This document shows, piece by piece, positions 1 through 64,000 of a stretch of 64,000 nucleotides of DNA (the stretch's first letter is position 1; each line of letters begins with the position of its first letter). The stretch covers positions 5,619,501 to 5,683,500 of the forward strand of contig NZ_CP083952.1 in the NCBI RefSeq assembly GCF_006442545.2. Reading direction: 5' to 3'. The stretch comes from Mesorhizobium sp. B2-1-8 (lineage in GTDB: Bacteria > Pseudomonadota > Alphaproteobacteria > Rhizobiales > Rhizobiaceae). A model generated the notes under the pieces. It did no database searches. It was given only the letters and a program-made list of their open reading frames with translations, and was not told the origin of the DNA. Made by a program: the position numbers and the translations under genes.

Positions 1-198
1 CATGGCGCCGGCATCGCGACGGCTGATCGCCGCTGGGCCGGCCGGGCGCAGCCAATCCACGGCCGAGCCATCCCGCCACCACCGATACGACGCCAGAGCT
101 CCACCAGCGGCGGGCGCAATTTCGACCGTCGCGACGCCGTCACTGATCGAGACCAGTTCCGTGCGTTGCACGGCAACGGCAGCGCAATTCTTTGCCAT
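1..198 (-). CDS. Aldose 1-epimerase (mutarotase)-like protein, 5' part only
   Basis: The first 66 codons are in the window and the gene runs off the left edge. The start is ATG at 198 with a GGGAG ribosome site a few bases upstream. The N-terminus has the pattern of GalM-type mutarotases: a beta strand (ATVEIAPAAGGALASYRWW), then DWLRPA, then a polar segment. These enzymes interconvert alpha and beta anomers of free aldoses in the cytoplasm. It diverges from a FadR-type regulator whose operon holds a sugar-acid dehydratase and an aldose dehydrogenase, so a role in supplying the right anomer is plausible. Only the N-terminus is visible and the catalytic His/Glu lie outside, so the family call is moderate. 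Confidence 0.55.
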   Translation of the reverse strand, partial: MAKNCAAVAVQRTELVSISDGVATVEIAPAAGGALASYRWWRDGSAVDWLRPAGPAAISRRDAGAM

Positions 199-245
199 CG
201 GCACTCCCCATCCCTTGACTCCAACCGTCACGGCTATAAGACATA

Positions 246-262
246 TCATATGAATAGTATGA
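246..262. promoter_or_regulatory. Inverted repeat TCATA-N7-TATGA between mutarotase and regulator
   Basis: A perfect 5+5 bp inverted repeat lies in an AT-rich stretch inside the divergent intergenic region and overlaps the likely start codon of the FadR-type gene. Such short dyads are typical of GntR/FadR operators, so autoregulation is possible. No footprint or second copy supports it here. Confidence 0.3.
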
Positions 263-1050
263 AGAATAGAAAAACGTTCAGCACCGCGCGCACGTCACGG
301 GTTGCCGTGGCGGTTTCCAGCGGTTCCACCGCGCTGCACGCGACCGTCGTCGAGCAGATCGGCCTGCGCATCGTGCAAGGTGACTTCCTGCCCGGCGAGG
401 CCCTGCCCAATGCCGACGATTCCAGTGAGATGCTGGGGGTCAGCCGCACGGTGCTGCGCGAGGCGATCAAGGTGCTGGCCGGCAAGGGGCTGGTCGAATC
501 GCGGCCGAAGACCGGCACACGGGTGCGTCCGCGCGCCGATTGGAATTTCCTCGATCCGGACGTGCTGTCATGGCGCTACGCCGGCGGTGTCAGCGCCGAG
601 GATGTGCGGGCGCTGTTCGAATTGCGCCGGGCCATCGAACCAATGTCGGCGGCCCTTGCCGCCCAGCGCGCCACGCCGGCGCAGATCGCCGAGATCCATG
701 CGGCACTGGCCGAAATGGAAGCAGTCAGCGATGACGGCGACCGCTTCGCCCAGCCCGATTTGGTGTTCCACCAGACCATCCTGCGCATGACCGGCAACGA
801 GCTGATCGGTTCGCTGGCGGCACTGGTCGAAACCGCGTTGGTGATGAGCTTTCGCCTCTCCAACGACAATCCCGAGGGCCAGCGCCACTCCTTGCCGCTG
901 CACCGGGAAGTCGCCGAGAAGATCGCCGCCGGTGATGCAGCGGGCGCGCAAAAGGCGCTGCTGGTGCTCATCGACAATGCCGAGGACGACGTGCGCCGCA
1001 GCGTCGAGAACCGCAACAAACGCCGCAACGGCCGGGGCCAGCAATCGTGA
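250..1050 (+). CDS. FadR-subfamily GntR transcriptional regulator
   Basis: This protein of about 266 residues has an N-terminal winged helix-turn-helix (VVEQIGLRIVQGDFLPGE through GVSRTVLREAIKVLAGKGLV, then a wing with RPKTGTRV). The C-terminal FCD effector domain begins at about DWNFLDPDVLSW and holds metal-site-type histidines (FHQTIL and the C-terminal LHREV). FCD regulators bind small organic acids and usually repress the neighbouring catabolic operon. ATG 250 was chosen (ATG 259 is also possible) because conserved sequence begins well after it and the further-upstream reading overlaps the mutarotase start. The stop overlaps the GTG of the dehydratase (GTGA), so this is the first gene of the operon. 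Its inducer is probably the sugar acid handled by that enzyme (inference). Confidence 0.88.
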   Translation: MNSMKNRKTFSTARTSRVAVAVSSGSTALHATVVEQIGLRIVQGDFLPGEALPNADDSSEMLGVSRTVLREAIKVLAGKGLVESRPKTGTRVRPRADWNFLDPDVLSWRYAGGVSAEDVRALFELRRAIEPMSAALAAQRATPAQIAEIHAALAEMEAVSDDGDRFAQPDLVFHQTILRMTGNELIGSLAALVETALVMSFRLSNDNPEGQRHSLPLHREVAEKIAAGDAAGAQKALLVLIDNAEDDVRRSVENRNKRRNGRGQQS

Positions 1051-2774
1051 CAGAGACCAAACGCAAACTGCGGTCCGAAGCCTGGTTCGGCGGTGAAGGC
1101 AAGAACGCCTTCATGCACCGCAGCTGGATGAAGAACCAGGGCATTCCGGCAGATGCTTTCGACGGCCGCCCGGTGATCGGCATCTGCAACACCTGGTCGG
1201 AACTGACCCCGTGCAATGCGCATCTGCGGGCACTGGCAGACCACGTCAAGCGTGGCGTCTACGAAGCCGGCGGCCTGCCGCTGGAATTCCCCGTGATGTC
1301 ACTTGGCGAAAGCAACATGCGCCCCACCGCCATGCTGTTCCGCAACCTGGCCAGCATGGATGTCGAGGAATCCATCCGCGGTAATCCGATCGACGGCGTC
1401 ATCCTGCTGGTCGGCTGCGACAAGACCACGCCGGCGCTGCTGATGGGGGCTGCCTCCTGCAACTTGCCGACCATCGCCGTCTCCGGCGGACCCATGCTCA
1501 ACGGCAAGTTCCGTGGACAGGATATCGGCTCGGGCACGCATGTCTGGAAATTCGCCGAGGAGGTCAAGGCCGGCCGCATGCCGATCGCCGACTTTCTCGC
1601 CGCCGAACAAGGCCAGAGCCGGTCGGCGGGCAGCTGCATGACGATGGGCACCGCTTCGACCATGGCCAGCATGGTGGAAGCGCTCGGCATCGGCATGCCG
1701 GACAATGCAGCGATCCCGGCGGTGGATTCGCGCCGCGGCGTGCTTGCCCAGCTGGCCGGACGGCAGATCGTCGATCTTGTCCGCCGCGACGTGACGATTT
1801 CGCAGATCCTGACCAAGCAAGCCTTCGAGAATGCCATCCGCGTCAATGGCGCGATCGGCGGCTCGACCAATGCGGTGCTGCATCTGATCGCCATCGCCAA
1901 CCGCGTCGGCGTCGATCTCAGCCTCGATGACTGGGACCGCCTTGGCCGCGACGTTCCAACCATTGTCGACCTGATGCCGTCGGGGCGGTTCCTGATGGAA
2001 GATTTCTACTATGCCGGGGGGCTAGCTGCGGTCATGGCGTCGCTTGATGAAGTGGGGCTTCTTCATCGCGACGCCATGACCGTCAGCGCCAAGACCATCG
2101 GTGAACTGATCGACGGCGCGCCCAACTACAACAGCGAAGTCATCAGGCCGCTGAGCGAGCCCTTGACCATGGAAGGCGGCATTTCGATCCTGCGCGGCAA
2201 TCTGGCGCCCAACGGCGCGGTCATCAAGCCGTCGGCGGCAACGCCCGAGCTGATGCAGCATCGCGGCAAGGCCGTCGTGTTCGAGAATATCGAGCATTAC
2301 TACGCCCGCATTGACGATCCGGAGCTGGATATCGATGCTTCCTCGGTGATGGTGCTGAAGAACTGCGGACCGCGCGGTTATCCCGGGATGGCCGAGGTCG
2401 GCAACATGCCGCTGCCGGCCAAGCTGCTCAGAGAAGGCGTCTCCGACATGGTGCGCATTTCGGACGCGCGCATGAGCGGCACCGCCTACGGCACGGTGGT
2501 GCTGCATGTGGCGCCCGAGGCCGCGGCTGGGGGCACGCTCGCCCTGGTGCGTGACGGCGATCTCATCGAGCTCGACGTCGCCGGCCGCCGGCTGGAGCTT
2601 TTGGTTTCGGACGAGGAACTGGCGATCCGCCGCCGCGACTGGAAGCCGCCGGCGCCGCCGCAAGGCGGCTACCAGAGCCTCTATGTCGAGCGCGTGCTGC
2701 AGGCCGACAAGGGCTGCGACTTCGACTTTCTCGTCGGCCGGCGCGATGCCGGCATACCCCGGCATTCCCACTAG
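1047..2774 (+). CDS. IlvD/Edd-family sugar-acid dehydratase, L-arabonate dehydratase type
   Basis: This 575-residue enzyme dehydrates an aldonate (C2-C3 water loss) to a 2-keto-3-deoxy acid, using a [2Fe-2S] cluster and Mg2+. The three cluster cysteines are visible: C56 (TPCNAH), C124 (VGCDKTTPA, which also holds the Mg Asp125 and the lysine that is carbamylated in the family) and C197 (SAGSCMTMGTA). Their spacing matches the pentonate dehydratases of rhizobia rather than branched-chain IlvD. The gene starts with GTG, overlapping the regulator stop. The following SDR dehydrogenase and FAH-family gene fit a non-phosphorylative pentose pathway. The substrate could be L-arabonate, D-xylonate or a related acid; sequence alone does not decide. 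Confidence 0.88.
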   Translation: MTETKRKLRSEAWFGGEGKNAFMHRSWMKNQGIPADAFDGRPVIGICNTWSELTPCNAHLRALADHVKRGVYEAGGLPLEFPVMSLGESNMRPTAMLFRNLASMDVEESIRGNPIDGVILLVGCDKTTPALLMGAASCNLPTIAVSGGPMLNGKFRGQDIGSGTHVWKFAEEVKAGRMPIADFLAAEQGQSRSAGSCMTMGTASTMASMVEALGIGMPDNAAIPAVDSRRGVLAQLAGRQIVDLVRRDVTISQILTKQAFENAIRVNGAIGGSTNAVLHLIAIANRVGVDLSLDDWDRLGRDVPTIVDLMPSGRFLMEDFYYAGGLAAVMASLDEVGLLHRDAMTVSAKTIGELIDGAPNYNSEVIRPLSEPLTMEGGISILRGNLAPNGAVIKPSAATPELMQHRGKAVVFENIEHYYARIDDPELDIDASSVMVLKNCGPRGYPGMAEVGNMPLPAKLLREGVSDMVRISDARMSGTAYGTVVLHVAPEAAAGGTLALVRDGDLIELDVAGRRLELLVSDEELAIRRRDWKPPAPPQGGYQSLYVERVLQADKGCDFDFLVGRRDAGIPRHSH

Positions 2775-2785
2775 AGAGGCGCGCG

Positions 2786-3565
2786 ATGACGGATCAGATC
2801 GGCAGCTACGCGACCTACCCCAGCCTCCAGGGCCGCAGCGTGTTCATCACCGGTGGCGGCAGCGGCATCGGCGAAAGCCTGGTGCGCCATTTCTGCGCGC
2901 AAGGCAGCCGCGTCGCTTTCATCGATCTGGCCGAGGAGCCTTCACGGCGCCTGGTCGATGCGATCGCGGCCGAAGGGCATCCCGCCCCACTGTTCATTCC
3001 CTGCGACCTGCGCAATGTCGAAGATCTGCAGGCAGCGACCGTGGAGGCGATGCGGCACAACGGTCCGATCCAGGTGCTGTGCAACAATGCCGGCAATGAC
3101 GACCGCCATCAGACCAAGGACGTGACGGTGGCCTATTGGGACGACCGCATGGCGGTCAATCTGCGCCACCAGTTCTTCGCGGCCCAGGCGGTGCGCCCTC
3201 AGATGAGCGCGCATGGCGGCGGCTCGATCATCAATTTTGGTTCCATCACCTGGATGGTCGGCGATCCCGATTGTCCCGCCTATGTCACCGCGAAAGCCGC
3301 TGTCTATGGCATGACGCGGGCGCTGGCCCGCGAACTCGGCCCCGAGCGCATCCGCGTCAACTGCATGGTGCCTGGCTGGGTCATGACAGAGCGCCAGATG
3401 CGGCTGTGGCTGAACCCGGCCGGCGAACGCCAGATCGCGGAGCGGCAGTGCCTGCCCGACCGGCTGCAGCCATCCGACATAGCGCGCATGGCGCTGTTCC
3501 TGGCCGCCGACGACAGCCTGATGTGCACGAGCCAGCAGTTCATCGTCGATGCGGGCTGGGTGTGA
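2786..3565 (+). CDS. SDR aldose 1-dehydrogenase, XylB-like
   Basis: This 259-residue classical short-chain dehydrogenase oxidises an aldose at C1 to the lactone with NAD(P)+. The Rossmann motif TGGGSGIG is at residues 22-29, NNAG at 100-103, and the catalytic Ser153, Tyr166 and Lys170 are present (YVTAK). Several stretches recall Caulobacter D-xylose dehydrogenase XylB: YPSL before the first strand, NNAGNDDRH, the MTRALARELGP helix and the terminal DAGW. An AGAGG-like ribosome site precedes ATG 2786. It lies 11 bp after the dehydratase, so the two probably act in series (aldose to lactone to aldonate to keto-deoxy acid). No dedicated lactonase gene sits in this operon. Confidence 0.87.
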   Translation: MTDQIGSYATYPSLQGRSVFITGGGSGIGESLVRHFCAQGSRVAFIDLAEEPSRRLVDAIAAEGHPAPLFIPCDLRNVEDLQAATVEAMRHNGPIQVLCNNAGNDDRHQTKDVTVAYWDDRMAVNLRHQFFAAQAVRPQMSAHGGGSIINFGSITWMVGDPDCPAYVTAKAAVYGMTRALARELGPERIRVNCMVPGWVMTERQMRLWLNPAGERQIAERQCLPDRLQPSDIARMALFLAADDSLMCTSQQFIVDAGWV

Positions 3566-3597
3566 CCGGTACGGCCTCAAGGGAAAAAGGGTATTTC

Positions 3598-4596
3598 ATG
3601 CGTCTTGTTCAGTACACAACGCTCGATGGCGGCAGGCGGGTCGGCCGCGTCTCCGATGACGGCAATCGCCTGCATCCGCTCGACAAGACCGGCACGGTAC
3701 TGGAACTCGCCGAAGCGGCAATCGCCGATGGCGCGTCCATCGCGTCGCTGGTCGAGAAGCGGACGGGTACGGCCACGGTCGACTATGGCGAACTGCTGCG
3801 CGATGGCCGCGTGCTCGCTCCTGTCGACCATCCGGAACCGGCGCGGTTCCTGGTCACCGGCACCGGCCTCACCCACACCGGAAGTGCCGCCGCCCGCGAC
3901 AAGATGCATGTGCTGACCCATGGCGAGGACGCCGAGGAATCGGATTCGCTGAAGATCTTCCGCATGGGCCTGGAAGGCGGCAAGCCCGGCGCCGGCAAGA
4001 TCGGAATCCAGCCCGAGTGGTTCTTCAAGGGTGTAGGCACCTGTGTCGTGCCACCCGGCGCCGATCTGCCCATGCCGGCCTTCGCACGCGCCGGCGCAGA
4101 AGAGGCCGAGATCGTCGGGCTTTACCTCAATGGGCCGGATGGCCGCCCTTATCGCATCGGCTACGCGCTGGGCAACGAATATTCCGACCATGTGACGGAG
4201 GCCGAGAACTACCTCTATCTCGCCCACTCGAAACTCCGTTCCTGCTCGATCGGCCCGGAGCTTTTGATCGGCGACCTGCCCGAAGAAGTGCGCGGCCATT
4301 CCCGCATCCTGCGCGACGGCACTGTTATCTGGGAACAGGAGTTCCTGTCCGGCGAGGCGCACATGTCGCACTCGATCGCCAATCTCGAACATTTCCATTT
4401 CCGCTATCCGATGCACCGCAGGGCGGGCGACCTGCACGCCTATTTCTTCGGCGCGGCGGTGATGAGCTACGCCTCCGGCGTCAAGACGGCTTCCGGCGAC
4501 GAGTTTGAAATCCAGGCACAGACATTCGGCAAGCCGCTGCGCAACCGGATGGTGTCGGTGCCGGACGAGGGGCTGGTCGCCGTCATCCAGCTGTGA
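3598..4596 (+). CDS. FAH-superfamily protein, AraD1/GguC-like
   Basis: ATG 3598 is preceded by a purine-rich GGGAAAAAGGG. The gene encodes 332 residues, the usual length for AraD1/GguC-like members of the fumarylacetoacetate hydrolase superfamily. The family acid cluster for the divalent metal is seen (GAEEAEIVGLY), followed by GYALGNEYSDH and the C-terminal GDEFEIQAQTFG core. FAH-fold proteins cleave or dehydrate 2-keto acids. Next to an aldonate dehydratase, the likely substrate is the 2-keto-3-deoxy-pentonate it makes, but dehydratase, hydrolase and aldolase activities are all known or proposed in this superfamily. The reading frame is open upstream across the SDR gene, but the ribosome site and family length support this start. 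Confidence 0.78.
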   Translation: MRLVQYTTLDGGRRVGRVSDDGNRLHPLDKTGTVLELAEAAIADGASIASLVEKRTGTATVDYGELLRDGRVLAPVDHPEPARFLVTGTGLTHTGSAAARDKMHVLTHGEDAEESDSLKIFRMGLEGGKPGAGKIGIQPEWFFKGVGTCVVPPGADLPMPAFARAGAEEAEIVGLYLNGPDGRPYRIGYALGNEYSDHVTEAENYLYLAHSKLRSCSIGPELLIGDLPEEVRGHSRILRDGTVIWEQEFLSGEAHMSHSIANLEHFHFRYPMHRRAGDLHAYFFGAAVMSYASGVKTASGDEFEIQAQTFGKPLRNRMVSVPDEGLVAVIQL

Positions 4597-4649
4597 TGGC
4601 AAAAGCCCCGGAAATTACGGTCCACCAGAACGACAATGGGAGATTGAGA

Positions 4650-5675
4650 ATGGGACTGAAGAAAGCGTTTTTGAGACTAGCGACGATCGGGCTCGGTATC
4701 GGCCTGATGACATCGGCGGCGCTCGCCGCGAACCTGCGCGTGCTGGCCTGGGACGGTTACGCCGACCCGGACTGGGTGAAGGACTTCACCGCCGCCACCG
4801 GCATCGGCGTCGATGTCGTCTTCATCGGCAGCGATGACGAGATCTGGGCCAAGATCAAGGGCAGCGAAGGTCAGGACTTCGACGTCTTCGCCGTCAACAC
4901 CGCCCAGCTGCAGCGCTACATCAAGGCCGATCTGGTATCGCCGATCGACATCACCAAGCTGCCGAACCAGAAGGACGTGCTGCCGCGCTTCCGCGATTTG
5001 TCCCAGGTCAGCGGCGACACCAAGGACGGCAAGGTCTACGGCATTCCATTCTGCTTCGATTCCATCGGGCTGATCTACGACACCGACAAGGTCAAGCCGG
5101 CGCCGACCTCGATGTCGGTCCTGTGGGATCCGGCCTACAAGGGCAAGATCCTCGCCTACGACAATGGCGAGCACAATTTCTCGTTCACCGCGCTGACACT
5201 CGGCTACAAGGATCCGTTCAACCTCAATGAGGAGCAGATGGCGGCGGTCAAGGCCAAGCTAGTCGAACTCAAGCGCAATGTGCTGAGCTTCTACACCACC
5301 GCCGACGAGGCCCAGCAGATCTACCAGAACAATGACGTTGCGCTGATCTGGGCCAATTACGGCCAGCAGCAGGTCAAGGCGCTGCAGAAGATCGGCGCCC
5401 ATGTCGCCTACGTCAACCCGAGCGAAGGCGCGCTTGCCTGGCTCGACAACTGGGTGATCTCCAAGGGCGTCCGCGACAATGCGGCGGCCGAGAAGTGGAT
5501 CGACTTCATGCTGACGAAGAAGATCGGTGGCGAGCTTTCCGAGCGCACCGGCTTCGGCAACACCGTGGTCGAGTCGGGCAGCGCCGGCGGCAACGACAAG
5601 CTGGTCTGGCTCAACAATGTCGAAGACCCGCTCAAGCGTTCGGACATGTGGAACGAGGTCAAGGCGACGCCCTGA
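4650..5675 (+). CDS. PotD/PotF-type ABC importer substrate-binding protein
   Basis: This 341-residue secreted binding protein has a clear signal peptide (MGLKKAFLRLATIGLGIGLM, cut near TSAALA/AN). The start ATG 4650 has GGGAG a short distance upstream. The mature sequence opens with ANLRVLAWDGYADPDWVKDF and continues with the YGIPFCFDSIGLIYDTDKV segment typical of the spermidine/putrescine (PotD) cluster of periplasmic proteins. It would deliver solute to the permeases encoded at 6852 and 7721. PotD-like proteins bind polyamines, opines, amino-acid derivatives or organic anions; placement behind sugar-acid genes suggests an acidic sugar derivative, which is inference. A perfect hairpin follows its stop codon. 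Confidence 0.85.
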   Translation: MGLKKAFLRLATIGLGIGLMTSAALAANLRVLAWDGYADPDWVKDFTAATGIGVDVVFIGSDDEIWAKIKGSEGQDFDVFAVNTAQLQRYIKADLVSPIDITKLPNQKDVLPRFRDLSQVSGDTKDGKVYGIPFCFDSIGLIYDTDKVKPAPTSMSVLWDPAYKGKILAYDNGEHNFSFTALTLGYKDPFNLNEEQMAAVKAKLVELKRNVLSFYTTADEAQQIYQNNDVALIWANYGQQQVKALQKIGAHVAYVNPSEGALAWLDNWVISKGVRDNAAAEKWIDFMLTKKIGGELSERTGFGNTVVESGSAGGNDKLVWLNNVEDPLKRSDMWNEVKATP

Positions 5676-5703
5676 TCCCTTCCGCGCCTGACCTCGAAGG
5701 ACC

Positions 5704-5730
5704 CGGCGGTCCGGACGTTCCGGACCGCCG
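5704..5730. other. Perfect 11-bp hairpin between binding-protein and ATPase genes
   Basis: CGGCGGTCCGG (5704-5714) pairs completely with CCGGACCGCCG (5720-5730) across a 5-base loop ACGTT. It has no following T-run, so it is more likely an RNA-stability or partial attenuation element that lets the binding protein be made in excess over the membrane parts than a strong terminator. Confidence 0.6.
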
Positions 5731-5751
5731 AAGCGTATGCGAGAATATTCC

Positions 5752-6855
5752 ATGAGCCAGAACACCGACCTCTTGACGCTGCGGTCCGTCTCGAAATCCT
5801 ACGGCACGGTTCCCGTGCTGCACGACATCGACCTGTCGATCCGGGACGGTGAGTTCCTCACCGTTCTTGGACCGTCAGGTTCGGGCAAGAGCACGGTCCT
5901 GCGGCTGATCGGCGGGCTGGAGCCGTTGAGCTCGGGCGAAATCCGGCTGGACGGCCAGGACATCAGCCGCATGCCGATCAACCGGCGGCCGTTCAACACC
6001 GTGTTCCAGGACTATGCTCTGTTCCCGCATATGACCGTCTCCGGAAATGTCGGCTATGGGCTTTCGGTGCGCCATCTCAAGCGCAAGGAAATCGCGCGCC
6101 GTGTCGGAGAAGCCCTCGAGCTTGTGCAGCTCGGGCGTTTCGCCGAGCGCTTCCCGGCGCAGCTTTCGGGCGGCCAGCGCCAGCGCGTCGCGCTCGCCCG
6201 GGCGCTCATCTGCCAGCCGCGCCTGATCCTGCTCGACGAGCCGCTCGCCGCGCTCGATCTCGAGTTGCGCCGGCAGATGCAGGAGTTCCTGAAATCCATC
6301 CAGCGCGAGATCAAGACCACCTTCCTGTTCGTCACCCACGACCAGGAAGAAGCCATCGGCATGGCCGATCGGATCTGCGTCATGCAGGCCGGCCATATCC
6401 GCCAGCTTGGCACGCCGCATGAGCTCTACTACAAGCCGAATTGCGAGTTCGTGGCGCGGTTCTTCGGCGAGAACAATCTGGTGGCTGGAAGGCTCGGGCC
6501 CGTGCAGGGCGAGCAACGGTCGATCGAGACCGCGCTTGGACAACTGGTCTGCTCGATCGGCGACCAGCCGCATCTGAAGGCCGCCCCCGACGGCGCCAGC
6601 GCCTTCGCAGCGTTCCGTCCCGAGGCCTTGCACCTTGCGCAGGACACGGACGGCGGCAACCGCTTTTCCGGCACCATTGCCGATCTGGCCTTTGCCGGCT
6701 CGTCGACGGTCGCCACGATCATGGCGGGGCCGGACAATGCCCCGCAACGCCTCCGGTTGCGCGTGCCGAGCCGGATCGACGGCAGCGCGCTCAAGTCAGG
6801 CGAGACGGTCTCGCTTTGCTTTGCGCCTCATGAAGGCCATCTGGTGCTGGCGTGA
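5752..6855 (+). CDS. PotA-type ABC importer ATPase
   Basis: This 367-residue ATPase energises the importer from the cytoplasmic face. Walker A is GPSGSGKST, the Q-loop lies near VFQDYALFPHM, the signature is LSGGQRQRV, Walker B is LILLDEPLAALD and the switch His is in FVTHDQEEA. A C-terminal TOBE regulatory domain (about residues 280-367) follows, as in PotA. ATG 5752 was preferred over ATG 5737 because the family N-terminus (LTLRSVSKSYG) then sits at the usual distance and GAGAA precedes it. The stop overlaps the GTG of the next permease, indicating coupled translation. Confidence 0.93.
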   Translation: MSQNTDLLTLRSVSKSYGTVPVLHDIDLSIRDGEFLTVLGPSGSGKSTVLRLIGGLEPLSSGEIRLDGQDISRMPINRRPFNTVFQDYALFPHMTVSGNVGYGLSVRHLKRKEIARRVGEALELVQLGRFAERFPAQLSGGQRQRVALARALICQPRLILLDEPLAALDLELRRQMQEFLKSIQREIKTTFLFVTHDQEEAIGMADRICVMQAGHIRQLGTPHELYYKPNCEFVARFFGENNLVAGRLGPVQGEQRSIETALGQLVCSIGDQPHLKAAPDGASAFAAFRPEALHLAQDTDGGNRFSGTIADLAFAGSSTVATIMAGPDNAPQRLRLRVPSRIDGSALKSGETVSLCFAPHEGHLVLA

Positions 6856-7724
6856 GCGGAGCGGGTTTGACACACTCCGCGGAAAGGCGCTTGTCGCAGC
6901 TGGTCACAGTGCTGGCCTTTGCCCTGCCGGTGATCTTCGTCCTCGTGCCGCTGGCGATCTTCCTGGTCTACAGCTTCTTCAGCGTCGACCAGGGCACGAT
7001 CGTCTATGCGCCGACGCTCGGCAACTATGTCAGGTTCTTCACCGATCCAATCTTTCTGCCGGTGTTCTGGAACACCATCGTGCTGTGCGTGTCGGTTGCG
7101 GTCATCTGCATCCTGCTCGCCTATCCCGCCGCCTATTTCCTGACGACGCTGAAGGGGCGCTGGCGCTATGCCCTGCTGATGCTGCTCCTGGTGCCGCTGC
7201 TGATGAGCTATGTCATCAAGATCTACGCGATCCGCAGCATTCTCGGCCTCAACGGCTTCCTCAACAAGGCACTTGTGGCGCTCGGCATCCTGGATCAGCC
7301 ATCGACGCTTTTCGTGTTCAACATGAACGCCATCCTTTTGACGCTGAGCCTGCTTTTGATCCCGTTTGCCATCCTGCCGATCTTCCTGTCGCTGGAGCGG
7401 ATCCCGCAGACCTTGCTGCGCGCCTCGGACGATCTTGGCGCCAGCAGCCTGCAGACGTTCCTGCGCATTACCTTGCCGCTCAGCCTGCCCGGCGTCGCCT
7501 CGGCGGCGAGCTTCGTCTTCGTGCTGGCGATCGGCGATTTCCTGACGCCGCAGATGGTCGGCGGGATCAGCGGCTTCACCTTCGGCCGCATCCTCTACAG
7601 CCAGTTCGGCACGGCCTATAACTGGCCGTTCGGCGCGGCGCTGTCGGTGGCGCTGGCGATCGTGGTGATCGCCGCCATTCTCGTCGGCGAACGGTTCGGG
7701 CGCAGCCGGGGGACATCGGTATGA
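6852..7724 (+). CDS. PotB-type ABC importer permease
   Basis: This 290-residue inner-membrane protein has about six hydrophobic helices. The BPD_transp_1 coupling motif is visible near LLRASDDLGASSLQTFLRITLPLSLPG, the EAA loop that contacts the ATPase. It forms a heterodimer with the product of the next gene. The start is GTG, overlapping the ATPase stop (GTGA), and the end overlaps the next ATG (ATGA), so the importer genes are tightly coupled. The solute is unknown (see the binding protein). Confidence 0.9.
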   Translation: MSGAGLTHSAERRLSQLVTVLAFALPVIFVLVPLAIFLVYSFFSVDQGTIVYAPTLGNYVRFFTDPIFLPVFWNTIVLCVSVAVICILLAYPAAYFLTTLKGRWRYALLMLLLVPLLMSYVIKIYAIRSILGLNGFLNKALVALGILDQPSTLFVFNMNAILLTLSLLLIPFAILPIFLSLERIPQTLLRASDDLGASSLQTFLRITLPLSLPGVASAASFVFVLAIGDFLTPQMVGGISGFTFGRILYSQFGTAYNWPFGAALSVALAIVVIAAILVGERFGRSRGTSV

Positions 7725-8521
7725 GTGCGCTGCCCCGGCCGTCCACCATCTTCCTGGCCGCGATCACGGCGCTGGTCGCTGTATTGCTCTACAGCCCGCT
7801 GTTCGTGCCGATCGTCTCGTCGTTCTTCAGCATTGCGCATGGCGATGTCGACTGGTCGTCGCCCACCCTCTCGACCTATCGGGCGCTGGCCGGGAACCAT
7901 GACATCCTGGCCGCCCTGCGTACGACGCTCATCGTTGGGCTCTGCACCGTCGTGCTCTCGGTGGTCAGCGGAACGCTGCTGGCGCTCTACTATCACGGCC
8001 GCCGCTCGGGACGTTCGATCCTGCAGTTCATCATCTTCCTGCCATTCCTGATGCCGCCGATCATCAGCGGCCTGGCGCTGCTGATCTTCTTCCGCGAGAT
8101 CGGGCTCGAACGCTCGCTGCTGACGGTCGTCATCGGGCATACGGTGTTCGTGCTGGCGATCGTCTATCGCACCGTGCTGATGCGGCTGCAGTCGATGAGC
8201 CGCACGCTGGTCGAAGCATCCTACGATCTCGGCGCAACGGGCTGGCAGACCTTCTGGCGCATCATCCTGCCGAACCTGTCGAGCGCCATGGTCGGCGGCG
8301 CCATCCTGGCCTTCGCGCTGTCGTTCGACGAGACGATGATCACCATCCTCGTCACCGGCACGCAAAGCACACTGCCAGTCAGGCTGTGGGCGATGATGCG
8401 TCTTGGCTTTTCGCCCGACATCAACGCGCTGGTGGCGCTGATCCTGATGTTCACCGTGCTGCTGTGCGTGCTTGCCGCCCGTTTTCTGATCCCGAGGCAA
8501 ATGGCGACGGAACGGAATTGA
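7721..8521 (+). CDS. PotC-type ABC importer permease
   Basis: This 266-residue partner permease carries the EAA-loop sequence LVEASYDLGATGWQTFWRIILPNLS and typical PotC helices (FALSFDETMITILVTG). It is the last gene of the operon that starts with the FadR-type regulator; its stop lies 2 bp from the stop of a convergent flavin dehydrogenase gene. The start overlaps the previous stop (ATGA). Confidence 0.9.
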   Translation: MSALPRPSTIFLAAITALVAVLLYSPLFVPIVSSFFSIAHGDVDWSSPTLSTYRALAGNHDILAALRTTLIVGLCTVVLSVVSGTLLALYYHGRRSGRSILQFIIFLPFLMPPIISGLALLIFFREIGLERSLLTVVIGHTVFVLAIVYRTVLMRLQSMSRTLVEASYDLGATGWQTFWRIILPNLSSAMVGGAILAFALSFDETMITILVTGTQSTLPVRLWAMMRLGFSPDINALVALILMFTVLLCVLAARFLIPRQMATERN

Positions 8522-8523
8522 GT

Positions 8524-9918
8524 TTAAGCCAATGGGCTGAGGTCGAAGACGCGACCTGGGTTGAGGATGTTGTTCGGATCGAGCGCGGCCTTCAGCCGCC
8601 GCATCGTGGCGATTTCGGCGTCGCTGCGCACCAGATGCAGCCAGTGCTTCTTGTCGAGGCCGATGCCGTGCTCGGCCGACACGCCGCCTCCGGCGGCCGC
8701 CACACCGCGATAGATGATGCCGTAGGCCGCCGCCGGATCCTCGGTCAGAACCTGATAGTGCAGGTTGCCGTCGCCGAGATGGCCGAAGACATAGATGCCG
8801 GCCCCGGGATCGACGGCATGAATGGCGGCGTCCGCTTCTTGCAAGAAAGTTGCCATACGAGCCAACGGGATGCTGATGTCGACGCTGATCAGACCTTTCA
8901 TCGAAAACAGGACGCGGTTGGCGTCTTCGCGCACATCCCAGAGCGCGCGGAATTCGCGCGGCGATTGCGAGACGACCACATCGTCGACGACGCCGTCCTC
9001 GACCGCCTGCATCAGAACCTCGGCGAAGCGCTCACCGTCGCGGTCGGGCTCGCTGCCCTGGATTTCGGCCAGCACATAGACGGGTGATCCAACCGGCAAC
9101 GGCGCCGGCATGGCCATGCTGGCGACCATGACGTCATAGAGCGGCGCGAAGTTGACCTCATAGGCCGATAACAACGGGCCGAGCTTGTGCCGCAGCAGCC
9201 CCAGCAGGGCTATCGCCGCATCGAGCGAAGGCAGCGCGCAGAAGGCGTTCACTTCGGACGCAGGCTTTGGATGCAGCCGGAGCGCGGCGCGGGTGACGAC
9301 GCCGAGCGTCCCTTCCGCGCCGATGAAGAGCTGGCCGAGGTCGTAGCCGGAATTGTCCTTTGGCAGGCCCTTGAGCGACGTCAGCACGCTGCCATCGGCG
9401 ATCACGGCCTCCAAGCCCAGCACCTGCGCCCGGTACATGCCGTAGCGCAGCACGCGGATGCCACCGGCATTGGTGGCGATGTTGCCGCCCACCGTGGCGG
9501 AACCCCGCGCGCCGATGTCGACGCCGAACATCAGCCCGGCGCCGTCGGCGGCCTCCTGTACCGCCTGCAGCGTGGCGCCGGCTTCGGCGACGATGGTGGC
9601 GGCCTGCCGGTCCGGCGCGCCAAGGCCGGTCATGCGCTCCAGCGACAGCACGATCTCGCCCGGCTGGACGCGCGCGCCACCGGCCAGTCCGGTGCGTCCG
9701 CCCTGGATGACAACCGGCTGGCGAAGAGCGTCGCATGCGGCGAGTGCTGCCGCGACACCATCGGTGTCGCGCGGGCGCAGCACGGCTTCGGGAAGCGTGC
9801 CGAACTTGCCGTCGGGATCATCGCGGTAGCGCTGGTCGACGTCGGAGCCGGCGAGCACGCCGCCCACGCCCAGCCTGTCGCCAAGAGCGGACAGAAGTCG
9901 CGTCGTTTCAGGCGACAT
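8524..9918 (-). CDS. FAD-dependent D-2-hydroxyacid dehydrogenase (GlcD-like)
   Basis: This enzyme of about 464 residues oxidises a D-2-hydroxy acid to a 2-keto acid. The N-terminal PCMH FAD domain shows PVVIQGGRTGLAGGA and GGNIATNAGGIRVLRYG, then GAEGTLGVVTRAALRLHP. The C-terminal cap shows GHLGDGNLHYQ, SAEHGIGLDKK and DPNNILNPGRV, the usual end of the GlcD/D-lactate/D-2-hydroxyglutarate dehydrogenases. ATG 9918 was chosen; a TTG at 9942 would add eight residues. It converges with the PotC-type gene, so it is a separate unit, but a D-hydroxyacid product of sugar-acid breakdown could be its substrate. D-lactate or 2-hydroxyglutarate are alternatives. Confidence 0.88.
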   Translation of the reverse strand: MSPETTRLLSALGDRLGVGGVLAGSDVDQRYRDDPDGKFGTLPEAVLRPRDTDGVAAALAACDALRQPVVIQGGRTGLAGGARVQPGEIVLSLERMTGLGAPDRQAATIVAEAGATLQAVQEAADGAGLMFGVDIGARGSATVGGNIATNAGGIRVLRYGMYRAQVLGLEAVIADGSVLTSLKGLPKDNSGYDLGQLFIGAEGTLGVVTRAALRLHPKPASEVNAFCALPSLDAAIALLGLLRHKLGPLLSAYEVNFAPLYDVMVASMAMPAPLPVGSPVYVLAEIQGSEPDRDGERFAEVLMQAVEDGVVDDVVVSQSPREFRALWDVREDANRVLFSMKGLISVDISIPLARMATFLQEADAAIHAVDPGAGIYVFGHLGDGNLHYQVLTEDPAAAYGIIYRGVAAAGGGVSAEHGIGLDKKHWLHLVRSDAEIATMRRLKAALDPNNILNPGRVFDLSPLA

Positions 9919-10079
9919 CCGGCTCAGGCGCCTGCGTGACAAGGCGCATCGTCAGCATCCAACAACCGGATGGCCCGATGAGTATTCTTGTCCAACACGC
10001 TCGCCATCCCTGAATTGCAGCCGGCCGATCCTATTCGTGATCGCATTCAGTGCAAGCGATATCGGCTGCCCAGGCGATG

Positions 10080-10114
10080 CCGGCATCAATCGCGAGAGCC
10101 GAGATTGATGCCGG
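10080..10114 (-). terminator. Hairpin downstream of the LivK-type gene
   Basis: CCGGCATCAATC (10080-10091) pairs perfectly with GATTGATGCCGG (10103-10114) over an 11-base loop. It lies 14 bases past the stop of the binding-protein gene in the direction of transcription. No T-run follows, so it may be a transcript-end protecting hairpin rather than a strong intrinsic terminator. Nothing else is seen in 9919-10128. Confidence 0.5.
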
Positions 10115-10128
10115 AAGGGCCGCGCAGT

Positions 10129-11388
10129 TTACTGAAGCTTGGCCTGCAGCGCGTTGACGTCGTCGGTGGTCATTTCACCATCGGTGGTCACCTTGCCGTC
10201 GACGATCTTCCACAGCCGGAACGGGCCGGTAATGTCGCCAAACTTGTCGAAGGCGACCGGACCGATGACGCCTTCATAGCGGATCGGCTTGCCATCCTTG
10301 ATCAGGCCGAGCGCCTTGGCGAATTCTTCCTTGCCGGCATAGATCGGCGTGCCGGCCGGGTCGACCGCCTTGTACATGGCGTCCTTGATCTTGGCCGGAT
10401 CCTCGGAGCCGGCAATCGCGATGGCGAGCCCGACAATGGCGCCGGCATCATAGGAGCGGTCGGCCGCCGGGTTCGACGGTTCGATGCCGGAGAACGCCTT
10501 GTAGTTCTTGGTGAAATACTCCGTCGATGCGGTCGGGCTGGTGCCGGACGACGTGCCATAGGCGTCCTTCAGATAGTCGGCACCGACCGACTCGATGAAA
10601 TCAGGGCTGTTCATGCCGTCATTGAGCAGGAATTTCTGCACGCCGCCCTGCGAAATCCAGGTGCGGGCGATGGTCGCGCCGTCGACGGGCGTGCTGACTA
10701 GGTAAAGCCCATCCGGCTCGCCGGCCATCGCCGCGGTGACTTCCGAGGCATAGCTCGATTGCTTCTCGTTGTAGGGCGTGTCGGAGACGATGGTACCGCC
10801 GAGCGCTTTGTAGGCACGCGAGAATTCGGCCACCATGTTGACGCCGAAGTCGTTGTTGACGTGGATGATCGCCAGCTTCTTGAAGCCCTTGTCGACGGCG
10901 TATTTGGCAGCGGCCACGCCCTGCAGCGCGTCCGAGGTGATGGTGCGGAAGAAGATGCCGTTGGTCTTGCCGTCGCGGCCGAGTGTCGTCAGCGTCGGCG
11001 AAGACGATGCCGGCGAGACCTGGACGATCTTGGCCGGCGCGGTGACAGAGGTCAGGATCGGAATCGACACCGAGGAAATGATGCCACCGATGATGACAGG
11101 CACTTTCTTGACCTGAACCAGCTGGGTGGCGGCGTCGACCGCGATGTTGCCCTGGCTCTGGCTGTCGCGCGTGTCGGTGACGAGATCGCAGCCGCGCACT
11201 CCGCCGGCTTCGTTGATGTCGCGGAACGCCATCTCGACCGACTTGGCGCCGGCTTGGCCGTATTCGCCGGCCGGGCCGGTCAGTTCCATGACGAGGCCGA
11301 CGGTGATCTTGCAATCGGCGGCCTGGGCAGCACTGGCTATCGTGACGAGAGCAAGAGCGGTGGTGAGTTGGAGTATCGTCTTTCTCAT
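10129..11388 (-). CDS. Branched-chain-type ABC importer substrate-binding protein (LivK-like)
   Basis: This 419-residue periplasmic-binding protein of the type I (LivJ/LivK) fold has a signal peptide ending ASAAQAAD. The family opening KITVGLVMELTGPAGEYGQAGAKSVEMAFRDINEAGG is followed by the ligand-site region (VSPASSSPTL). AAGGGGAA precedes ATG 11388. It is the last gene of the GntR-DUF3830-TIGR04076-AKR-SnoaL operon, 47 bp behind the SnoaL gene. It is the obvious partner of the LivG/F/H/M genes on the other strand at 14612-18034, which lack a binding protein of their own. LivK-like proteins bind amino acids, amides, urea or aromatic acids; the ligand here is unknown. Confidence 0.9.
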   Translation of the reverse strand: MRKTILQLTTALALVTIASAAQAADCKITVGLVMELTGPAGEYGQAGAKSVEMAFRDINEAGGVRGCDLVTDTRDSQSQGNIAVDAATQLVQVKKVPVIIGGIISSVSIPILTSVTAPAKIVQVSPASSSPTLTTLGRDGKTNGIFFRTITSDALQGVAAAKYAVDKGFKKLAIIHVNNDFGVNMVAEFSRAYKALGGTIVSDTPYNEKQSSYASEVTAAMAGEPDGLYLVSTPVDGATIARTWISQGGVQKFLLNDGMNSPDFIESVGADYLKDAYGTSSGTSPTASTEYFTKNYKAFSGIEPSNPAADRSYDAGAIVGLAIAIAGSEDPAKIKDAMYKAVDPAGTPIYAGKEEFAKALGLIKDGKPIRYEGVIGPVAFDKFGDITGPFRLWKIVDGKVTTDGEMTTDDVNALQAKLQ

Positions 11389-11435
11389 TGTTGTTCCCCT
11401 TGAGTTACACGAACTGATTTGACGTCTGGAAAGTC

Positions 11436-11867
11436 TCAGTGTTCCGGCACCTGCAGCCAGGTTTCATGCAGATGCCGCCATTGGACGCCGTTGGGCGCCG
11501 ATGAACTGGTGGTGAAAACCGCGCTCGACTGGCGACGGCTGTGCTTGCCCGCGCGCAGCTGCGCCTCGACATAGAGGACGACGATCGTATTGCCATCCTG
11601 CCATCCGGGCTTGATGTCCTCGATCGAGATAGCAAAGCCGTCGTCGCAGGTGGCCCGGCTGGAGCGGACATGGTCGATCACGGCATCGCGATCGAGGGTC
11701 TGGCCGCCTGGTGTGATCATGGTCAAGCCCTCGCCCATGACGGCTTCGAGGCGGCCGAAATCCACTTTGTCGGCCCGCGCGGCGACGAACCAGTCGACGA
11801 AAAAGCGATGCAGGTCGACGACTTCGGCGCTGGCCTGCGAAAACAGCGTCGCGCTGGTGGCACTCAT
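11436..11867 (-). CDS. SnoaL/NTF2-like small protein
   Basis: This 143-residue protein has the cone-shaped NTF2-like fold pattern: an N-terminal helix (ASAEVVDLHRFFVDWFVAARADKVDFGRLE), then LTMITPGGQTLDRDAVIDHV and alternating strands ending VQWRHLHETWLQVPE. Such proteins are isomerases, cyclases, dehydratases or ligand-binding accessories. Its start overlaps the stop of the aldo/keto reductase (positions 11864-11867), so the two are translated together. The function is not assigned; a role in the same degradation route is inferred from the operon. Confidence 0.75.
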   Translation of the reverse strand: MSATSATLFSQASAEVVDLHRFFVDWFVAARADKVDFGRLEAVMGEGLTMITPGGQTLDRDAVIDHVRSSRATCDDGFAISIEDIKPGWQDGNTIVVLYVEAQLRAGKHSRRQSSAVFTTSSSAPNGVQWRHLHETWLQVPEH

Positions 11868-12919
11868 GTCCGGCCTGCATTGAGGTTGTAATGCATGATC
11901 GAGCCGTGGCGGCCATCGCGGTCGCGCTCCAGCGCGTAGACGTCGCCCTGCGGCCCCTGGCTTTGCCCGATCACGGCAGCGATGATTGCGCGGTCTTCGG
12001 CATCGAGTTCGACGTCCATAATTTTGGCGTTGGCCACCGCATGCGCCTGGTTGCGGGCACCGACGATGACCGCCGCCACTTGCGGCTGCTCCAGCACCCA
12101 GGCGCTGGCGATGGTGGCGATGTCGACGCCGTGGCGATCGCCGACCGCCTTCAATGCGCGAAGCAGTTGCTGGAACGGGTCCCAGCCGCCGAAATCGTCG
12201 ATGATCAGCTTGTATTTGACCAGCGAGCGGTTTTCGAGCGGCATGGCGGGTTCGGCCACGCCGAGCCATTTGTCGCTGAGGAAGCCGCCGGCCACCGAAC
12301 CATAGCAGAGGAAGCTGACGCCGTTCTCCTCTGCAAGTGCGGCGAGGCTGTGCGCCGGGCGCTGGTCGAGCACCGAATATTGCAGCTGCTGGCTGACCAG
12401 CGGGACACCGGCTGCCAGGATTTCGGCTAGCCGGGGCGTGTCGAAATTGGTGGTGCCGAGATTGCGCAGCTTGCCCTCGAGCCGAAGCTCGTCGAGCCAA
12501 CCCATCGCCTCGACATAGCGCGGCTGCGCATAGTCCCACCAGTGGAACTGCACGAGGTCGAGCCGCTCGGTCTTCAGCCTGCGCAGCGACTGGTCGACGA
12601 TGCCCCTGATGTAATCGCGGCTGATCGTGGCGAGCCGTTCAAGGTCGGGTACCAGTTTGGTATGCACCTTCATTTTGGCCGCTGCATCGAGGCCGCGCTC
12701 GTTGGCGAGCCGCAGGCGCGCGGCGCCGATCAGCTCCTCGACGCCGGTGTAGATATCGGCGCAGTCATAGGTCCAGATGCCGGCATCGAAGGTGGCAATC
12801 AGATCGGTCACCGCCTGGCTGCGATCGATGGCGCCATGGCCGCCGGCGAGTTGCCAGCCACCGCGTATGACGCGCGAGATGGTGTAGCCAGGACTGAGCT
12901 CGAAGGCCTTGGCGGTCAT
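11864..12919 (-). CDS. Aldo/keto reductase
   Basis: This 351-residue TIM-barrel NAD(P)H-dependent oxidoreductase has the catalytic tetrad Asp52 and Tyr57 (YDCADIY), Lys88 (VHTKL) and His126 (QFHWWDY). The C-terminal NADP-binding part reads AAVIVGARNQAHAVAN. It reduces an aldehyde or ketone or oxidises the alcohol; the substrate cannot be read from sequence. It sits between the TIGR04076 gene (start overlaps its stop, ATG near 12916-12919) and the SnoaL gene in one operon. Confidence 0.88.
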   Translation of the reverse strand: MTAKAFELSPGYTISRVIRGGWQLAGGHGAIDRSQAVTDLIATFDAGIWTYDCADIYTGVEELIGAARLRLANERGLDAAAKMKVHTKLVPDLERLATISRDYIRGIVDQSLRRLKTERLDLVQFHWWDYAQPRYVEAMGWLDELRLEGKLRNLGTTNFDTPRLAEILAAGVPLVSQQLQYSVLDQRPAHSLAALAEENGVSFLCYGSVAGGFLSDKWLGVAEPAMPLENRSLVKYKLIIDDFGGWDPFQQLLRALKAVGDRHGVDIATIASAWVLEQPQVAAVIVGARNQAHAVANAKIMDVELDAEDRAIIAAVIGQSQGPQGDVYALERDRDGRHGSIMHYNLNAGRT

Positions 12920-13269
12920 GTCAGGTCATTCTCCTTCGGCAGCGGCACGGCCGTGGTTTCGGCATGGCTGAACCGCCGCTTGCCGGTCCTGACGATCCTC
13001 AGCCGGCTGGCGCAGTTGGGATCGGGACAGGCGATCTCGGCGTCCGAGGTCATCCAGTCATTCGGGTGGGTCGGGCGCTGCTTTGCCGCCAGCAGCGGCA
13101 ACACGGCTGCAAGCGAATAGATCGAAAAACCCTGCCCCGCCGGCATCGACAGCATCTCGCCCTTGAGTTCGAAATAGTCGCCGGCCTTGGCGCCGCAATA
13201 GATCGGTTTGCCTTCGGGAATGACCGCCTCGACGCGGAGATCGAAGAGCTCGAAACTGTCGTCAGCCAT
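12916..13269 (-). CDS. TIGR04076-family protein
   Basis: This 117-residue protein matches the uncharacterised TIGR04076 pattern: FDLRVEAVI near the N-terminus, GAKAGDYFEL, a helix SIYSLAAVLPLLAAKQRP, and the family hallmark ACPDPNC near residue 85, which places two cysteines close together and may bind a metal or be redox-active. No enzymatic role is known to me. It is coupled to the AKR gene by a 4-bp overlap and separated by one base from the DUF3830 gene upstream. Confidence 0.72.
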   Translation of the reverse strand: MADDSFELFDLRVEAVIPEGKPIYCGAKAGDYFELKGEMLSMPAGQGFSIYSLAAVLPLLAAKQRPTHPNDWMTSDAEIACPDPNCASRLRIVRTGKRRFSHAETTAVPLPKENDLT

Positions 13270-13270
13270 T

Positions 13271-13753
13271 TCAGGCCCCCACCAGGCTGAAGGTGATGTC
13301 GCAGGCGCCGTTGCGGCGGATGATGCAGCAGGCAGCCGCGAATTGATCGCGCTCCTCGGGCTTCACCTGCGCCACCACGCTTCCGGCCAGCCAGCCGATC
13401 GGGAACAGAAGCCGCGCGCCCTGTCCGTAGAACAGGCCGATGTCGAAGATGGCATTGGGATTGCCGCCCCACATGCGCGGCGGCACGTAGGACAACACGA
13501 TGTCGCCCGGCTGCGGCGTCAGTGTCGCATTCTCCGCCGGCAGCGGTTGGGCATAGGCCTGCCCCTCGAGATCGGAGGCAGGAACAGGACAGGAGATCTC
13601 AGGTCCCGTCCACATGGCGTGAATGGCGGGGACGACACGTGGCATGGCGAGATAGGCTGTGAGAAAGGCGCCGTTTTCCGGTGCCTTCCCTGGCAGCAAC
13701 AGCGCCGTGACGGAAAGTTTCGAGCGCGACTCGCTGATCTTGATGGAGGTCAT
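13271..13753 (-). CDS. DUF3830 (cyclophilin-like fold) protein
   Basis: This 160-residue protein has the DUF3830 outline: a short N-terminal strand, PENGAFLTAYLAMPRVVPAIHAMWTG, then PQPGDIVLSYV and IFDIGLFYGQGARLLFPIGWLAGSVVAQV. The family has a cyclophilin-like barrel but no assigned reaction; members often lie beside amino-acid or amide catabolic genes and ABC importers. The start overlaps the stop of the GntR regulator (ATGA at 13750-13753), making it the first structural gene of this operon. Confidence 0.72.
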   Translation of the reverse strand: MTSIKISESRSKLSVTALLLPGKAPENGAFLTAYLAMPRVVPAIHAMWTGPEISCPVPASDLEGQAYAQPLPAENATLTPQPGDIVLSYVPPRMWGGNPNAIFDIGLFYGQGARLLFPIGWLAGSVVAQVKPEERDQFAAACCIIRRNGACDITFSLVGA

Positions 13754-14484
13754 GCCTGGTCTCTCGCGGCGGCGGATTGCAGCTTGCTGCGCAGGAAGGT
13801 GAAGGGCCGGCTGATGTCGGCGGCAAGCGCTTCACGTGCCGCCCGCGCGTCCTGCGTGGCCAGCGCCTCGACGATGCGCCGGTGATACTGGGCGGTGTCG
13901 ACCTCGCCGGCTTCCGAGAAGGCGTAGATGGCGACGCGGATGCAAGGACCTGATTGCAGCCACAGGCTCTCGATCATCGGGATCAGCACGGCCGAGCCGC
14001 AGGAGCGATAGATCTCGAAGTGAAAGCTCTGGTTGAGCGTCACTTCGCGATCGACATCCTTCTTGTGTTTCAGCGCCCGCATCTCGTCCCATTCACCGAG
14101 AATGGTTTCGATGGTGGCTATCTGGCGCGACCCCATGCGGGCGGCGGCCAGCGCGATCGCCTCGCCCTCGATCAGGATGCGGGCCCGCAAGAGATCGTCG
14201 AGGCGTTCCAGCGTGATTGGCGGCACCCGCACCGAACGGTTAGGCAGCGCCTCCAACGCCTTTTCCGTGATCAGCCGGCCAAGCGCCTCGCGCACCGGCA
14301 TGGTCGAGGTGACCAGCGCGTCGGCCAGACCGCGGATGGTCAGCACCTGGCTCGGCTCGAACAGACCGCCGATCAGCGCGCGACGCAGCTCGGAATAGAC
14401 GCGATCCTGCACCGTCTCACGGCCGACCGGCGCGAGCTGGGCCGCGATCGCCTCGTTGTTCTTTTCGATGGCAGCCTTTTGCAT
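13750..14484 (-). CDS. GntR-family (FCD) transcriptional regulator
   Basis: This 244-residue regulator has an N-terminal winged HTH (DRVYSELRRALIGGLFEPSQVLTIRGLADAL, then TSTMPVREALGRLITEKAL with a short wing) and an all-helical FCD domain (ILIEGEAIALAAARMG, LNQSFHFEIYR, QYHRRIVEALATQDA). ATG 14484 gives the usual family length. It is divergent from the LivG gene and heads the operon down to the LivK gene, so it is well placed to control both directions from the palindrome at 14554-14563. The ligand is unknown. Confidence 0.9.
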   Translation of the reverse strand: MQKAAIEKNNEAIAAQLAPVGRETVQDRVYSELRRALIGGLFEPSQVLTIRGLADALVTSTMPVREALGRLITEKALEALPNRSVRVPPITLERLDDLLRARILIEGEAIALAAARMGSRQIATIETILGEWDEMRALKHKKDVDREVTLNQSFHFEIYRSCGSAVLIPMIESLWLQSGPCIRVAIYAFSEAGEVDTAQYHRRIVEALATQDARAAREALAADISRPFTFLRSKLQSAAARDQA

Positions 14485-14539
14485 GGAATTCCGTTCTCGG
14501 CGGGTTTTCGGCTTGCGGAGGAAATTAAAGCCGAATAGC

Positions 14540-14563
14540 GTGATCAAAGCAAGTGTGATCACA
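14540..14563. promoter_or_regulatory. Operator candidate: TGTGATCACA palindrome with a nearby GTGATCA copy
   Basis: A perfect 10-bp palindrome (14554-14563) lies between the GntR gene and the LivG gene. A second GTGATCA begins at 14540, 15 bp before the same heptamer in the palindrome. TGATCA-type cores are common in FCD-GntR operators. The region is AT-rich against a GC-rich background, as expected for a divergent promoter. Confidence 0.5.
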
Positions 14564-14585
14564 AATCAAAAATCAGGAGGCGGCG

Positions 14586-14612
14586 ATGATCGTCTTCGAC
14601 CAGAGGGATTGA
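14586..14612 (+). CDS. Eight-codon leader ORF coupled to the LivG gene
   Basis: A consensus AGGAGG (14575-14580) is followed after five bases by ATG 14586, which opens the eight-residue frame MIVFDQRD. The frame ends at TGA 14610-14612, whose final A is the first base of the LivG ATG (TGATG). The strongest ribosome site in the region thus serves this mini-ORF and not LivG, whose own site (AGAGGG) is weaker. This suggests translational coupling. It could be chance, or the AGGAGG could serve a TTG start at 14609 in the LivG frame. Confidence 0.4.
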   Translation: MIVFDQRD

Positions 14613-15412
14613 TGAGCGAGGCAGCGGAAAGGCAGGGGAAGGAGACCCGTGCGCCGGTTCTGACGGCACGCAACGTCGTCAGGCGGTTCGGCGGCCTTGT
14701 CGCCGTCAACGATGTCTCGTTCGATGTCAAAGCGGGCGAAATCCTTGGCCTGATCGGGCCGAACGGCGCCGGCAAGACGACGATGTTCGACCTGCTCGCC
14801 GGCAGCATCCTGCCCACCAGTGGCGATATCCTTCTCAACGGCGTGCGAGTCTCCGGCGAAGCCGCTCATCTGCGTATCGGTCGAGGTCTCGGCCGCACCT
14901 TCCAGATCCCGCGCCCGCTGCCCAATCTGACGCTGATCGAAAACATCATGCTGGCGGCACAGGGCCAGGCCGGCGAAAGGCTGCTCGCCAACTTCGTCAC
15001 GCCGTGGCGGGTGGCGGCACAGGAAAAAGCCGCCAGGACAAAGGCACTCGAACTGCTGGAACTCGTCACCCTCAGCCATCTCGCCCATGAGCCGGCGCGC
15101 GTGCTTTCCGGCGGCCAGCGCAAGCTGCTCGAACTTGCCCGCGTCATGATGGCGGACCCGGCGATCATCCTGCTCGACGAACCCGCGGCCGGCGTCAACG
15201 CGACGCTGCTCGAAGTCATCATCGACCGCATCCGCGACATCAACGCGCACGGCATCACCTTCCTGCTGATCGAGCACAATATCGACATGGTGACGCGGCT
15301 CTGCCATCGCGTCCTCGTCATGGCGAGTGGCCAGTTGCTCAGCGAAGGCACGGCGGAAGAAGTCGCCCGGGACCCGCGCGTCATCGAGGCCTATCTCGGA
15401 GGCACCGCGTGA
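14612..15412 (+). CDS. LivG-type ABC importer ATPase
   Basis: This 266-residue ATPase of the branched-chain amino-acid class has Walker A GPNGAGKTT, the LivG-specific GRGLGRTFQIPRPL segment, signature LSGGQRKLLELARV, Walker B IILLDEPAAGV and switch IEHNIDMV. It pairs with LivF on the LivH/LivM membrane core. ATG 14612 has an AGAGGG site and overlaps the leader-ORF stop. It is divergent from the GntR gene; the following importer genes overlap by 4 bp each, so this is one operon. Confidence 0.92.
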   Translation: MSEAAERQGKETRAPVLTARNVVRRFGGLVAVNDVSFDVKAGEILGLIGPNGAGKTTMFDLLAGSILPTSGDILLNGVRVSGEAAHLRIGRGLGRTFQIPRPLPNLTLIENIMLAAQGQAGERLLANFVTPWRVAAQEKAARTKALELLELVTLSHLAHEPARVLSGGQRKLLELARVMMADPAIILLDEPAAGVNATLLEVIIDRIRDINAHGITFLLIEHNIDMVTRLCHRVLVMASGQLLSEGTAEEVARDPRVIEAYLGGTA

Positions 15413-16149
15413 GCCAGACCGTCCTCGATATCCGCAATCTCGAAGCGGGTTATGAACCTGGCGTACCGATCGTGCGCGGCGCCTCGATCACCGTAGAAAA
15501 GGGTGAGATCGTCGTCGTCCTCGGCCCCAATGGCGCCGGCAAGTCGAGCTTCATCAAGGCGATCGCCGGCCTGATCCCGATCACCGGCGGCACGGTATTG
15601 CTGGACGGCAAGGACATCACCGCCGCACCGGCGCACACCATGGTGCGGCTTGGCCTCGCCTTCGTGCCGCAGACCGAGAACATCTTTCCGCTGATGTCGG
15701 TCGAGGACAATCTGAGGGTTGCCTGCGGCATCCTCGACCGTCGCGAAATCCCCGGCCGCATCGAGGAGATGTATGCCGCCTTTCCCGATCTCGTCCGCCA
15801 GCGCCGCACCGCCGCCGGCAATCTGTCGGGCGGCCAGCGGCAGATGCTCGCGGTCGCTCGGGCGCTGATCATCCATCCCAAGGTGCTGGTGTTGGACGAA
15901 CCGTCGGCCGGCCTGTCGCCGAAATTCGTCGCGATGGTTTTCGAGATGCTGGGCGGCATCCGCAAGTCCGGAGTCACCATCCTTTTGGTCGAGCAAAACG
16001 CCAAGGCTGCACTTGCCATCGGCGACCGCGCTTATGTGCTGGTCGAGGGCAGGGACCGGCACGAGGGCATTGCCTCCGAACTGTGGAACGACCCGGTCGT
16101 GGCCGAACTCTATCTCGGCCGGCGCCCTCAGCAGGGAGGCGCGGCATGA
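15409..16149 (+). CDS. LivF-type ABC importer ATPase
   Basis: This 246-residue second ATPase of the importer has Walker A GPNGAGKSS, signature LSGGQRQMLAVARA, Walker B VLVLDEPSAGL, and the LivF-like GLAFVPQTENIFPLMSVEDNL. It starts with GTG overlapping the LivG stop (GTGA), and its own stop overlaps the next ATG. It is cytoplasmic and works with LivG. Confidence 0.92.
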   Translation: MSQTVLDIRNLEAGYEPGVPIVRGASITVEKGEIVVVLGPNGAGKSSFIKAIAGLIPITGGTVLLDGKDITAAPAHTMVRLGLAFVPQTENIFPLMSVEDNLRVACGILDRREIPGRIEEMYAAFPDLVRQRRTAAGNLSGGQRQMLAVARALIIHPKVLVLDEPSAGLSPKFVAMVFEMLGGIRKSGVTILLVEQNAKAALAIGDRAYVLVEGRDRHEGIASELWNDPVVAELYLGRRPQQGGAA

Positions 16150-17054
16150 GCCTGCAATTTATCGTCGACGGATTGCTGACGGGCTCGATGATCGGCCTCG
16201 GCGCCATCGGCGTGACGCTCACCTATTCGATCCTGCGCTTCTCGAACTTCGCGCATGGCGACTTCATGGCCTGGGGCACCTATGCGACGCTGACCATGGT
16301 CAGCGCCATCGGCGCAACATTCGGCAAGGTCGCGCCGATCGCGCCGCTGTCGTTCGGCTGGCCGCTCCTCGTTGCATTGATCGTCGGCATGGCATTTACC
16401 GCCTTGTTGGCGCTGCTGCTCGACAAGGTGTTGTTCTCGCGGCTGCGCTCGCAGGGCCAGGCGATCATCGTGGTGATGGCGAGTTTCGGCGCCTCGATGG
16501 CGCTACGCAGCCTGCTCGAATTCACCTTCACCTCGCGGCCGACCTATTTCAGCCGGGCGATCCAGATCGCCATGCCGGTCGGCTTCGGCATCCGCATCAC
16601 ACCCGACCAGATCGCCCTGCTGCTGCTGACGGCCGTACTCGTGTTCGGCGTGCATCTGTTGATCACGCGTACTCAAGTCGGCCGCTCGATGCAGGCCTTG
16701 AGCCAGAACGCGGCACTGGCCCGCATCGTCGGCATCGACGTTGCCAGCGTGGTGCGGGTGACCTGGATCATCGGCGGCGCGCTCGCCTGCGTGGCGGGCG
16801 TGATGATCGGCATCCTGGTGCAGATCCGACCGTTCATGGGCTTCGACATGCTGCTGCCCATGTTCGCCGCCGCCATTTTGGGCGGCATCGGCAGCATCCC
16901 GGGGGCGGTGCTCGGCGGCTTGATCATCGGGCTCGCCGAAGCCGGCGCGGTGCAACTGATTGGCGCCGAGTGGCGTGCCGCCGTCTCCTTCATCATCCTC
17001 ATGGCGGTACTGTTCGTGCGGCCGATCGGCCTTTTCGGAGTTCGGGAAAGATGA
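16146..17054 (+). CDS. LivH-type ABC importer permease
   Basis: This 302-residue permease of the branched-chain class has about eight hydrophobic helices, the family opening LQFIVDGLLTGSMIGLGAIGVTLTYSILRFSNFAHGDFMAWG and the coupling segment around MLLPMFAAAILGGIGSIPGAVLGG. ATG 16146 overlaps the LivF stop. It forms the translocation pore with LivM. Confidence 0.92.
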   Translation: MSLQFIVDGLLTGSMIGLGAIGVTLTYSILRFSNFAHGDFMAWGTYATLTMVSAIGATFGKVAPIAPLSFGWPLLVALIVGMAFTALLALLLDKVLFSRLRSQGQAIIVVMASFGASMALRSLLEFTFTSRPTYFSRAIQIAMPVGFGIRITPDQIALLLLTAVLVFGVHLLITRTQVGRSMQALSQNAALARIVGIDVASVVRVTWIIGGALACVAGVMIGILVQIRPFMGFDMLLPMFAAAILGGIGSIPGAVLGGLIIGLAEAGAVQLIGAEWRAAVSFIILMAVLFVRPIGLFGVRER

Positions 17055-18034
17055 TCGATCTCATCGGCTACGGCGCGTTCTTCCTGACCACGGCGCTCAT
17101 TTTCTCGCTGGTCACGCTCGGGCTCAACCTGCAATGGGGCCTGACCGGCCTGTTCAATGTCGGCCTCGCCGGTTTTGTTGCCATCGGCGCCTACACCTCG
17201 GCACTGCTGACGACACCGGACGACCCCGCGCGGCTTGGCGGCTTCGGCCTGCCCATCCTCGCCGGCTGGGCGGGCGCCATGGTCGTTGGCGGTATTGCCG
17301 CGGCACTTACCGGCATGGCGACGCTGCGTCTTAGATCCGACTATCTGGCGATCACCACCTTCGGCGTTGCCGTCGTCGTGCAACTGGTCGCACTCAACGC
17401 ACAGAAACTGACCGGCGGACCATTCGGCATCGGCTTCATCCCGCGTCCGTTCGGCAGCCTCGCCGAGACGCCGCTGCTGTTCAACCTGTCGAGCCTGGCC
17501 ATTGTTTGCGCTGTGACGCTGATTGCCTATCTCGCCTTGGAACACCTGTCGCGAAGCCCGTGGGGCCGCGTGCTGAAGGCGCTGCGCGAGGACGAGCGGG
17601 CGGCGATTTCGCTCGGCAAGAGCGCGCGCTTCTACCGTGTCCAGGCCTTTGCCGTCGGTGGCGCCATCATGGCCCTGGCCGGCGCACTGCAGGCGCATTT
17701 CACCGGCTTCATAGCGCCGGACAATTACCTGCCGATCCTGACCTTTCAGGTCTGGGTGATGCTGATCGTCGGCGGCTCGGGTAGCAATCTTGGCGCCGTC
17801 ATCGGCAGCATACTGGTCTGGGCGATCTGGGCAGGGTCGGGCACGCTGACCAGCGTGCTGTTTGCGCCCGAGCAGCAGGCGCGCGCCGCCTCGCTGCAGA
17901 TCGTCGCGATCGGTGTCATGCTTTGCGTCATCCTTCTGGTCAGGCCGAACGGGTTGTTCGGCGACAGGCCGCGGCGGCCGCGCTTTGGCAAGCGCAGGCG
18001 GATCGCTACGGACAAAAGCAGTTCCGGCTCATGA
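17051..18034 (+). CDS. LivM-type ABC importer permease
   Basis: This 327-residue partner permease has the LivM hallmarks LGLNLQWGLTGLFNVGLAGFVAIGAY, LRSDYLAITTFGVA and LTFQVWVMLIVGGSGSNLGAVIGS. ATG 17051 overlaps the LivH stop. The frame is open far upstream through LivH, but that is only the high-GC shadow of the neighbouring gene. The C-terminus is basic and cytoplasmic, and its stop overlaps the ATG of the oxidase, so import and oxidation are encoded together. Confidence 0.92.
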   Translation: MIDLIGYGAFFLTTALIFSLVTLGLNLQWGLTGLFNVGLAGFVAIGAYTSALLTTPDDPARLGGFGLPILAGWAGAMVVGGIAAALTGMATLRLRSDYLAITTFGVAVVVQLVALNAQKLTGGPFGIGFIPRPFGSLAETPLLFNLSSLAIVCAVTLIAYLALEHLSRSPWGRVLKALREDERAAISLGKSARFYRVQAFAVGGAIMALAGALQAHFTGFIAPDNYLPILTFQVWVMLIVGGSGSNLGAVIGSILVWAIWAGSGTLTSVLFAPEQQARAASLQIVAIGVMLCVILLVRPNGLFGDRPRRPRFGKRRRIATDKSSSGS

Positions 18035-19335
18035 ATGCCCCGGTCCGGCAGGGTGCGAATGGCACTTCGCTCTGGCATGCTATCAACCGCGATCACCGGG
18101 AACGGCCGACGCTGCAAGGCAGGCTCGATGTCGATCTGGCCATCGTCGGCGGTGGATTTTCCGGTCTGTCGACCGCGCTGCACGCCGCGGAAAAAGGCAT
18201 CTCGGTCGCTGTGCTCGAAGCCGAAATCATCGCCTGGGGCGCGACCGGCCGGAACGCGGGTTTCGTCGTACCGAACTTCGCCAAGATGGACCCCGATAGC
18301 ATTCTCGCGCATCTCGGCTCCGAACGCGGCCAAAGGCTGGTCGATTTCGCCGCCGGCAGTGCCGACCTCGTCTTCGGCCTGATCCGGCGGCACGGCATCG
18401 ACTGCGACGCGGTGCAGAACGGATGGATCCAGCCGGCGCACTCGCCGGCCGCCCTGGAGAAGGTCAAATCACGTGCGGGACAGTGGGCGCGGCGTGGCCG
18501 GCCTGTCGTCACCCTGGATCGGCGAGAGGTCGAAGCGCTGACCGGCGTGCGCGGCTATGTCGGTGGCTGGATGGATCGCTCCGGCGGCGTGCTCAATCCC
18601 GTCGCCTATGCACGCGGACTGGCCGATGCGGCGGAAAAGGCCGGCGCGCGGATTTTCGAGCGGACACGTGTCACGTCGGTCGATCGCATAGCCGATGGCT
18701 GGGCGCTGAAAACGCCATCGGGCTCGGTGCGCGCGGCCAGGGTGCTGATCGCCACCAACGCCTATGGCGGGTCGCTCATTCCTTTGCTGCAGCGGACTTA
18801 TTTTCCGCTCAAGGTTTTCCAGATCGCGACCGCGCCACTACCGCTCGAAATCCGCCCGCGTTTGCTGCCTGGCGGACAGGGCGTCGGCGATACCAGGCGC
18901 AATCTCTTCACCTTTCGCTTCGACGCCGACAACCGGCTGATCAGCGGCGGCATGCATATTCTCGGCGCCGGCGCCGATATGCGCGTGCCGCAAACAATCT
19001 GGCGGCGGCTTGCCAGCCACCTCGACCTGCCTGATTTGCCGCAGCTTGCCTACAGTTGGTCGGGGATGGCGGCGGTCGAGCCGGATTTCCTACCGCACCT
19101 CCTGGACCTCGGCCCGGGGCTGATCGCCGGCCGCGCCTGCAATGGACGCGGCATCGCCATGACCACGGCGATGGGCAAGGTGCTGGCCGACTGGGCCGCT
19201 GGAGCCGAAGCGCGTGATTTGCCGCTGCCCTTTGCACCGCCGGCGCCAATCCCATTCCATACCCTGTTGCGGCACGCACCCAACATGCTGCATGGCTGGA
19301 GCATTCTGCGTGACCGGATGGACCACGCGGCATAG
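18031..19335 (+). CDS. DAO-family FAD-dependent amine/amino-acid oxidoreductase
   Basis: This 434-residue flavoenzyme has the Rossmann motif VDLAIVGGGFSGLSTALHAAEKG and the second FAD-contact sequence IIAWGATGRNAGFVVPNF, typical of the glycine oxidase / gamma-glutamylputrescine oxidase (PuuB-like) branch. The C-terminal FAD-closing region is GPGLIAGRACNGRGIAMTTAMGKVLADW. It would oxidise a secondary or primary amine to an imine and then a carbonyl. It is the last gene of the Liv operon, with its start on the LivM stop (ATGA), so its substrate is probably the imported compound or an early product. Confidence 0.88.
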   Translation: MNAPVRQGANGTSLWHAINRDHRERPTLQGRLDVDLAIVGGGFSGLSTALHAAEKGISVAVLEAEIIAWGATGRNAGFVVPNFAKMDPDSILAHLGSERGQRLVDFAAGSADLVFGLIRRHGIDCDAVQNGWIQPAHSPAALEKVKSRAGQWARRGRPVVTLDRREVEALTGVRGYVGGWMDRSGGVLNPVAYARGLADAAEKAGARIFERTRVTSVDRIADGWALKTPSGSVRAARVLIATNAYGGSLIPLLQRTYFPLKVFQIATAPLPLEIRPRLLPGGQGVGDTRRNLFTFRFDADNRLISGGMHILGAGADMRVPQTIWRRLASHLDLPDLPQLAYSWSGMAAVEPDFLPHLLDLGPGLIAGRACNGRGIAMTTAMGKVLADWAAGAEARDLPLPFAPPAPIPFHTLLRHAPNMLHGWSILRDRMDHAA

Positions 19336-19351
19336 ACCCACCGCCGTGCGA

Positions 19352-20008
19352 TCAGCGCGCCGTGCGAAGATTCTCGGAGAGAATAGCGGCCGCCGCCGCG
19401 ATGTCCTGCTCGAGGGAAGCTCGAACGGCTGGACCGTTGCGTTGTTCCAGCGCGGCGACGATCCTTCGGTGCGCGTCGTTGGACTGCGGAATGTAGCGAT
19501 CAGCCCGCATCAGGAGCTTGAGATAGGGTCCAACCCGACCCCAGAGATCGCGGATCATGTTCAAGAGGATCGGCGCGCCGGCATGCTCATAGATAGCGAA
19601 ATGGAAGGCCTCGTTCAGGGAGAGATAGGTCGTGGCGTCTTGCGCCTCGATGGCCCGCTGCATCCCGGTGAGCGCGACCTGTATGTCCACCAGCGCGCGC
19701 TCACTCATCCGCGTGGCGGCCATCTCGCCCGCCAGCCCCTCGACGGCGATGCGGATGCGCGTCAGTTCCTCGAAAGCGGAATCGGACAGCAAGGGCACGA
19801 TGATCGAGCGGTTGTTCTGCATTTCCAGAAGCCGCTCGGCGACCAGCCTTTGCAATGCCTCTCGGATCGGGGTGGTCGAAATGCCGAAGGTTTCGGCGAG
19901 CTTGCGGATGACCAGGGTCTGGCCCGGACTGAACCCGCCTGAAATCAATTCCTGCTTGAGCGCGCCATAGGCGCGGTCATTGAGGGTTTGATGCTCGAGC
20001 TTCAGCAT
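19352..20008 (-). CDS. GntR-family (FCD) transcriptional regulator
   Basis: This 218-residue regulator has a winged HTH at the N-terminus (DRAYGALKQELISGGFSPGQTL, then GISTTPIREALQRLVAERLL) and an FCD domain (RIAVEGLAGEMAATRMS, LNEAFHFAIYEHAG, DAHRRIVAALEQR). ATG 20008 fits the family; the frame upstream belongs to the overlapping aminotransferase end. It is the last gene of the M20-kinase-aminotransferase operon, 13 bp after the aminotransferase, and converges with the oxidase gene. It resembles, but is distinct from, the GntR at 13750. Confidence 0.9.
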   Translation of the reverse strand: MLKLEHQTLNDRAYGALKQELISGGFSPGQTLVIRKLAETFGISTTPIREALQRLVAERLLEMQNNRSIIVPLLSDSAFEELTRIRIAVEGLAGEMAATRMSERALVDIQVALTGMQRAIEAQDATTYLSLNEAFHFAIYEHAGAPILLNMIRDLWGRVGPYLKLLMRADRYIPQSNDAHRRIVAALEQRNGPAVRASLEQDIAAAAAILSENLRTAR

Positions 20009-20021
20009 GCGCCTGCTCGGC

Positions 20022-21311
20022 TCACCATTTCGACAGTGCGCGGTCGAGCGTCTCGGCCAGTTGCTCGGCATTGTCCCTGGAAAAAGGCAGCGGCGGCCTG
20101 ATCTTCAGCACATTGCCGCGCGGACCGCAGGACGAAATCAGCACGCCGTCCTCGCGCATGGCTTCGACGACGGATGAGGTCTTGGCGGCGGCGGTGGCCT
20201 CATCATCCGCCATCAGCTCGACGCCGAAATAGAGGCCATTGTGTCTGATATCGGCGACCATGCCGTGCCGGCTCTGCAAGGCGCGCAGCAGGTCGCCCGT
20301 ATAGGCGCCGACGTTGGATGCATTCTCGATCAGCCCCTCGCCTTCGATCACCTCGAGCACGGCGATGCCGACGGCGGCCGCGACCGGGTTGCCACCGAAG
20401 GTGTTGAAGTAGCCGGTGTTCGAGCCGAACGAGCTCACCAGTTGCGGCCGCACGATCACCGCACCCATTGGATGCCCATCGCCGATCGGCTTGCCCATGG
20501 TGACGATGTCAGGCTCGAGGCCATAATTGGCGAAGCCCCACATGCCCTGGCCGAGCCGGCCGAAACCGGACTGGACCTCGTCGGCGATGACGATGCCACC
20601 CGCTTTCCTGACATGATCGGCCGCCTCGCGCATGACAGAAGCATCGGGGAAAAAGATGCCGTCACTGGAAAAGGCGGAATCGAGAAGCAGCGCCGCCGGA
20701 CGGATGTTTTGCGCGCGCATATCCTCGATGGCGGCGGCGACATTTCTGCCGAAATCATGCGCGGCGCGGCCGCCGTCGCGGAACGTGTCCGGCGCTGCTA
20801 CGGTGCGATGCTGCGCGGGTACGCCCTTGGCCCCGACCGCCGCCGGCGACAGCTGCGCCGTCGCGATGGTGGCGCCGTGATAGGCGAAATCGGTGATGAT
20901 CACGCCGGTGTTGCCGCTGCAGTGCTGGGCGATGCGGATGGCGAGGTCGTTGGCCTCGCTGCCGGTGCAGGTGAACATGGCGTGGCCGAGATGGGATGGA
21001 AGCGTGCCGAGAAGCTTTTCCGCGTAGTCGAGGATGATCTCGCTGAGATAGCGCGTGTGCGTGTTGAGCGTGGCGGCCTGTCCCGAAAGCGCCTCGACGA
21101 CGCGCGGATGGCAGTGTCCGACCGAAGCGACGTTGTTGTAGGCGTCGAGGAATCTTCGGCCCTGCGCATCGTAGAGCCATACACCGCTGCCGCGCACCAG
21201 ATGGATCTGATTGCGGTAAAAGGCGCGATAGGTCGGCCCGAGCAACCTGGCGCGGCGTTCGAGCAGCGCGCGCTCGGCATCGGCGGAGGCACTTGGAAAG
21301 GACTGGGACAC
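20022..21311 (-). CDS. Class III PLP enzyme of the ethanolamine-phosphate / 5-phosphohydroxylysine phospho-lyase (AGXT2L) type
   Basis: This 429-residue enzyme has the fold-type I aminotransferase III layout with Asp244 (IADEVQ) and the PLP lysine at 274 in DIVTMGKPIGDGHPMGAV. Several stretches recall the AGXT2L (ETNPPL/PHYKPL) ammoniophospholyases rather than ordinary transaminases: LDAYNNVASVGHCHPRVVEA, LNTHTRYLSE, TGSEANDLA and YFNTFGGNPVAAAVG. Those enzymes eliminate phosphate and ammonia from a phosphorylated amino alcohol to give an aldehyde. The GTG start at 21311 has GGAGTAG upstream. The adjacent kinase gene (6 bp away) is what such a lyase needs. A plain transaminase remains possible. 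Confidence 0.78.
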   Translation of the reverse strand: MSQSFPSASADAERALLERRARLLGPTYRAFYRNQIHLVRGSGVWLYDAQGRRFLDAYNNVASVGHCHPRVVEALSGQAATLNTHTRYLSEIILDYAEKLLGTLPSHLGHAMFTCTGSEANDLAIRIAQHCSGNTGVIITDFAYHGATIATAQLSPAAVGAKGVPAQHRTVAAPDTFRDGGRAAHDFGRNVAAAIEDMRAQNIRPAALLLDSAFSSDGIFFPDASVMREAADHVRKAGGIVIADEVQSGFGRLGQGMWGFANYGLEPDIVTMGKPIGDGHPMGAVIVRPQLVSSFGSNTGYFNTFGGNPVAAAVGIAVLEVIEGEGLIENASNVGAYTGDLLRALQSRHGMVADIRHNGLYFGVELMADDEATAAAKTSSVVEAMREDGVLISSCGPRGNVLKIRPPLPFSRDNAEQLAETLDRALSKW

Positions 21312-21317
21312 GGGCGT

Positions 21318-22376
21318 CTACTCCGGCTTGGAATGGTCGAGGAAATAGCGGCGGGCTTCAGCGGACGACAGCCCGTCCAGCCGTTCGAGCGAGGCCCAGA
21401 CCTCGGTGATGAGGCGCAGGACATAGTCACGCTTGGCGGGAAACCGCTCGGCCTGCCAGCTGGCGATGTTGGCAATGAGCGCAAGCCGGGCACGAATGAG
21501 GTGGAAGAGAATGCCAAGCTCTTCGATCTCGAGCGGCTGCACCGACTGATAGCCGGCGACGAAGCGAGCCGCAGGCGCCAGCGGATGACCTTCGGCCGGC
21601 CAGCGATAGACGGCACCGATGGCGAGATCGCAGATCAGCGGCGAGTGGATCATGTCGCCGAAATCGAGGATGCCGCTGACCATTTCCGGCCGCGAGGCAT
21701 CCATCACCACATTGTAGGAATTCATGTCGTTGTGGACGATCTGGGCGCGCAGCCCGGGGATGACCGGCGCCGCATGTTCCTCGAAAGCATCGATGACACG
21801 CTCGACCATGGCGCGATGGCCGGCGTCGGCGATATACGCCAGCATCGGCCGTGTCTTGGCGACCTTGCGGATGTCCCAAAGTAGGTCGCTGCCGGCGGCC
21901 GGGTGGAAGAAGCCGCGCAGTGCCCGGCCAAGCCGGGCGAGGAAGATGCCGAGATTGCGATCCTGCGCCGCTGACGTAGGCGAGCGCGAAAGCAGCTGGC
22001 CGGGTAGATAGGTAACCAGCCTGACGATGCGCGGCGCCGATCCGCCGACGCTGACCGTAAACTGCGCTTCGCCTTCGAGGCTCTTGCGCACCGAGGGAAC
22101 GGGCAAGGCCGGGTCGACCGTCAGGATGTGGTCGAGCGCCTTGTTCTGGAAATCGGTGAAGCCGGCCTCTTCCGCCGGATGCGAGACCTTCAGGACGAAG
22201 TCGCCCTCGCCTCCTGTCTTGATATGGAAGTTGTGATCGCGTTCGCCCGGCAGCGGGCGCGCGCTGCCGGTGAGCCCGTAGTGCAGGCGCAACAGGGCAA
22301 GCGCCTCGGCGATCGAAACGTCAGGCGCATCCTCGGCGAGCGTGTCGCCGAAGGCATCCGACACGGCCGCGTTCAT
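21318..22376 (-). CDS. APH-fold small-molecule kinase, hydroxylysine-kinase-like
   Basis: This 352-residue kinase of the aminoglycoside/choline kinase superfamily has Lys63 in FVLKVSHP, the catalytic loop VHNDMNSYNVVMD (His215, Asp217, Asn222) and the metal motif GILDFGDM (Asp238). The VSGILDFGDM segment and the N-terminal PLPGERDHNFHI resemble the hydroxylysine kinase (HYKK/AGPHD1) branch, which phosphorylates a hydroxyl on an amino-acid side chain. ATG 22376 overlaps the M20 stop (ATGA). Together with the phospho-lyase it would form a phosphorylate-then-eliminate route. Homoserine, ethanolamine or another amino alcohol could be the substrate. Confidence 0.78.
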   Translation of the reverse strand: MNAAVSDAFGDTLAEDAPDVSIAEALALLRLHYGLTGSARPLPGERDHNFHIKTGGEGDFVLKVSHPAEEAGFTDFQNKALDHILTVDPALPVPSVRKSLEGEAQFTVSVGGSAPRIVRLVTYLPGQLLSRSPTSAAQDRNLGIFLARLGRALRGFFHPAAGSDLLWDIRKVAKTRPMLAYIADAGHRAMVERVIDAFEEHAAPVIPGLRAQIVHNDMNSYNVVMDASRPEMVSGILDFGDMIHSPLICDLAIGAVYRWPAEGHPLAPAARFVAGYQSVQPLEIEELGILFHLIRARLALIANIASWQAERFPAKRDYVLRLITEVWASLERLDGLSSAEARRYFLDHSKPE

Positions 22377-23677
22377 GGCCCGACCTCGGGCTGGATGGGT
22401 TCGAGACCGCACCAGTCGGCGATGAAGAGCGCGATGGTCTGGGTGACCTTGCGCACGGAGTCGAGATCGACGGCCTCGTCATAGCCATGCGGCATGCGGC
22501 AGATCGGGCCGTAGACGATCGCCGGCGTGTCGGCATAGAGGCCGAAGAAGCGGGCATCGGTGGTGGCCGAGGTGACATGTTCCGTCAGCGGCTCGCCCCA
22601 TACGGCGGTGTGGCTGCGCCGCAGTACGGCTTCCATCTCGTCGGCGCCTTCCAGCACGTAGCCCTCGGCCATGAAGCCGTTATAGGTCATTCTGGGCGGG
22701 CGATTGGCGAGAAACGGATCGGCGCGCGCCGCATCGGCGATGCAGGCCTCGAGTTCGGCCCTGGCATCCTCCAGCTTCTGGCGGGGATAGGTCGCGACCC
22801 GCATCTCGAAGATACAGCGCGCCGGTACGCTCGATGTCCATTCGCCGCCTTCGATCTTGCCGAGGTTGAAACGGATCGGGTGCGGATGATCGCAGAAATG
22901 CGGATCATCGACCTTGCGCGCGTTCCAGACGATTTCGAGCTGCTTCAGCGCCTGGATGATGAGGAAGGCCTTCTCGATGGCATTGGCGCCGGCGGAAAAG
23001 GCGCCCGACGCGTGCTGCGGATCGCCGTCGACCTCGACCCTGAACCAGATCGGGCCGACCTGTGCCCGCATCAGCCTTGGTTCCAGCGGCTCGGGAATGA
23101 AGGCGGCATCGGCGCGGTAGCCACGCTGCAGGCAAGCGAGCGCGCCGTTGCCGGTGCACTCCTCCTCTACGACCGACTGCAGGAACACTTTCGCCGCTGG
23201 CTGATAGCCGAGGCCGCGCAAGGCGGCCAGCGCATAGAGGCAGGCCGACAGGCCGGCCTTCATGTCGCCGGCGCCTCGGCCATGCATCCAGCCGTCCTCG
23301 ATCGCCGGATCGTAGGGGTTTCGCACCCAGCGGTCGAGCGGTCCCGTCGGCACCACGTCGATATGGCCGTTGAGGATCAGCGACCGACCGGTGGCATTTC
23401 TCGGCGCGTGGGTGGCGACGACGTTGAAGGCATCGTCATACGAAACCGCGACGGGTGAAAATCCGGGCAGGTCGCGGATAGCATCGACATCGACAGGCCA
23501 CATATCGACCGAATAGCCATTGGCTTCATAAGCAGCCGCCATGAAGGATTGCGCGGCATGTTCCTCGCCGCGTTGCGAGGGAAAGCGCACGAGATCGGCC
23601 AGGAAGGCGAGCTGGCGGTCGAAGCCTTCGTCGACTGCCCGCAAAATGGCCTCATCCGCAATTCGCTCAGGCATCAT
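22373..23677 (-). CDS. M20-family (ArgE/DapE) deacylase
   Basis: This 434-residue dinuclear-zinc amidohydrolase has the first metal His in LILNGHIDVVP, the bridging Asp in GRGAGDMKAG, the base/metal Glu pair in SVVEEECTGNG, and the lid-domain signature PARCIFEMRVATYPRQ. It removes an acyl group from an N-acyl amino acid or peptide-like substrate. Tandem ATGs at 23677/23674 follow a GGGAAAGCGG site. It is first in the operon with the kinase, phospho-lyase and GntR, so it may free the amino group before phosphorylation (inference). Confidence 0.88.
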   Translation of the reverse strand: MMPERIADEAILRAVDEGFDRQLAFLADLVRFPSQRGEEHAAQSFMAAAYEANGYSVDMWPVDVDAIRDLPGFSPVAVSYDDAFNVVATHAPRNATGRSLILNGHIDVVPTGPLDRWVRNPYDPAIEDGWMHGRGAGDMKAGLSACLYALAALRGLGYQPAAKVFLQSVVEEECTGNGALACLQRGYRADAAFIPEPLEPRLMRAQVGPIWFRVEVDGDPQHASGAFSAGANAIEKAFLIIQALKQLEIVWNARKVDDPHFCDHPHPIRFNLGKIEGGEWTSSVPARCIFEMRVATYPRQKLEDARAELEACIADAARADPFLANRPPRMTYNGFMAEGYVLEGADEMEAVLRRSHTAVWGEPLTEHVTSATTDARFFGLYADTPAIVYGPICRMPHGYDEAVDLDSVRKVTQTIALFIADWCGLEPIQPEVGP

Positions 23678-23694
23678 ATTCCGCTTTCCCACGA

Positions 23695-23716
23695 ATGATG
23701 TATCATATCTCATATG
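23695..23716. promoter_or_regulatory. Paired inverted repeats in the M20/GNAT divergent region
   Basis: ATGAT-GT-ATCAT (23695-23706) is directly followed by an overlapping dyad CATAT-CTC-ATATG (23704-23716). Both are perfect and AT-rich in a GC-rich setting, just upstream of the M20 start. They are candidates for the binding site of the operon's own GntR regulator (19352-20008). The rest of 23717-23850 shows no gene. Confidence 0.45.
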
Positions 23717-23850
23717 CCATTTCGAATAGACAAGAAGACAGGCGGGCCAAAATGATGGCCCACCCCTGGAGCCTCTTGGCAGGCGGTCGCAGAGTTGGCA
23801 TCAGCTTCTTGACATGTCGGCAAAGCTGCGCGGCGGAAGATCGAGGACAG

Positions 23851-24498
23851 ATGCAAGTCACCGAGGGCGTATTGCCGGATGAAATCACCGACCTCGCGTC
23901 CGGCTACCGACGTGTGCCGGCCGGCAAGATCGTCAATGCGGTGACGTGGATGGAGGCGCGCGCGCCGGTGCAGGGTCTCGCCCAACCCTTGGCCATGACG
24001 CGCGTCACCGAGCCCGACCCCGCCGTCTACCGCGCGGTCTTCCTGGAGATCGGCGCACCCTGGCTCTGGGACCGCGCCGCCGAAATGTCGGACGCCGACA
24101 TCGCGGCGCATTTCGCCGACCCACGCCAGCATCTCTATTACGGCCATGATGAAAGCGGCGGCCGTGTCGGCATGGTCGAATTCTCGGTTACCGACAGCAA
24201 CGAGATCGAGATCACCTATTTCGGCCTGTTCCCTTCCTTGACCGGCCGAGGCTTCGGCAAACGGCTGATGGCTGGCGCGCTCGATCAGGCATGGCGCCTG
24301 GAGCCCAGCCGCATCTGGCTGCACACCAGCAGCTTCGATCATCACAGCGTCATCGGTTTCTACGGAGCTTGCGGGTTTGAACCCTATGCGGCTGGTTTCG
24401 AGATCACCGACGATCCGCGGATCAAGGGAACCCTGCCGCGCGGTGCGGCCCCGCAAATCCCGTTGATCGAGACCGAATGGGTGCCCGGCGCCAGATGA
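23851..24498 (+). CDS. GNAT-family N-acetyltransferase
   Basis: This 215-residue protein has its acetyl-CoA-binding core in the centre: VGMVEFSVTDSNEIEITYFGLFPSLTGRGFGKRLMAGALDQAW (the RGFGKRLM loop is the pyrophosphate-binding motif A), then a motif B helix near HHSVIGFYGACGFEP. ATG 23851 is preceded by GAGGACAG; earlier ATGs in frame lack family sequence. It transfers an acetyl group to an amine; the substrate is unknown. It is divergent from an M20 deacylase gene, so acetylation and deacylation of related compounds may be linked. Confidence 0.85.
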   Translation: MQVTEGVLPDEITDLASGYRRVPAGKIVNAVTWMEARAPVQGLAQPLAMTRVTEPDPAVYRAVFLEIGAPWLWDRAAEMSDADIAAHFADPRQHLYYGHDESGGRVGMVEFSVTDSNEIEITYFGLFPSLTGRGFGKRLMAGALDQAWRLEPSRIWLHTSSFDHHSVIGFYGACGFEPYAAGFEITDDPRIKGTLPRGAAPQIPLIETEWVPGAR

Positions 24499-24568
24499 GA
24501 CCGTCGTCGCGACCCGCGAGGACGCGCGCGACACCGCACTGGCCGCGCGTTCGTCATATCGGCAACCG

Positions 24569-26215
24569 TCAGCTCGCCTGCGGCGCCGGCAGGCGCTCGC
24601 GCAATTCGTCGACAAGCACCCTGGTGTTTTCGGAATAGTCGATCGGCACGACCACGAGGTGGACCCCGCCGTCGGTGAAGGCCTGTTCCAGCGCCGGCCG
24701 CAATTCGGCGATCGCGCTGACCCTGGTCCCCCTGGCGCCGTAGGCCTCGGCGTATTTGACGAAATCGGGATTGCCGAAGGTCATGCCGAAATCGGGAAAT
24801 TCATCGACCGCCTGCTTCCAGCGGATCATGCCATAGGCATGGTCTTCCAGCAGCAGGACGACGAGGTTGAGCTCGAGCCTGACAGCCGTCTCTAGTTCCT
24901 GGCTGTTCATCATGAAGCCGCCATCGCCGCAAATGGCCATGACACGGCGCTGGGGATAGAGCAGCGCCGCCATCATCGCCGACGGCAGCCCGGCGCCCAT
25001 GGTGGCCAGCGCGTTGTCGAGCAGCAGCGTGTTTGCCATGCGCGTGCGGTAGTTGCGGGCGAACCAGATCTTGTACATGCCGTTGTCCAGCGCGAGGATG
25101 CCGTCGGCCGGCATCACGGCGCGCACGTCGTGCACGATGCGCTGCGGCGTGAAGCGGTCTTCGGTGGCGCGCGCGGCGATGCGGCTCAAAATGCCTTCGC
25201 GCAGCGGCAGCAGGGCCTGCGCATTGGGGATCTTGCCTTCGACGCGATCGGCCAGCAGCGCCAGCGACGGACCGAGGTCGCCGACGATTTCCGCTTGCGG
25301 AAAATAGACCTGCTCGACATCGGCCGTCTGGTAGCCGACATGGATGACCTTCGGTCCCTTCGCGCCCATGATGAAGGGCGGTTTCTCGACCGTATCGTGG
25401 CCGATGGTGATGATCAGGTCGGCCTGCTCGATGGCCTCGTGGACATAGTCGCGTTCCGAAAGGGCCGCCGTTCCCATGTAGAGTTCGGTGCCGCCGGGCA
25501 CCGTGCCCTTGCCCATCTGCGTGGTGAAATAGGGTATCTGCGTGCGCAGGACGAACTGGGCGACATCAGGGGTCACGCGCGGCCGCGACGCCGCCGCGCC
25601 GAACATCAGCAGCGGACGCTTGGCCTCGATGATCATGCGGGCGGCGCGATCGAGCGCGCCAGCGCTGGCTAGGGGCAGTTCGACCGGATGCGTCGGCACC
25701 AAGGCAATCGGTTCGCACTCCGCCGCCGCGATATCTTCCGGCAGTTCCAGATGCACAGGGCCGGGGCGTTCTTCCTGTGCGACGCGGAAGGCTTCTCGCA
25801 CCAAGGACGGAATCATCTTCGGCGAGACGATCTGGCGCGACAGCTTGGTCAGCGGCTTCATCGCCGCGACGATATCGACGATCTGGAAGCGAGCCTGCCT
25901 GGACGACAGGATGCCCTTCTGTCCGGTGATCATGATCATCGGCATCGCGCCGAGCAGCGCATAGGCCGAGCCGGTCGTCAGATTGAGCGCGCCGGGGCCG
26001 AGCGTGGTGATGCACACACCCGGCTTGCCGGTAAGCCTGCCATAGGTGGCGGCCATGAAGGCGGCCGCCTGCTCGTGGCGGGTCAGGATCAGCTGGATCG
26101 ACGAGCGGCGGATGGATTCGACAATGTCGAGATTTTCCTCGCCCGGAATACCGAAAATCCGATCGACTCCTTCGTTCTCGAGGGCCGCCACGAACAGATC
26201 CGAACCTTTGGTCAT
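24569..26215 (-). CDS. Thiamine-diphosphate enzyme, acetolactate-synthase-like large subunit
   Basis: This 548-residue three-domain TPP enzyme has the catalytic Glu48 in TRHEQAAAFMA, PyrF-domain sequence GPGALNLTTGSAYA, and the TPP/Mg motif GDGGFMMNSQELETAVRLEL ending in LLLEDHAYGMIRW. In that last motif the usual Asn pair is Glu-Asp, nearer to catabolic AlsS-like enzymes than to anabolic IlvB. It would condense pyruvate with pyruvate or another aldehyde/keto acid. ATG 26215 has GGAGAG upstream. No small regulatory subunit (IlvN) is beside it. It stands alone; a convergent GNAT gene lies 70 bp beyond its end. Confidence 0.82.
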   Translation of the reverse strand: MTKGSDLFVAALENEGVDRIFGIPGEENLDIVESIRRSSIQLILTRHEQAAAFMAATYGRLTGKPGVCITTLGPGALNLTTGSAYALLGAMPMIMITGQKGILSSRQARFQIVDIVAAMKPLTKLSRQIVSPKMIPSLVREAFRVAQEERPGPVHLELPEDIAAAECEPIALVPTHPVELPLASAGALDRAARMIIEAKRPLLMFGAAASRPRVTPDVAQFVLRTQIPYFTTQMGKGTVPGGTELYMGTAALSERDYVHEAIEQADLIITIGHDTVEKPPFIMGAKGPKVIHVGYQTADVEQVYFPQAEIVGDLGPSLALLADRVEGKIPNAQALLPLREGILSRIAARATEDRFTPQRIVHDVRAVMPADGILALDNGMYKIWFARNYRTRMANTLLLDNALATMGAGLPSAMMAALLYPQRRVMAICGDGGFMMNSQELETAVRLELNLVVLLLEDHAYGMIRWKQAVDEFPDFGMTFGNPDFVKYAEAYGARGTRVSAIAELRPALEQAFTDGGVHLVVVPIDYSENTRVLVDELRERLPAPQAS

Positions 26216-26308
26216 GAACCGTCTCTCCTGCAATGCTGGCATTCCGTCAGCCACCTTCATATGGCACCGGAATGCGACACCTCAAAGAGGCAGTTCGCCT
26301 GCCAGCGA

Positions 26309-27211
26309 TCACGCCATCATTTTCGGCAATGCGGCCGCCAATGCGTCGACGGCCAGCCGGACCTTGAGCGGCAGATACGGCGTCTCCAGCCATAGCGCGT
26401 GGCAGTCGTAGGGATAGCGCGGCCGGTCCGGCAACAGCTCGACCAGCGCGCCGGCCTGGATTCGTTCGCGAACCAGCCAATGAGGCAGCCACGCGAGGCC
26501 CATACCGCCGGCGGCGGCATCGGCGATGGCATCGAGATCGTCGAGCCGAAGCCGGCCGGTTGGGACGAACTCGGCCGCAGCTTGTTCCTCGCGCGGGAAG
26601 AGCCAGGGCTGAACGATCATGCCGAGCCGGCGGTAGACAATCGCCTGATGATCGGCGAGGTCTTCGATCCGCCGTGGTTCGCCATGAATTTCCAGATAGG
26701 AAGGCGCGGCACAGACGACCATGTGCTGGCGTGCAACGCGGCGCGCGATCACGCCGGCCTTGTCGTCCAGATCACCGGTCCGGATGGCGAGATCGTAGCC
26801 GTCCTCGGCAAGATCGGCGAAGCGGTCGCTCAGCGACAGGTCGAGCTCCAGCGTCGGATACCGCCGCGCCAGTTGCAGCAACACGGGGGTCACGCAATGG
26901 CGGCCGAAATGCGCCGGCATGGTGACGCGCAGTTTTCCTCGCGGTTCCGAGAGCTGGTCGGCGGCGAGCGCATCGGCGGCCTCGGCCTCGGCCAGCACCA
27001 GCCGACACCGCTCATAATAGGCGCGTCCGAAATCGGTCAGGCTCTGGCGGCGCGTGGTCCGGTTGATGAGACGTACGCCAAGCCTGTCCTCGAGAAACCG
27101 GACATGCTTGCCGACCATCGGTCCGGATAGATCGAGCACGGTGGCCGCCGCCGCGAACGAGCCGAGATCAACGGCCCTGACGAACACGGCCATGCTTTCA
27201 AGCCTATCCAT
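26309..27211 (-). CDS. LysR-family transcriptional regulator
   Basis: This 300-residue regulator has the N-terminal winged HTH MDRLESMAVFVRAVDLGSFAAAATVLDLSGPMVGKHVRFLEDRLGVRLINRTTRR and the type II periplasmic-binding-like effector domain from about residue 90 (GKLRVTMPAHFG, ADGGYDLAIRTG-type segment, GMGLAWLPHWLV). It is divergent from the MDR gene at 27314 with about 100 bp between, the classic LysR arrangement, so it probably controls that gene. It may also influence the TPP-enzyme gene behind which it lies. Confidence 0.92.
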   Translation of the reverse strand: MDRLESMAVFVRAVDLGSFAAAATVLDLSGPMVGKHVRFLEDRLGVRLINRTTRRQSLTDFGRAYYERCRLVLAEAEAADALAADQLSEPRGKLRVTMPAHFGRHCVTPVLLQLARRYPTLELDLSLSDRFADLAEDGYDLAIRTGDLDDKAGVIARRVARQHMVVCAAPSYLEIHGEPRRIEDLADHQAIVYRRLGMIVQPWLFPREEQAAAEFVPTGRLRLDDLDAIADAAAGGMGLAWLPHWLVRERIQAGALVELLPDRPRYPYDCHALWLETPYLPLKVRLAVDALAAALPKMMA

Positions 27212-27313
27212 TTTCGAAACTCTTGGTTTCTACTGCACAATCTAAACAGCCATTTATCGCCAAAAGGCTTTGCATCATAGCTCATTCGGTTCAGATAATT
27301 TGGAGTGAGCAAA

Positions 27314-28303
27314 ATGACCCGTATCGTCCGCTTCCACCAGCATGGTGGTCCCGAGGTCCTGCGCATCGAGGAGGTCGATCTTCCTCCGCCGGGCCATGGT
27401 GAGGTTCAAATCCGCGTCAAGGCATTCGGCCTTAACCGCGCCGAGGCGCTGCTGCGCGCGGGCAACTATATCGAGACACCCACCCTGCCCTCCGGGCTCG
27501 GGCTGGAAGCGGCAGGCGTCATCGAGACAATCGGCGAAGGCGTGACCGGGCTGACCCCCGGCGACGCCGTCAGTGTCATCCCGCCGCAATCGATGGTTCG
27601 CTGGCCGGCTTACGGCGAGCTTGTCACCTTTCCCGCCAGGCTTATCGTCAAACACCCGGCGTCCCTCGACTGGCAAACTGCGGCGGCGATCTGGATGCCG
27701 TACCTCACCGCCTATGGTGCGTTGGTCGAGATCGCCAAGCTGGGTGGACAAGACTTCGTCGTCATCACCGCCGCCTCCAGCAGCGTCGGCCTTGCGGCGA
27801 TCCAGATCGCCAACAGGGTTGGCGCGACAACGATCGCGGTGACGCGGGCGTCGGCGAAGAGGCAAGCACTGCTCGACGCCGGTGCAACGCATGTGGTGGT
27901 CCTCGAGGAAGAGTATCTTGTGAGAAGACTGAGCCAGATTGCCGGGCCGCAAGGCGTACGCGTCGTGTTCGATCCGATCGGCGGGCCGATCTTCGAGCCG
28001 TTGACGGCGGCCATGTCGAAAGGCGGCATTCTCATCGAATATGGCGGCCTCAGCAGCGACCCGACGCCGTTTCCGTTGGCTGCCGTGTTGGGCAAGACAC
28101 TGACGTTGCGCGGTTATCTCGTCCACGAGATCACCGGCAATCCGGAGAAGTTGGAGGCTGCCAAGGCGTTCATCCTCGAAGGCCTCGAGGACGACACTCT
28201 CACGCCGATCGTCGACAGGACGTTTCCATTCGACCAGATCGTCGAGGCGCATCGCTATCTCGAATCGAACGAGCAGTTCGGCAAGATCGTCGTGACGGTT
28301 TGA
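27314..28303 (+). CDS. Zinc-independent MDR oxidoreductase, quinone-oxidoreductase-like
   Basis: This 329-residue medium-chain dehydrogenase/reductase has a GroES-like N-domain (PPGHGEVQIRVKAFGLNRAEALLRAGNY) and an NADPH Rossmann part (VVITAASSSVGLAAIQIANRVG). The usual structural-zinc cysteine cluster is missing, as in quinone oxidoreductases and enoyl reductases. ATG 27314 has GGAG nine bases upstream. It is monocistronic, opposite a LysR gene. The substrate is likely a reactive quinone or enone. Confidence 0.88.
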   Translation: MTRIVRFHQHGGPEVLRIEEVDLPPPGHGEVQIRVKAFGLNRAEALLRAGNYIETPTLPSGLGLEAAGVIETIGEGVTGLTPGDAVSVIPPQSMVRWPAYGELVTFPARLIVKHPASLDWQTAAAIWMPYLTAYGALVEIAKLGGQDFVVITAASSSVGLAAIQIANRVGATTIAVTRASAKRQALLDAGATHVVVLEEEYLVRRLSQIAGPQGVRVVFDPIGGPIFEPLTAAMSKGGILIEYGGLSSDPTPFPLAAVLGKTLTLRGYLVHEITGNPEKLEAAKAFILEGLEDDTLTPIVDRTFPFDQIVEAHRYLESNEQFGKIVVTV

Positions 28304-28320
28304 GCAGCAATCATTCTCAC

Positions 28321-28334
28321 GGGCAATATTGCCC
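28321..28334. other. GGGCAATATTGCCC palindrome after the MDR gene
   Basis: A perfect 14-bp palindrome lies 17 bp behind the MDR stop. It could fold as a short hairpin at the end of the transcript but has no T-run. Confidence 0.3.
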
Positions 28335-28391
28335 CTTGAAGGCGCCGTGCCGCATGCCTAACTCCCGTGTGCGGGCCGGGCCCCTCTGACT

Positions 28392-28457
28392 GTCGCTTTT
28401 GGCGACCGTGATGTCGGACCGCTTCAACGGGCCCGTTTCATCCTTTCGGTCAAGCGG
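28392..28457 (+). promoter_or_regulatory. Structured leader upstream of the zinc-ribbon gene
   Basis: GTCGC-TTTTG-GCGAC (28392-28406) forms a hairpin. Then CCGCTT (28419-28424) can pair with AAGCGG (28452-28457) around the palindrome AACGGGCCCGTT (28426-28437). The fold ends about 30 bases before the start codon. It may be a cis-acting RNA, but I do not recognise a named riboswitch. Confidence 0.35.
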
Positions 28458-28487
28458 GCTCATTTCTTTTCTGGTTAGGAGCCCCTG

Positions 28488-28784
28488 ATGACATCTCTCC
28501 TTGGTATGGTTTGCCCCTCCTGCCGCGTCGCGCTCGTGATGAGCGAACGCCAGGGGATCGAGATCGACTACTGTCCGCAGTGCCGTGGTGTCTGGCTCGA
28601 TCGAGGCGAACTCGACAAGATCATCGAGCGTTCCAGCAGGGATGCGTCGCCCGCGCCACAGGCGCAGCCGGCAGCGTTCTCGCAGCCGCGCGATGGCCGG
28701 GACCGCGATGACGACTATTCCCGCTCGCATGGCCAACGCTATCCGAAGCGGAAGAAATCATTCTTCGAAGAGCTGTTCGATTGA
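28488..28784 (+). CDS. Zinc-ribbon (zf-TFIIB) small protein
   Basis: This 98-residue protein has one four-cysteine zinc ribbon at C9, C12, C29 and C32 (CPSC and YCPQCRGVWLDRGELDKI, the signature of the zf-TFIIB family). A disordered Pro/Arg/Asp-rich stretch and a basic tail ending KKSFFEELFD follow. AGGAG precedes ATG 28488. It may be a nucleic-acid- or protein-binding adaptor; the role is unknown. The Tim44-like gene follows after 72 bp, possibly co-transcribed. Confidence 0.85.
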   Translation: MTSLLGMVCPSCRVALVMSERQGIEIDYCPQCRGVWLDRGELDKIIERSSRDASPAPQAQPAAFSQPRDGRDRDDDYSRSHGQRYPKRKKSFFEELFD

Positions 28785-28856
28785 CCGCATGAGGCCCGCC
28801 ACCCGGCCAACGTTTTTGCTGAAATTTCCGAAACCACATCGATAAAGGTCACCCCG

Positions 28857-29843
28857 ATGACTTCCCGCACAAGCCGAATTGCCGCCCTCCTCGCCGGACT
28901 GTTCCTCGCATTCTCCATGGTCGCGATCGATCATGCCGAGGCGCGGCGCGGCGGCAGTTTCGGCAGTCGTGGTACACGCACCTTCCAGTCGGCGCCGCCG
29001 ACCAGGACCGCGCCGGCGCCGACCGCGCCGGTCGAGCGTTCGATGACACCCAACACCGGCGTGAACAATGCGGCCCGGCAGCCGCAGGCCGGCCTGCAGA
29101 GGCCCGGCTTCATGAGCGGCTTCGGCGGAACGATGATGCGCGGCCTGCTGCTCGGCGGCCTGATCGGCCTGCTCGTGGGCCATGGTTTCGGCGGCCTCGC
29201 CGGCATGTTCGGCTTCCTGCTCCAGGCCCTGCTCATCGGTGGCGCGATCATCCTGGCCATCAGGTTCTTCCGGTCGCAATCCGCGCGTGGCCCCGCGCCC
29301 GCACTCGCCGGCGTGGGCAATACCCAGGCTTCACAGTTCGAGAACCGCGCACAACGGGAGACGGGAACCGCGGGCTCCTTCACAATTCCCGGCTTTGGCG
29401 GCGGTTCGGGCGGAGGCTATGATGCCACCCGATCCGAAGAGATCACGCTGGCCCAGACCGACCTCGACGCCTTCCAGCAGCTGTTGACTGAGGTCCAGGA
29501 GGCATTCGGCCGCGAGGACCATGCCGCATTGCGGCGGTCGGTGACGCCCGAGATGGTGTCCTATCTGTCGGAAGAACTGGCCGACAATGCCCAGAAAGGT
29601 CTCAGGAACGAAGTGTCCGATGTCACCCTGCTGCAGGCCGACATCGCGGAAAGCTGGCGCGAGGATGACCGCGACTACGCGACGGCCGCGTTGCGCTACG
29701 AGTCTCGCGACGTGATGCGCGAACGGGCGAGCGGCAAGGTCGTCGAGGGCGACCAAGACCATCCCACCGAGACGATCGAGTTGTGGACATTCACGCGTCA
29801 GAACGGCTCGAACTGGAAGCTCTCGGCGATACAAGAGGCTTGA
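28857..29843 (+). CDS. Tim44-like domain membrane protein
   Basis: This 328-residue protein has a signal sequence (cut near HAEA/RRGG at residue 29), a low-complexity Arg/Pro/Gln/Gly stretch, two close hydrophobic segments at about 93-137 (GLIGLLVG and LLQALLIGGAIILAIRFF), a Gly-rich linker and a C-terminal Tim44-like domain from about residue 190 (DLDAFQQLLTEVQEAFGREDHAALRRSVTPEMVSYL). Alphaproteobacterial Tim44-like proteins sit at the inner membrane and are related to mitochondrial Tim44; their bacterial job is poorly known. Confidence 0.85.
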   Translation: MTSRTSRIAALLAGLFLAFSMVAIDHAEARRGGSFGSRGTRTFQSAPPTRTAPAPTAPVERSMTPNTGVNNAARQPQAGLQRPGFMSGFGGTMMRGLLLGGLIGLLVGHGFGGLAGMFGFLLQALLIGGAIILAIRFFRSQSARGPAPALAGVGNTQASQFENRAQRETGTAGSFTIPGFGGGSGGGYDATRSEEITLAQTDLDAFQQLLTEVQEAFGREDHAALRRSVTPEMVSYLSEELADNAQKGLRNEVSDVTLLQADIAESWREDDRDYATAALRYESRDVMRERASGKVVEGDQDHPTETIELWTFTRQNGSNWKLSAIQEA

Positions 29844-30132
29844 GCGTCGCGAGTTTACCTGCTGACGGCCAACTCACGATCTGGACGCACATCGGCGTGC
29901 CGATCCCGATGGCGGAGACCGACACCGCGGGCGTCCTGAAAATAAGGCGCCTCCCGGTTCAGGCTGCCGACAAACACGAGACACGCATTCCCGACACCGC
30001 GCATGATTTCCTCCTGCCCTGCGCGCGCTTCCGCGCGCAAAAACCGGTCAAAATTTCGCCCGTCCTTGCTTGCAACGCAATCCCATATGTGAAAATAGTA
30101 TTTACAAAAGAAGATTGGCGGGAGGAGACATC
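29844..30132. other. Intergenic stretch with no gene seen
   Basis: No convincing coding frame is visible on either strand. The last 60 bases are AT-rich (CATATGTGAAAATAGTATTTAC at 30084-30105) and probably hold the promoter of the MaoC/CoA-transferase operon. They end in a very strong ribosome site (GGAGGAG, 30121-30127) that serves the leader ORF at 30133. Confidence 0.4.
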
Positions 30133-30207
30133 GTGCAATCAGGCGCTTCGATGCGTGCTCGAAGGGTTGCCCGGGCGCTCTCGCGAGACCGGTGGATTGA
30201 GCCATGA
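30133..30207 (+). CDS. 24-codon Arg-rich leader ORF overlapping the MaoC start
   Basis: GTG 30133 follows GGAGGAGACATC closely. The frame encodes 24 residues with seven arginines (core [15 protein letters not shown]) and ends with TGA at 30205-30207, overlapping the ATG of the MaoC gene (ATGA). The strongest ribosome site of the operon is thus placed on this peptide. It may be a coupling leader or a regulatory uORF; no homologue is known to me and it could be fortuitous. Confidence 0.45.
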
Positions 30208-30755
30208 ACGATTTCGCACCGACCGTCGGCATTGCCTCGACGCTTCCCAGGAACATGCCCGAAGAGCATGCCGCGCTACCGGTGTGGAACGCCGAGAACT
30301 GGTTCTACGAGGACTGGCCGGTCGGCCAGAAGATCCGCTCGCTGCGACGTACCATGGCGGAAGGCGACAGCCACCTCTTCAACTCGCTGGTGCTCGATAT
30401 CCATCCTTACGTGCAGGACCAGATGTTTGCCGAGAGCGAAGGCATTTTCGGCAAGAGGCTGATCGCCGGCGCGTTTGTTTTTTCGGCTGGGCTGGGACTG
30501 GTCGCGACCAACTGCGTCAACGCCTTTTCCTATGGCTATGACAAGCTGCGCTTCATAAAGCCCGTCTTCATTGGCGACACGATCTATTCGATCCGTTCCA
30601 ACCTCGACAAAAAGCCTCGTTACCAGGAGATGGGACTGATCCGCGCCAGCTACGAGGTATTCAAGGGCGAAGGCGAGTTGGTGCTCTATTGCGAACACCT
30701 GCAAACGGTGAAGTACCGCAACCCTGCCGATTTCATCGGCAAGACGGAGAAATAG
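30204..30755 (+). CDS. MaoC-like hot-dog protein lacking the catalytic His
   Basis: This 183-residue single hot-dog domain has an extra 30-residue N-terminus. It shares with the protein encoded at 41819 the block [20 protein letters not shown] and the gap-free stretch before it. In that ungapped alignment the hydratase Asp is kept (Asp65) but the position of the catalytic His (Asp+5) is Val70; a His sits at 67 instead. It may therefore be a non-catalytic or altered subunit. MaoC proteins hydrate or dehydrate acyl-CoA thioesters. It is followed after 2 bp by a CoA-transferase gene, which supports a CoA-ester substrate. Confidence 0.82.
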
Positions 30756-30757
30756 AA

Positions 30758-31918
30758 ATGCCGGCAGCAGCCGAATTGCCGCTTGCCGGCCTCGTCGTCG
30801 TCGACATGAGCCAGTTCCTGTCCGGGCCCTATTGTTCGCTGAGATTGCTCGATCTCGGCGCCCGCGTCATCAAGATCGAGCGTCCGGATGGAGGTGACCT
30901 GTCGCGTCAGCTCTATCTCAGCGACACCGAGATCGGCGGCGATTCCACCATCTTCCACGCCATTAACCGGGCCAAGGAAAGCCTCGCAATCGATTTGAAG
31001 AACGAGGCCGATCTCGAGGCATTGCGCGGCCTTCTGGCCAAGGCCGATGTGCTGATCCAGAATTTCCGGCCGGGTGTCATCGAGCGGCTTGGCGTCGACT
31101 ACGAAGCCGTCCGCCAGATCAATCCGCGCCTGGTCTATGCCTCGATCAGCGGCTATGGCGAGGAAGGCCCGTGGGTCAAGCGTCCCGGCCAGGACCTGCT
31201 GGCGCAGTCGCGCTCCGGCGTGATGTGGCTGAACGGCGACGAAGACCAGGGGCCGGTGCCGTTCGGGCTCGCCATCGGCGACATGCTGGCGGGTGCGGCC
31301 TGCGCGCAAGGCATCCTGGCTGCACTGGTGCGGCGCGGCATCACCGGTCAGGGAAGCCATATCGAGACCAGCCTTCTGGAAGCGCTGGTCGACTTCCAGT
31401 TCGAGGTGCTGACCACGCATCTCAATGACGGCCGCCGCCTGCCGCGACGCTCGAGTTTCCGCAGCGCGCATGCCTATCTCTCGGCGCCTTACGGCGTCTA
31501 TCCGGCCAAGGACGGATATCTCGCCATCGCCATGACGCCGATCCCAAAGCTCGCCGACCTTTTGTCGCTCGATGAACTGGCGCCCTATCGCGACAAGCCG
31601 GCATCGTGGTTCACCGCGCGCGACGATATCAAGTCGATCATCGCCCAGAGGATTGCAACGAAAACCATCGACGAATGGCTTGCCATTCTCGAGCCCGCTG
31701 ACATCTGGTGCGCGAAGGTGTTGAACTGGCCCGAGATGCTGGCAAGCGAAGGTTTTCAGTCGCTCGACATGCTGCAGACGGTGACGCGTGAGGACGATGT
31801 CTCGATCCTTACCACCAGTTCGCCGCTCCGGGTCGATGGGATCAGAGCCAAGGTCGACCGCGCGGCGCCGCGCATCGGCGAGCACAGTGCGAAAATCCGC
31901 GCGGAGTTCGGCTTGTGA
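30758..31918 (+). CDS. Family III CoA-transferase (CaiB/BaiF)
   Basis: This 386-residue CoA-transferase has the N-terminal motif LPLAGLVVVDMSQFLSGPYCSLRLLDLGARVIKIERPDGGD, the SLAIDLKN and LIQNFRPGVIERLGVDY blocks and the catalytic-Asp region PGQDLLAQSRSG. It moves CoA between two carboxylic acids. ATG 30758 is 2 bp behind the MaoC stop, and the end overlaps the GTG of the next gene. Within a locus otherwise devoted to a sugar importer this points to activation of an organic acid made from the imported compound (inference). Confidence 0.92.
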   Translation: MPAAAELPLAGLVVVDMSQFLSGPYCSLRLLDLGARVIKIERPDGGDLSRQLYLSDTEIGGDSTIFHAINRAKESLAIDLKNEADLEALRGLLAKADVLIQNFRPGVIERLGVDYEAVRQINPRLVYASISGYGEEGPWVKRPGQDLLAQSRSGVMWLNGDEDQGPVPFGLAIGDMLAGAACAQGILAALVRRGITGQGSHIETSLLEALVDFQFEVLTTHLNDGRRLPRRSSFRSAHAYLSAPYGVYPAKDGYLAIAMTPIPKLADLLSLDELAPYRDKPASWFTARDDIKSIIAQRIATKTIDEWLAILEPADIWCAKVLNWPEMLASEGFQSLDMLQTVTREDDVSILTTSSPLRVDGIRAKVDRAAPRIGEHSAKIRAEFGL

Positions 31919-33078
31919 CCACGCGCTTCCTTAAGCCCACACTCAGGGGCATGACCTGGAGCCACCCGCGCGGCTACGATCCAATGGTCGCGTGTTCATC
32001 TCTGTGGCAGCAGAAAACCGGCGTTGTCGTCGAATGGGACAAGCGTTCGCTGCAGGATTTCGAATCCTTCCCGGTCGAGGAGTTGGCGCGGGCCTATGAC
32101 CTTATCGTCATCGATCATCCGCATGTCGGCCAGGTCACGGCGGAGCGCTGTCTCGAGCCTCTCGACGTCGCCGGCCGCGAGGCGGAGCGCGCCGCGCTTG
32201 CCTCGGGCAGCGTCGGCCAGTCCTATCCGAGTTACGCCTGGCAGGGCCGGCAATGGGCGTTTCCGATAGACGCGGCGGCCCAAGTGCAGGCCTGGCGGCC
32301 GGACGCGCTAGATGCGCCGGCGGCGACGTGGGGCGAGGTGCTTGATCTCGCCCGGCAGGGCCGCGTGCTGCTGCCGCTGCGGCCACCCCACTCGCTGATG
32401 ACCTTCTATACGCTGGCCGGCAATCTCGGGCATCCCTGCGCGATCGATCCGTCGGGCGATCTCATCGACGTCGAGACGGGCTGCGAAGTCTTCGAGACGA
32501 TACGTGAGATCGCGACGCTGGTCGGCCCCACCTGCTTCGACATGGACCCGATCGCCGTTTCGGAGCGCATGGCCGAGGCCGGTTCCCGCATTGTCTGCGC
32601 GCCGCTGATCTATGGCTATGTCTCCTATGCGGCGTCGGGTTTTCGCGCGAACAGGCTGGCCTTTGCCGACATTCCGGTCATTGGTTCCGATGGCCCGATC
32701 GGCTCGGCGCTCGGCGGCACCGGCATTGCGGTCTCGGCCTTTTCCAAGGCGAAAGACGCGGCGATCGATTTCGCCTATTGGGTCGCCAGCGGCGATGTCC
32801 AGCGCGGCAGCTATGCAGCCGCCGGCGGCCAGCCGGGCCATGCGGCTGCCTGGGAAGACCAGACGGTCAATCAAGCGACCGGTGACTTCTATCGGGACAC
32901 GCGCGCGACGCTTGAGGGGGCTTGGGTGCGGCCGCGCCATGACGGCTACATGGCATTCCAGCAGGCGGCGTCCGACCGCATCAATTCCGGCCTGGCCTCC
33001 GGCCGCCCGGCCGGCCAGGTCGTCGCCGATCTCATCAGCCTGTTCCGGGCCAGTACCCAGGCAACCAACATCACCTGA
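31915..33078 (+). CDS. Solute-binding-fold protein without a signal peptide
   Basis: This 387-residue protein has a type II periplasmic-binding fold like sugar-binding lipoproteins (IVIDHPHVGQ, YPSYAWQGRQWAFPIDAAAQVQAWRPDAL, GGTGIAVSAFSKAKDAAIDFAYWVASGD). Its N-terminus is MTTRFLKPTLRGMTWSHPRG, with no hydrophobic core, Tat motif or lipobox. It should therefore stay in the cytoplasm. It starts with GTG overlapping the CoA-transferase stop (GTGA), so it is co-translated with an enzyme and not with permeases. It may be a ligand sensor or a partner of the transferase. Confidence 0.75.
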   Translation: MTTRFLKPTLRGMTWSHPRGYDPMVACSSLWQQKTGVVVEWDKRSLQDFESFPVEELARAYDLIVIDHPHVGQVTAERCLEPLDVAGREAERAALASGSVGQSYPSYAWQGRQWAFPIDAAAQVQAWRPDALDAPAATWGEVLDLARQGRVLLPLRPPHSLMTFYTLAGNLGHPCAIDPSGDLIDVETGCEVFETIREIATLVGPTCFDMDPIAVSERMAEAGSRIVCAPLIYGYVSYAASGFRANRLAFADIPVIGSDGPIGSALGGTGIAVSAFSKAKDAAIDFAYWVASGDVQRGSYAAAGGQPGHAAAWEDQTVNQATGDFYRDTRATLEGAWVRPRHDGYMAFQQAASDRINSGLASGRPAGQVVADLISLFRASTQATNIT

Positions 33079-33095
33079 GGGACCTGGCCTGGGTC

Positions 33096-33935
33096 TTATT
33101 TCAGCCGCCATAGTTTGCGGGCATTGCCCGACAGCAGGCTGTCGCGCTCTGAAATGCTGCAGCCCGAAAGCAGCGCATGTGTCGCCGCCACCCAGGTCGA
33201 GAGGCCGCCACCAAGCGTGCAGACCGGCCAATCGCTGCCCCAGACGACACGGTCCCAGCCGAATGAATTGATGGTGTGTTCGACGTAGGGCCGCAGCGTC
33301 TCGGCGGTCCAGTCGCCGGGGTCGGCATAGGCGACCACGCCGGAAATTTTTGCCATGACATTAGAGCGCCGTGCGATCTCGCTCATATGTTCGCGCCAAG
33401 GATGCTCTGCGTTGCCCTTGATATTGGGGACACCGCAATGGTCAAGCACGAACTGGACATCGGGCGCCAGATCGGCGAGCGCAATCGCCCTCGGGATCTG
33501 GTGCGGCAGCACGACGAGATCGAAGGTCAGGCCGGTGCCGCCAAGCCGTTTGATGTTGTCACGGAACAATGCGCCTTCCGAAAGATCGTCCGGCACGACG
33601 TGTAGGACGCGGCGAAAGCCCTTGACGAAGGGATTTGCCCGCTGGCATTCAAGATAGGCCTGGAAATCCGCCTCTTCGGGACGGCAAGATGCAATCGCCC
33701 CGGTGAGCATGCTGCCCGCTTGCCGCGACAGGCCCTCCACACGTGCGGTCTCCGCCTCGATGTCGGCCGGGTCGACATCGACCTCCATATGCAGCACACG
33801 TCCGACGCCGACACGCTGGGCCTCCACCGCATATTCCTCGTAGGAGAAATCGCGGTTCAGCGCCGGCACTCCCGCAAGCCAGGGATAGCGCAGCGCCGAG
33901 CGATCGATGAGATGCAGATGGGTGTCGATGATCAT
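33096..33935 (-). CDS. Amidohydrolase-2 family hydrolase (sugar-lactonase candidate)
   Basis: This 279-residue TIM-barrel metal hydrolase of the COG3618 type has the metal-site motif DTHLHL at residues 4-9, a central FVLDHCG, and the C-terminal WGSDWPVCTLGGG, where the Asp is the catalytic metal ligand. Relatives include L-fuconolactonase, L-rhamnonolactonase and 4-sulfomuconolactonase. With an enolase-superfamily dehydratase and a RhaM-like mutarotase nearby, lactone opening of a deoxy- or plain hexonate is the favoured role. GGAGGAG precedes ATG 33935. It converges with the signal-less binding protein gene. Confidence 0.85.
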   Translation of the reverse strand: MIIDTHLHLIDRSALRYPWLAGVPALNRDFSYEEYAVEAQRVGVGRVLHMEVDVDPADIEAETARVEGLSRQAGSMLTGAIASCRPEEADFQAYLECQRANPFVKGFRRVLHVVPDDLSEGALFRDNIKRLGGTGLTFDLVVLPHQIPRAIALADLAPDVQFVLDHCGVPNIKGNAEHPWREHMSEIARRSNVMAKISGVVAYADPGDWTAETLRPYVEHTINSFGWDRVVWGSDWPVCTLGGGLSTWVAATHALLSGCSISERDSLLSGNARKLWRLK

Positions 33936-34000
33936 GGCGAGGCTCCTCCGGTAGCGTTATTGGATCATCTCATGGGGGAATTCTTCATTCAAATAAGAAT

Positions 34001-34786
34001 TCATGCTGATGAACCGACAGCCGACCCGGCTAGGTGCGACAGCTTTTCACAGGTTGCCAACAGCAACTCGATGGTTCGGGTGATATCGGGCGCGGACGGG
34101 GCGTTGACCACGGTGATGTAGGGGATCGACAGAGCCGCGATGGCCTTGCCGTCGGAACCACGCACCGGGGCGGAAAGGTTGAAGACGCCCGCGGTCTGCA
34201 TGGAAGCCATCATCTCGTAGCCGCGGTCGCGGATCTGGTCGAGACGGGCGAAGAACTCGGCCGGCTGCGCAGTCTTGTCGGTGCTGCGGACGTGCTCCGA
34301 AATCATCATCTGCCGCTCTTCCGGTGAGCGGAAAGCGAGCAGGACATGGCCTGAACCGGTGTCGAACAGGCTGATATGCGAACCGACCCGGATCGAAATC
34401 CCCCAATAGTTCGGCGCCTCCTGCTGGCCGATCACGACAGCAGAACCGCGATCAAAAACAACGAGTTGATTGGCCTGCTGCGAAGTCTCGGCCAGCTCGC
34501 GCATCAGCGGCGTGGCATAGGAAACCAACCTGCGCACCGGCGCGTGCAGCTGCGCCAGGCCGAACAGCTTGAGCGTCAGCGAATAACGGTCGCCGTCCAG
34601 CCGCGTGACATAGCCGCGCCGCACCAGCCGGTCGAGCATGCGATAGAATTCGTTAGGGCTCCGGTCGAGTTTCTTGGCGATTTCCGCCTGCGTCAGGCCG
34701 CCGTCGACGCCGGCCAGCAATTCGAGGATGTCGAGCCCCTTGTCGAGCGCCGGCGCGCGATAGCGCTCGTCTTCGCTGTCGTCCAT
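34001..34786 (-). CDS. IclR-family transcriptional regulator
   Basis: This 261-residue regulator has an N-terminal winged HTH (APALDKGLDILELLAGVDGGLTQAEIAKKLDRSPNEFYRMLDRLVRRGYV) and a C-terminal GAF-like effector domain (QLVVFDRGSAVVIGQQEAP, GSGHVLLAF, RGYEMMASMQTAGVFNLSAPVRGSDGKAIAALSIPYI). ATG 34786 has GGAGGG upstream. It is divergent from the importer operon starting at 34955 and is its likely regulator, with the ligand probably a sugar acid. The amidohydrolase gene lies behind it on the same strand. Confidence 0.92.
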   Translation of the reverse strand: MDDSEDERYRAPALDKGLDILELLAGVDGGLTQAEIAKKLDRSPNEFYRMLDRLVRRGYVTRLDGDRYSLTLKLFGLAQLHAPVRRLVSYATPLMRELAETSQQANQLVVFDRGSAVVIGQQEAPNYWGISIRVGSHISLFDTGSGHVLLAFRSPEERQMMISEHVRSTDKTAQPAEFFARLDQIRDRGYEMMASMQTAGVFNLSAPVRGSDGKAIAALSIPYITVVNAPSAPDITRTIELLLATCEKLSHLAGSAVGSSA

Positions 34787-34813
34787 GGGGCATCCCTCCA
34801 GTGAATTCAGCTC

Positions 34814-34890
34814 TTCATATACGCAGGAACGCGACCGACGGAAACAAATTTCGCCTTGACGTTTCCATGAATGTTTTGTTTGTATATGAA
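34814..34890. promoter_or_regulatory. Divergent IclR / importer control region
   Basis: A perfect 9-bp inverted pair, TTCATATAC at 34814-34822 and GTATATGAA at 34882-34890, brackets the region, one copy near each promoter. Between them lie GAAACAAATTTC and a TTGACG (-35-like, 34856-34861). The arrangement suits a regulator that binds both sites, possibly with looping. Confidence 0.45.
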
Positions 34891-34954
34891 TGTAGCACTT
34901 CTTGTCATCAGACGAGTTGCGGTCGCCACCGAGGCGCACCTAGGGAGGATATCA

Positions 34955-36274
34955 ATGAACAGACTGCTTTCCGGCGTGTCCGCCGGTGCATTGGCGCTCG
35001 CATTTGGTGCGGGTGCTGTCCTTGCCGGCGACCTGCCCGGCAAGTTCGAAGGCGTGACCGTCGACGTTAAATTGATCGGCGGCCAGCAATATGAAAAGCT
35101 CTACGAGCGCATCCCGGAATGGGAGAAGGCGACCGGCGCCAAGGTCAACATCCTGACCAAGAAGAACGGCTTCGACATCGACAAGGAACTCAAGTCCGAC
35201 ATCGCCTCGGGCAGCACCAACTGGTGCGTCGGCTGGAACCATTCGTCGTTCGCGCCGCAGTACACCGGCCTCTACACCGATCTCAGCAAGTTATTGCCGA
35301 AGTCGGAGATCGACGCCTTCGTGCCGTCGACGATCAAGGCTGCAACCATTGACGGCAAGCTGGAGATGTTGCCGCGCGCGCAGTTCGACGTCTCGGCGCT
35401 CTACTACCAGAAGAGCCTGTACGAAAACGCCGACAACAAGACCAAGTTCAAGGCCAAATACGGCTACGATCTGGTGCCGCCGGACACCTGGAAGGAAGTC
35501 ACCGACCAGGCCGAGTTCTTCGCCAACCCGCCGAATTTCTACGGCACGCAATTCGCCGGCAAGGAAGAGGCGATCAACGGCCGCTTCTATGAAATGGTCG
35601 TCGCCGAGGGCGGCGAATATCTCGACAAGGACGGCAAGCCGGTCTTCAATTCCGAGGCCGGCATCCGGGCGCTCGACTGGTTCGTCAACCTCTACAAGGC
35701 CAAGGCCGTGCCGGCCGGAACCACCAACTACCTCTGGGACGATCTCGGCCAGGGCTTTGCCTCGGGCACCGTCGCCATCAATTTGGACTGGCCGGGCTGG
35801 GCCGGCTTCTTCAACGATCCGAAGTCGTCGAAGGTGGCGGGCAATGTCGGCGTCAAGGTCGCGCCGAAGGGCTCCGCTGGAGTACGCACCGGCTGGTCGG
35901 GTTTCCATGGCTTCTCGGTGACCGAGAACTGCCCGAACAAGGAGGCCGCTGCCTCCCTGGTCTGGTGGCTGACCAATGAGGACAGCCAGAAGCTCGAGGC
36001 CGCCGCCGGCCCGCTGCCCACCCGCACCGCGGTCTGGGACTGGGACCTGCAGCAGGCCGCGAACGATCCTTACAAGAAAGAGGTTCTTTCCGCTTTCCAG
36101 GAAGAAGCCAAGCACGCCTTTGCCGTGCCGCAGACGCCTGAGTGGATCGAGATCTCGAACGCCGTCTATCCGGAGCTGCAGGCCGCCATCCTCGGCGACA
36201 AGACCTCCAAGCAGGCATTGGACGAAGCCGCCGCCAAGGCGACGCAGATCCTGCAGGACGCCGGCAAACTCTAG
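34955..36274 (+). CDS. ABC sugar-type importer substrate-binding protein
   Basis: This 439-residue secreted binding protein of family 1 has a signal peptide (MNRLLSGVSAGALALAFGAG, cut near AVLAGD) and the typical YEKLYERIPEWEKATGAKVNI opening. Aromatic-rich ligand-site segments follow (WPGWAGFFNDP, TGWSGFHGFSV, WWLTNEDSQKLEAAAGPLPTR). GGGAGG precedes ATG 34955. It feeds the permeases encoded at 36398 and 37327. Sugar or sugar-acid binding is likely; the exact ligand is unknown. A perfect hairpin follows its stop. Confidence 0.9.
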   Translation: MNRLLSGVSAGALALAFGAGAVLAGDLPGKFEGVTVDVKLIGGQQYEKLYERIPEWEKATGAKVNILTKKNGFDIDKELKSDIASGSTNWCVGWNHSSFAPQYTGLYTDLSKLLPKSEIDAFVPSTIKAATIDGKLEMLPRAQFDVSALYYQKSLYENADNKTKFKAKYGYDLVPPDTWKEVTDQAEFFANPPNFYGTQFAGKEEAINGRFYEMVVAEGGEYLDKDGKPVFNSEAGIRALDWFVNLYKAKAVPAGTTNYLWDDLGQGFASGTVAINLDWPGWAGFFNDPKSSKVAGNVGVKVAPKGSAGVRTGWSGFHGFSVTENCPNKEAAASLVWWLTNEDSQKLEAAAGPLPTRTAVWDWDLQQAANDPYKKEVLSAFQEEAKHAFAVPQTPEWIEISNAVYPELQAAILGDKTSKQALDEAAAKATQILQDAGKL

Positions 36275-36287
36275 GCGTTGCTCTCAA

Positions 36288-36322
36288 GATCGCCTCCCCC
36301 ATTGTGAATGGGGGAGGCGATC
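36288..36322. other. Perfect 15-bp hairpin between binding-protein and permease genes
   Basis: GATCGCCTCCCCCAT (36288-36302) pairs without mismatch with ATGGGGGAGGCGATC (36308-36322) over the loop TGTGA. It lies 13 bases after the binding-protein stop and has no clear T-run. It probably stabilises the upstream mRNA or attenuates reading into the permeases. Confidence 0.65.
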
Positions 36323-36397
36323 GCGTCTTTCCTGTGCTGTCCATTCAGCCGGTCGGGCCTCGGCCCAAAATTGCATGACAGATACCAAAGGACGCCG

Positions 36398-37294
36398 ATG
36401 AAGGGCTTCAAGCCATCCGCACCATTCCTGCTGCTGCTTCCGGCCATCATCGTGCTGGCGGCGGTCGTCGTGGTGCCGTTGCTTCTGTCGCTCTATTCCA
36501 GCTTCACGCCTTTCCGGCTGACCAAGCCCGAGACATTCTTCGTCTTCATCGGCTTGCGGAATTATCTTTCGATCCTAGCCAACACCGATTTCTGGTGGGC
36601 GTTCGGGCGCACCGTTCTTTTGCTGACGATCGCGCTCAATCTCGAAATGCTGCTTGGCCTCGGGCTTGCCATGCTGGTCGAGAAGGCGACACGCGGCCAG
36701 CGCATCCTGCGTACGCTGATGATGTTTCCGATGATGTTCTCGCCGATCCTGGTCGGCTTCCAGTTCAAGTTCATGTTCAACGACAATATCGGCCTGGTCA
36801 ACAATGCGCTGCAATCACTTGGCATCACCAGCGACGCCATACCGTGGCTGATCGAAGGCCATCTCGCCTTCATCGCCATCTCGATTGCCGAGATCTGGTC
36901 GTCGACGGCGATCTTCGCCATCCTGATCCTCGCAGGGCTGCTCGCCATGCCCAAGGAGCCGATCGAGGCGGCGCGTGTCGATGGCTGCACGCCGTGGCAG
37001 ACATTCCGCTATGTCACATGGCCCTTCGTCATGCCTTTCGCCTACATCGCCATGACCATCCGCTCGCTCGACGTGGCCCGCGCCTATGACATCGTCAAGA
37101 TCATGACCGACGGCGGACCGGCCGGCCGCACCGAACTCTTGTGGACGCTGGTGGCGCGCACCGCCTATAGCGACGGGCGCATGGGCATGGCCAACGCCAT
37201 GGCCTATTTCTCGATCCTGCTGTCGATCGCCTTCACCGTCTATTTCTTCAACAAGCTCGCCGCGGCGCGCACGCAGATCGGTGCCGAGTGGTGA
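36398..37294 (+). CDS. ABC sugar-type importer permease 1
   Basis: This 298-residue MalF/UgpA-like permease has six helices. The EAA loop PKEPIEAARVDGCTPWQTFRYVTWPFVMP contacts the ATPase. ATG 36398 has AAAGGA upstream. Its stop codon TGA (37292-37294) is contained in the first copy of a 15-bp tandem repeat that also carries the ribosome sites for the next gene. Confidence 0.92.
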   Translation: MKGFKPSAPFLLLLPAIIVLAAVVVVPLLLSLYSSFTPFRLTKPETFFVFIGLRNYLSILANTDFWWAFGRTVLLLTIALNLEMLLGLGLAMLVEKATRGQRILRTLMMFPMMFSPILVGFQFKFMFNDNIGLVNNALQSLGITSDAIPWLIEGHLAFIAISIAEIWSSTAIFAILILAGLLAMPKEPIEAARVDGCTPWQTFRYVTWPFVMPFAYIAMTIRSLDVARAYDIVKIMTDGGPAGRTELLWTLVARTAYSDGRMGMANAMAYFSILLSIAFTVYFFNKLAAARTQIGAEW

Positions 37295-37326
37295 AGGGCG
37301 GAGTGGTGAAGGGCGGAGTGGTGAAG
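37286..37326 (+). repeat. 15-bp tandem repeat (2.7 copies) at the permease junction
   Basis: The unit GAGTGGTGAAGGGCG occurs at 37286-37300 and 37301-37315 exactly, with a partial third copy (11 bases) at 37316-37326. The first copy contains the stop of permease 1. Each copy supplies a GGAG/GGCGGAG-like ribosome site and a GTG in the permease 2 frame, so gaining or losing a unit keeps the frame and changes only the number of possible starts. Confidence 0.75.
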
Positions 37327-38193
37327 ATGGACGAGAATTCTTCCGCCCGCCTCAAGCGCCGGCTGCTTGATATCGTCTATCGCATCGGCCTGTTCCTGGC
37401 GATGCTGACGATCTGCCTGCCCGGTCTGTGGATCGTGCTGTCGTCGCTTCGACCGACGGTCGAGATCATGGCCAAGCCGCCGGTGTGGATCCCGCAGGAT
37501 ATTTCGTTCGACGCCTATGTCGCGATGTTCTCAGGCATCGGCAAGGGCGGCATTCCCGTCATCGAATATTTCCGCAACTCGCTGATCATTTCGGTGACCT
37601 CGACGGTGATAGCGGTCGCCATCGGCATGGCCGGCGGCTATGCCTTCGCGCGCTATCGTTTTCGCGGCAAATCCAGCGTCTTCCTCGGCCTGATGCTGAC
37701 GCGCACGGTGCCGGGCATCGCGCTGTCGCTGCCACTGTTCTTCCTCTATGTGCGGCTCGGCATCATCGACACGCATTTCGGGCTGATCCTCGCCTATGTC
37801 GCGCTCAATGTGCCGTTCACGATTTGGCTGATCGACGGCTTCTTCCGCCAGGTGCCGAAGGACCTCGCGGAGGCAGCACAGATCGACGGCTGCACGCGCT
37901 GGCAGGCCTTCTGGCAGGTCGAGTTCCCGCTCGCCGGGCCTGGCATCGCGTCGGCGGCGATCTTCGCCTTCCTGACCTGCTGGAACGAGTTCGCGCTGGC
38001 CTCCCAACTGACCCGCTCTGTCAGCGCCAAGACGCTGCCGGTCGGCCTGCTCGACTACACGGCCGAGTTCACCATCGACTGGCGCGGCATGTGCGCGCTG
38101 GCCGTGGTGATGATCATCCCGGCGCTCACCCTCACCTACATCGTCCAGAAGCACCTCGTCGGCGGCCTGACCTCCGGCGCGGTGAAAGGCTGA
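37327..38193 (+). CDS. ABC sugar-type importer permease 2
   Basis: This 288-residue MalG/UgpE-like permease has the EAA loop PKDLAEAAQIDGCTRWQAFWQVEFPLAGPG. The first ATG in a family-like position is 37327, eight bases after GGCGGAG. In-frame GTGs at 37288, 37291 and others within the tandem repeat could add up to 13 residues of the VKGGV pattern. The true start is therefore uncertain although the gene is not. The ATPase gene follows after 4 bp. Confidence 0.9.
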   Translation: MDENSSARLKRRLLDIVYRIGLFLAMLTICLPGLWIVLSSLRPTVEIMAKPPVWIPQDISFDAYVAMFSGIGKGGIPVIEYFRNSLIISVTSTVIAVAIGMAGGYAFARYRFRGKSSVFLGLMLTRTVPGIALSLPLFFLYVRLGIIDTHFGLILAYVALNVPFTIWLIDGFFRQVPKDLAEAAQIDGCTRWQAFWQVEFPLAGPGIASAAIFAFLTCWNEFALASQLTRSVSAKTLPVGLLDYTAEFTIDWRGMCALAVVMIIPALTLTYIVQKHLVGGLTSGAVKG

Positions 38194-38197
38194 TCTC

Positions 38198-39295
38198 ATG
38201 GCAACGGTTTCCCTCAAAAAGCTGACCAAGCGCTACGGCAATATCCAGATCGTGCATGGCATCGACCTCGATATCACGGACCGCGAATTCATCGCGCTGG
38301 TCGGCCCGTCAGGCTGCGGCAAGTCGACGACGTTGCGCATGATCGCCGGACTGGAAGGGATCAGCGCCGGTTCGATCGAGATCGGCGGGCGCGTCGTCAA
38401 CGACCTGCCGCCGCGCTCGCGCAACATCTCCATGGTATTCCAGTCCTACGCGCTTTATCCGCACATGACGGTGCGCGAGAATCTCGGCTTCTCCCTCAAG
38501 ATCGCGGGTGCCGCCAAGGACGATATGGACCGTCGCGTCGCCGAAGCTTCAGCCATCCTCGGGCTCGATGCGCTGCTCGACCGCCGCCCGTCGCAACTCT
38601 CCGGTGGCCAGCGCCAGCGTGTCGCCATGGGCCGTGCCATCGTGCGTGACCCCGATGTCTTCCTGTTCGACGAGCCGCTTTCCAATCTCGACGCCAAGCT
38701 TCGTACGCAGATGCGCACCGAGATCAAGAAGCTGCACGCCAAGGTGCAGTCGACGGTGATCTACGTCACCCACGACCAGGTCGAGGCGATGACGCTTGCC
38801 GACCGCATCGTCATCATGCGCGATGGCTATATCGAGCAGGTCGGCACGCCCGACGAGGTGTTCCGCCGACCGGCGACACGCTTCGTCGCCGGCTTCATCG
38901 GTTCGCCGCCGATGAACCTGAACGAGGCGACGATCGACGACGGCCAGCTGGTTTTCGCCAGTGGTGCCAAGCTGCCCCTGCCCGGCCAGTTCAAGGCCAA
39001 TGTCGCCGCCGGCGACAAGGTCGTGTTCGGGCTGCGGCCCGACGATATCTATCCGACCGGCCACGGCATCAGTTCCGGCGCGGCCGCCGACGTGCATCAG
39101 ATCGAACTGCCTATCACGGTCACCGAGCCGCTCGGCAACGAGACGCTGGTGTTCGTCGAGTTCAACGGCAGCGACTGGGTTTCGCGCATGCTGAATCCGA
39201 GACCGGTGCGGTCTGGCGAACGCGTGACGATGAGCCTCGACCTGTCGCAGGCGCATCTGTTTGCCACCGAGACCGGGAAGACATTGCGGAGCTGA
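38198..39295 (+). CDS. UgpC/MalK-type ABC importer ATPase
   Basis: This 365-residue ATPase has Walker A GPSGCGKST, Q-loop region VFQSYALYPHMTV, signature LSGGQRQRVAMGRA, Walker B VFLFDEPLSNLDAKL and switch VTHDQVEAM. A C-terminal MalK-like regulatory OB/TOBE domain extends from about residue 240 (FGLRPDDIYPTG). It powers the importer of the two preceding permeases and is followed closely by the catabolic genes. Confidence 0.93.
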   Translation: MATVSLKKLTKRYGNIQIVHGIDLDITDREFIALVGPSGCGKSTTLRMIAGLEGISAGSIEIGGRVVNDLPPRSRNISMVFQSYALYPHMTVRENLGFSLKIAGAAKDDMDRRVAEASAILGLDALLDRRPSQLSGGQRQRVAMGRAIVRDPDVFLFDEPLSNLDAKLRTQMRTEIKKLHAKVQSTVIYVTHDQVEAMTLADRIVIMRDGYIEQVGTPDEVFRRPATRFVAGFIGSPPMNLNEATIDDGQLVFASGAKLPLPGQFKANVAAGDKVVFGLRPDDIYPTGHGISSGAAADVHQIELPITVTEPLGNETLVFVEFNGSDWVSRMLNPRPVRSGERVTMSLDLSQAHLFATETGKTLRS

Positions 39296-39300
39296 CCGAC

Positions 39301-40413
39301 ATGGCAAGAATCGAAAAGATCGAACTGCGGATGGTCGACCTTGTGCCCAAGGTCAAGCGCACCGACGCGATCCAGAGTTTCGTCAGCCAGGAAACGCCAA
39401 TTGTGACCATCACCGATTCCGACGGCGCGGTCGGCACCGGTTACAGCTACACGATCGGCACCGGCGGTTCGTCGGTGATGCGGCTGTTGTCCGATCACCT
39501 GGCGCCCCGCCTGATCGGCCGCGATTCTGATATGATCGAGGCGATCTGGCACGATCTCGAATTCGCCACCCACGCCACCACGATCGGTGCGATCACGGCC
39601 ATCGCCATCGCAGCAATCGACACGGCGCTCTGGGACCTCAGGGCAAAGAAACTGAACCTGCCGCTGTGGAAGCTCACCGGCGGCGCCAAGGACCGCTGCC
39701 CGCTCTACACCACCGAAGGCGGCTGGCTGCACATCGAGACGCGGGCGCTGGTCGATGATGCGTTGGCCGCCAAGGCGAAGGGATTTCGCGGCTCGAAGGT
39801 GAAGATCGGCAGACCGCACGGATCCGAGGATCTCGCGCGCCTGTCGGCGGTGCGCAAGGCGGTCGGCGACGGCTACGAGATCATGACCGACGCCAACCAG
39901 GGATTCTCCGTCGACGAGGCGATCCGGCGCGCGGCGAGGTTGCGCGAGCTCGACCTCGCCTGGATCGAGGAGCCGCTGCCGGCCGACGACCTAGACGGGC
40001 ATATCAGGTTGTCGAACTCGACGCCGACGCCGATTGCCATCGGCGAGTCGCTCTATTCCGTGCGCCACTTCCGCGAATATATGCAGAAAGGCGCTTGCTC
40101 GATCGTGCAGGTCGATGTCGGCCGCATCGGCGGCATCACGCCCTGGCTCAAGATCGCCCATGCGGCGGAGGCCTTCGACATTCCGGTTTGCCCGCATTTC
40201 CTGATGGAATTGCATGTCAGCCTGACCTGCGCTGTTCAGAACGGCAGGTATGTCGAGTACATTCCGCAACTCGACCAGTTGACCGGCAGGCACATGCGCA
40301 TCGAGGATGGGCAGGCGCTGGCGCCCGACGAGCCCGGTATCGGCATCGATTGGGACTGGGACGCGATCAAGGCCATGAGCATCGCCGAATTCACCACGGC
40401 GATCACGAAATAG
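39301..40413 (+). CDS. Enolase-superfamily sugar-acid dehydratase (MR subgroup)
   Basis: This 370-residue enzyme has the mandelate-racemase-subgroup constellation: KxK bases Lys166/Lys168 (GSKVKIG), metal ligands Asp197 (MTDANQG), Glu223 (WIEEPL) and Glu249 (AIGES), and the Asp272/His299 dyad (VDVGRIGG and CPHF). Such enzymes abstract the alpha proton of an aldonate and usually lose water to form a 2-keto-3-deoxy acid. The neighbours (sugar importer, RhaM-like mutarotase, lactonase candidate) fit dehydration of L-fuconate, L-rhamnonate or a related acid. The start is 5 bp behind the ATPase stop. Confidence 0.88.
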   Translation: MARIEKIELRMVDLVPKVKRTDAIQSFVSQETPIVTITDSDGAVGTGYSYTIGTGGSSVMRLLSDHLAPRLIGRDSDMIEAIWHDLEFATHATTIGAITAIAIAAIDTALWDLRAKKLNLPLWKLTGGAKDRCPLYTTEGGWLHIETRALVDDALAAKAKGFRGSKVKIGRPHGSEDLARLSAVRKAVGDGYEIMTDANQGFSVDEAIRRAARLRELDLAWIEEPLPADDLDGHIRLSNSTPTPIAIGESLYSVRHFREYMQKGACSIVQVDVGRIGGITPWLKIAHAAEAFDIPVCPHFLMELHVSLTCAVQNGRYVEYIPQLDQLTGRHMRIEDGQALAPDEPGIGIDWDWDAIKAMSIAEFTTAITK

Positions 40414-40423
40414 GGGAATGAAC

Positions 40424-40753
40424 ATGCAGCGGATGGGAATGGTTCTGGGGCTGAAGCCGGAGAAGGTCGAGGAGTATGTCCGCCTTCATGCCGCCGTCTG
40501 GCCCGACGTGCTGACCATGATCTCGGCCTGCAACATCAAGAACTATTCGATCTACCTGAAGCGGCCGGAGAATTTGCTTTTTTCGTATTTCGAATATCAC
40601 GGCACCGACTACGCGGCCGACATGGCCAAGATGGCGGCCGACCCGAAGACGCAGGAATGGTGGGCTGTCTGCATACCCTGTCAGGAGCCCTTGCCGACCC
40701 GCAAGGATGGCGAGTGGTGGGCTTCGATGGACGAGGTCTTCCATCATGACTAG
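40424..40753 (+). CDS. RhaM-family L-rhamnose/L-fucose-type mutarotase
   Basis: This 109-residue protein of the COG3254 family has the N-terminal MGMVLGLKPEKVEEYVRLHAAVWPDVLTMISACNIKNYSIYL (the HAAVWPDV segment carries the conserved catalytic His) and the C-terminal EWWAVCIPCQEPLP and [13 protein letters not shown]. It interconverts the anomers of a 6-deoxyhexose. ATG 40424 was chosen because GGGGA lies at a proper distance; ATG 40418 is too close to it. It overlaps the next gene by 8 bp. This is the best clue that the importer handles a deoxy sugar. Confidence 0.88.
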   Translation: MQRMGMVLGLKPEKVEEYVRLHAAVWPDVLTMISACNIKNYSIYLKRPENLLFSYFEYHGTDYAADMAKMAADPKTQEWWAVCIPCQEPLPTRKDGEWWASMDEVFHHD

Positions 40754-41819
40754 GGGTTTCGACCCTGCCTCGCTCGTCCAGTCCTGGCAAAAACCCTCGA
40801 AAACCCGGCCGATCGTCACCTTCGGCGCCGGCTCGATCGTCGACGACGCGCATTTTCCGGCCTACCGGAAGGCGGGATTTCCGATCGCGGGTCTCTATGA
40901 TCCGGATCAGGCCAAGGCGCAGGCCCTGGCCGACAAATGGGGCGTGACGGCGTTCCGCTCGGCGGAAGAAGCCGCTGGGGTCAAGGATGCGATCTTCGAT
41001 CTGGCAACGCCACCGGGGCGGCATGCCGAGATCCTGAAGGCTCTGCCCGACGGAGCGGTCGCACTGATCCAGAAGCCGATGGGCAACTATCTCGGCGAGG
41101 CAACCGAAATCCTCGAGATTTGCCGCGCCAAGAATCTCAAGGCGGCCGTGAATTTCCAGTTGCGCTTCGCGCCGATGATGCTGGCGCTGAAGGACGCAAT
41201 CGCCAAGGGCTGGCTCGGCGAGGTCGTCGATTTCGACGCCTGGCTGGCGCTGGCGACGCCGTGGCAGTTGTGGGAATTCCTGCTCAAGGCGCCGCGCGTC
41301 GAGATCGCCATGCATTCGATCCACTATCTCGACCTGATCCGGCAACTGCTCGGCGATCCCAAGGGGGTGCACGCCAAGACGCTTGGCCATCCCAACCACA
41401 AGGTGGCGCAGACGCGCACCAGCGCCATCCTCGACTATGGCGACACGGTGCGCTGCGCGCTGTCGATCAACCACGACCACAAGTTCGGGCGCCGGCATCA
41501 GGCCTGCGAGTTCCGCATCTGCGGCACCGAGGGTGCCGCCTACCTCAAGCTCGGTCTCAATCTCGACTATCCCAGAGGCGAACCGGACATTCTGGAGATC
41601 TATCCGAAAGGCGGGGCCGATTGGATTGCCGTGCCTTTGGCCGGCGAATGGTTTCCCGATGCCTTCGTCGGGCGCATGGCCAATGTCCAGCGCTTTGCCG
41701 CAGGCGAAGACGATGAGCTGATCAGCCCGGTCGAGGACGCCTGGAACACAATGGCGCTGGTGGAAGCCGCCTATCGTTCGAGTGCGGCGCCAGCGACGCC
41801 GATCGCGGAAAGGCCCTGA
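40746..41819 (+). CDS. Gfo/Idh/MocA-family oxidoreductase
   Basis: This 357-residue protein has an N-terminal Rossmann domain ([34 protein letters not shown]), the conserved substrate-site EKP-like motif seen as [13 protein letters not shown], and the C-terminal alpha/beta domain ([22 protein letters not shown] with a conserved His). It oxidises or reduces a sugar or sugar acid with NAD(P). The usual E of EKP is Gln, a variation to note. It overlaps the mutarotase end and its own stop overlaps the MaoC start (TGATG), so translation is coupled. Confidence 0.88.
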
Positions 41820-42271
41820 TGGAACAGATCCAGTATTTCGAGGACTACGAGATCGGCTCGACCCGGCTGACCAGCGGCCGGACGATCACCGAGACCGACT
41901 TCATCGTCCATGCCGGCCACACCGGCGATTTCTTCCCGCACCACATGGACGCCGAGTTCATGAAGACGACGGCGTTCGGCCAGCGCATCGCGCATGGCAC
42001 GCTGGTGTTCTCGGTCGGGATCGGGCTGACGGCGACCGTGATCAATCCTGTCGCCTTTTCCTATGGCTACGACCGGCTGCGCTTCATCAAGCCGGTGTTC
42101 ATCGGCGACACGATCCGCACGCGCACCACCATCGCGGCCAAGGAGGACGACCCCAAGCGACCGGCTTCAGGACGGGTGATCGAACGCTGCGAGGTGATCA
42201 ACCAGCGCGATGAAGTGGTGCTGGCGGCCGACCATATTTACATCGTCGAACGCAAGCCGGCGCAGGGCTGA
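41819..42271 (+). CDS. MaoC-like hot-dog hydratase with intact catalytic dyad
   Basis: This 150-residue MaoC domain has the hydratase-2 motif as [11 protein letters not shown], giving Asp37 and His42 in the Asp-x-x-x-x-His spacing, followed by [13 protein letters not shown]. It shares the block [20 protein letters not shown] with the MaoC protein encoded at 30204, which lacks the His. The two could form a hetero-oligomer with one active subunit, as in HadAB-type dehydratases (inference). It ends the sugar-importer operon. Its substrate would be a CoA thioester or a related acid. Confidence 0.88.
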
Positions 42272-42394
42272 AACGCAGCGTAATTCCTACGAACCGGTGG
42301 CGCACGGTGATGCGCTCCAGTCCGAGCAGCGGCGAACCGGTCCGCAGGCAACCGCGCGCCATGGTATTGATCGCGGGCGGCCCTGCCCCTCGGT

Positions 42395-42876
42395 CTAGGA
42401 TTTTCGCGATAGCCCGCCACCGTCTATCGCATTGACGAGTGTCTCGCTTCCTTCACGCATATGCTGTCTCAGAACACTCACGGCCTTCTTGCCGTCGCGC
42501 TGACGGCAAGCGGCCAGCAGATGGCGATGCTGCGTCTGCGAGTGGGTGCGATAGTCGAGGTTCGACAGCAGGATACGGACATAGCGGTCGGCCGCGTTGT
42601 GATGCGCGTCGATCAGGTCAAGCAAACGACGGTTGCCGCAGGCATCGTAGAGCGAGAGGTGAAAGACCCTGTTCAGGGCGCCCCAGCGGCCGACATTGCG
42701 CTCCGCGTCGATCTGATCGAGCACCTGCTCGGCTTCTTCAAGCTTGGCTCCGGGCAGGACCGGAACGGACAGCCGGAGCGCCTCGCATTCCATCCGGCCT
42801 TCAACTATCCGCTGGCTATGGCCTCGCGCAAAACGTTGGCGACCTGTTCGGCCACCGTCCGCGGCCTCTCGATCAG
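42395..42876 (-). pseudogene. GntR-family regulator remnant
   Basis: Reading leftwards from 42876, a GGGAGG site is followed by codons for ERPRTVAEQVANVLREAIASG, the first helix of a GntR winged HTH, ending at an in-frame TAG (42807-42809). The rest of the DNA-binding domain is missing. Sequence then resumes in another frame at 42793 with an intact FCD domain (ECEALRLSVPVLPGAKLEEAEQVLDQI, LNRVFHLSLYDACGN, QTQHRHLLAACRQRDGKKA). So about 50 codons of the HTH are deleted and the frame is broken. Some annotations may show only the FCD part (132 codons) as a gene. It is convergent with the MaoC gene. Confidence 0.7.
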
Positions 42877-42943
42877 GCCTCCCCTAAATCCGCGCAATCG
42901 AAGCTCCCATGCCACGCGATGGCCAGCCTAGTGGAAAACCTGC

Positions 42944-42961
42944 GGGGATATAAGTATCCCC
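42944..42961. other. GGGGATA-TAAG-TATCCCC hairpin
   Basis: A perfect 7-bp stem with a 4-base loop lies in the gap between the GntR remnant and the end of doeB. The remainder of 42877-43059 shows no gene. Confidence 0.35.
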
Positions 42962-43021
42962 GTGTACGAGAGCGGTTTGGTTTCCAGCGGAGGAGTGACA
43001 CCGGGGCTATGGATGGCTGGG

Positions 43022-43045
43022 TCCGCCCGGCATGGTCCGGGCGGA
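43022..43045 (-). terminator. Hairpin at the end of the ectoine operon
   Basis: TCCGCCCGG (43022-43030) pairs with CCGGGCGGA (43037-43045) over a 6-base loop, 14 bases beyond the doeB stop. It is GC-rich but lacks a T-run in the minus direction, so it is a weak or factor-assisted terminator candidate. Confidence 0.4.
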
Positions 43046-43059
43046 GAAAATCACGTCGG

Positions 43060-44061
43060 TCAATCGACCTGCACGGCGACCACCGCGGCGCAGTCGCCGG
43101 CCTTGACTAGGCCAGGGAAATGCCGCGCTGTCAGCATGCCCGACATTTTCGCCCGGATTTCCTGCGGCGCAACGCCGGTGCGGCCGGTGGAATGGATGCG
43201 GGCGAGCACCGCGCCTTCTTCGACGGGCTCGCCGAGATCGACCATGGTTTCGATCATGCCGTCGTCCTCGGCGAAGCAGAAGCAATCTCCCGACGGCATG
43301 TCCAGCCACTGGGTTTTGCCCGCCTCGACCGCCCCGGCTACGATGCCGGCATGACGCAGCACGTTGAGGATGCCGCGCCGGGCGATCCGCACCGTCTCGG
43401 CTCGCGATGTGCCGCCGCCGCCGAGCTCGGTGGTGACGAAGACCTTGCCCATCTCTTCGGCCGCCGTGTCATACATGCCGATCGCATCGATCTCGGTCAT
43501 GCGCATCGAGAACGGCGCCGAGAATGCCGCCACCGCGGCAAAGGCTTTCTGCTCCAGCGCCTTGTCGGACAGAGTGTGGGCGGCGCAGAACGGCACGAAA
43601 TCCAGCGTTTTGCCGCCGGAATGGAAGTCGAAGACGATGTCGGCGCGGGGCAGCAACTCGCGTTGGAAGTAATCGGCGATCTTCTGCGTCACCGTGCCGT
43701 CCGGCCGGCCGGGAAAGCTGCGGTTCATGTTACCCTTGTCGATCGGCGAGGTGCGCGTGCCGGCCCGAAAAGCCGGATAGTTCATCGCCGGCACGATGAT
43801 CACCGTGCCGCCGACCTGGCTGGGATCGAGCGTGCGGGCGAGTTCGTAGAGCGCCAGCGGCCCTTCATACTCGTCGCCATGATTGCCGCCGGTCAGCAGC
43901 GCTGCCGGCCCCTTGCCGTTGCGGATGACGCAGATCGGGATCATCACCGAGCCCCAGGCCGAGTCGTCGCGGCTATAGGGGAGGCGCAGGAAACCATGCT
44001 GGACGCCGTCGCGATCGAAATCGACGGTCGGTGCGATCGGCGACGGGCGAAGACTGGACAT
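43060..44061 (-). CDS. doeB: N-alpha-acetyl-L-2,4-diaminobutyrate deacetylase (DoeB/EutE)
   Basis: This 333-residue zinc deacetylase belongs to the AstE/aspartoacylase group. Zinc ligands are in LLTGGNHGDEYEGP (His and Glu) and IVFDFHSGGKTLDF (His). FPGRPDGTVTQKIADYF and the C-terminal domain with GRTGVAPQEIRAKMSGML complete the family pattern. It deacetylates the ring-opened ectoine product to 2,4-diaminobutyrate and is known to act with DoeA. It is the last gene of the minus-strand ectoine operon, 5 bp behind doeA. Confidence 0.9.
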   Translation of the reverse strand: MSSLRPSPIAPTVDFDRDGVQHGFLRLPYSRDDSAWGSVMIPICVIRNGKGPAALLTGGNHGDEYEGPLALYELARTLDPSQVGGTVIIVPAMNYPAFRAGTRTSPIDKGNMNRSFPGRPDGTVTQKIADYFQRELLPRADIVFDFHSGGKTLDFVPFCAAHTLSDKALEQKAFAAVAAFSAPFSMRMTEIDAIGMYDTAAEEMGKVFVTTELGGGGTSRAETVRIARRGILNVLRHAGIVAGAVEAGKTQWLDMPSGDCFCFAEDDGMIETMVDLGEPVEEGAVLARIHSTGRTGVAPQEIRAKMSGMLTARHFPGLVKAGDCAAVVAVQVD

Positions 44062-44066
44062 CGGGC

Positions 44067-45245
44067 TCAATCCTTCACCACCAGCTTGCGCGGCACATTG
44101 GCCAGGCACTCCACACCGGTTTCGGTGATCAGGATGGACTCGGTAATCTCCAGCCCCATCGTCTCCAGCCACAAACCGGTCATGAAATGGAAAGTCATGC
44201 CGGGCTTGAGCTCGGTGCGATCGCCGGGGCGCAGGCTCATCGTGCGTTCGCCCCAGTCGGGCGGATAGGAAATACCGATCGAATAGCCGGTGCGGTTGTC
44301 CTTAACGATACCGTATTTCTTCAGCACGGCGAAAAAGGCATTGGCGATGTCCTCGCAGGCATTACCCGGCTTTGCGGCGGCAAGGCCTGCTTCCATGCCT
44401 TCCAGCGTCGCTTTCTCGGCATCGAGGAATTCCTGCGTCGGCTTGCCGAGGAAGACGGTGCGCGACAGCGGGCAATGGTACCTGTTGTAGCAGCCGGCGA
44501 TCTCGAAGAACGTGCCCTCGCCCCGCTTCATCGGCTTGTCGTCCCAGGTCAGATGTGGCGCCGAGGCGTCCGCGCCTGACGGCAGCAGCGGAACGATCGC
44601 GGGATAATCGCCGCCGATGCCGTCGACGCCGCGCGTGCCGGCATCATAGATCTCAGCGACCAGATCGCATTTGCGCATGGCGACTTCGATCTTGTCGAAG
44701 ATGCGCTGGTGCATCGCCTCGACGATGCGGGCGGCCTTGCGCATATAGTCGATCTCGGTCGGGCTCTTCACCGCGCGCTGCCAGTTGACCAGCGCGGTGG
44801 CATCGACGAAGCGAGCGTTGGGCAGATGCTTCTGCAAAGAGGCGAAGGCGGCGGCGGAGAACCAGTAATTGTCCATCTCGACGCCGATGGTGAGCTTGCC
44901 CCAGCCGCGATCGGTCAGCACGCTGGACAGGAAATCCATCGGATGGCGCTCGGTCGATTGCACATAATGGTCGGCGTAGCCGACGATGTTGTCGTGAGCG
45001 AGATAGGCGGTGCGCTTGGCGCCGTTGGCGTCCTGGCCACGGCCGTACCAGACCGGCTCGCCCGACGGCGGCACGATGACCGCCTGATGGACGTAAAACG
45101 ACCAACCATCATAGCCGGTCAGCCAGGCCATGTTGGAGGGATCGCTGATAACAAGGAGATCGACGCCCTTCGCCTCCATGGCTTTCCGCGTCTTGGCGAG
45201 GCGTTCCCCATATTCGCTCCGCGAGAATCTCAAGTTCGGCTGCAT
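44067..45245 (-). CDS. doeA: Ectoine hydrolase (DoeA/EutD)
   Basis: This 392-residue M24 (creatinase/aminopeptidase fold) enzyme has the N-terminal creatinase domain with VISDPSNMAWLTGYDGWSFYVHQAVIV and the pita-bread catalytic domain with FFEIAGCYNRYHCPLSRTV, GYSIGISYPPDWGER and LWLETMGLEITESILIT. It opens the ectoine ring to N-acetyl-diaminobutyrate. GAGG lies upstream of ATG 45245. A 137-bp gap holding a palindromic repeat separates it from eutC. Confidence 0.92.
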   Translation of the reverse strand: MQPNLRFSRSEYGERLAKTRKAMEAKGVDLLVISDPSNMAWLTGYDGWSFYVHQAVIVPPSGEPVWYGRGQDANGAKRTAYLAHDNIVGYADHYVQSTERHPMDFLSSVLTDRGWGKLTIGVEMDNYWFSAAAFASLQKHLPNARFVDATALVNWQRAVKSPTEIDYMRKAARIVEAMHQRIFDKIEVAMRKCDLVAEIYDAGTRGVDGIGGDYPAIVPLLPSGADASAPHLTWDDKPMKRGEGTFFEIAGCYNRYHCPLSRTVFLGKPTQEFLDAEKATLEGMEAGLAAAKPGNACEDIANAFFAVLKKYGIVKDNRTGYSIGISYPPDWGERTMSLRPGDRTELKPGMTFHFMTGLWLETMGLEITESILITETGVECLANVPRKLVVKD

Positions 45246-45322
45246 TTTGTTGGTCCTCGTTTGTTAGGGCTGGAGCTGTTTCAACTCCGTTGAATCGGGC
45301 TCCAGCTAGTTCTTTTTGTCGC

Positions 45323-45369
45323 AGCATGATCTGCCGGGAAAACCGGTTGCCATTGTTCCGGATCATGCT
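45323..45369. repeat. Rhizobial palindromic intergenic element
   Basis: Perfect 9-bp arms AGCATGATC (45323-45331) and GATCATGCT (45361-45369) enclose AAAACCGGTT and other sequence that looks like the scattered palindromic elements of Mesorhizobium genomes. It sits inside the eut operon between eutC and doeA, where it could form an RNA hairpin. Confidence 0.55.
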
Positions 45370-45382
45370 CCTGCGGCCGGCA

Positions 45383-46375
45383 TCAGCTTTCAAAAATCGT
45401 TCCGGCTTTCGCGGCCAGCGCGCGGTCGCGGGCGAGCGTGGCGATCGCCGTATCCTGCACGCCGGTGCCGGTAAGATCGACGATGGTGATGTCGCTGGTC
45501 GAGCGCCGGCCGTGCTTCGCGCCGGCGATGATCTGGCCGAGCTCGGTCACATCCGTCTCGGCCGGCATCACGCCCGCCGCGATGGCATGGTGCAGTTCGC
45601 CCAGGCGCCGCGTCTGCTTCGCGCTGTCGGCGACATAAAGATCGGCCATGCGCAGGATCGCCGGCGCGATCTCGTTCTTGTGCTCGGCGTCGGACCCCAT
45701 GGCGGTGATGTGCTGGCCGGCCGAGACAAACCCTGCCTTGATCAGTGGTTCGGTCGACGGCGTGGTGGTGACGATGATGTCGGCGCCGGCAACAGCGTTG
45801 GCCGCTTCGGGTTCGGCGCGCACGTCGATGCCGAGCTTTTCGCGCAAGGCGGCCGCGGCAGTCTCCGCCTTGGCGGCATCGCGCGCCCAGATTCGCGCCT
45901 GCGTGATCGGCCGCACCAGCATCAGGGCTTCCAGCTGCAGCCCTGCCTGGACGCCGGCACCGAAGATCGCGGCGACGGATGAGTCCGGTCGCGACAAGTG
46001 TTTGGCCGCTACGGCTCCGGCGGCAGCGGTGCGAACGTCGGTCAGATAGCCGTTGTCGAGCAGCAAGGCCTCGACCAACCCTGTCTCCGATGACAGCAGC
46101 ACCATCATGCCGTTCACGCTGGGCAGGCCGAGCTTGGGATTGTCAAAGAAGCCGGGGCTGATCTTGATGGCGAACCCGTCGATACCAGGCACATAGGCGG
46201 TCTTCACATCAACCTCGCCGCGATGCTGCGGAATATCGAGCCGCAGGATCGGCGGCATCGCCACCGGCAGCGTGGCAAGCGCGCGGAAGGCATTTTCGAC
46301 ACAGGCGACGGCATCGAGATCGAGCGTCACGATTGTGCGCAGTTCAGCTTCGGTGAGGATTGTCATTCTGCTCAT
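45383..46375 (-). CDS. eutC: EutC, ornithine-cyclodeaminase-like protein for hydroxyectoine use
   Basis: This 330-residue member of the ornithine cyclodeaminase/mu-crystallin family has a dimerisation N-domain (KTAYVPGIDGFAIKISPGFFDNP) and a Rossmann domain (AAIFGAGVQAGLQLEALMLVRP, ADIIVTTTPSTEPLI). With EutA and EutB it is thought to convert the hydroxylated diaminobutyrate arising from hydroxyectoine. ATG 46375 overlaps the eutB stop (ATGA); ATG three codons on is also possible. Confidence 0.9.
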   Translation of the reverse strand: MSRMTILTEAELRTIVTLDLDAVACVENAFRALATLPVAMPPILRLDIPQHRGEVDVKTAYVPGIDGFAIKISPGFFDNPKLGLPSVNGMMVLLSSETGLVEALLLDNGYLTDVRTAAAGAVAAKHLSRPDSSVAAIFGAGVQAGLQLEALMLVRPITQARIWARDAAKAETAAAALREKLGIDVRAEPEAANAVAGADIIVTTTPSTEPLIKAGFVSAGQHITAMGSDAEHKNEIAPAILRMADLYVADSAKQTRRLGELHHAIAAGVMPAETDVTELGQIIAGAKHGRRSTSDITIVDLTGTGVQDTAIATLARDRALAAKAGTIFES

Positions 46376-47364
46376 GCGGCGCGCTCCGAAATCGATGGTA
46401 TCTCCCCGCAGACGACCTTCCTGTGCAGTTCCATGTCGATGTTGCGGCCGGAAAGCAGAACCACCACCGGCCCCTGCACCTTGACCTTGCCGGCGAGCAG
46501 CGCGGCGATGCCTACCGCACCTGCTCCTTCGACGATCTCGCGTTCCTGTTCATAGGCATGGCGAATGCCGGCGGCGATTTCGTCCTCACTGAGCAGGATG
46601 ACATCGTCGAGCAGGTCGCGGCACATGGCGAAGGTCAGCCGGTTGTCGAGGCCGATGCCGCCGCCGAGCGAATCCGCCAGCGTCGGCAGTTCCTCGGCCA
46701 AGACAGGGCGGCCCGCATCGAGGCTGGCCTTCATCGCGGCGCCACGTGCCATCGACACGCCGATTATTTTTGTGCCGGAGTTAATGCCTTTGATTGCGGC
46801 AGCAACACCGGAGGCCAGTCCGCCACCGGAGAGCTGCACCAGGACGAGAGCGGCATCCGGGACCTGCTCCATCACCTCCAGTCCGAGCGTGCCCTGGCCG
46901 GCAATGATGGCCGGATGGTCGAAGGGCGGCAGCATGACAAGCCCCTCCTCCGCCACCAGCCGCTCGACCTCCTGCTGGGCGTCGTCCTGGCTGTTGCCGA
47001 CAATACGGATTTCCGCGCCGAGGCGGCGGATTTCGTCCAGCTTATTCTTGGGCACCAGTCGAGACATGCAGATCACCGCACGCATGCCCTCCAGCTTGGC
47101 CGCGTGGGCAAGCGCGCGGCCATGATTGCCGGTCGATGCCGCAACGACGCCGCGCGCCTTCTCCTCGGCATCAAGCGAAGCGACGGCGTTCGAAGCGCCG
47201 CGCAGCTTGAAGCTGCCGGTGGTCTGGCGGTGCTCAAGCTTGAGATGAACCGGGACGTCCAGCCGTTCGGAGAGATTCGCCGAAAGCACGACCGATGTGC
47301 GCTCGATCTTGCCGGCAATTCGCTCGCGGGCGGCACGGATATCGCCAAGGGTTACTGTCGCCAT
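46372..47364 (-). CDS. eutB: EutB, threonine-dehydratase-like protein for hydroxyectoine use
   Basis: This 330-residue fold-type II PLP enzyme has the PLP lysine in TTGSFKLRGASNA, the phosphate-binding loop near SGGGLASG and STGNHGRALAHAA. No C-terminal ACT domain is present, so it is of the catabolic type. It is assigned to removal of water and ammonia from the hydroxy-diamino acid in hydroxyectoine breakdown. It lies between eutA (5-bp gap) and eutC (overlap). Confidence 0.92.
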   Translation of the reverse strand: MATVTLGDIRAARERIAGKIERTSVVLSANLSERLDVPVHLKLEHRQTTGSFKLRGASNAVASLDAEEKARGVVAASTGNHGRALAHAAKLEGMRAVICMSRLVPKNKLDEIRRLGAEIRIVGNSQDDAQQEVERLVAEEGLVMLPPFDHPAIIAGQGTLGLEVMEQVPDAALVLVQLSGGGLASGVAAAIKGINSGTKIIGVSMARGAAMKASLDAGRPVLAEELPTLADSLGGGIGLDNRLTFAMCRDLLDDVILLSEDEIAAGIRHAYEQEREIVEGAGAVGIAALLAGKVKVQGPVVVLLSGRNIDMELHRKVVCGEIPSISERAA

Positions 47365-47369
47365 GATCG

Positions 47370-48152
47370 TCAGTCGCGCGACAAGGGCAGCGTCATCAGA
47401 CGGCCGAATTCGGGATGGGCTGTCTCATCATTGCAAAGGCGCAGACAATTCCAGGCCGTCGCCTGGTTGCTGGTCACCACCGGGCGGCCGGTCGCCTGCT
47501 CCATGCCGGAGACCGCGAGCGCGCCGCGCAGTGCTGTGCACGACACGAAAAGCGCATCGGCCTGCGGATGCATTGCCTGGCGTGCGAGATCGACAAGCGT
47601 CGCCGGGGCGATGCGCGCCATCTCACGGTCGTCCTCGAAGCCGAGACAAGTGAAGCTTAGGATTTCGAAGCCACGTTCGGCGAAATAGGTCGCCATCGGC
47701 CTGGAGGTTTCGGCCGTATAGGGCGTGAGGATGCTGATCCTGCGCACGCCAAACGCATTCAGCCCGCGCACGCCGGCCATTGTTGGTGTCACGACGGGCA
47801 CGCCTGGCTTGGCGGCCTTGATCGCAGCCTCGACCTCTCCATCGCCAATCACAACCGAGGCCGACGTGCAGGAATAGCAGATGGCGTCGAGCGGCTCATC
47901 GGGCAGGATCAAGGCCGCGCCCGCCGTTAGCGCCGGCTGCATCTTGCGCAGATTCTCAGGCGTCGTCGGATTGGCGTAGGGAATGCGGGCGACGTAGACG
48001 CCGATCCGTTCGCTCGCCACCATGCGGCGAAAATCCGGCTCGGTCGTATGGTCGGTGGCCAGGATGATCAGGCCGACACGCCGCCTCAGCGGGCGGTCAT
48101 CGAGCGCTGGCCGGTTGGGTGCCACTTTGATCTCGGGCAAGGGCTTCATCAT
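47370..48152 (-). CDS. eutA: EutA, Asp/Glu-racemase-fold protein for hydroxyectoine use
   Basis: This 260-residue protein of the maleate isomerase / arylmalonate decarboxylase group has two catalytic-type cysteines in ICYSCTSASVVIG and LFVSCTALRGA, each at the family position. It probably isomerises or epimerises the hydroxyectoine-derived intermediate before EutB and EutC. ATG 48152 abuts the ehuD stop with no gap. A second in-frame ATG follows at once. Confidence 0.9.
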   Translation of the reverse strand: MMKPLPEIKVAPNRPALDDRPLRRRVGLIILATDHTTEPDFRRMVASERIGVYVARIPYANPTTPENLRKMQPALTAGAALILPDEPLDAICYSCTSASVVIGDGEVEAAIKAAKPGVPVVTPTMAGVRGLNAFGVRRISILTPYTAETSRPMATYFAERGFEILSFTCLGFEDDREMARIAPATLVDLARQAMHPQADALFVSCTALRGALAVSGMEQATGRPVVTSNQATAWNCLRLCNDETAHPEFGRLMTLPLSRD

Positions 48153-48812
48153 TTATCTTTCAATCTTGCCGTAGCGGCGTTCCAGCCAGCGCAACAGTAC
48201 GACCGAAATCAGGCTGATGGCGAGGAAGAAGGCACCGACCAGCGTGATCGGCTCGAGGTAGCGATAATAAGTGTTGGCGACGCTTTTTGCCTGGTTCATC
48301 AATTCCAGCACGGTGATCGCCGAGAGCAGCGGCGTCTCCTTGAACATGGCGATGAAGTAGTTGGCCAATGCCGGGATCATCGGCGGAATGGCCTGCGGGA
48401 TGATGATGTGCGTCCAGGTCTGCCGGGCGCTGAGATTGCAGGCCTTGGCGGCTTCCCATTGGCCACGCGGTACATTGTCGATGCCGGCACGGTAGACTTC
48501 CGCCGTGTAAGTGCCGTAGTGCAGGCCGAGCCCGATGACGCCGGCGACCAGCGGCGGCAGCAGGATGCCGATGTCGGGCAGCACATAGAAGATAAAATAG
48601 AGCTGCACCAGGAGCGGTGTGCCGCGGATGAATTCGGTCACCCAACCGACGGTGCGCGACACCGCCTTGTTGGGCGAGCGGCGCGCCAGCGCGATCCCCA
48701 ACCCGACGATCGCCGCCAGCACCGAACCGAGCAGCGTCGCCAGGATGGTGATCTTCACCCCCTGGATCAGCGTCGGCAGGATCTGCCGGACAAAATCCCA
48801 ATCCCAATCCAT
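48153..48812 (-). CDS. ehuD: EhuD, ectoine/hydroxyectoine importer permease
   Basis: This 219-residue polar-amino-acid-type (HisM/GlnP) permease has about five helices and the EAA region RGQWEAAKACNLSARQTWTHIIIPQAIPPMIPALANYFIAMFKETPLL. ATG 48812 (start MDWDWDFV) fits the family; the longer frame upstream is not conserved-looking. It is paired with EhuC, 34 bp upstream. Confidence 0.92.
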   Translation of the reverse strand: MDWDWDFVRQILPTLIQGVKITILATLLGSVLAAIVGLGIALARRSPNKAVSRTVGWVTEFIRGTPLLVQLYFIFYVLPDIGILLPPLVAGVIGLGLHYGTYTAEVYRAGIDNVPRGQWEAAKACNLSARQTWTHIIIPQAIPPMIPALANYFIAMFKETPLLSAITVLELMNQAKSVANTYYRYLEPITLVGAFFLAISLISVVLLRWLERRYGKIER

Positions 48813-48846
48813 CAGCGGGCCCAATTCATCGGGAATGCTTTGGCCA

Positions 48847-49506
48847 TCAGACTCGCACTCCGTCGAGGCCGCGTGCCATGCGGCGTTCCAGCGAGCGCAC
48901 ACCCCATGAGATGAGCAGCGCCAGGATGAAATAGATGACGAGGATGGTGGTGAACGGCACCATGGTGTTGCCCGTCTGGGAGCGCACCACCTGTGCCTGG
49001 AAAGTGAGGTCGGCGAGCGAGATCAGCGAGACCACGGATGTCGCCTTGAGCAGCTCGATGGCATTGTTGCCGAAGGTCGGCAGCATCACCAGAAACGCCT
49101 GTGGCAGGATGACGTGGCGCATCCCTTGCCAGCGGCCCAGATTGAGCGCGATGCAGGCCTCATGCTGTTCGCGGCCGATCGATTGCACGGCGCCGCGCAC
49201 CACCTCGGCGGCATAGGCTCCGACATTCAAGCCCAGCGCCAATACGCCGGCCTGCAGCGGAGTCAGTTCGAGACCCAGCAGGGGCAACACGAAATAAGCG
49301 AAGAACAGCTGCACGAAGATCGATGTGCCGCGGAAGAATTCGATATAGGCCGTCGCCAAGGCCCGCAGCGCGAAGAAGCGCGACAGGCGCCCCAAGCCGG
49401 CGAGAAAGGCCATGATCAGGGCCAGCACGGACCCCATCAGCGTCAGCTCGATGGTGACAAGCGCTCCCTGCAATATCAGGCCGAAATAGCCGGACCACTG
49501 GGTCAT
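48847..49506 (-). CDS. ehuC: EhuC, ectoine/hydroxyectoine importer permease
   Basis: This 219-residue partner permease has the coupling loop SIGREQHEACIALNLGRWQGMRHVILPQAFLVMLPTFGNNAIELLKATSVV and IEFFRGTSIFVQLFFAYFVLP near the N-terminal half. It works with EhuD, EhuA and EhuB in uptake of ectoines as nutrients. Between it and ehuB lies a 125-bp repeat element. Confidence 0.92.
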   Translation of the reverse strand: MTQWSGYFGLILQGALVTIELTLMGSVLALIMAFLAGLGRLSRFFALRALATAYIEFFRGTSIFVQLFFAYFVLPLLGLELTPLQAGVLALGLNVGAYAAEVVRGAVQSIGREQHEACIALNLGRWQGMRHVILPQAFLVMLPTFGNNAIELLKATSVVSLISLADLTFQAQVVRSQTGNTMVPFTTILVIYFILALLISWGVRSLERRMARGLDGVRV

Positions 49507-49535
49507 TGAGTTTCCAACGTTTGTAGTACTGGGGT

Positions 49536-49660
49536 CCTTCTCCCCATTTACGGGGAAAAGATGCCGGCAGGCAGAAGAGGGGCAGCGCTAGCCCGGCAAA
49601 CCGGGCGCCGCCCCTCATCCGGCCCTTCGGGCCACCTTCTCCCCGTGAACGGGGAGAAGG
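49536..49660. repeat. RIME-like rhizobial intergenic mosaic element
   Basis: The element is bounded by two related hairpins, CCTTCTCCCC-ATTTA-CGGGGAAAAG at the left and CCTTCTCCCCGT-GA-ACGGGGAGAAGG (49635-49660) at the right. Between them are a long imperfect stem from GAGGGGC (49577) to GCCCCTC (49616) and the small stem GGCCC-TTC-GGGCC (49621-49633). The layout and wording match the RIME class described in rhizobia. It sits between ehuB and ehuC inside the operon. Confidence 0.8.
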
Positions 49661-49672
49661 CAAAAAGAACGG

Positions 49673-50524
49673 CTACTTCGCCGCGCAGAGTTTTTCGCGC
49701 GTGGTGGACATCGCCGCCGCCGCCGAGAAGCCATAGGGCTCGATGATCTTGGCGAACTCACCCGACTTCTTCATCTTGGCCAGTTCGACATCATAGGCAT
49801 CACGCAGAGCCTCGTCGCCTTTCTTGAAGGCAGCGCCGTCGCAATAGACCGGCGCGCCCTGCACCGGGGCGATGACTTCGAGGTTCGGATCGGCGGCCTT
49901 CTTCATCAAATCATTGATCGACAGCACGGGCAGCGAATAGGCATCGATGCGGCCGTCCTGCACCATCTTCAGGCCGCTCTGGCCGTCCGGCACGACGATG
50001 ACGCGCTCACGCGGCACGCCGGCGTTGAGCGCCAGCTTCTCCTCGGTGCCGCCGCCCGGCGCGCCGATGGTGGCGGACGTGTCCTTGGCGACATCCTCGT
50101 AGCTCTTGAAGCCCTTCGGATTGCCTTTCTTCACCAGCATCGCCTCGGCGTCGCACAGCACCGGTTCCGAATAGGCGACCGCCGCGCAGCGCTCCGGCTT
50201 CATGAACAGGCCGGCGGTGACGACGTCGAAGCGGCCAGCCTGCAGGCCGGGGATCATCGCGCCATACTCAGAGATCGAGGCGACGATATCGGCCACTCCG
50301 AGTCGCTTGAAGATTTCGCGCGCCACGTCAGGCGCGGCACCAGACACCTTGCCGTCGGCGGCGACCGCCGTATAGGGCGGCTCGTTGGCGATGGCGACGC
50401 GTGCGAACCCTTGCGCCTTGAGTTGTTCGAGCTTCTTGTCCGCGGCCGAGCCGATGCTCGACGTCGCAAGCACCGCCGTAATTGCAAGGCCCGCGACGCC
50501 GGCCAGAATGCCAAGTTTCTTCAT
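49673..50524 (-). CDS. ehuB: EhuB, ectoine/hydroxyectoine-binding protein
   Basis: This 283-residue secreted binding protein of family 3 has a signal peptide (MKKLGILAGVAGLAITAVLA, cut near IGSAAD) and the family opening ARVAIANEPPYTAVAADGKVSGAAPDVAREIFKRLG, followed by FDVVTAGLFMKPERCAAVAYSEPVLCDAEAMLV. The IANEPPYT and sequence around PAPGGGTEE agree with EhuB. It captures ectoines in the periplasm for EhuACD. GGGAA precedes ATG 50524. Confidence 0.92.
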   Translation of the reverse strand: MKKLGILAGVAGLAITAVLATSSIGSAADKKLEQLKAQGFARVAIANEPPYTAVAADGKVSGAAPDVAREIFKRLGVADIVASISEYGAMIPGLQAGRFDVVTAGLFMKPERCAAVAYSEPVLCDAEAMLVKKGNPKGFKSYEDVAKDTSATIGAPGGGTEEKLALNAGVPRERVIVVPDGQSGLKMVQDGRIDAYSLPVLSINDLMKKAADPNLEVIAPVQGAPVYCDGAAFKKGDEALRDAYDVELAKMKKSGEFAKIIEPYGFSAAAAMSTTREKLCAAK

Positions 50525-50593
50525 GTTCCCAACTCCTTGTTCTTGTCTTGGTTTGCGTGACTTCAGGACGGCTTAGCCGCCTTTGACATGCGG

Positions 50594-51385
50594 TCAGACA
50601 CGGTGTCCGGCCGCGATGATCTTCTTCAGGAACCCTTGCGTGCGTTCCTGTTTGGGATTGCGGAAAATCTCGTCGGGCTTGCCTTCCTCGACTATTCGGC
50701 CGCGATCGAAGAACAGCACCCGGTCGGCGAAATCGTGGGCGAAACCCATCTCGTGCGTGACCAGCAGCATGGTCATGTCGGTCTCGGCGCAGAGCCGCCA
50801 CAAGACGTTGAGCACTTCCTCGACCAGCTCCGGGTCGAGCGCCGACGTCACCTCGTCGAACAGCATGATCTTTGGCTGCAAGGCGAGCGCGCGGGCGATC
50901 GCCACGCGCTGCTTCTGGCCGCCGGACAATTGGGCCGGCATCGCCTTCGCCTTGTCGGCCATGCCGACCATCTCGAGCAGTTCCATGGCCCGCTTCTCGG
51001 CAGCGGCGCGCGGCGTGCCCTTGGTCAGCATCGGCGCCAGCGTCACATTGTCGATGACGCTCTTGTGGGGAAACAGGTTGAACAGCTGGAAGACCATGCC
51101 GGTCTTCTGGCGCATCCGCGCCAGATGGCGCTCATCGGCCGGCAGCAGCTGACCGTTGCGTTCCATATGGTAAAGCTGCTCGCCGTCGATCTGGATATGA
51201 CCGCCGTCGATGCGCTCCAGCGTCATCAGGATGCGCAGGATCGTCGTCTTGCCTGAGCCGGAGGGGCCGATCAGGGCCAGCTTCTCGCGCGGCATGACCT
51301 GCATCGAGAGGCCGTCCAGCACCTTGAAGCTGCCAAAGCTCTTCGAGATGCTGTCGACCTTGATGATGGGTGCGGATGCGGACAA
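50594..51385 (-). CDS. ehuA: EhuA, ectoine/hydroxyectoine importer ATPase
   Basis: This 263-residue HisP/GlnQ-like ATPase has Walker A GPSGSGKTT, signature LSGGQKQRVAIARA, Walker B IMLFDEVTSALDPELV and switch VTHEMGFAHDFADRV. The start appears to be TTG at 51385, eight bases after GGGAAA; there is no in-frame ATG before the conserved IIKVDSISKSFG. It is the first gene of the ehu-eut-doe run, downstream of the direct-repeat operator candidate at 51441-51473. Confidence 0.92.
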   Translation of the reverse strand: MSASAPIIKVDSISKSFGSFKVLDGLSMQVMPREKLALIGPSGSGKTTILRILMTLERIDGGHIQIDGEQLYHMERNGQLLPADERHLARMRQKTGMVFQLFNLFPHKSVIDNVTLAPMLTKGTPRAAAEKRAMELLEMVGMADKAKAMPAQLSGGQKQRVAIARALALQPKIMLFDEVTSALDPELVEEVLNVLWRLCAETDMTMLLVTHEMGFAHDFADRVLFFDRGRIVEEGKPDEIFRNPKQERTQGFLKKIIAAGHRV

Positions 51386-51440
51386 ATGAATTTCCCGTGC
51401 TGGAGAAGCGTGGTGCTTAACGATGCGGAACGCGCCAAAT

Positions 51441-51473
51441 CATGTCAATTGGGAAAATAATATCATGACAATT
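51441..51473. promoter_or_regulatory. Direct-repeat operator candidate for EnuR upstream of ehuA
   Basis: CATGTCAATT (51441-51450) and CATGACAATT (51464-51473) are direct repeats differing at one base, 23 bp apart, in the AT-rich ehuA upstream region. Read on the minus strand the first contains TTGACA, a -35-like hexamer. MocR-type regulators such as EnuR typically bind direct repeats. The perfect octamer TGTCAATT recurs inverted at 52977-52984, in front of enuR. Confidence 0.55.
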
Positions 51474-51564
51474 ATTCTGATTGCGCACATTTTGCAGTCA
51501 ATCACAGCCGGCTTTTTGGGCATGCCCTCGCCCCGGAACCACCTGACACTTTTGGACGCCATGC

Positions 51565-52950
51565 TCAGATTGCGAGCAGCAAATGCTCCGGATCGCCAAG
51601 CAAGAGCTTGGTGACAACGCCGAGACCGGCGCGCAGTTCCCCCTCGGTGGTCGAACCCAGCGAGATGCGCACCGCCGGATGCCAGGGCGCATCCGAAATG
51701 CGGAAGGAGGTGCCCGGCGCAATGGCCACACCCTGCAGCCGGGCCTGGGCGACAAAGCTCTCCTCGGAACGGTCGGCCGGCAGTGGCAGCCAGATATGCA
51801 GTCCGTCGCGATGGGCACGGTAGTCGACGCCGGCCAGCACCTCTGCCGCGATGTCCTGCCGCCGCCGCAGCGCCACCCGTTGCCAGTGGACAAGGTCCAT
51901 CGCGGTGCCGTCGGCCACCCATTTGGTGGCGATCTCCGCAACCATTGGTGTCGCCATCCAGTTCGAGACGAGATGCCGGTTGGCAACGGCCGCGACATAA
52001 CGATCGGGCGCCGCGAGATAACCTATGCGCAGGCCGGGCACGGTGATCTTGGTGAAGGAGGTGACGTAAAGCGTCCGCTCCGGCGCGAAAGCGGCGACCG
52101 GCGGCGGTCGATGCTCGACCAACGGTCCCAGCACATCGTTCTCGATAATGGCGATGTCGTGCTTGCGCGCCACCGCCGCGATCTGCTCGCGGCGCGCCGC
52201 ATCCATGAGCGTTGCCGTGGGGTTTATGACGGAAGGCTGGACGAACACCGCACGGATGTCGGACAGCCGGCAGGCCTCGTCCAGCGCTTCCGGAACCAGG
52301 CCGTTGCCGTCGATCGGCAGGCCTTCGAGGTTGAAGCCGAGATAACGGGCGAGCGGCACCAGCGTGTGATGGCCGATCGCCTCGGTGGCAACGGTGGAAC
52401 CCGGCGGCGCCACGCTCATCAGCGCCACCGTCATGCCGGCGGTGGCGCCATTTGTCAGGCTGATGTTCTGCGGGGACGCATCGAGGCCGCACAGTTTCAG
52501 CCACTCGACCGCCACGGCACGGTGGCGCGGAAACACCATGTTTGGCCGGAACGACAGAGCCGAACTCGACGGCAGGTTTTCGGCGAGCCAGCCCAGTGCC
52601 TGCTTCATCCGCTCCAGGTGCATCGGCTCGCAGACCGGCTTCAGAATCGACAGATCGATGACTTCGCCCAGGCGCTCGGGCAGATAAGGCGGCTCCGGCT
52701 CGCGGCGCTGCGTCTGGACGAAGCTGCCACGGCCGATCTCGCCCGAAATCAGGCCGCGCCGGATCAATTCCTCGTAGGCACGGCTGACCGTCTGCACCGA
52801 GAGCTTCAGATCGTCCGCCAGCCTGCGATGCGTCGGCAGCCGCGCGCCGTTGGCAAGGCGTCCGTCATGGATGGCGCGTGCGAACTGATCGGCCAACGAT
52901 TGATAGGCTGGCCGCCGGATGAGCGTGGGATCGGGTTGCCACAATGTCAT
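51565..52950 (-). CDS. enuR: EnuR, MocR/GntR-type PLP-dependent regulator of ectoine use
   Basis: This 461-residue fusion has an N-terminal GntR winged HTH (PAYQSLADQFARAIHDGRLANGARLPTHRRLADDLKLSVQTVSRAYEELIRRGLI) and a C-terminal aminotransferase-I-like domain. The PLP lysine is Lys301 in YVTSFTKITVPGLRIGYL, with the ring-stacking region NDVLGPLV before it. EnuR binds N-acetyl-diaminobutyrate or diaminobutyrate through PLP and then relieves repression of ectoine genes. It is divergent from asnC and upstream of ehuA on the same strand, separated by 179 bp that hold the operator candidate. Confidence 0.92.
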   Translation of the reverse strand: MTLWQPDPTLIRRPAYQSLADQFARAIHDGRLANGARLPTHRRLADDLKLSVQTVSRAYEELIRRGLISGEIGRGSFVQTQRREPEPPYLPERLGEVIDLSILKPVCEPMHLERMKQALGWLAENLPSSSALSFRPNMVFPRHRAVAVEWLKLCGLDASPQNISLTNGATAGMTVALMSVAPPGSTVATEAIGHHTLVPLARYLGFNLEGLPIDGNGLVPEALDEACRLSDIRAVFVQPSVINPTATLMDAARREQIAAVARKHDIAIIENDVLGPLVEHRPPPVAAFAPERTLYVTSFTKITVPGLRIGYLAAPDRYVAAVANRHLVSNWMATPMVAEIATKWVADGTAMDLVHWQRVALRRRQDIAAEVLAGVDYRAHRDGLHIWLPLPADRSEESFVAQARLQGVAIAPGTSFRISDAPWHPAVRISLGSTTEGELRAGLGVVTKLLLGDPEHLLLAI

Positions 52951-52976
52951 GACTTATTAGAGATCGAAATCAGTGC

Positions 52977-52984
52977 AATTGACA
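52977..52984. promoter_or_regulatory. Inverted copy of the ehuA-upstream octamer in the enuR/asnC gap
   Basis: AATTGACA here is the exact complement of TGTCAATT at 51443-51450. It also gives a TTGACA on the plus strand 50 bp before asnC. It may mark an EnuR site that controls enuR and asnC; chance occurrence of one octamer cannot be excluded. Confidence 0.3.
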
Positions 52985-53033
52985 ATCGAAATAATGCGCC
53001 GTCATGGTACGATCGACGAAAAAGTGAGCGCTG

Positions 53034-53525
53034 ATGACTGCTGCGAAACTCGACCCTATCGACCTCAAAATCCTGGACGCCATCCAGCGTGACGGACGCA
53101 TCACCAAGCTGGCGCTGGCCGAGCAGGTCGGGCTGTCGCCGACGCCATGCTGGATGCGGCTGCGCAAGCTGGAAAAAGCCGGCATCGTCTCGGGTTATCA
53201 CGCCCGGATCGCCATGCGTGTCGTGGCGCCTGTCGCCACCGTGCTGATGGAGGTGACGCTGGCCAGCCACCGCCAGGCCGATTTCGACCGCTTCGAGCGC
53301 GTCATCCGCGACATCCCCGAGATCGTCGCCTGCTGGTCGGTGGGTGGCGGCGTCGACTATGTACTGAAGGTGATGGCGCGCGACATCGACGCCTATCAGC
53401 GGCTCGTCGACGGCTTGCTCGATCGCGAGATCGGCATCGACCGCTACTTCACCTACATCGTCATCAAGACGGTTAAAGACGATGTCGCGCTGCCGATAGC
53501 CGACCTGTTGCCGGCATCGACATAG
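53034..53525 (+). CDS. asnC: Lrp/AsnC-family regulator of the ectoine cluster
   Basis: This 163-residue regulator has an N-terminal HTH (LDPIDLKILDAIQRDGRITKLALAEQVGLSPTPCWMRLRKLEKAGIVSGY) and a C-terminal RAM ligand-binding domain (VLMEVTLASHRQADFDRFERVIRDIPEIVACWSVGGGVDYVLKVMARDIDAYQRLVD). Ectoine degradation clusters of marine and soil bacteria often include such an AsnC protein, thought to answer to diaminobutyrate-type amino acids. It is divergent from enuR, and the dehydrogenase and transaminase genes follow on the same strand. Confidence 0.9.
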   Translation: MTAAKLDPIDLKILDAIQRDGRITKLALAEQVGLSPTPCWMRLRKLEKAGIVSGYHARIAMRVVAPVATVLMEVTLASHRQADFDRFERVIRDIPEIVACWSVGGGVDYVLKVMARDIDAYQRLVDGLLDREIGIDRYFTYIVIKTVKDDVALPIADLLPAST

Positions 53526-53558
53526 CGCCGGAGAAATGGGCTGCCCCCTCGGCGCAAT

Positions 53559-53573
53559 AGAGAGATTCTCTCT
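53559..53573. promoter_or_regulatory. AGAGAGA-T-TCTCTCT palindrome upstream of the dehydrogenase gene
   Basis: A perfect 7+7 bp inverted repeat with one central base lies about 80 bp before the ATG at 53656. Lrp/AsnC sites are often 15-bp dyads of this size, so it is a candidate AsnC operator for the doeC/doeD genes. Confidence 0.4.
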
Positions 53574-53655
53574 GCGGCCAGGCGTCCAAAAAGCCTCTCT
53601 GTCTGCCAGTGATGGATAGTCTCCCCGCATCAAACCGAACCGGGAGGCTTCGACC

Positions 53656-55149
53656 ATGTCCGCGCATTTTGCCCGCTCGCATCGCCACGAAGCGCTCGAC
53701 CGGCTCGCCGACCGCCGATTGCTGCGCGAGCTTGCCTATATCGACGGCCATTGGACGGCGAGCGAGGCGGCCGAGAGTTTCGAGGTCACCGATCCGGCGA
53801 CCGGCACCACCGTCGCCTTCGTCGCAGCACTCGACAGCCGGCAGACGACAAAAGCCATCGACGCCGCTGCGCGCGCCTTTCCGGCGTGGCGGGCGCTGTT
53901 GCCGCAGGAGCGCTCGAAAATCCTGCGAAAATGGTTCGAGCTGATTATAGCAGCGAAAGACGACCTGGCCCTGCTGATGACGCTGGAACAGGGCAAGCCG
54001 TTGAAGGAGTCGCTCGGCGAGATCGGCTACGCCGCCTCCTTCATCGAATGGTATGCGGAGGAAGCGAAGCGTCTCAACGCCGAGAGCGTCACCAGCCACC
54101 TGCCAAACGCGGAAATGATGGTGCGGCGTGAGCCGCTCGGCGTTGTCGGTGTCGTCACGCCGTGGAATTTTCCATCGGCCATGTTGACGCGCAAAGCGGC
54201 CGCCGCGCTTGCCGCCGGCTGTACCATCGTTGCGCATCCCTCCTCGGAGACGCCGCTGTCGGCGCTGGCGCTGGCCGAACTTGGCGAACGCGCCGGACTG
54301 CCCGCCGGCGTGTTCAACATCGTTACCGGCAAGGCCGCGACGATCGTCGGACGCATGTGCGATGATCCGCGCGTACGCGCCATGAGTTTCACCGGCTCGA
54401 CCGAAATTGGCCGGCTGATCGCCGCGCAAAGCGCGCCGACGATGAAGCGGCTGGTCATGGAACTCGGCGGCCACGCGCCGCTGATCGTCTTTGCCGATGC
54501 CGATATCAACAAAGCGGTGACCATCGCCATCGACGCCAAATTCGCCACCTCGGGCCAGGATTGCCTCGCCGCCAACCGCATCTATGTCCAGCGTCCGCTC
54601 TACGACCGCTTCTGCGCCGCTTTCGCCAGACGCATCGAGGCGCTGCGGGCCGGCAACGGCCTTTCCGACGATATCGACATCGGGCCGCTGATGCATGAGC
54701 GCGCTGTCAAGAAGGTCGAGGAACAGGTCGCCGACGCCGTAGCCCTTGGAGCGCGCTGCCTCGCCGGCGGCAAGCGGCATCAGGCCGGGCCGCTCTTCTA
54801 CCAGCCGACACTGCTGGCCGATGTCGCCGACAACGCACTGATCATGCGCGAGGAGACCTTTGGCCCGGTCGCCGCCGTCACACCCTTCGACGACGAGGGC
54901 GAAGTCATCGCCCGTGCCAACGCGACCGAATACGGCCTGGTCGCCTATGTCGTGACCGAGAGCGGCGCGCGCCAGCAACGCATGGGCCGCGCGCTCGACT
55001 ATGGCATGGTCGCCATCAACCGTGTGAAGATCACCGGCGCGCCGATCCCGTTCGGCGGCGTCAAGCAGTCCGGCATCGGCCGCGAAGGCTCGCGCCATGG
55101 CCTGGAGGCCTTCACCGATCTCAAATATCTATGCCTCGACGTAGCGTAG
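53656..55149 (+). CDS. doeC: Aldehyde dehydrogenase of the ectoine pathway (DoeC/Ssd-like)
   Basis: This 497-residue ALDH has Glu269 (MELGGHAP) and the nucleophile Cys303 (GQDCLAANR), with the PWNFPSAMLTRKAAAALAAGC and FTGSTEIGRL cofactor segments. In the ectoine route it oxidises aspartate semialdehyde to aspartate; similar genes are named succinate-semialdehyde dehydrogenase (ssd). The conserved Lys of the K-P-[AS]-x-x-[TS]-P motif is His194 here (VAHPSSETP), an unusual change at the NAD(P)-binding site. GGGAGG precedes ATG 53656. The transaminase gene follows after 30 bp. Confidence 0.82.
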   Translation: MSAHFARSHRHEALDRLADRRLLRELAYIDGHWTASEAAESFEVTDPATGTTVAFVAALDSRQTTKAIDAAARAFPAWRALLPQERSKILRKWFELIIAAKDDLALLMTLEQGKPLKESLGEIGYAASFIEWYAEEAKRLNAESVTSHLPNAEMMVRREPLGVVGVVTPWNFPSAMLTRKAAAALAAGCTIVAHPSSETPLSALALAELGERAGLPAGVFNIVTGKAATIVGRMCDDPRVRAMSFTGSTEIGRLIAAQSAPTMKRLVMELGGHAPLIVFADADINKAVTIAIDAKFATSGQDCLAANRIYVQRPLYDRFCAAFARRIEALRAGNGLSDDIDIGPLMHERAVKKVEEQVADAVALGARCLAGGKRHQAGPLFYQPTLLADVADNALIMREETFGPVAAVTPFDDEGEVIARANATEYGLVAYVVTESGARQQRMGRALDYGMVAINRVKITGAPIPFGGVKQSGIGREGSRHGLEAFTDLKYLCLDVA

Positions 55150-55179
55150 GCCACACCGGAATTTTGAAGGAGTAAAAAA

Positions 55180-56559
55180 ATGCTCGACCAGTCCAACGAA
55201 CTCGCCGCCTGGGATCGCGACCATTTCTTCCATCCCTCGACCCATATGGGCACGCACGCGCGCGGTGAATCGCCGACGCGCATCATGGCCGGTGGCGAAG
55301 GCGTCACCGTCTGGGACAACAATGGCAAGAGGAGCATCGACGCCTTCGCCGGTCTCTATTGCGTCAATGTCGGCTATGGCCGCCAGAAGATCGCGGATGC
55401 CATCGCGACCCAGGCGAAGAACCTCGCCTACTATCACGCCTATGTCGGGCACGGCACCGAGGCCTCGATCACGCTGGCCAAGATGATCATCGACCGCGCG
55501 CCGAAGGGCATGTCGAGGGTCTATTTCGGCCTCTCGGGTTCGGATGCCAACGAAACCAACATCAAGCTGATCTGGTACTACAATAATGTGCTGGGACGCC
55601 CGGAGAAGAAGAAGATCATCTCGCGCTGGCGCGGCTATCACGGCTCGGGCGTGATGACGGGCTCGCTGACCGGGCTCGACCTGTTCCACAACGCCTTCGA
55701 CCTGCCGCGCGCGCCGATCCTGCACACCGAGGCGCCGTACTATTTCCGCCGCGCCGACCGCTCGATGAGCGAAGAGCAGTTCTCGCAGCATTGCGCCGAC
55801 AAGCTCGAGGAGATGATCCTCGCCGAAGGGCCCGAAACGGTAGCCGCCTTCATCGGCGAGCCGATTCTCGGCACTGGCGGCATCGTGCCGCCGCCCGCCG
55901 GCTACTGGGAAAAGATCCAGGCGGTGCTGAAGAAGTATGATGTGCTGCTGGTCGCCGACGAGGTGGTGACGGGCTTCGGCCGGCTGGGCACGATGTTCGG
56001 CTCCGACCATTACGGCTTGACGCCCGACCTGATCACCATCGCCAAGGGCCTGACCTCCGCCTACGCGCCGCTGTCGGGCGTCATCGTCGCCGACAAGATG
56101 TGGCAGGTGCTGGTGCAGGGCTCCGACAAGCTCGGCTCGCTCGGCCATGGCTGGACCTATTCGGCGCATCCGATCTGCGTCGCCGCCGGGGTCGCCAATC
56201 TCGAACTGATCGACGAGATGGACCTGGTGCGGAATGCCGGCGAGACCGGCGCTTATTTCCGTGCCGAACTGGCCAAGGCCGTCGGCGGTCACAAACATGT
56301 CGGCGAGGTGCGCGGCGACGGCATGCTGGCGGCAGTGGAATTCGTCAGGGATCGCGACGATCGTGTCTTCTTCGATGCTTCGCTCAAGATCGGGCCGCAG
56401 ATTGCCACGGCCCTTGCCGCAAGCGGCGTCATCGGTCGCGCCATGCCGCAGGGCGACATCCTCGGCTTCGCGCCGCCGCTATGCCTGACCCGCGAGGAAG
56501 CCGACATCGTGGTGGCCAAGACCGCCGATGCCGTGAACAGCGTATTTGCCAATCTCTGA
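55180..56559 (+). CDS. doeD: Class III aminotransferase of the ectoine pathway (DoeD/Atf-like)
   Basis: This 459-residue PLP enzyme has the omega-transaminase layout: SGSDANETNIKLIWYYNNVLGRP, RWRGYHGSG, LLVADEVVTGFGRLG (Asp) and the PLP lysine in LITIAKGLTSAYAPL. In this cluster it should transfer the 4-amino group of diaminobutyrate to a keto acid, giving aspartate semialdehyde for the preceding dehydrogenase. AAGGAG is well placed before ATG 55180. Sequence alone would also allow a beta-alanine/pyruvate transaminase. Confidence 0.82.
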   Translation: MLDQSNELAAWDRDHFFHPSTHMGTHARGESPTRIMAGGEGVTVWDNNGKRSIDAFAGLYCVNVGYGRQKIADAIATQAKNLAYYHAYVGHGTEASITLAKMIIDRAPKGMSRVYFGLSGSDANETNIKLIWYYNNVLGRPEKKKIISRWRGYHGSGVMTGSLTGLDLFHNAFDLPRAPILHTEAPYYFRRADRSMSEEQFSQHCADKLEEMILAEGPETVAAFIGEPILGTGGIVPPPAGYWEKIQAVLKKYDVLLVADEVVTGFGRLGTMFGSDHYGLTPDLITIAKGLTSAYAPLSGVIVADKMWQVLVQGSDKLGSLGHGWTYSAHPICVAAGVANLELIDEMDLVRNAGETGAYFRAELAKAVGGHKHVGEVRGDGMLAAVEFVRDRDDRVFFDASLKIGPQIATALAASGVIGRAMPQGDILGFAPPLCLTREEADIVVAKTADAVNSVFANL

Positions 56560-56568
56560 GACCGACCG

Positions 56569-57672
56569 ATGAATGCCATCACCCAAACCCTCCCCGCCAC
56601 CATGGCCGCCGTGCTGCTCACCGGGCACGGCGGACCGGAAAAGCTCGTCTACCGAACCGATGTCAAAGTGCCTGCCCCCGCTTCAGGTGAAGTGCTCATA
56701 AGGGTCAGCGCTTGCGGGATGAACAACACCGATGTCTGGGTGCGTCAGGGCGCCTATGGCACCGAGGAGGATGCGGGCGCGGTGTCGACCTGGCGAAGGC
56801 AGGGCAATACGCTGACCTTCCCGCGCATCCAGGGAACCGACACTGTCGGCACCATCGTTGCCGTCGGCGAAGGCGTTTCTCCCGATCGTATCGGCGAACG
56901 GGTGATGGTCGATTTCTCCATCTACAACCGTGAGGACGATTCACTCGCCGACATCGACTATATGGGCCATGGCCGCGACGGCGGTTATGCCGAGTATCAG
57001 GCTGTGCCGGCCGACAACGCGCATGTCGTCGACACCGACTTGAGCGATATCGAACTCGCGACCTTCTGCTGCGCCTACCTTACCGGCGAACAGATGCTGG
57101 AGCGCGCTGGCCTGAAGGCTGGCGAGCGCGTGCTGGTCACCGGGGCCTCGGGCGGCGTCGGTTCCGGCATCGTGCAGCTGGCGCGGGCGCGTGGCGCCAT
57201 TCCCTATGCCGTCGTCGGCAAGGGCAAGGAACAGGCTGTGCTCGACATCAGCGCCGAGGCCGTCATCACCCGCGGCGTCGCGGACCTGCCGCAAGCCGTG
57301 ACCGAAGCGACCGGCGGCCAGCCGATCGACGTGGTCGCCGATCTCGTCGGCGGCGCGATCTTCAACGACCTGCTGCGCATCCTGCGGCCCGAGGGCCGCT
57401 ACACCACTGCCGGCGCGATTGCAGGCCCGGTCGTCCAGCTCGACCTCAGGACCATGTATCTCAAGCAGCTGCAACTGCATGGCTCGAGCCAGGGCACGCG
57501 CGCCGATTTCCGCCGCATCGTACGCTACATCGAGGAGGGCAAGATCCGGCCCTTGGTCGGCGGCGTCTACAAGCTCTCCGATTTCCACCACGCGCAAGCC
57601 GATTTCGTCGCAAAGGATTTTGTCGGCAAGCTGGTGGTGGTGCCCGACGCTGTCGCGGAGCGATCGGCGTAG
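56569..57672 (+). CDS. MDR-family alcohol dehydrogenase/quinone reductase-like protein
   Basis: This 367-residue medium-chain reductase has a GroES-like domain (PAPASGEVLIRVSACGMNNTDVWVRQGAYG) with an insertion (EEDAGAVSTWRRQGN) and the NADP Rossmann motif VLVTGASGGVGSGIVQLARARG. It has no full zinc-cysteine cluster, and its C-terminal part is typical for the enoyl/quinone reductase side. It starts 9 bp behind the transaminase gene and is probably co-transcribed with it, but it is not a known part of the ectoine route. It converges with the dehydrogenase at 57830. Confidence 0.85.
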   Translation: MNAITQTLPATMAAVLLTGHGGPEKLVYRTDVKVPAPASGEVLIRVSACGMNNTDVWVRQGAYGTEEDAGAVSTWRRQGNTLTFPRIQGTDTVGTIVAVGEGVSPDRIGERVMVDFSIYNREDDSLADIDYMGHGRDGGYAEYQAVPADNAHVVDTDLSDIELATFCCAYLTGEQMLERAGLKAGERVLVTGASGGVGSGIVQLARARGAIPYAVVGKGKEQAVLDISAEAVITRGVADLPQAVTEATGGQPIDVVADLVGGAIFNDLLRILRPEGRYTTAGAIAGPVVQLDLRTMYLKQLQLHGSSQGTRADFRRIVRYIEEGKIRPLVGGVYKLSDFHHAQADFVAKDFVGKLVVVPDAVAERSA

Positions 57673-57829
57673 TCGCAAAAATCCTGGTCCGGCATGGGTG
57701 AAGGACCGCAGCGCACCTTCGCCGCAGTCCGTGCGCTCGTCAGCCCGCTCGACGACGATCGTGACATGAGCGCCGACATGACGCGGGTCGCCCGTATGGT
57801 GGCCGTTCCCCGGGACTGAGAGTTCCGGC

Positions 57830-59272
57830 TTATCGCTGGAAAGGTCCCCTGAGATTGAGGTTCTCGGCCAGAAGGCAGAAGCGGTCGATCAGCCTGACAA
57901 GCGCCTCACCCTGTTCGGCGACAATCTTACCGCGCTCGGACTGCGGCGTGTCAGCCAAGATCCTCCACAACCGGCTCTGCCGATCACAGACATCCGCCAA
58001 TTCAGCGCAGTCGTTGGAGGTCAATTTCAAAAGATGATCCGCAGTCACCGGTCCGATGCCTGGAGGCGTGGTCGCTCCTAGGGAAAGATAGCCTGGCGGC
58101 ACGGTGCCTTTTGCGTTCACCGCTGTCTTGCGGCAGAGGACATCGAATATCTGGTCGACTGCCTGCTTGGCGCCGGCGACGCGTGAAGGGTGATCCGTGT
58201 CGGCCGCAGCATGCGGCAGGAGCTCGAGCCTGGCGCCATGCTTCTCGACCAGGTCGAGATAAGGCAGCATCGGGCCGGACAGGCTGCCGGTCGAGGCATC
58301 CCTGAACAGGTCGGCATCGATGGCGGCATGGCGCAGCCGGCCTGTACTCAAAGCTTCATCAAGCGCCTCGATGTCGACAAGCTCGCCGCGATCGTAGTTG
58401 ACCAGCACCGCGCCGCTTTTCATGCGAGACAAAATGTCCCCGCCGATAAGCCCGGCATTGGCATAGTGGCCGGTCTGCGCATCCTGCTTGCCCAGGCCGA
58501 CATGAACGCTGAGCACATGGGCGCCCGCAGCCGCGTCGGCCAGGTCCGCCGCATAGGCAAATCCCTCGGCTTCTATCCAGTCCCGATGCCGAGGCCGCGC
58601 ATGGATCAACACGCGCATGCCGAAGGCGCGGGCAAGCTTGGCCACCTCCCTGCCGATATTGCCGTAGCCGACAATCGCGACCGTCTTGCCTTCGAGCTTT
58701 TCGGTGGGGAAATCGCGCAGCTCCCTGCCCGTGTCGAAGGCGCCCCGCGCCACACGGTCGTGAAGCATGCCGACCGGGAGATCCGGCAGCACTTTCAGAA
58801 TCGCCTTCATCACCATCTGCGCCGTGGCGCGGCTGTTGATGCCTGGCGTGTTCATCAGCACGGCGGTGCCGCCCTCGCCGCTGCCGCCGCCCCATGAGCG
58901 CGAGCCCATATTGCCGGTACCGGCGCCGATGCGCACGCCGGCGAGCGGAAAGACGGTCTCGGCCGGCAGGACGGTGGCGGCGGCAATGACGGCGTCATAG
59001 CGTCCGTCGCCGGCGGCTTCGATCAGCTCTTCGCGGGTGCTGAGATCCGGCTGGTAGAAAAAATGAACGCGCCCACGTTCGAGAGCGGTCTTGTCGCCAA
59101 GTCCGGTCGCATGAAAGCGGCCGCCCTTGGCTTCGATATGGGCACGCACCTCCGAAGGGTCGGGTTTTCCGTCAGCATCGAAGCGCAAGCCGATCAGATC
59201 GCAGATCAGAACGGCGTAGGCGCGTTGCGGATCGATCGACTCAACGGCGTGTGTGTCTGTGGTCGCGGTCAC
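57830..59272 (-). CDS. D-isomer-specific 2-hydroxyacid dehydrogenase with an extra C-terminal domain
   Basis: This 480-residue protein has the NAD domain VAIVGYGNIGREVAKLARAFGMRVLIHARP and the catalytic triad region of the family: Arg in VNYDRGELVD, then a Glu-containing helix and His in LELLPHAAADTDHPSR. About 110 residues after the core contain a helical DCAELADVCDRQSRLWRIL-type region and no recognisable ACT domain, unlike SerA. It starts with GTG 59272, after GAGGGAAC. It may act on a hydroxyacid or phosphoglycerate-like substrate. It converges with the MDR gene. Confidence 0.82.
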   Translation of the reverse strand: MTATTDTHAVESIDPQRAYAVLICDLIGLRFDADGKPDPSEVRAHIEAKGGRFHATGLGDKTALERGRVHFFYQPDLSTREELIEAAGDGRYDAVIAAATVLPAETVFPLAGVRIGAGTGNMGSRSWGGGSGEGGTAVLMNTPGINSRATAQMVMKAILKVLPDLPVGMLHDRVARGAFDTGRELRDFPTEKLEGKTVAIVGYGNIGREVAKLARAFGMRVLIHARPRHRDWIEAEGFAYAADLADAAAGAHVLSVHVGLGKQDAQTGHYANAGLIGGDILSRMKSGAVLVNYDRGELVDIEALDEALSTGRLRHAAIDADLFRDASTGSLSGPMLPYLDLVEKHGARLELLPHAAADTDHPSRVAGAKQAVDQIFDVLCRKTAVNAKGTVPPGYLSLGATTPPGIGPVTADHLLKLTSNDCAELADVCDRQSRLWRILADTPQSERGKIVAEQGEALVRLIDRFCLLAENLNLRGPFQR

Positions 59273-59324
59273 GTCGTTCCCTCATGCAGGACGGAAGCCT
59301 ACTGGTAGAGCAGGCGCTGAATAA

Positions 59325-59495
59325 TCAGAACCTATCCGCCCAGAGAGGCGCGGGGTCGATCACCGGCGGCAGACCAGCGGCGAGTTGCGACACGCTCTTG
59401 CCGGTGACCGCACCGCCGATCAGTTCTTGATGGCCATGCTGGAGATGGCACCCGGCACCGCCTTTCAGGTACAGTGCGATGGCGCCATTGGCCCC
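59325..59495 (-). pseudogene. C-terminal remnant of a DAO-type oxidoreductase
   Basis: On the minus strand a frame ending at TGA 59325-59327 reads CHLQHGHQELIGGAVTGKSV, a Leu/Ala/Gly linker, then PPVIDPAPLWADRF. This is the typical closing of D-amino-acid/glycine oxidase-type FAD proteins (GH..E, TGKSV, IDPAPxRxDRF). No upstream domain is present. It lies behind an intact 2-hydroxyacid dehydrogenase gene and in front of the exporter promoter. Short length makes the call tentative. The rest of 59273-59590 shows no intact gene. Confidence 0.4.
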
Positions 59496-59525
59496 TTGAA
59501 CGGGCCAGCCGGACGCGCGTAAAAT
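59496..59525 (+). promoter_or_regulatory. Promoter candidate for the ABC exporter pair
   Basis: TTGAAC (59496-59501) and TAAAAT (59520-59525) are 18 bp apart, a sigma70-like pair. If used, the transcript would begin near 59532, which argues that translation starts after that point (TTG 59591) and not at the in-frame ATG 59474. Confidence 0.4.
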
Positions 59526-59590
59526 CGCGCTATCTGATTGAGTCTGCTACATTCGTTCGGGCTAATGTCCGGATTGGTCTGGGTATTTCC

Positions 59591-61444
59591 TTGCACACGG
59601 ATGCAACCAGCGCGGCCAAGCGCGGCAAATCATTTGCCCATGTGGCCGAAGCCTCCTGGGGCAAGGGCCTCAGCACCTTGCTGCGCATCGTGCGCATGAC
59701 GCTGCGCCATCCCTGGCAGGTTGCCATCACCCTCGTCTCGACCTTTGTCGCCGCGACGCTGCAGCTCTTCATTCCGCGCCTCTTGGGCCGCGCTATCGAT
59801 CAGGCTCAAGGCGTAATGGCGGCGGGTGCCGGCACTGCGGCCGAGCAGGCGCTATGGAATACCGCGCTGACGCTGCTGCTCGTCAGCATCCTGCGCGGCC
59901 TCTTCACCATGGCGCAGAACTACTATGGCGAGGCCGTCGGCCATCAGACCGGCTATGAGCTTCGGCTCGCCTTCTACGAGAAGATCCAGCGACTGAGCTT
60001 TTCCTTCCACGACAAGGTCCATACGGGCGATCTCATCACGCTCGGGCTGCTCGATCTCGACGGCGTGCGCATGTTCTTTTCCACGGGCATCCTGCGCGTG
60101 GTGCTGCTTGGCGTGCTGATCGGCGTCGGCGCCTATCTGTTGATCAGCACCGACCTTGTGCTCGGGTTGTTGAGCCTCAGCTTCGTACCATTCGTCGCCT
60201 GGCGCTCCTCGGTGACGCAGCTCCGACTGCGCAGCACCTGGCTGACGCTGCAGGAGCGGCTGTCGGTGCTGAGCCGGGTGATGGATGAGAATCTCGGCGG
60301 CATTCGTGTCGTGCGCGCCTTCGCGGCACAGCGGCATGAGCTGGCAAAATTCGACCGCGCCAAACAGGATGCGCTGGACCTCGCCAATGAGCGCGTCGAC
60401 ATCCGCGTCTCCAACACCAGCGCCATGAATTTCTCGTTCCTGGCCGCCATGGGCCTGGTACTCTGGTTCGGCGGCCAGAAGGTGATCGCGGGCCAGATCA
60501 GCGTCGGCACGCTGGCCCAGTTCCTCACCTTCATGACCATATTGCAGATGCCGGTGCGCCAGCTCGGCCTGATGGTCAACTCCTTCGCGCGCGCCTCAAC
60601 CTGCGGCACGCGGCTGTTCGAACTGCTCGATGCGGAGCTCGACATCGAGGACGCGCCCGATGCCAAAGATCTGGTCATAACCGACGGCGTGCTGCGCTTC
60701 GACAATGTCGGCTTCCGCTACGAGGGTGCGGGCGAGCGCCCAACGCTTTCCGGCGTTTCCTTCGAAGCCAGGCCTGGCGAGACCGTCGGCATCGTCGGTC
60801 CGCCAGGCAGCGGCAAGTCGACCATCGCGCATCTGATCCCACGCTTCTACGACGTGACCTCGGGCGCGATCACCATAGACGGACAGGACATCCGCAAGGT
60901 CACGCTGCAATCTTTGCGCAAGGCAGTCGGCGTCGTCCAGCAGGACGCATTCCTGTTCACCACCTCGATCGAGAACAACATCGCCTATGGCAATCCCTGG
61001 GCGCGCGAGACCCGCATCGGTCAAGCTGCCGAGTATGCCCAGCTGCACAACTACATCATCGGGCTTCCGGCCGGCTACACCACGGTCGTGGGCGAACGCG
61101 GCGCGTCGCTTTCCGGCGGCCAGCGGCAGCGCCTGACCATCGCGCGCAGCCTGATGCTGCGGCCATCGGTGCTTGTCTTCGACGATTCCACCGCGGCCGT
61201 CGACGCCGGCACAGAGCAGCGGATCCGGGCGGCGATGAGGCGCTTCGCCAGGGATCGCGTGACGCTCGTCATCTCGCACCGGCTGAGTTCGCTGATGCAT
61301 GCCGACCAGATCCTGTTCGTCGAGAGCGGCCGCATCGTGGAACGCGGCACGCATGAGGAATTGCTGGCGCTCGGCGGACGCTACCGCGCGCTTTACGACC
61401 TGCAGCTGCGGCCGGACGACGATCGGCTCGAGGGAGCCGCCTGA
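59591..61444 (+). CDS. ABC exporter half, degenerate-site subunit
   Basis: The protein has about 617 residues from TTG 59591. Six transmembrane helices (IVRMTLRHPWQVAITLVSTFVAATLQLF at the first) precede an NBD with Walker A GPPGSGKST, Q-loop QQDAFLF and a canonical signature LSGGQRQRL. Walker B is VLVFDDSTAAVD, where the catalytic Glu is replaced by Asp. With the next gene this forms a heterodimeric exporter in which the ATP site using this Walker B is weakened. The start is uncertain: family sequence begins near residue 30, the TTG has no strong ribosome site, and ATG 59474 would place 39 unlikely residues in front. Confidence 0.88.
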   Translation: MHTDATSAAKRGKSFAHVAEASWGKGLSTLLRIVRMTLRHPWQVAITLVSTFVAATLQLFIPRLLGRAIDQAQGVMAAGAGTAAEQALWNTALTLLLVSILRGLFTMAQNYYGEAVGHQTGYELRLAFYEKIQRLSFSFHDKVHTGDLITLGLLDLDGVRMFFSTGILRVVLLGVLIGVGAYLLISTDLVLGLLSLSFVPFVAWRSSVTQLRLRSTWLTLQERLSVLSRVMDENLGGIRVVRAFAAQRHELAKFDRAKQDALDLANERVDIRVSNTSAMNFSFLAAMGLVLWFGGQKVIAGQISVGTLAQFLTFMTILQMPVRQLGLMVNSFARASTCGTRLFELLDAELDIEDAPDAKDLVITDGVLRFDNVGFRYEGAGERPTLSGVSFEARPGETVGIVGPPGSGKSTIAHLIPRFYDVTSGAITIDGQDIRKVTLQSLRKAVGVVQQDAFLFTTSIENNIAYGNPWARETRIGQAAEYAQLHNYIIGLPAGYTTVVGERGASLSGGQRQRLTIARSLMLRPSVLVFDDSTAAVDAGTEQRIRAAMRRFARDRVTLVISHRLSSLMHADQILFVESGRIVERGTHEELLALGGRYRALYDLQLRPDDDRLEGAA

Positions 61445-63336
61445 TGTCGACGCAGAACGACGACGAGAAGGAAGACAAAAGCGGGCGTCCGACCAAGGCG
61501 GTCGTCGGCTCGCATCGCGATGAGGAAGAGGTCTTCGGCAAGGCCTACGATCCGCGCATCGTTAGGCGCATCTGGAGCTTCGTCAGACCCTATCAGGGCC
61601 GGATTTTCATCTCGGTCGCCGCCGTGCTGGTGTTCACGCTCACGCAACTGGCGATCCCGCTGGTCATCCGCTACGCCATCGATCACGGCATGGCGCCAGG
61701 CAGGCTCGACCGTTCGGTGATGATCTCCGCGATCGTCGCTTTCGCCATGATCATCCTCATCAACTACGCCGCCAGCCATGTCCAGGAGAGCGTCGTCGGC
61801 AAGGTGGCCGAGAACGTGCTGTCCGACCTGCGTCGCGCCATGTTCAGTCATTTGCAACGGGTCTCTCTAGGCTTCATGGACAGGACCGAGGTCGGCCGGC
61901 TGATGTCGCGCCTGCAGGGCGATGTCAATTCGATGCAGGAATTTCTCGAGACATCCGTGATGTCGGTGGGCGACATCGTGCTGTTGTTCGGCATCGTCAC
62001 AGTCCTTTTGTGGCTCGATTTCCGGCTCGGGCTGCTGACGCTGTCGACAATGCCGATGCTGTTCATCGTGCGGCTGTTCTGGCTGCCGCGCGCCAAGGTC
62101 GCCTTCATGGCCGCCCACGAGACCAACTCCATCGCCAACGGCGCGCTTGCCGAGGGCATCCATGGCGTGCGCACCGTGCAGAGCCTGGAGCGCCAGCACG
62201 TCAATTTCGACCTCTATGACGAGAAGGTGCTGGCCAATCTCAACGCCCATCTGCGCTCGGCGAGATACGCGCAGGTGATGGTGCCGATCGTCGACACGCT
62301 GACCGGTATCGCCATGGCGACGGTCATCGTCGTCGGCGGGTCGATGGTGCTGTCGCACAGCCTCGACATCGGCGTGATGGTGGCGTTCCTGTTCTACATC
62401 CAGCGCTTCTTCGACCCGATCCGCTCGCTCACAATGCAGTACAGCGTCATGCAGCGCGCCATGGCTTCGGGCCAGCGTATCTCCGAAGTGCTCGACGTGC
62501 CGGTGGATGTCAGCGACAAGGACGGCGCCATCGCGCTGTCGCGCGACATGGATGGTTCGGTCGAGTTCCGGAACGTCACCTTCGGCTACCGACCGAACCA
62601 GCCGGTGCTGAAGAACATCTCCTTCCGCGTCAATCCGGGCGAAACGGTCGCGCTTGTCGGGCCGACCGGGTCAGGCAAATCGAGTTCGATGGCGCTGGTG
62701 CACCGCTTTTATGACGTCTGGTCAGGCGAGGTCTTGGTCGGCGGCCATAATGTGCGGAACTTGACGCAGGATTCGCTCGGCGACCAGGTGGCCATGGTGC
62801 TGCAGGAGCCGTTCCTGTTCTCCGGCACCGTGCTGGAGAACATCCGCTATCACAAGACCGGCGCCAGCCGCGAAGAAGTGGTGCGCGCCGCCAAGGCCGT
62901 CGGTGCGCACGACTTCATCGAGCAATTGCCTGACGGTTACGACTCCGAGCTCGAGCAGCGCGGCGGCAATCTCTCGCTCGGCCAGCGCCAGTTGATCAGT
63001 TTCGCGCGGGCGCTGGTGGCCGACGCCAAGATCCTCGTGCTCGACGAAGCCACCGCCAGCATCGATTCCTACACCGAGATGCTGATCCAGAAGGCGCTGA
63101 TAAAGCTGCTGGAGGGCCGCACCGGACTGGTCATCGCGCATCGCCTGGCCACCATCCGCGGCGCCGACCGCATCATCGTGCTGCAGAATGGCGAGATCGT
63201 CGAAAGCGGCAACCATGAACAGCTGATGAAGAGGAAAGGTCTTTACGCCCGCCTCTACAACATGAACTACGCTTCCTTCGACGACATTTCCGAGGAACAG
63301 ATGGGAATGGACGCTTCGGTCGGCAAAGCGACGTGA
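61444..63336 (+). CDS. ABC exporter half, active Walker B subunit
   Basis: This 630-residue subunit has an acidic/basic N-terminal tail, six transmembrane helices (from about WSFVRPYQGRIFISVAAVLVFTL), and an NBD with Walker A GPTGSGKSS, Walker B ILVLDEATASID (intact Glu) and switch IAHRLATIRGADR. Its signature is NLSLGQRQ, not LSGGQ. The complementary defects of the two subunits are the mark of heterodimeric MDR-type exporters with one degenerate site. ATG 61444 overlaps the previous stop (TGATG). The exported substrate is unknown (lipid, drug or peptide). Confidence 0.92.
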   Translation: MSTQNDDEKEDKSGRPTKAVVGSHRDEEEVFGKAYDPRIVRRIWSFVRPYQGRIFISVAAVLVFTLTQLAIPLVIRYAIDHGMAPGRLDRSVMISAIVAFAMIILINYAASHVQESVVGKVAENVLSDLRRAMFSHLQRVSLGFMDRTEVGRLMSRLQGDVNSMQEFLETSVMSVGDIVLLFGIVTVLLWLDFRLGLLTLSTMPMLFIVRLFWLPRAKVAFMAAHETNSIANGALAEGIHGVRTVQSLERQHVNFDLYDEKVLANLNAHLRSARYAQVMVPIVDTLTGIAMATVIVVGGSMVLSHSLDIGVMVAFLFYIQRFFDPIRSLTMQYSVMQRAMASGQRISEVLDVPVDVSDKDGAIALSRDMDGSVEFRNVTFGYRPNQPVLKNISFRVNPGETVALVGPTGSGKSSSMALVHRFYDVWSGEVLVGGHNVRNLTQDSLGDQVAMVLQEPFLFSGTVLENIRYHKTGASREEVVRAAKAVGAHDFIEQLPDGYDSELEQRGGNLSLGQRQLISFARALVADAKILVLDEATASIDSYTEMLIQKALIKLLEGRTGLVIAHRLATIRGADRIIVLQNGEIVESGNHEQLMKRKGLYARLYNMNYASFDDISEEQMGMDASVGKAT

Positions 63337-63389
63337 GCCGGTGCCGGCAGGGTGCGAACGGACGGATCGCCTGCTGCCTCCGACAGGAC

Positions 63390-64000
63390 CTATTTGGCGG
63401 ATCGCCTGACGTGGCCGCTGACCTGCACGCCGTCTTCGGCACGCAGGTACAGAAATCCGGGAATGGAGAGCAGCGGGATGATCGCGGTCAGCAGGAACAC
63501 CTGGTGAAAGCGTTCCGGCGTCAGGACGTGGCTTTCGCCCGCGATCAGGCCCAGCAGCATCGCGGCGATTGAAACGCCGAGCGATACGCTGAGTTGCTGC
63601 AGCACACCGCCGAGGCTGGTGGCGCGGCTGAGCTTGTCGGCCGGCAGATCGGCGTAGGACAAGGTGTTGGAAGTCATGAACTGCGCCGAGCGGACGATGC
63701 CGAACAGGAAGACATAGAAACCGATCAACCAATGCGGCGTACCGGGCCCCATCAGGGCAAAGCCCGCCACGGTGGCTGAGCCGACGACCGCGCTGCCGAT
63801 CAGCACGACACCGAAGCCGAAGCGCCGCAGGAGCGGCGACAGCAGCGGCCGCATGAGCAGCGCCCCGAAACTGCCGACGAATGTCAGCGAGCCCGATGTG
63901 ACCGGGCTCATGCCGAAGCCGACCTGCAGCATCAGCGGCACCAGGAAAGGCACGCCGTTGAGACCGACGCGGCACAGGCCGCCCGCCAGCGTGCCGACCC
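63390..64000 (-). CDS. MFS efflux transporter (DHA2-like), C-terminal part only
   Basis: Only the last 203 codons or so are in the window; the N-terminus is beyond the right edge, and the frame continues past 63953 as GTLAGGLCRVGLNGVPFLVPL. It has about five helices (PFLVPLMLQVGFGMS, GFYVFLFGIVRSAQFM, LGVSIAAMLLGLIAG, LTAIIPLLSIPGFLYL) and the MFS loop RPLLSPLLRRFGFG. It is probably a proton-driven drug or metabolite exporter of 400-500 residues. It converges with the ABC exporter genes. Confidence 0.85.
   Translation of the reverse strand, partial: VGTLAGGLCRVGLNGVPFLVPLMLQVGFGMSPVTSGSLTFVGSFGALLMRPLLSPLLRRFGFGVVLIGSAVVGSATVAGFALMGPGTPHWLIGFYVFLFGIVRSAQFMTSNTLSYADLPADKLSRATSLGGVLQQLSVSLGVSIAAMLLGLIAGESHVLTPERFHQVFLLTAIIPLLSIPGFLYLRAEDGVQVSGHVRRSAK

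Follow-up and report, generated by a model that had tools for sequence, protein, structure and literature searches.

A deacylase-led kinase and phospholyase operon in Mesorhizobium, a probable catabolic unit for an amide-masked beta-hydroxyamine

What might a small-molecule kinase, a class III PLP enzyme and a metallo-deacylase accomplish together when their genes lie head to tail? The question is raised by an operon on the minus strand of the window, as we call the whole stretch of 64,000 nucleotides analysed here, from Mesorhizobium sp. B2-1-8, a bacterium of soil and root nodules. In order of transcription, the operon comprises an M20 (ArgE/DapE-type) metallo-deacylase (22373..23677), an APH-fold small-molecule kinase with an ATG start (21318..22376), a class III fold PLP-dependent enzyme, assigned below as an ammoniophospholyase, with a GTG start (20022..21311) and, as its last gene, a GntR/FCD regulator (19352..20008; the ORF is listed to 20071, with an inner ATG at 20008). 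The kinase start overlaps the M20 stop by 4 nt (ATGA), 6 nt separate the kinase from the lyase, and the gap between lyase and regulator is about 13 nt, given the inner ATG as the regulator's start. All expected Pfam domains scored above cut-off, i.e., PF01546 and PF07687 (M20), PF01636 (kinase), PF00202 (lyase), and PF00392 and PF07729 (regulator). The first-pass annotation had set these four genes side by side, with the M20 in front and the GntR behind; all were found at their places on this strand, its wording holds in order of transcription, and the motifs that it quoted (VSGILDFGDM, YNNVASVGHCHP, LNTHTRYL and MGKPIGDGHP) are present in the translations.

The class III enzyme scored 362 bits against the bacterial phospholyase 5g4i and 334 bits against human ETNPPL (6tor), the next match reaching 161 bits. 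In a tree of 91 rows, built by a quick method without bootstrap and with seven long-branched class III rows as outgroup, it fell into an 84-row clade together with 5g4i and ETNPPL (SH-aLRT 99). The PLP lysine K274 and the aspartate D244 occurred in all 91 rows; N60, R87 and K403 were found in 84/84 clade rows and R405 in 83 of the 84, and each of these four was present in 0/7 outgroup rows. The basic members of this family-specific set presumably bind phosphate. Furthermore, the three Mesorhizobium rows carry D278, D223 and H357 at positions where the other 81 rows have N (78 rows), P (72) and G (73), respectively. Bit scores, tree and family-specific residues thus agree on the kinship with phospholyases (AGXT2L/ETNPPL) that had been proposed for this enzyme, and the phylogeny sets it apart from other class III enzymes; judged by its sequence, it is a member of the phospholyase family.

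The kinase has the APH fold and the catalytic D/N and DFGD motifs. By fold, homoserine and N-acetylhexosamine kinases come closest to its model, followed by the aminopropanol kinase 6ef6 and the antibiotic kinase AmiN (amicoumacin kinase) in a tie (Z 24.7 and 24.5), and then by aminoglycoside kinases; AmiN held Foldseek rank 2, above 6ef6, and a profile search placed 6ef6 first and AmiN third. No HYKK entry appeared among the 50 rows listed in this structure comparison, which does not speak against a kinship with HYKK. The order of these neighbours is consistent with the earlier suggestion of a kinase that would act on substrates of the amino alcohol or hydroxyamino acid type and not on aminoglycosides.

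The M20 enzyme matched NCBIfam PRK06837 at 668 bits (cut-off 376), and its nearest solved structure is 3pfo (368 bits), with which it shares GHIDVV, the D of GDM, EEE, IPEP and the PH of the C-terminal part, which we take to be the metal-site motifs of M20 enzymes. Its ORF reaches 23713 and contains an inner ATG at 23677. As a TGA lies within the aligned stretch in 13 of the 33 close M20 copies of the genus, we read these positions as preceding the true start, and we favour a start at the inner ATG (23677) over one at 23713. The same genome has two further M20 matches that exceed 60 bits, the best at 75 bits, so that M20 neighbours are no common background there.

In a sample of 99 genomes of the genus, the lyase was detected in at least 34, and the kinase and the close M20 in the same 33 genomes; the lyase-match counts are lower bounds, since at most 11 and at most 17 first-look candidates were scored per genome in the two scans. 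Deacylase, kinase and lyase occur together on one contig in 33 of the 34 lyase-bearing genomes (gene places compared by eye in 33/33), the remaining genome having the lyase without its partners, and the grouping is therefore not due to chance. Two genomes (G162 and G209) lack the lyase and carry a distant M20 relative (519 and 480 bits), which lies next to genes for an NMT1-type binding protein and an ABC component or for a CoA-transferase and a thiolase; this indicates that the M20 family has further jobs.

We then considered the best 80 of 584 confirmed lyase loci, a sample biased to near relatives, with flanks of at most 10 kb of which some end early at contig ends. An APH-fold kinase was found near the lyase in 74 of these 80 loci. 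Clustering of stop-to-stop frames by phmmer and BLAST gave two kinase types, with 48 loci of type A, the window's own, 25 of type B and seven at first of neither type; among these seven, L065 proved to carry a type B kinase. Among these best 80 of 584 loci, type B kinases scored 84-292 bits against 6ef6 and type A kinases at most 35; the window kinase matched 6ef6 with an E value of 0.02 and fell outside the sequence lineage of this (S)-1-amino-2-propanol kinase. At the level of sequence, the type A lineage is hence distinct from the characterised aminopropanol kinase lineage.

Relatives of the M20 (269-946 bits) were present at 11 of the best 80 of 584 loci, all of type A, i.e., 11/48 vs 0/32 others (Fisher p 0.0025) and vs 0/25 type B loci (p 0.012), both uncorrected for kinship. 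By alignment ends, the M20 lies within 100 nt of the kinase or lyase in six of the 11, upstream in L001, L002, L008, L022 and L029 and downstream in L017, and is non-adjacent in the other five; placed on the lyase tree, the M20 label requires at least seven changes. The M20 link is found in several distant lineages and is unusual for kinase and phospholyase loci, and the proposal of the M20 as a partner gains support from this recurrence as well as from the 33 genomes of the genus. When HDAC-like, carbamoylase-type M20 and gamma-glutamyltransferase clusters (families tested on representatives, as in the neighbour scans generally) were taken in with the M20, a hydrolase cluster lay within 9 kb in 17/48 type A and 0/25 type B loci of the same best 80 of 584 (p 0.0003, uncorrected). 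Against the link speaks the gamma-glutamyltransferase of L016, which stands some 5 kb away from its lyase. None of the four clusters was seen within 9 kb in 31 of these 48 type A loci, some of which end early, so the module can do without a deacylase.

Phosphorylation followed by elimination has precedents. The phospholyase 5g4i/5g4j is A1RDF1 from Arthrobacter aurescens, active on phosphoethanolamine and reportedly the enzyme of Cuetos et al. in 2016; by score, tree and residues it belongs to the same family as the window lyase, but unlike the latter it groups with lyases whose kinase partners are of the other lineage (20-row set, SH-aLRT 98), and we know of no deacylase linked to it. In vertebrates, HYKK with PHYKPL/ETNPPL, said to have been described by Veiga-da-Cunha et al. 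in 2012, has the two-step logic in common with the window, and ETNPPL is homologous to the window lyase at the 334 bits given above. An amino alcohol kinase and a phospho-lyase were reportedly known in Erwinia from Jones, Faulkner and Turner in 1973. Mallette and Kimber are said to have presented 6ef6 in 2018 as the (S)-1-amino-2-propanol kinase of the aminoacetone-utilization/RMM microcompartment. The RMM/Aut cluster resembles the window operon in having an APH-fold kinase, a PLP enzyme and a GntR, and differs in the lineage of its kinase. PF00936 microcompartment shell genes gave no match in the Mesorhizobium genome, in a search that was positive in 2/14 control genomes, and a microcompartment reading is out. 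Proteins of the PRK06148 layout fuse an APH kinase, an M23 peptidase domain and a class III enzyme into a single polypeptide; the two ends of this model are matched by the kinase and the lyase of the window, the kinase and lyase halves of L082-L084 match the window's enzymes, and an M23 domain, a hydrolase fold other than the window's M20, lies between the halves in 3/3 such proteins examined. In the literature consulted, the RMM/Aut kinase, aminotransferase-like PLP enzyme and GntR are reported together and the PLP enzyme is interpreted as an aminotransferase (PMC6620236, PMC4207490), both vertebrate lyases are mentioned in a paper on human cytosolic transaminases (PMC9283133), and springtail lysine metabolism is the topic of another (PMC5200902). 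PbfA, an (R)-1-hydroxy-2-aminoethylphosphonate ammonia-lyase according to PMC8154272, likewise has the class III fold and is a lyase on a 1,2-hydroxyamine, but it eliminates without the phosphate ester step proposed here; the window lyase scored 188 bits against the PbfA model (cut-off 525).

Taken together, we propose, with moderate probability, that the operon serves the breakdown of a beta-hydroxyamine masked by an amide. The M20 enzyme would hydrolyse the amide and free a primary amine, and the kinase, from its fold and pairing, would phosphorylate the hydroxyl of the carbon adjacent to the one that bears the amine. The PLP enzyme would form an aldimine with the amine and eliminate phosphate, the enamine hydrolysing to ammonia and an aldehyde, a step strongly supported by homology; control by the GntR/FCD regulator is probable. 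That the kinase and lyase core would phosphorylate and eliminate seems very likely; that the M20 acts upstream of this core is somewhat favoured, the order being inferred from gene association. The deacylate-phosphorylate-eliminate scheme of the first-pass annotation accordingly survives in part: scores, tree and residues agree with its core mechanism and the M20 recurs, but the chemistry is not new to bacteria, given that 5g4i and 6ef6 are already bacterial, and a preference for 5-hydroxylysine over other beta-hydroxyamines is not supported (see below). The kinase and phospholyase core is already known; the deacylase-led form and the type A kinase lineage are unusual.

Other readings have to be weighed against this one. 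A plain ethanolamine or 1-amino-2-propanol module, yielding acetaldehyde or propanal, with an M20 that frees N-acylethanolamines or is incidental, is unlikely, though not negligibly so: the two solved lyases of the family are named phospholyase and ethanolamine-phosphate phospho-lyase, and an ethanolamine permease cluster (c14; TIGR00908 above cut-off for L024, the one tested) occurs in 7/25 type B loci, yet in 0/48 type A loci (p 0.0003, uncorrected; best 80 of 584), and the window kinase stands outside the aminopropanol kinase lineage. We would also give a rather low chance to a 5-hydroxylysine route, with HYKK and then PHYKPL chemistry as in vertebrates, in which the M20 cuts hydroxylysine peptides or N-acyl-hydroxylysine and the product is 2-aminoadipate semialdehyde. 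Its chemistry fits, and 2-aminoadipate semialdehyde is the product of pipecolate oxidase, to which (NF050086, 305 bits) the adjacent convergent DAO-family FAD oxidase (17923..19335, plus strand), a possible accessory enzyme, is nearest; that score, however, is far below the cut-off of 600. Also in favour are genes for nickel/peptide-type transporters near other type A lyases, although the single binding protein tested exceeded no curated cut-off. Piperideine-6-carboxylate dehydrogenase was the best match of none of the six aldehyde dehydrogenases examined near type A loci, which gave a mixed picture as a substrate clue: that of L033 is of aminobutyraldehyde type, above cut-off, and the other five, below cut-offs, matched BADH-, aminobutyraldehyde-, SSADH- or phenylacetaldehyde-type enzymes best. 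Hydroxylysine is thus not favoured over other beta-hydroxyamines. The lyase active-site columns showed no pattern separating ethanolamine-permease-linked, aromatic-linked and M20-linked lyases.

An antibiotic-modifying operon, in which the APH enzyme and a GNAT acetyltransferase divergent from the M20 (23695..24498, plus strand; PF00583) inactivate an antibiotic, is very unlikely: the folds (PF01636 and GNAT) and the standing of AmiN in Foldseek, Z score and profile would suit it, but a homoserine kinase comes first by fold and 6ef6 first by profile, and the kinase is in fixed coupling with a phospholyase and a deacylase. Public names for these lyases, aspartate or 4-aminobutyrate aminotransferase, would suggest an ordinary transaminase beside a kinase serving another process; to this we attach a minimal probability, for bit scores, tree, family-specific residues and the conserved kinase pairing speak against it. 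Hardly credible is a hydroxyectoine branch, in which deacetylated hydroxy-diaminobutyrate is phosphorylated and then eliminated to aspartate semialdehyde. Its chemistry would fit, and an ectoine hydrolase lies at 44070-45263 of the window (EutD model, 823 bits, cut-off 613), but EutD is present in 92/99 genomes of the genus vs at least 34/99 for the lyase, which disfavours this reading, and no EutD relative (E 1e-10) was found in the best 80 of 584 loci, whose flanks of at most 10 kb are too short to reveal a link over the 20-odd kb of the window.

Returning to the amide-masked beta-hydroxyamine, we tentatively suggest a wider picture, in which kinase and phospholyase may form a bacterial plug-in deamination module: type B for free amines (including ethanolamine-type and aromatic beta-hydroxyamines), and type A, repeatedly joined with unrelated unmasking hydrolases (M20, HDAC-like, carbamoylase, gamma-glutamyltransferase, fused M23), for amide-bound ones. 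The window operon would then represent, in its deacylase-led form, a pathway of three steps that is as yet undescribed. Since these lyases are publicly named as aminotransferases, many annotations probably miss a route of deamination that releases phosphate and does not transaminate. The operon offers a clean case with a deacylase entry and would show which amide-bound hydroxyamine root-nodule bacteria use; moreover, with two kinase lineages and one lyase family, context could predict substrates.

Additionally, the surroundings of the operon recur in part. DAO cluster c11 lies near 8/48 type A and 0/25 type B loci (p 0.045, uncorrected; best 80 of 584). A branched-chain-type ABC transporter with two ATPases and two permeases (14456..18034, plus strand), convergent with the operon and possibly its uptake system, was named by eye from ORF translations for three of its four genes and by PF02653 for the permease at 16083-17054. 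Relatives of these transporter genes and of the GNAT gene adjoin the operon in both L001 and L002.

The operon lies on the minus strand and opens with an M20 deacylase (23677, the most likely start, to 22373), which is followed by an APH-fold kinase (22376-21318), a class III PLP enzyme (21311-20022) and a GntR/FCD regulator (about 20008-19352). ATGA is common to the M20 stop and the kinase start, and the later gaps amount to 6 nt (kinase/lyase) and 13 nt (lyase/GntR). The motifs, coordinates and gene order put forward in the first-pass annotation proved correct when checked on the ORFs, translations and junctions of the window (G000:C1:5619501-5683500; nearest named proteins from Mesorhizobium, 94% identity). 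Judged by its sequence, the operon most likely serves amide hydrolysis, phosphorylation, and elimination of phosphate and ammonia to an aldehyde: M20 would begin by hydrolysing an amide, the kinase would phosphorylate the hydroxyl neighbouring the amine, and PLP-driven loss of phosphate and ammonia from the phosphorylated amine would finally yield the aldehyde. We infer this order of steps, as well as the masking group and the substrate.

Sequence comparison establishes the enzyme families, their pairing and their conservation, and identifies the class III PLP enzyme of the window as a member of the phospholyase family. Against all solved chains, it matched 5g4i (named phospholyase) at 362 bits and 6tor (ethanolamine-phosphate phospho-lyase) at 334 bits, the next class III chain reaching only 161 bits. 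In a tree of 91 rows (the window, the best 80 of 584 lyase-bearing loci, the paralog of the same genome, three PDB rows and six other class III proteins), built by a quick method and with outgroup branches flagged as long, a single branch (SH-aLRT 99) separated 84 rows, including both characterised lyases, from seven other class III rows. K274 and D244 occur in 91/91 rows; N60, R87 and K403 occur in 84/84 rows of the clade and R405 in 83/84, and each of the four in 0/7 outgroup rows. The basic residues among these four would hold the phosphate.

The loci came from scanning named genomes of bacteria and archaea; the best 80 of 584 loci were kept. Among these 80, a kinase of the window's lineage (type A) adjoins the lyase in 48, four of them (L003, L017, L027 and L052) carrying both in a single open frame, and a second APH cluster (type B) occurs in 25, plus L065, so that 74 have an APH kinase of one type or the other. 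In all 25 type B loci the kinase matched 6ef6, an aminopropanol kinase, at 84-292 bits, and type A kinases scored at most 35 bits; therefore, two kinase lineages serve one lyase family. An ethanolamine permease cluster, identified from its representative L024, was found in 7/25 type B and 0/48 type A loci. To our knowledge, the type A lineage has no characterised bacterial member.

M20 relatives (269-946 bits) were present at 11 of the best 80 of 584 loci, every one type A (11/48 vs 0/32 remaining loci, p 0.0025; vs 0/25 type B, p 0.012; both uncorrected for kinship). These loci span Mesorhizobium, Achromobacter, Microvirga, Acidovorax, Sulfitobacter, Bradyrhizobium, Paracoccus and Falsochrobactrum, on the lyase tree the M20 label has to change seven times or more, and in 6/11 the gene lies less than 100 nt from kinase or lyase. 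In the genome that holds the window, the next-best M20 scored only 75 bits. Of 99 genus genomes, at least 34 carry the lyase, 33 the kinase and 33 a close M20 (over 900 bits); the same 33 genomes hold all three, adjoining in each. The exception, G174, is a naturally reduced copy (L085, G174:C210:254000-263000) in which the lyase comes immediately after the ALS gene; this fetched stretch showed no GNAT, M20 or kinase, and of GntR only a short matching piece. Counting against a strict M20-lyase tie, an M20 relative occurs in two other genus genomes, G162 (57% identity) and G209 (54% identity), in which no lyase reached the threshold used.

Other hydrolases accompany type A kinases among the best 80 of 584 loci: an HDAC-like cluster at nine loci (two tested members are PF00850), a carbamoylase-type M20 cluster at five (tested members L005 and L009) and a gamma-glutamyltransferase cluster at three (L063 tested; the L016 copy about 5 kb off). 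At least one of these four clusters, M20 included, lies within 9 kb in 17/48 type A and 0/25 type B loci (p 0.0003, uncorrected), and none in 31/48 type A loci. In a family sample of 151 genomes, at least 61 lyase matches fell in 40 genomes, 20 of them inside open frames at least 1000 aa long; the three long frames examined were all fusions of APH kinase, Peptidase_M23 and class III PLP enzyme (1025-1106 aa; L082:211-3285, L083:547-3651, L084:1676-4993). The common theme would be a hydrolase releasing the amine ahead of phosphorylation. Other type A loci have aldehyde dehydrogenases nearby that indicate differing aldehydes: one of the aminobutyraldehyde type in L033 (above cut-off) and, both below cut-off, a succinate-semialdehyde-like one in L053 and a phenylacetaldehyde-like one in L027. 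Substrates therefore probably vary among type A units.

Solved structures of a bacterial phospholyase and of an aminopropanol kinase are already in the PDB. Passages of PMC6620236 and PMC4207490 describe a Rhodococcus/Mycobacterium cluster of phosphotransferase, aminotransferase-like enzyme and GntR, its PLP enzyme being interpreted there as an aminotransferase, and part of PMC8154272 presents PbfA as another class III lyase acting on a hydroxyamine. The two-step chemistry is therefore already known, bacteria included, and the variant here is the deacylase-led operon with a type A kinase.

The same genome holds a second kinase-phospholyase module (G000:C1 about 725950-741250; L081:1956-17255), with a lyase near 731500 (50% identity) and a type B kinase. 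The homoprotocatechuate genes HpaD and HpaE, both above cut-off, and aldehyde dehydrogenases lie beside it; similar settings occur in Rhizobium L056, where HpaD and HpaE pass the cut-off, and in Marinobacterium L028, where HpaE, the C-terminal subunit of HpaG and HpaI pass it and a phenylacetaldehyde-dehydrogenase-like protein scores 703 bits against a cut-off of 850. This suggests that the second module may convert aromatic beta-hydroxyamines (octopamine/noradrenaline-like) to phenylacetaldehydes through phosphorylate-and-eliminate chemistry. This supports the general phosphorylate-and-eliminate reading, but the second module is a separate candidate lead. L072 was grouped with this setting through similarity to L081.

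Near the operon lie a branched-chain-type ABC transporter and DAO oxidase (14456-19335, plus strand) and, on the minus strand and named by eye, a periplasmic binding protein along with another GntR-like regulator (10129-11388, 13750-14562), which may have their substrate in common with the operon. Ectoine hydrolase EutD (44070-45263, minus strand; TIGR02993, 823 bits, above cut-off) occurs in 92/99 genus genomes, a presence pattern that shows no tie to the operon. Upstream of the operon is an acetolactate synthase (ALS) large subunit (24569-26260, minus strand; PRK08322, 817 bits, above cut-off), and TPP enzymes were also seen near the lyases of L005, L006, L010 and L029.
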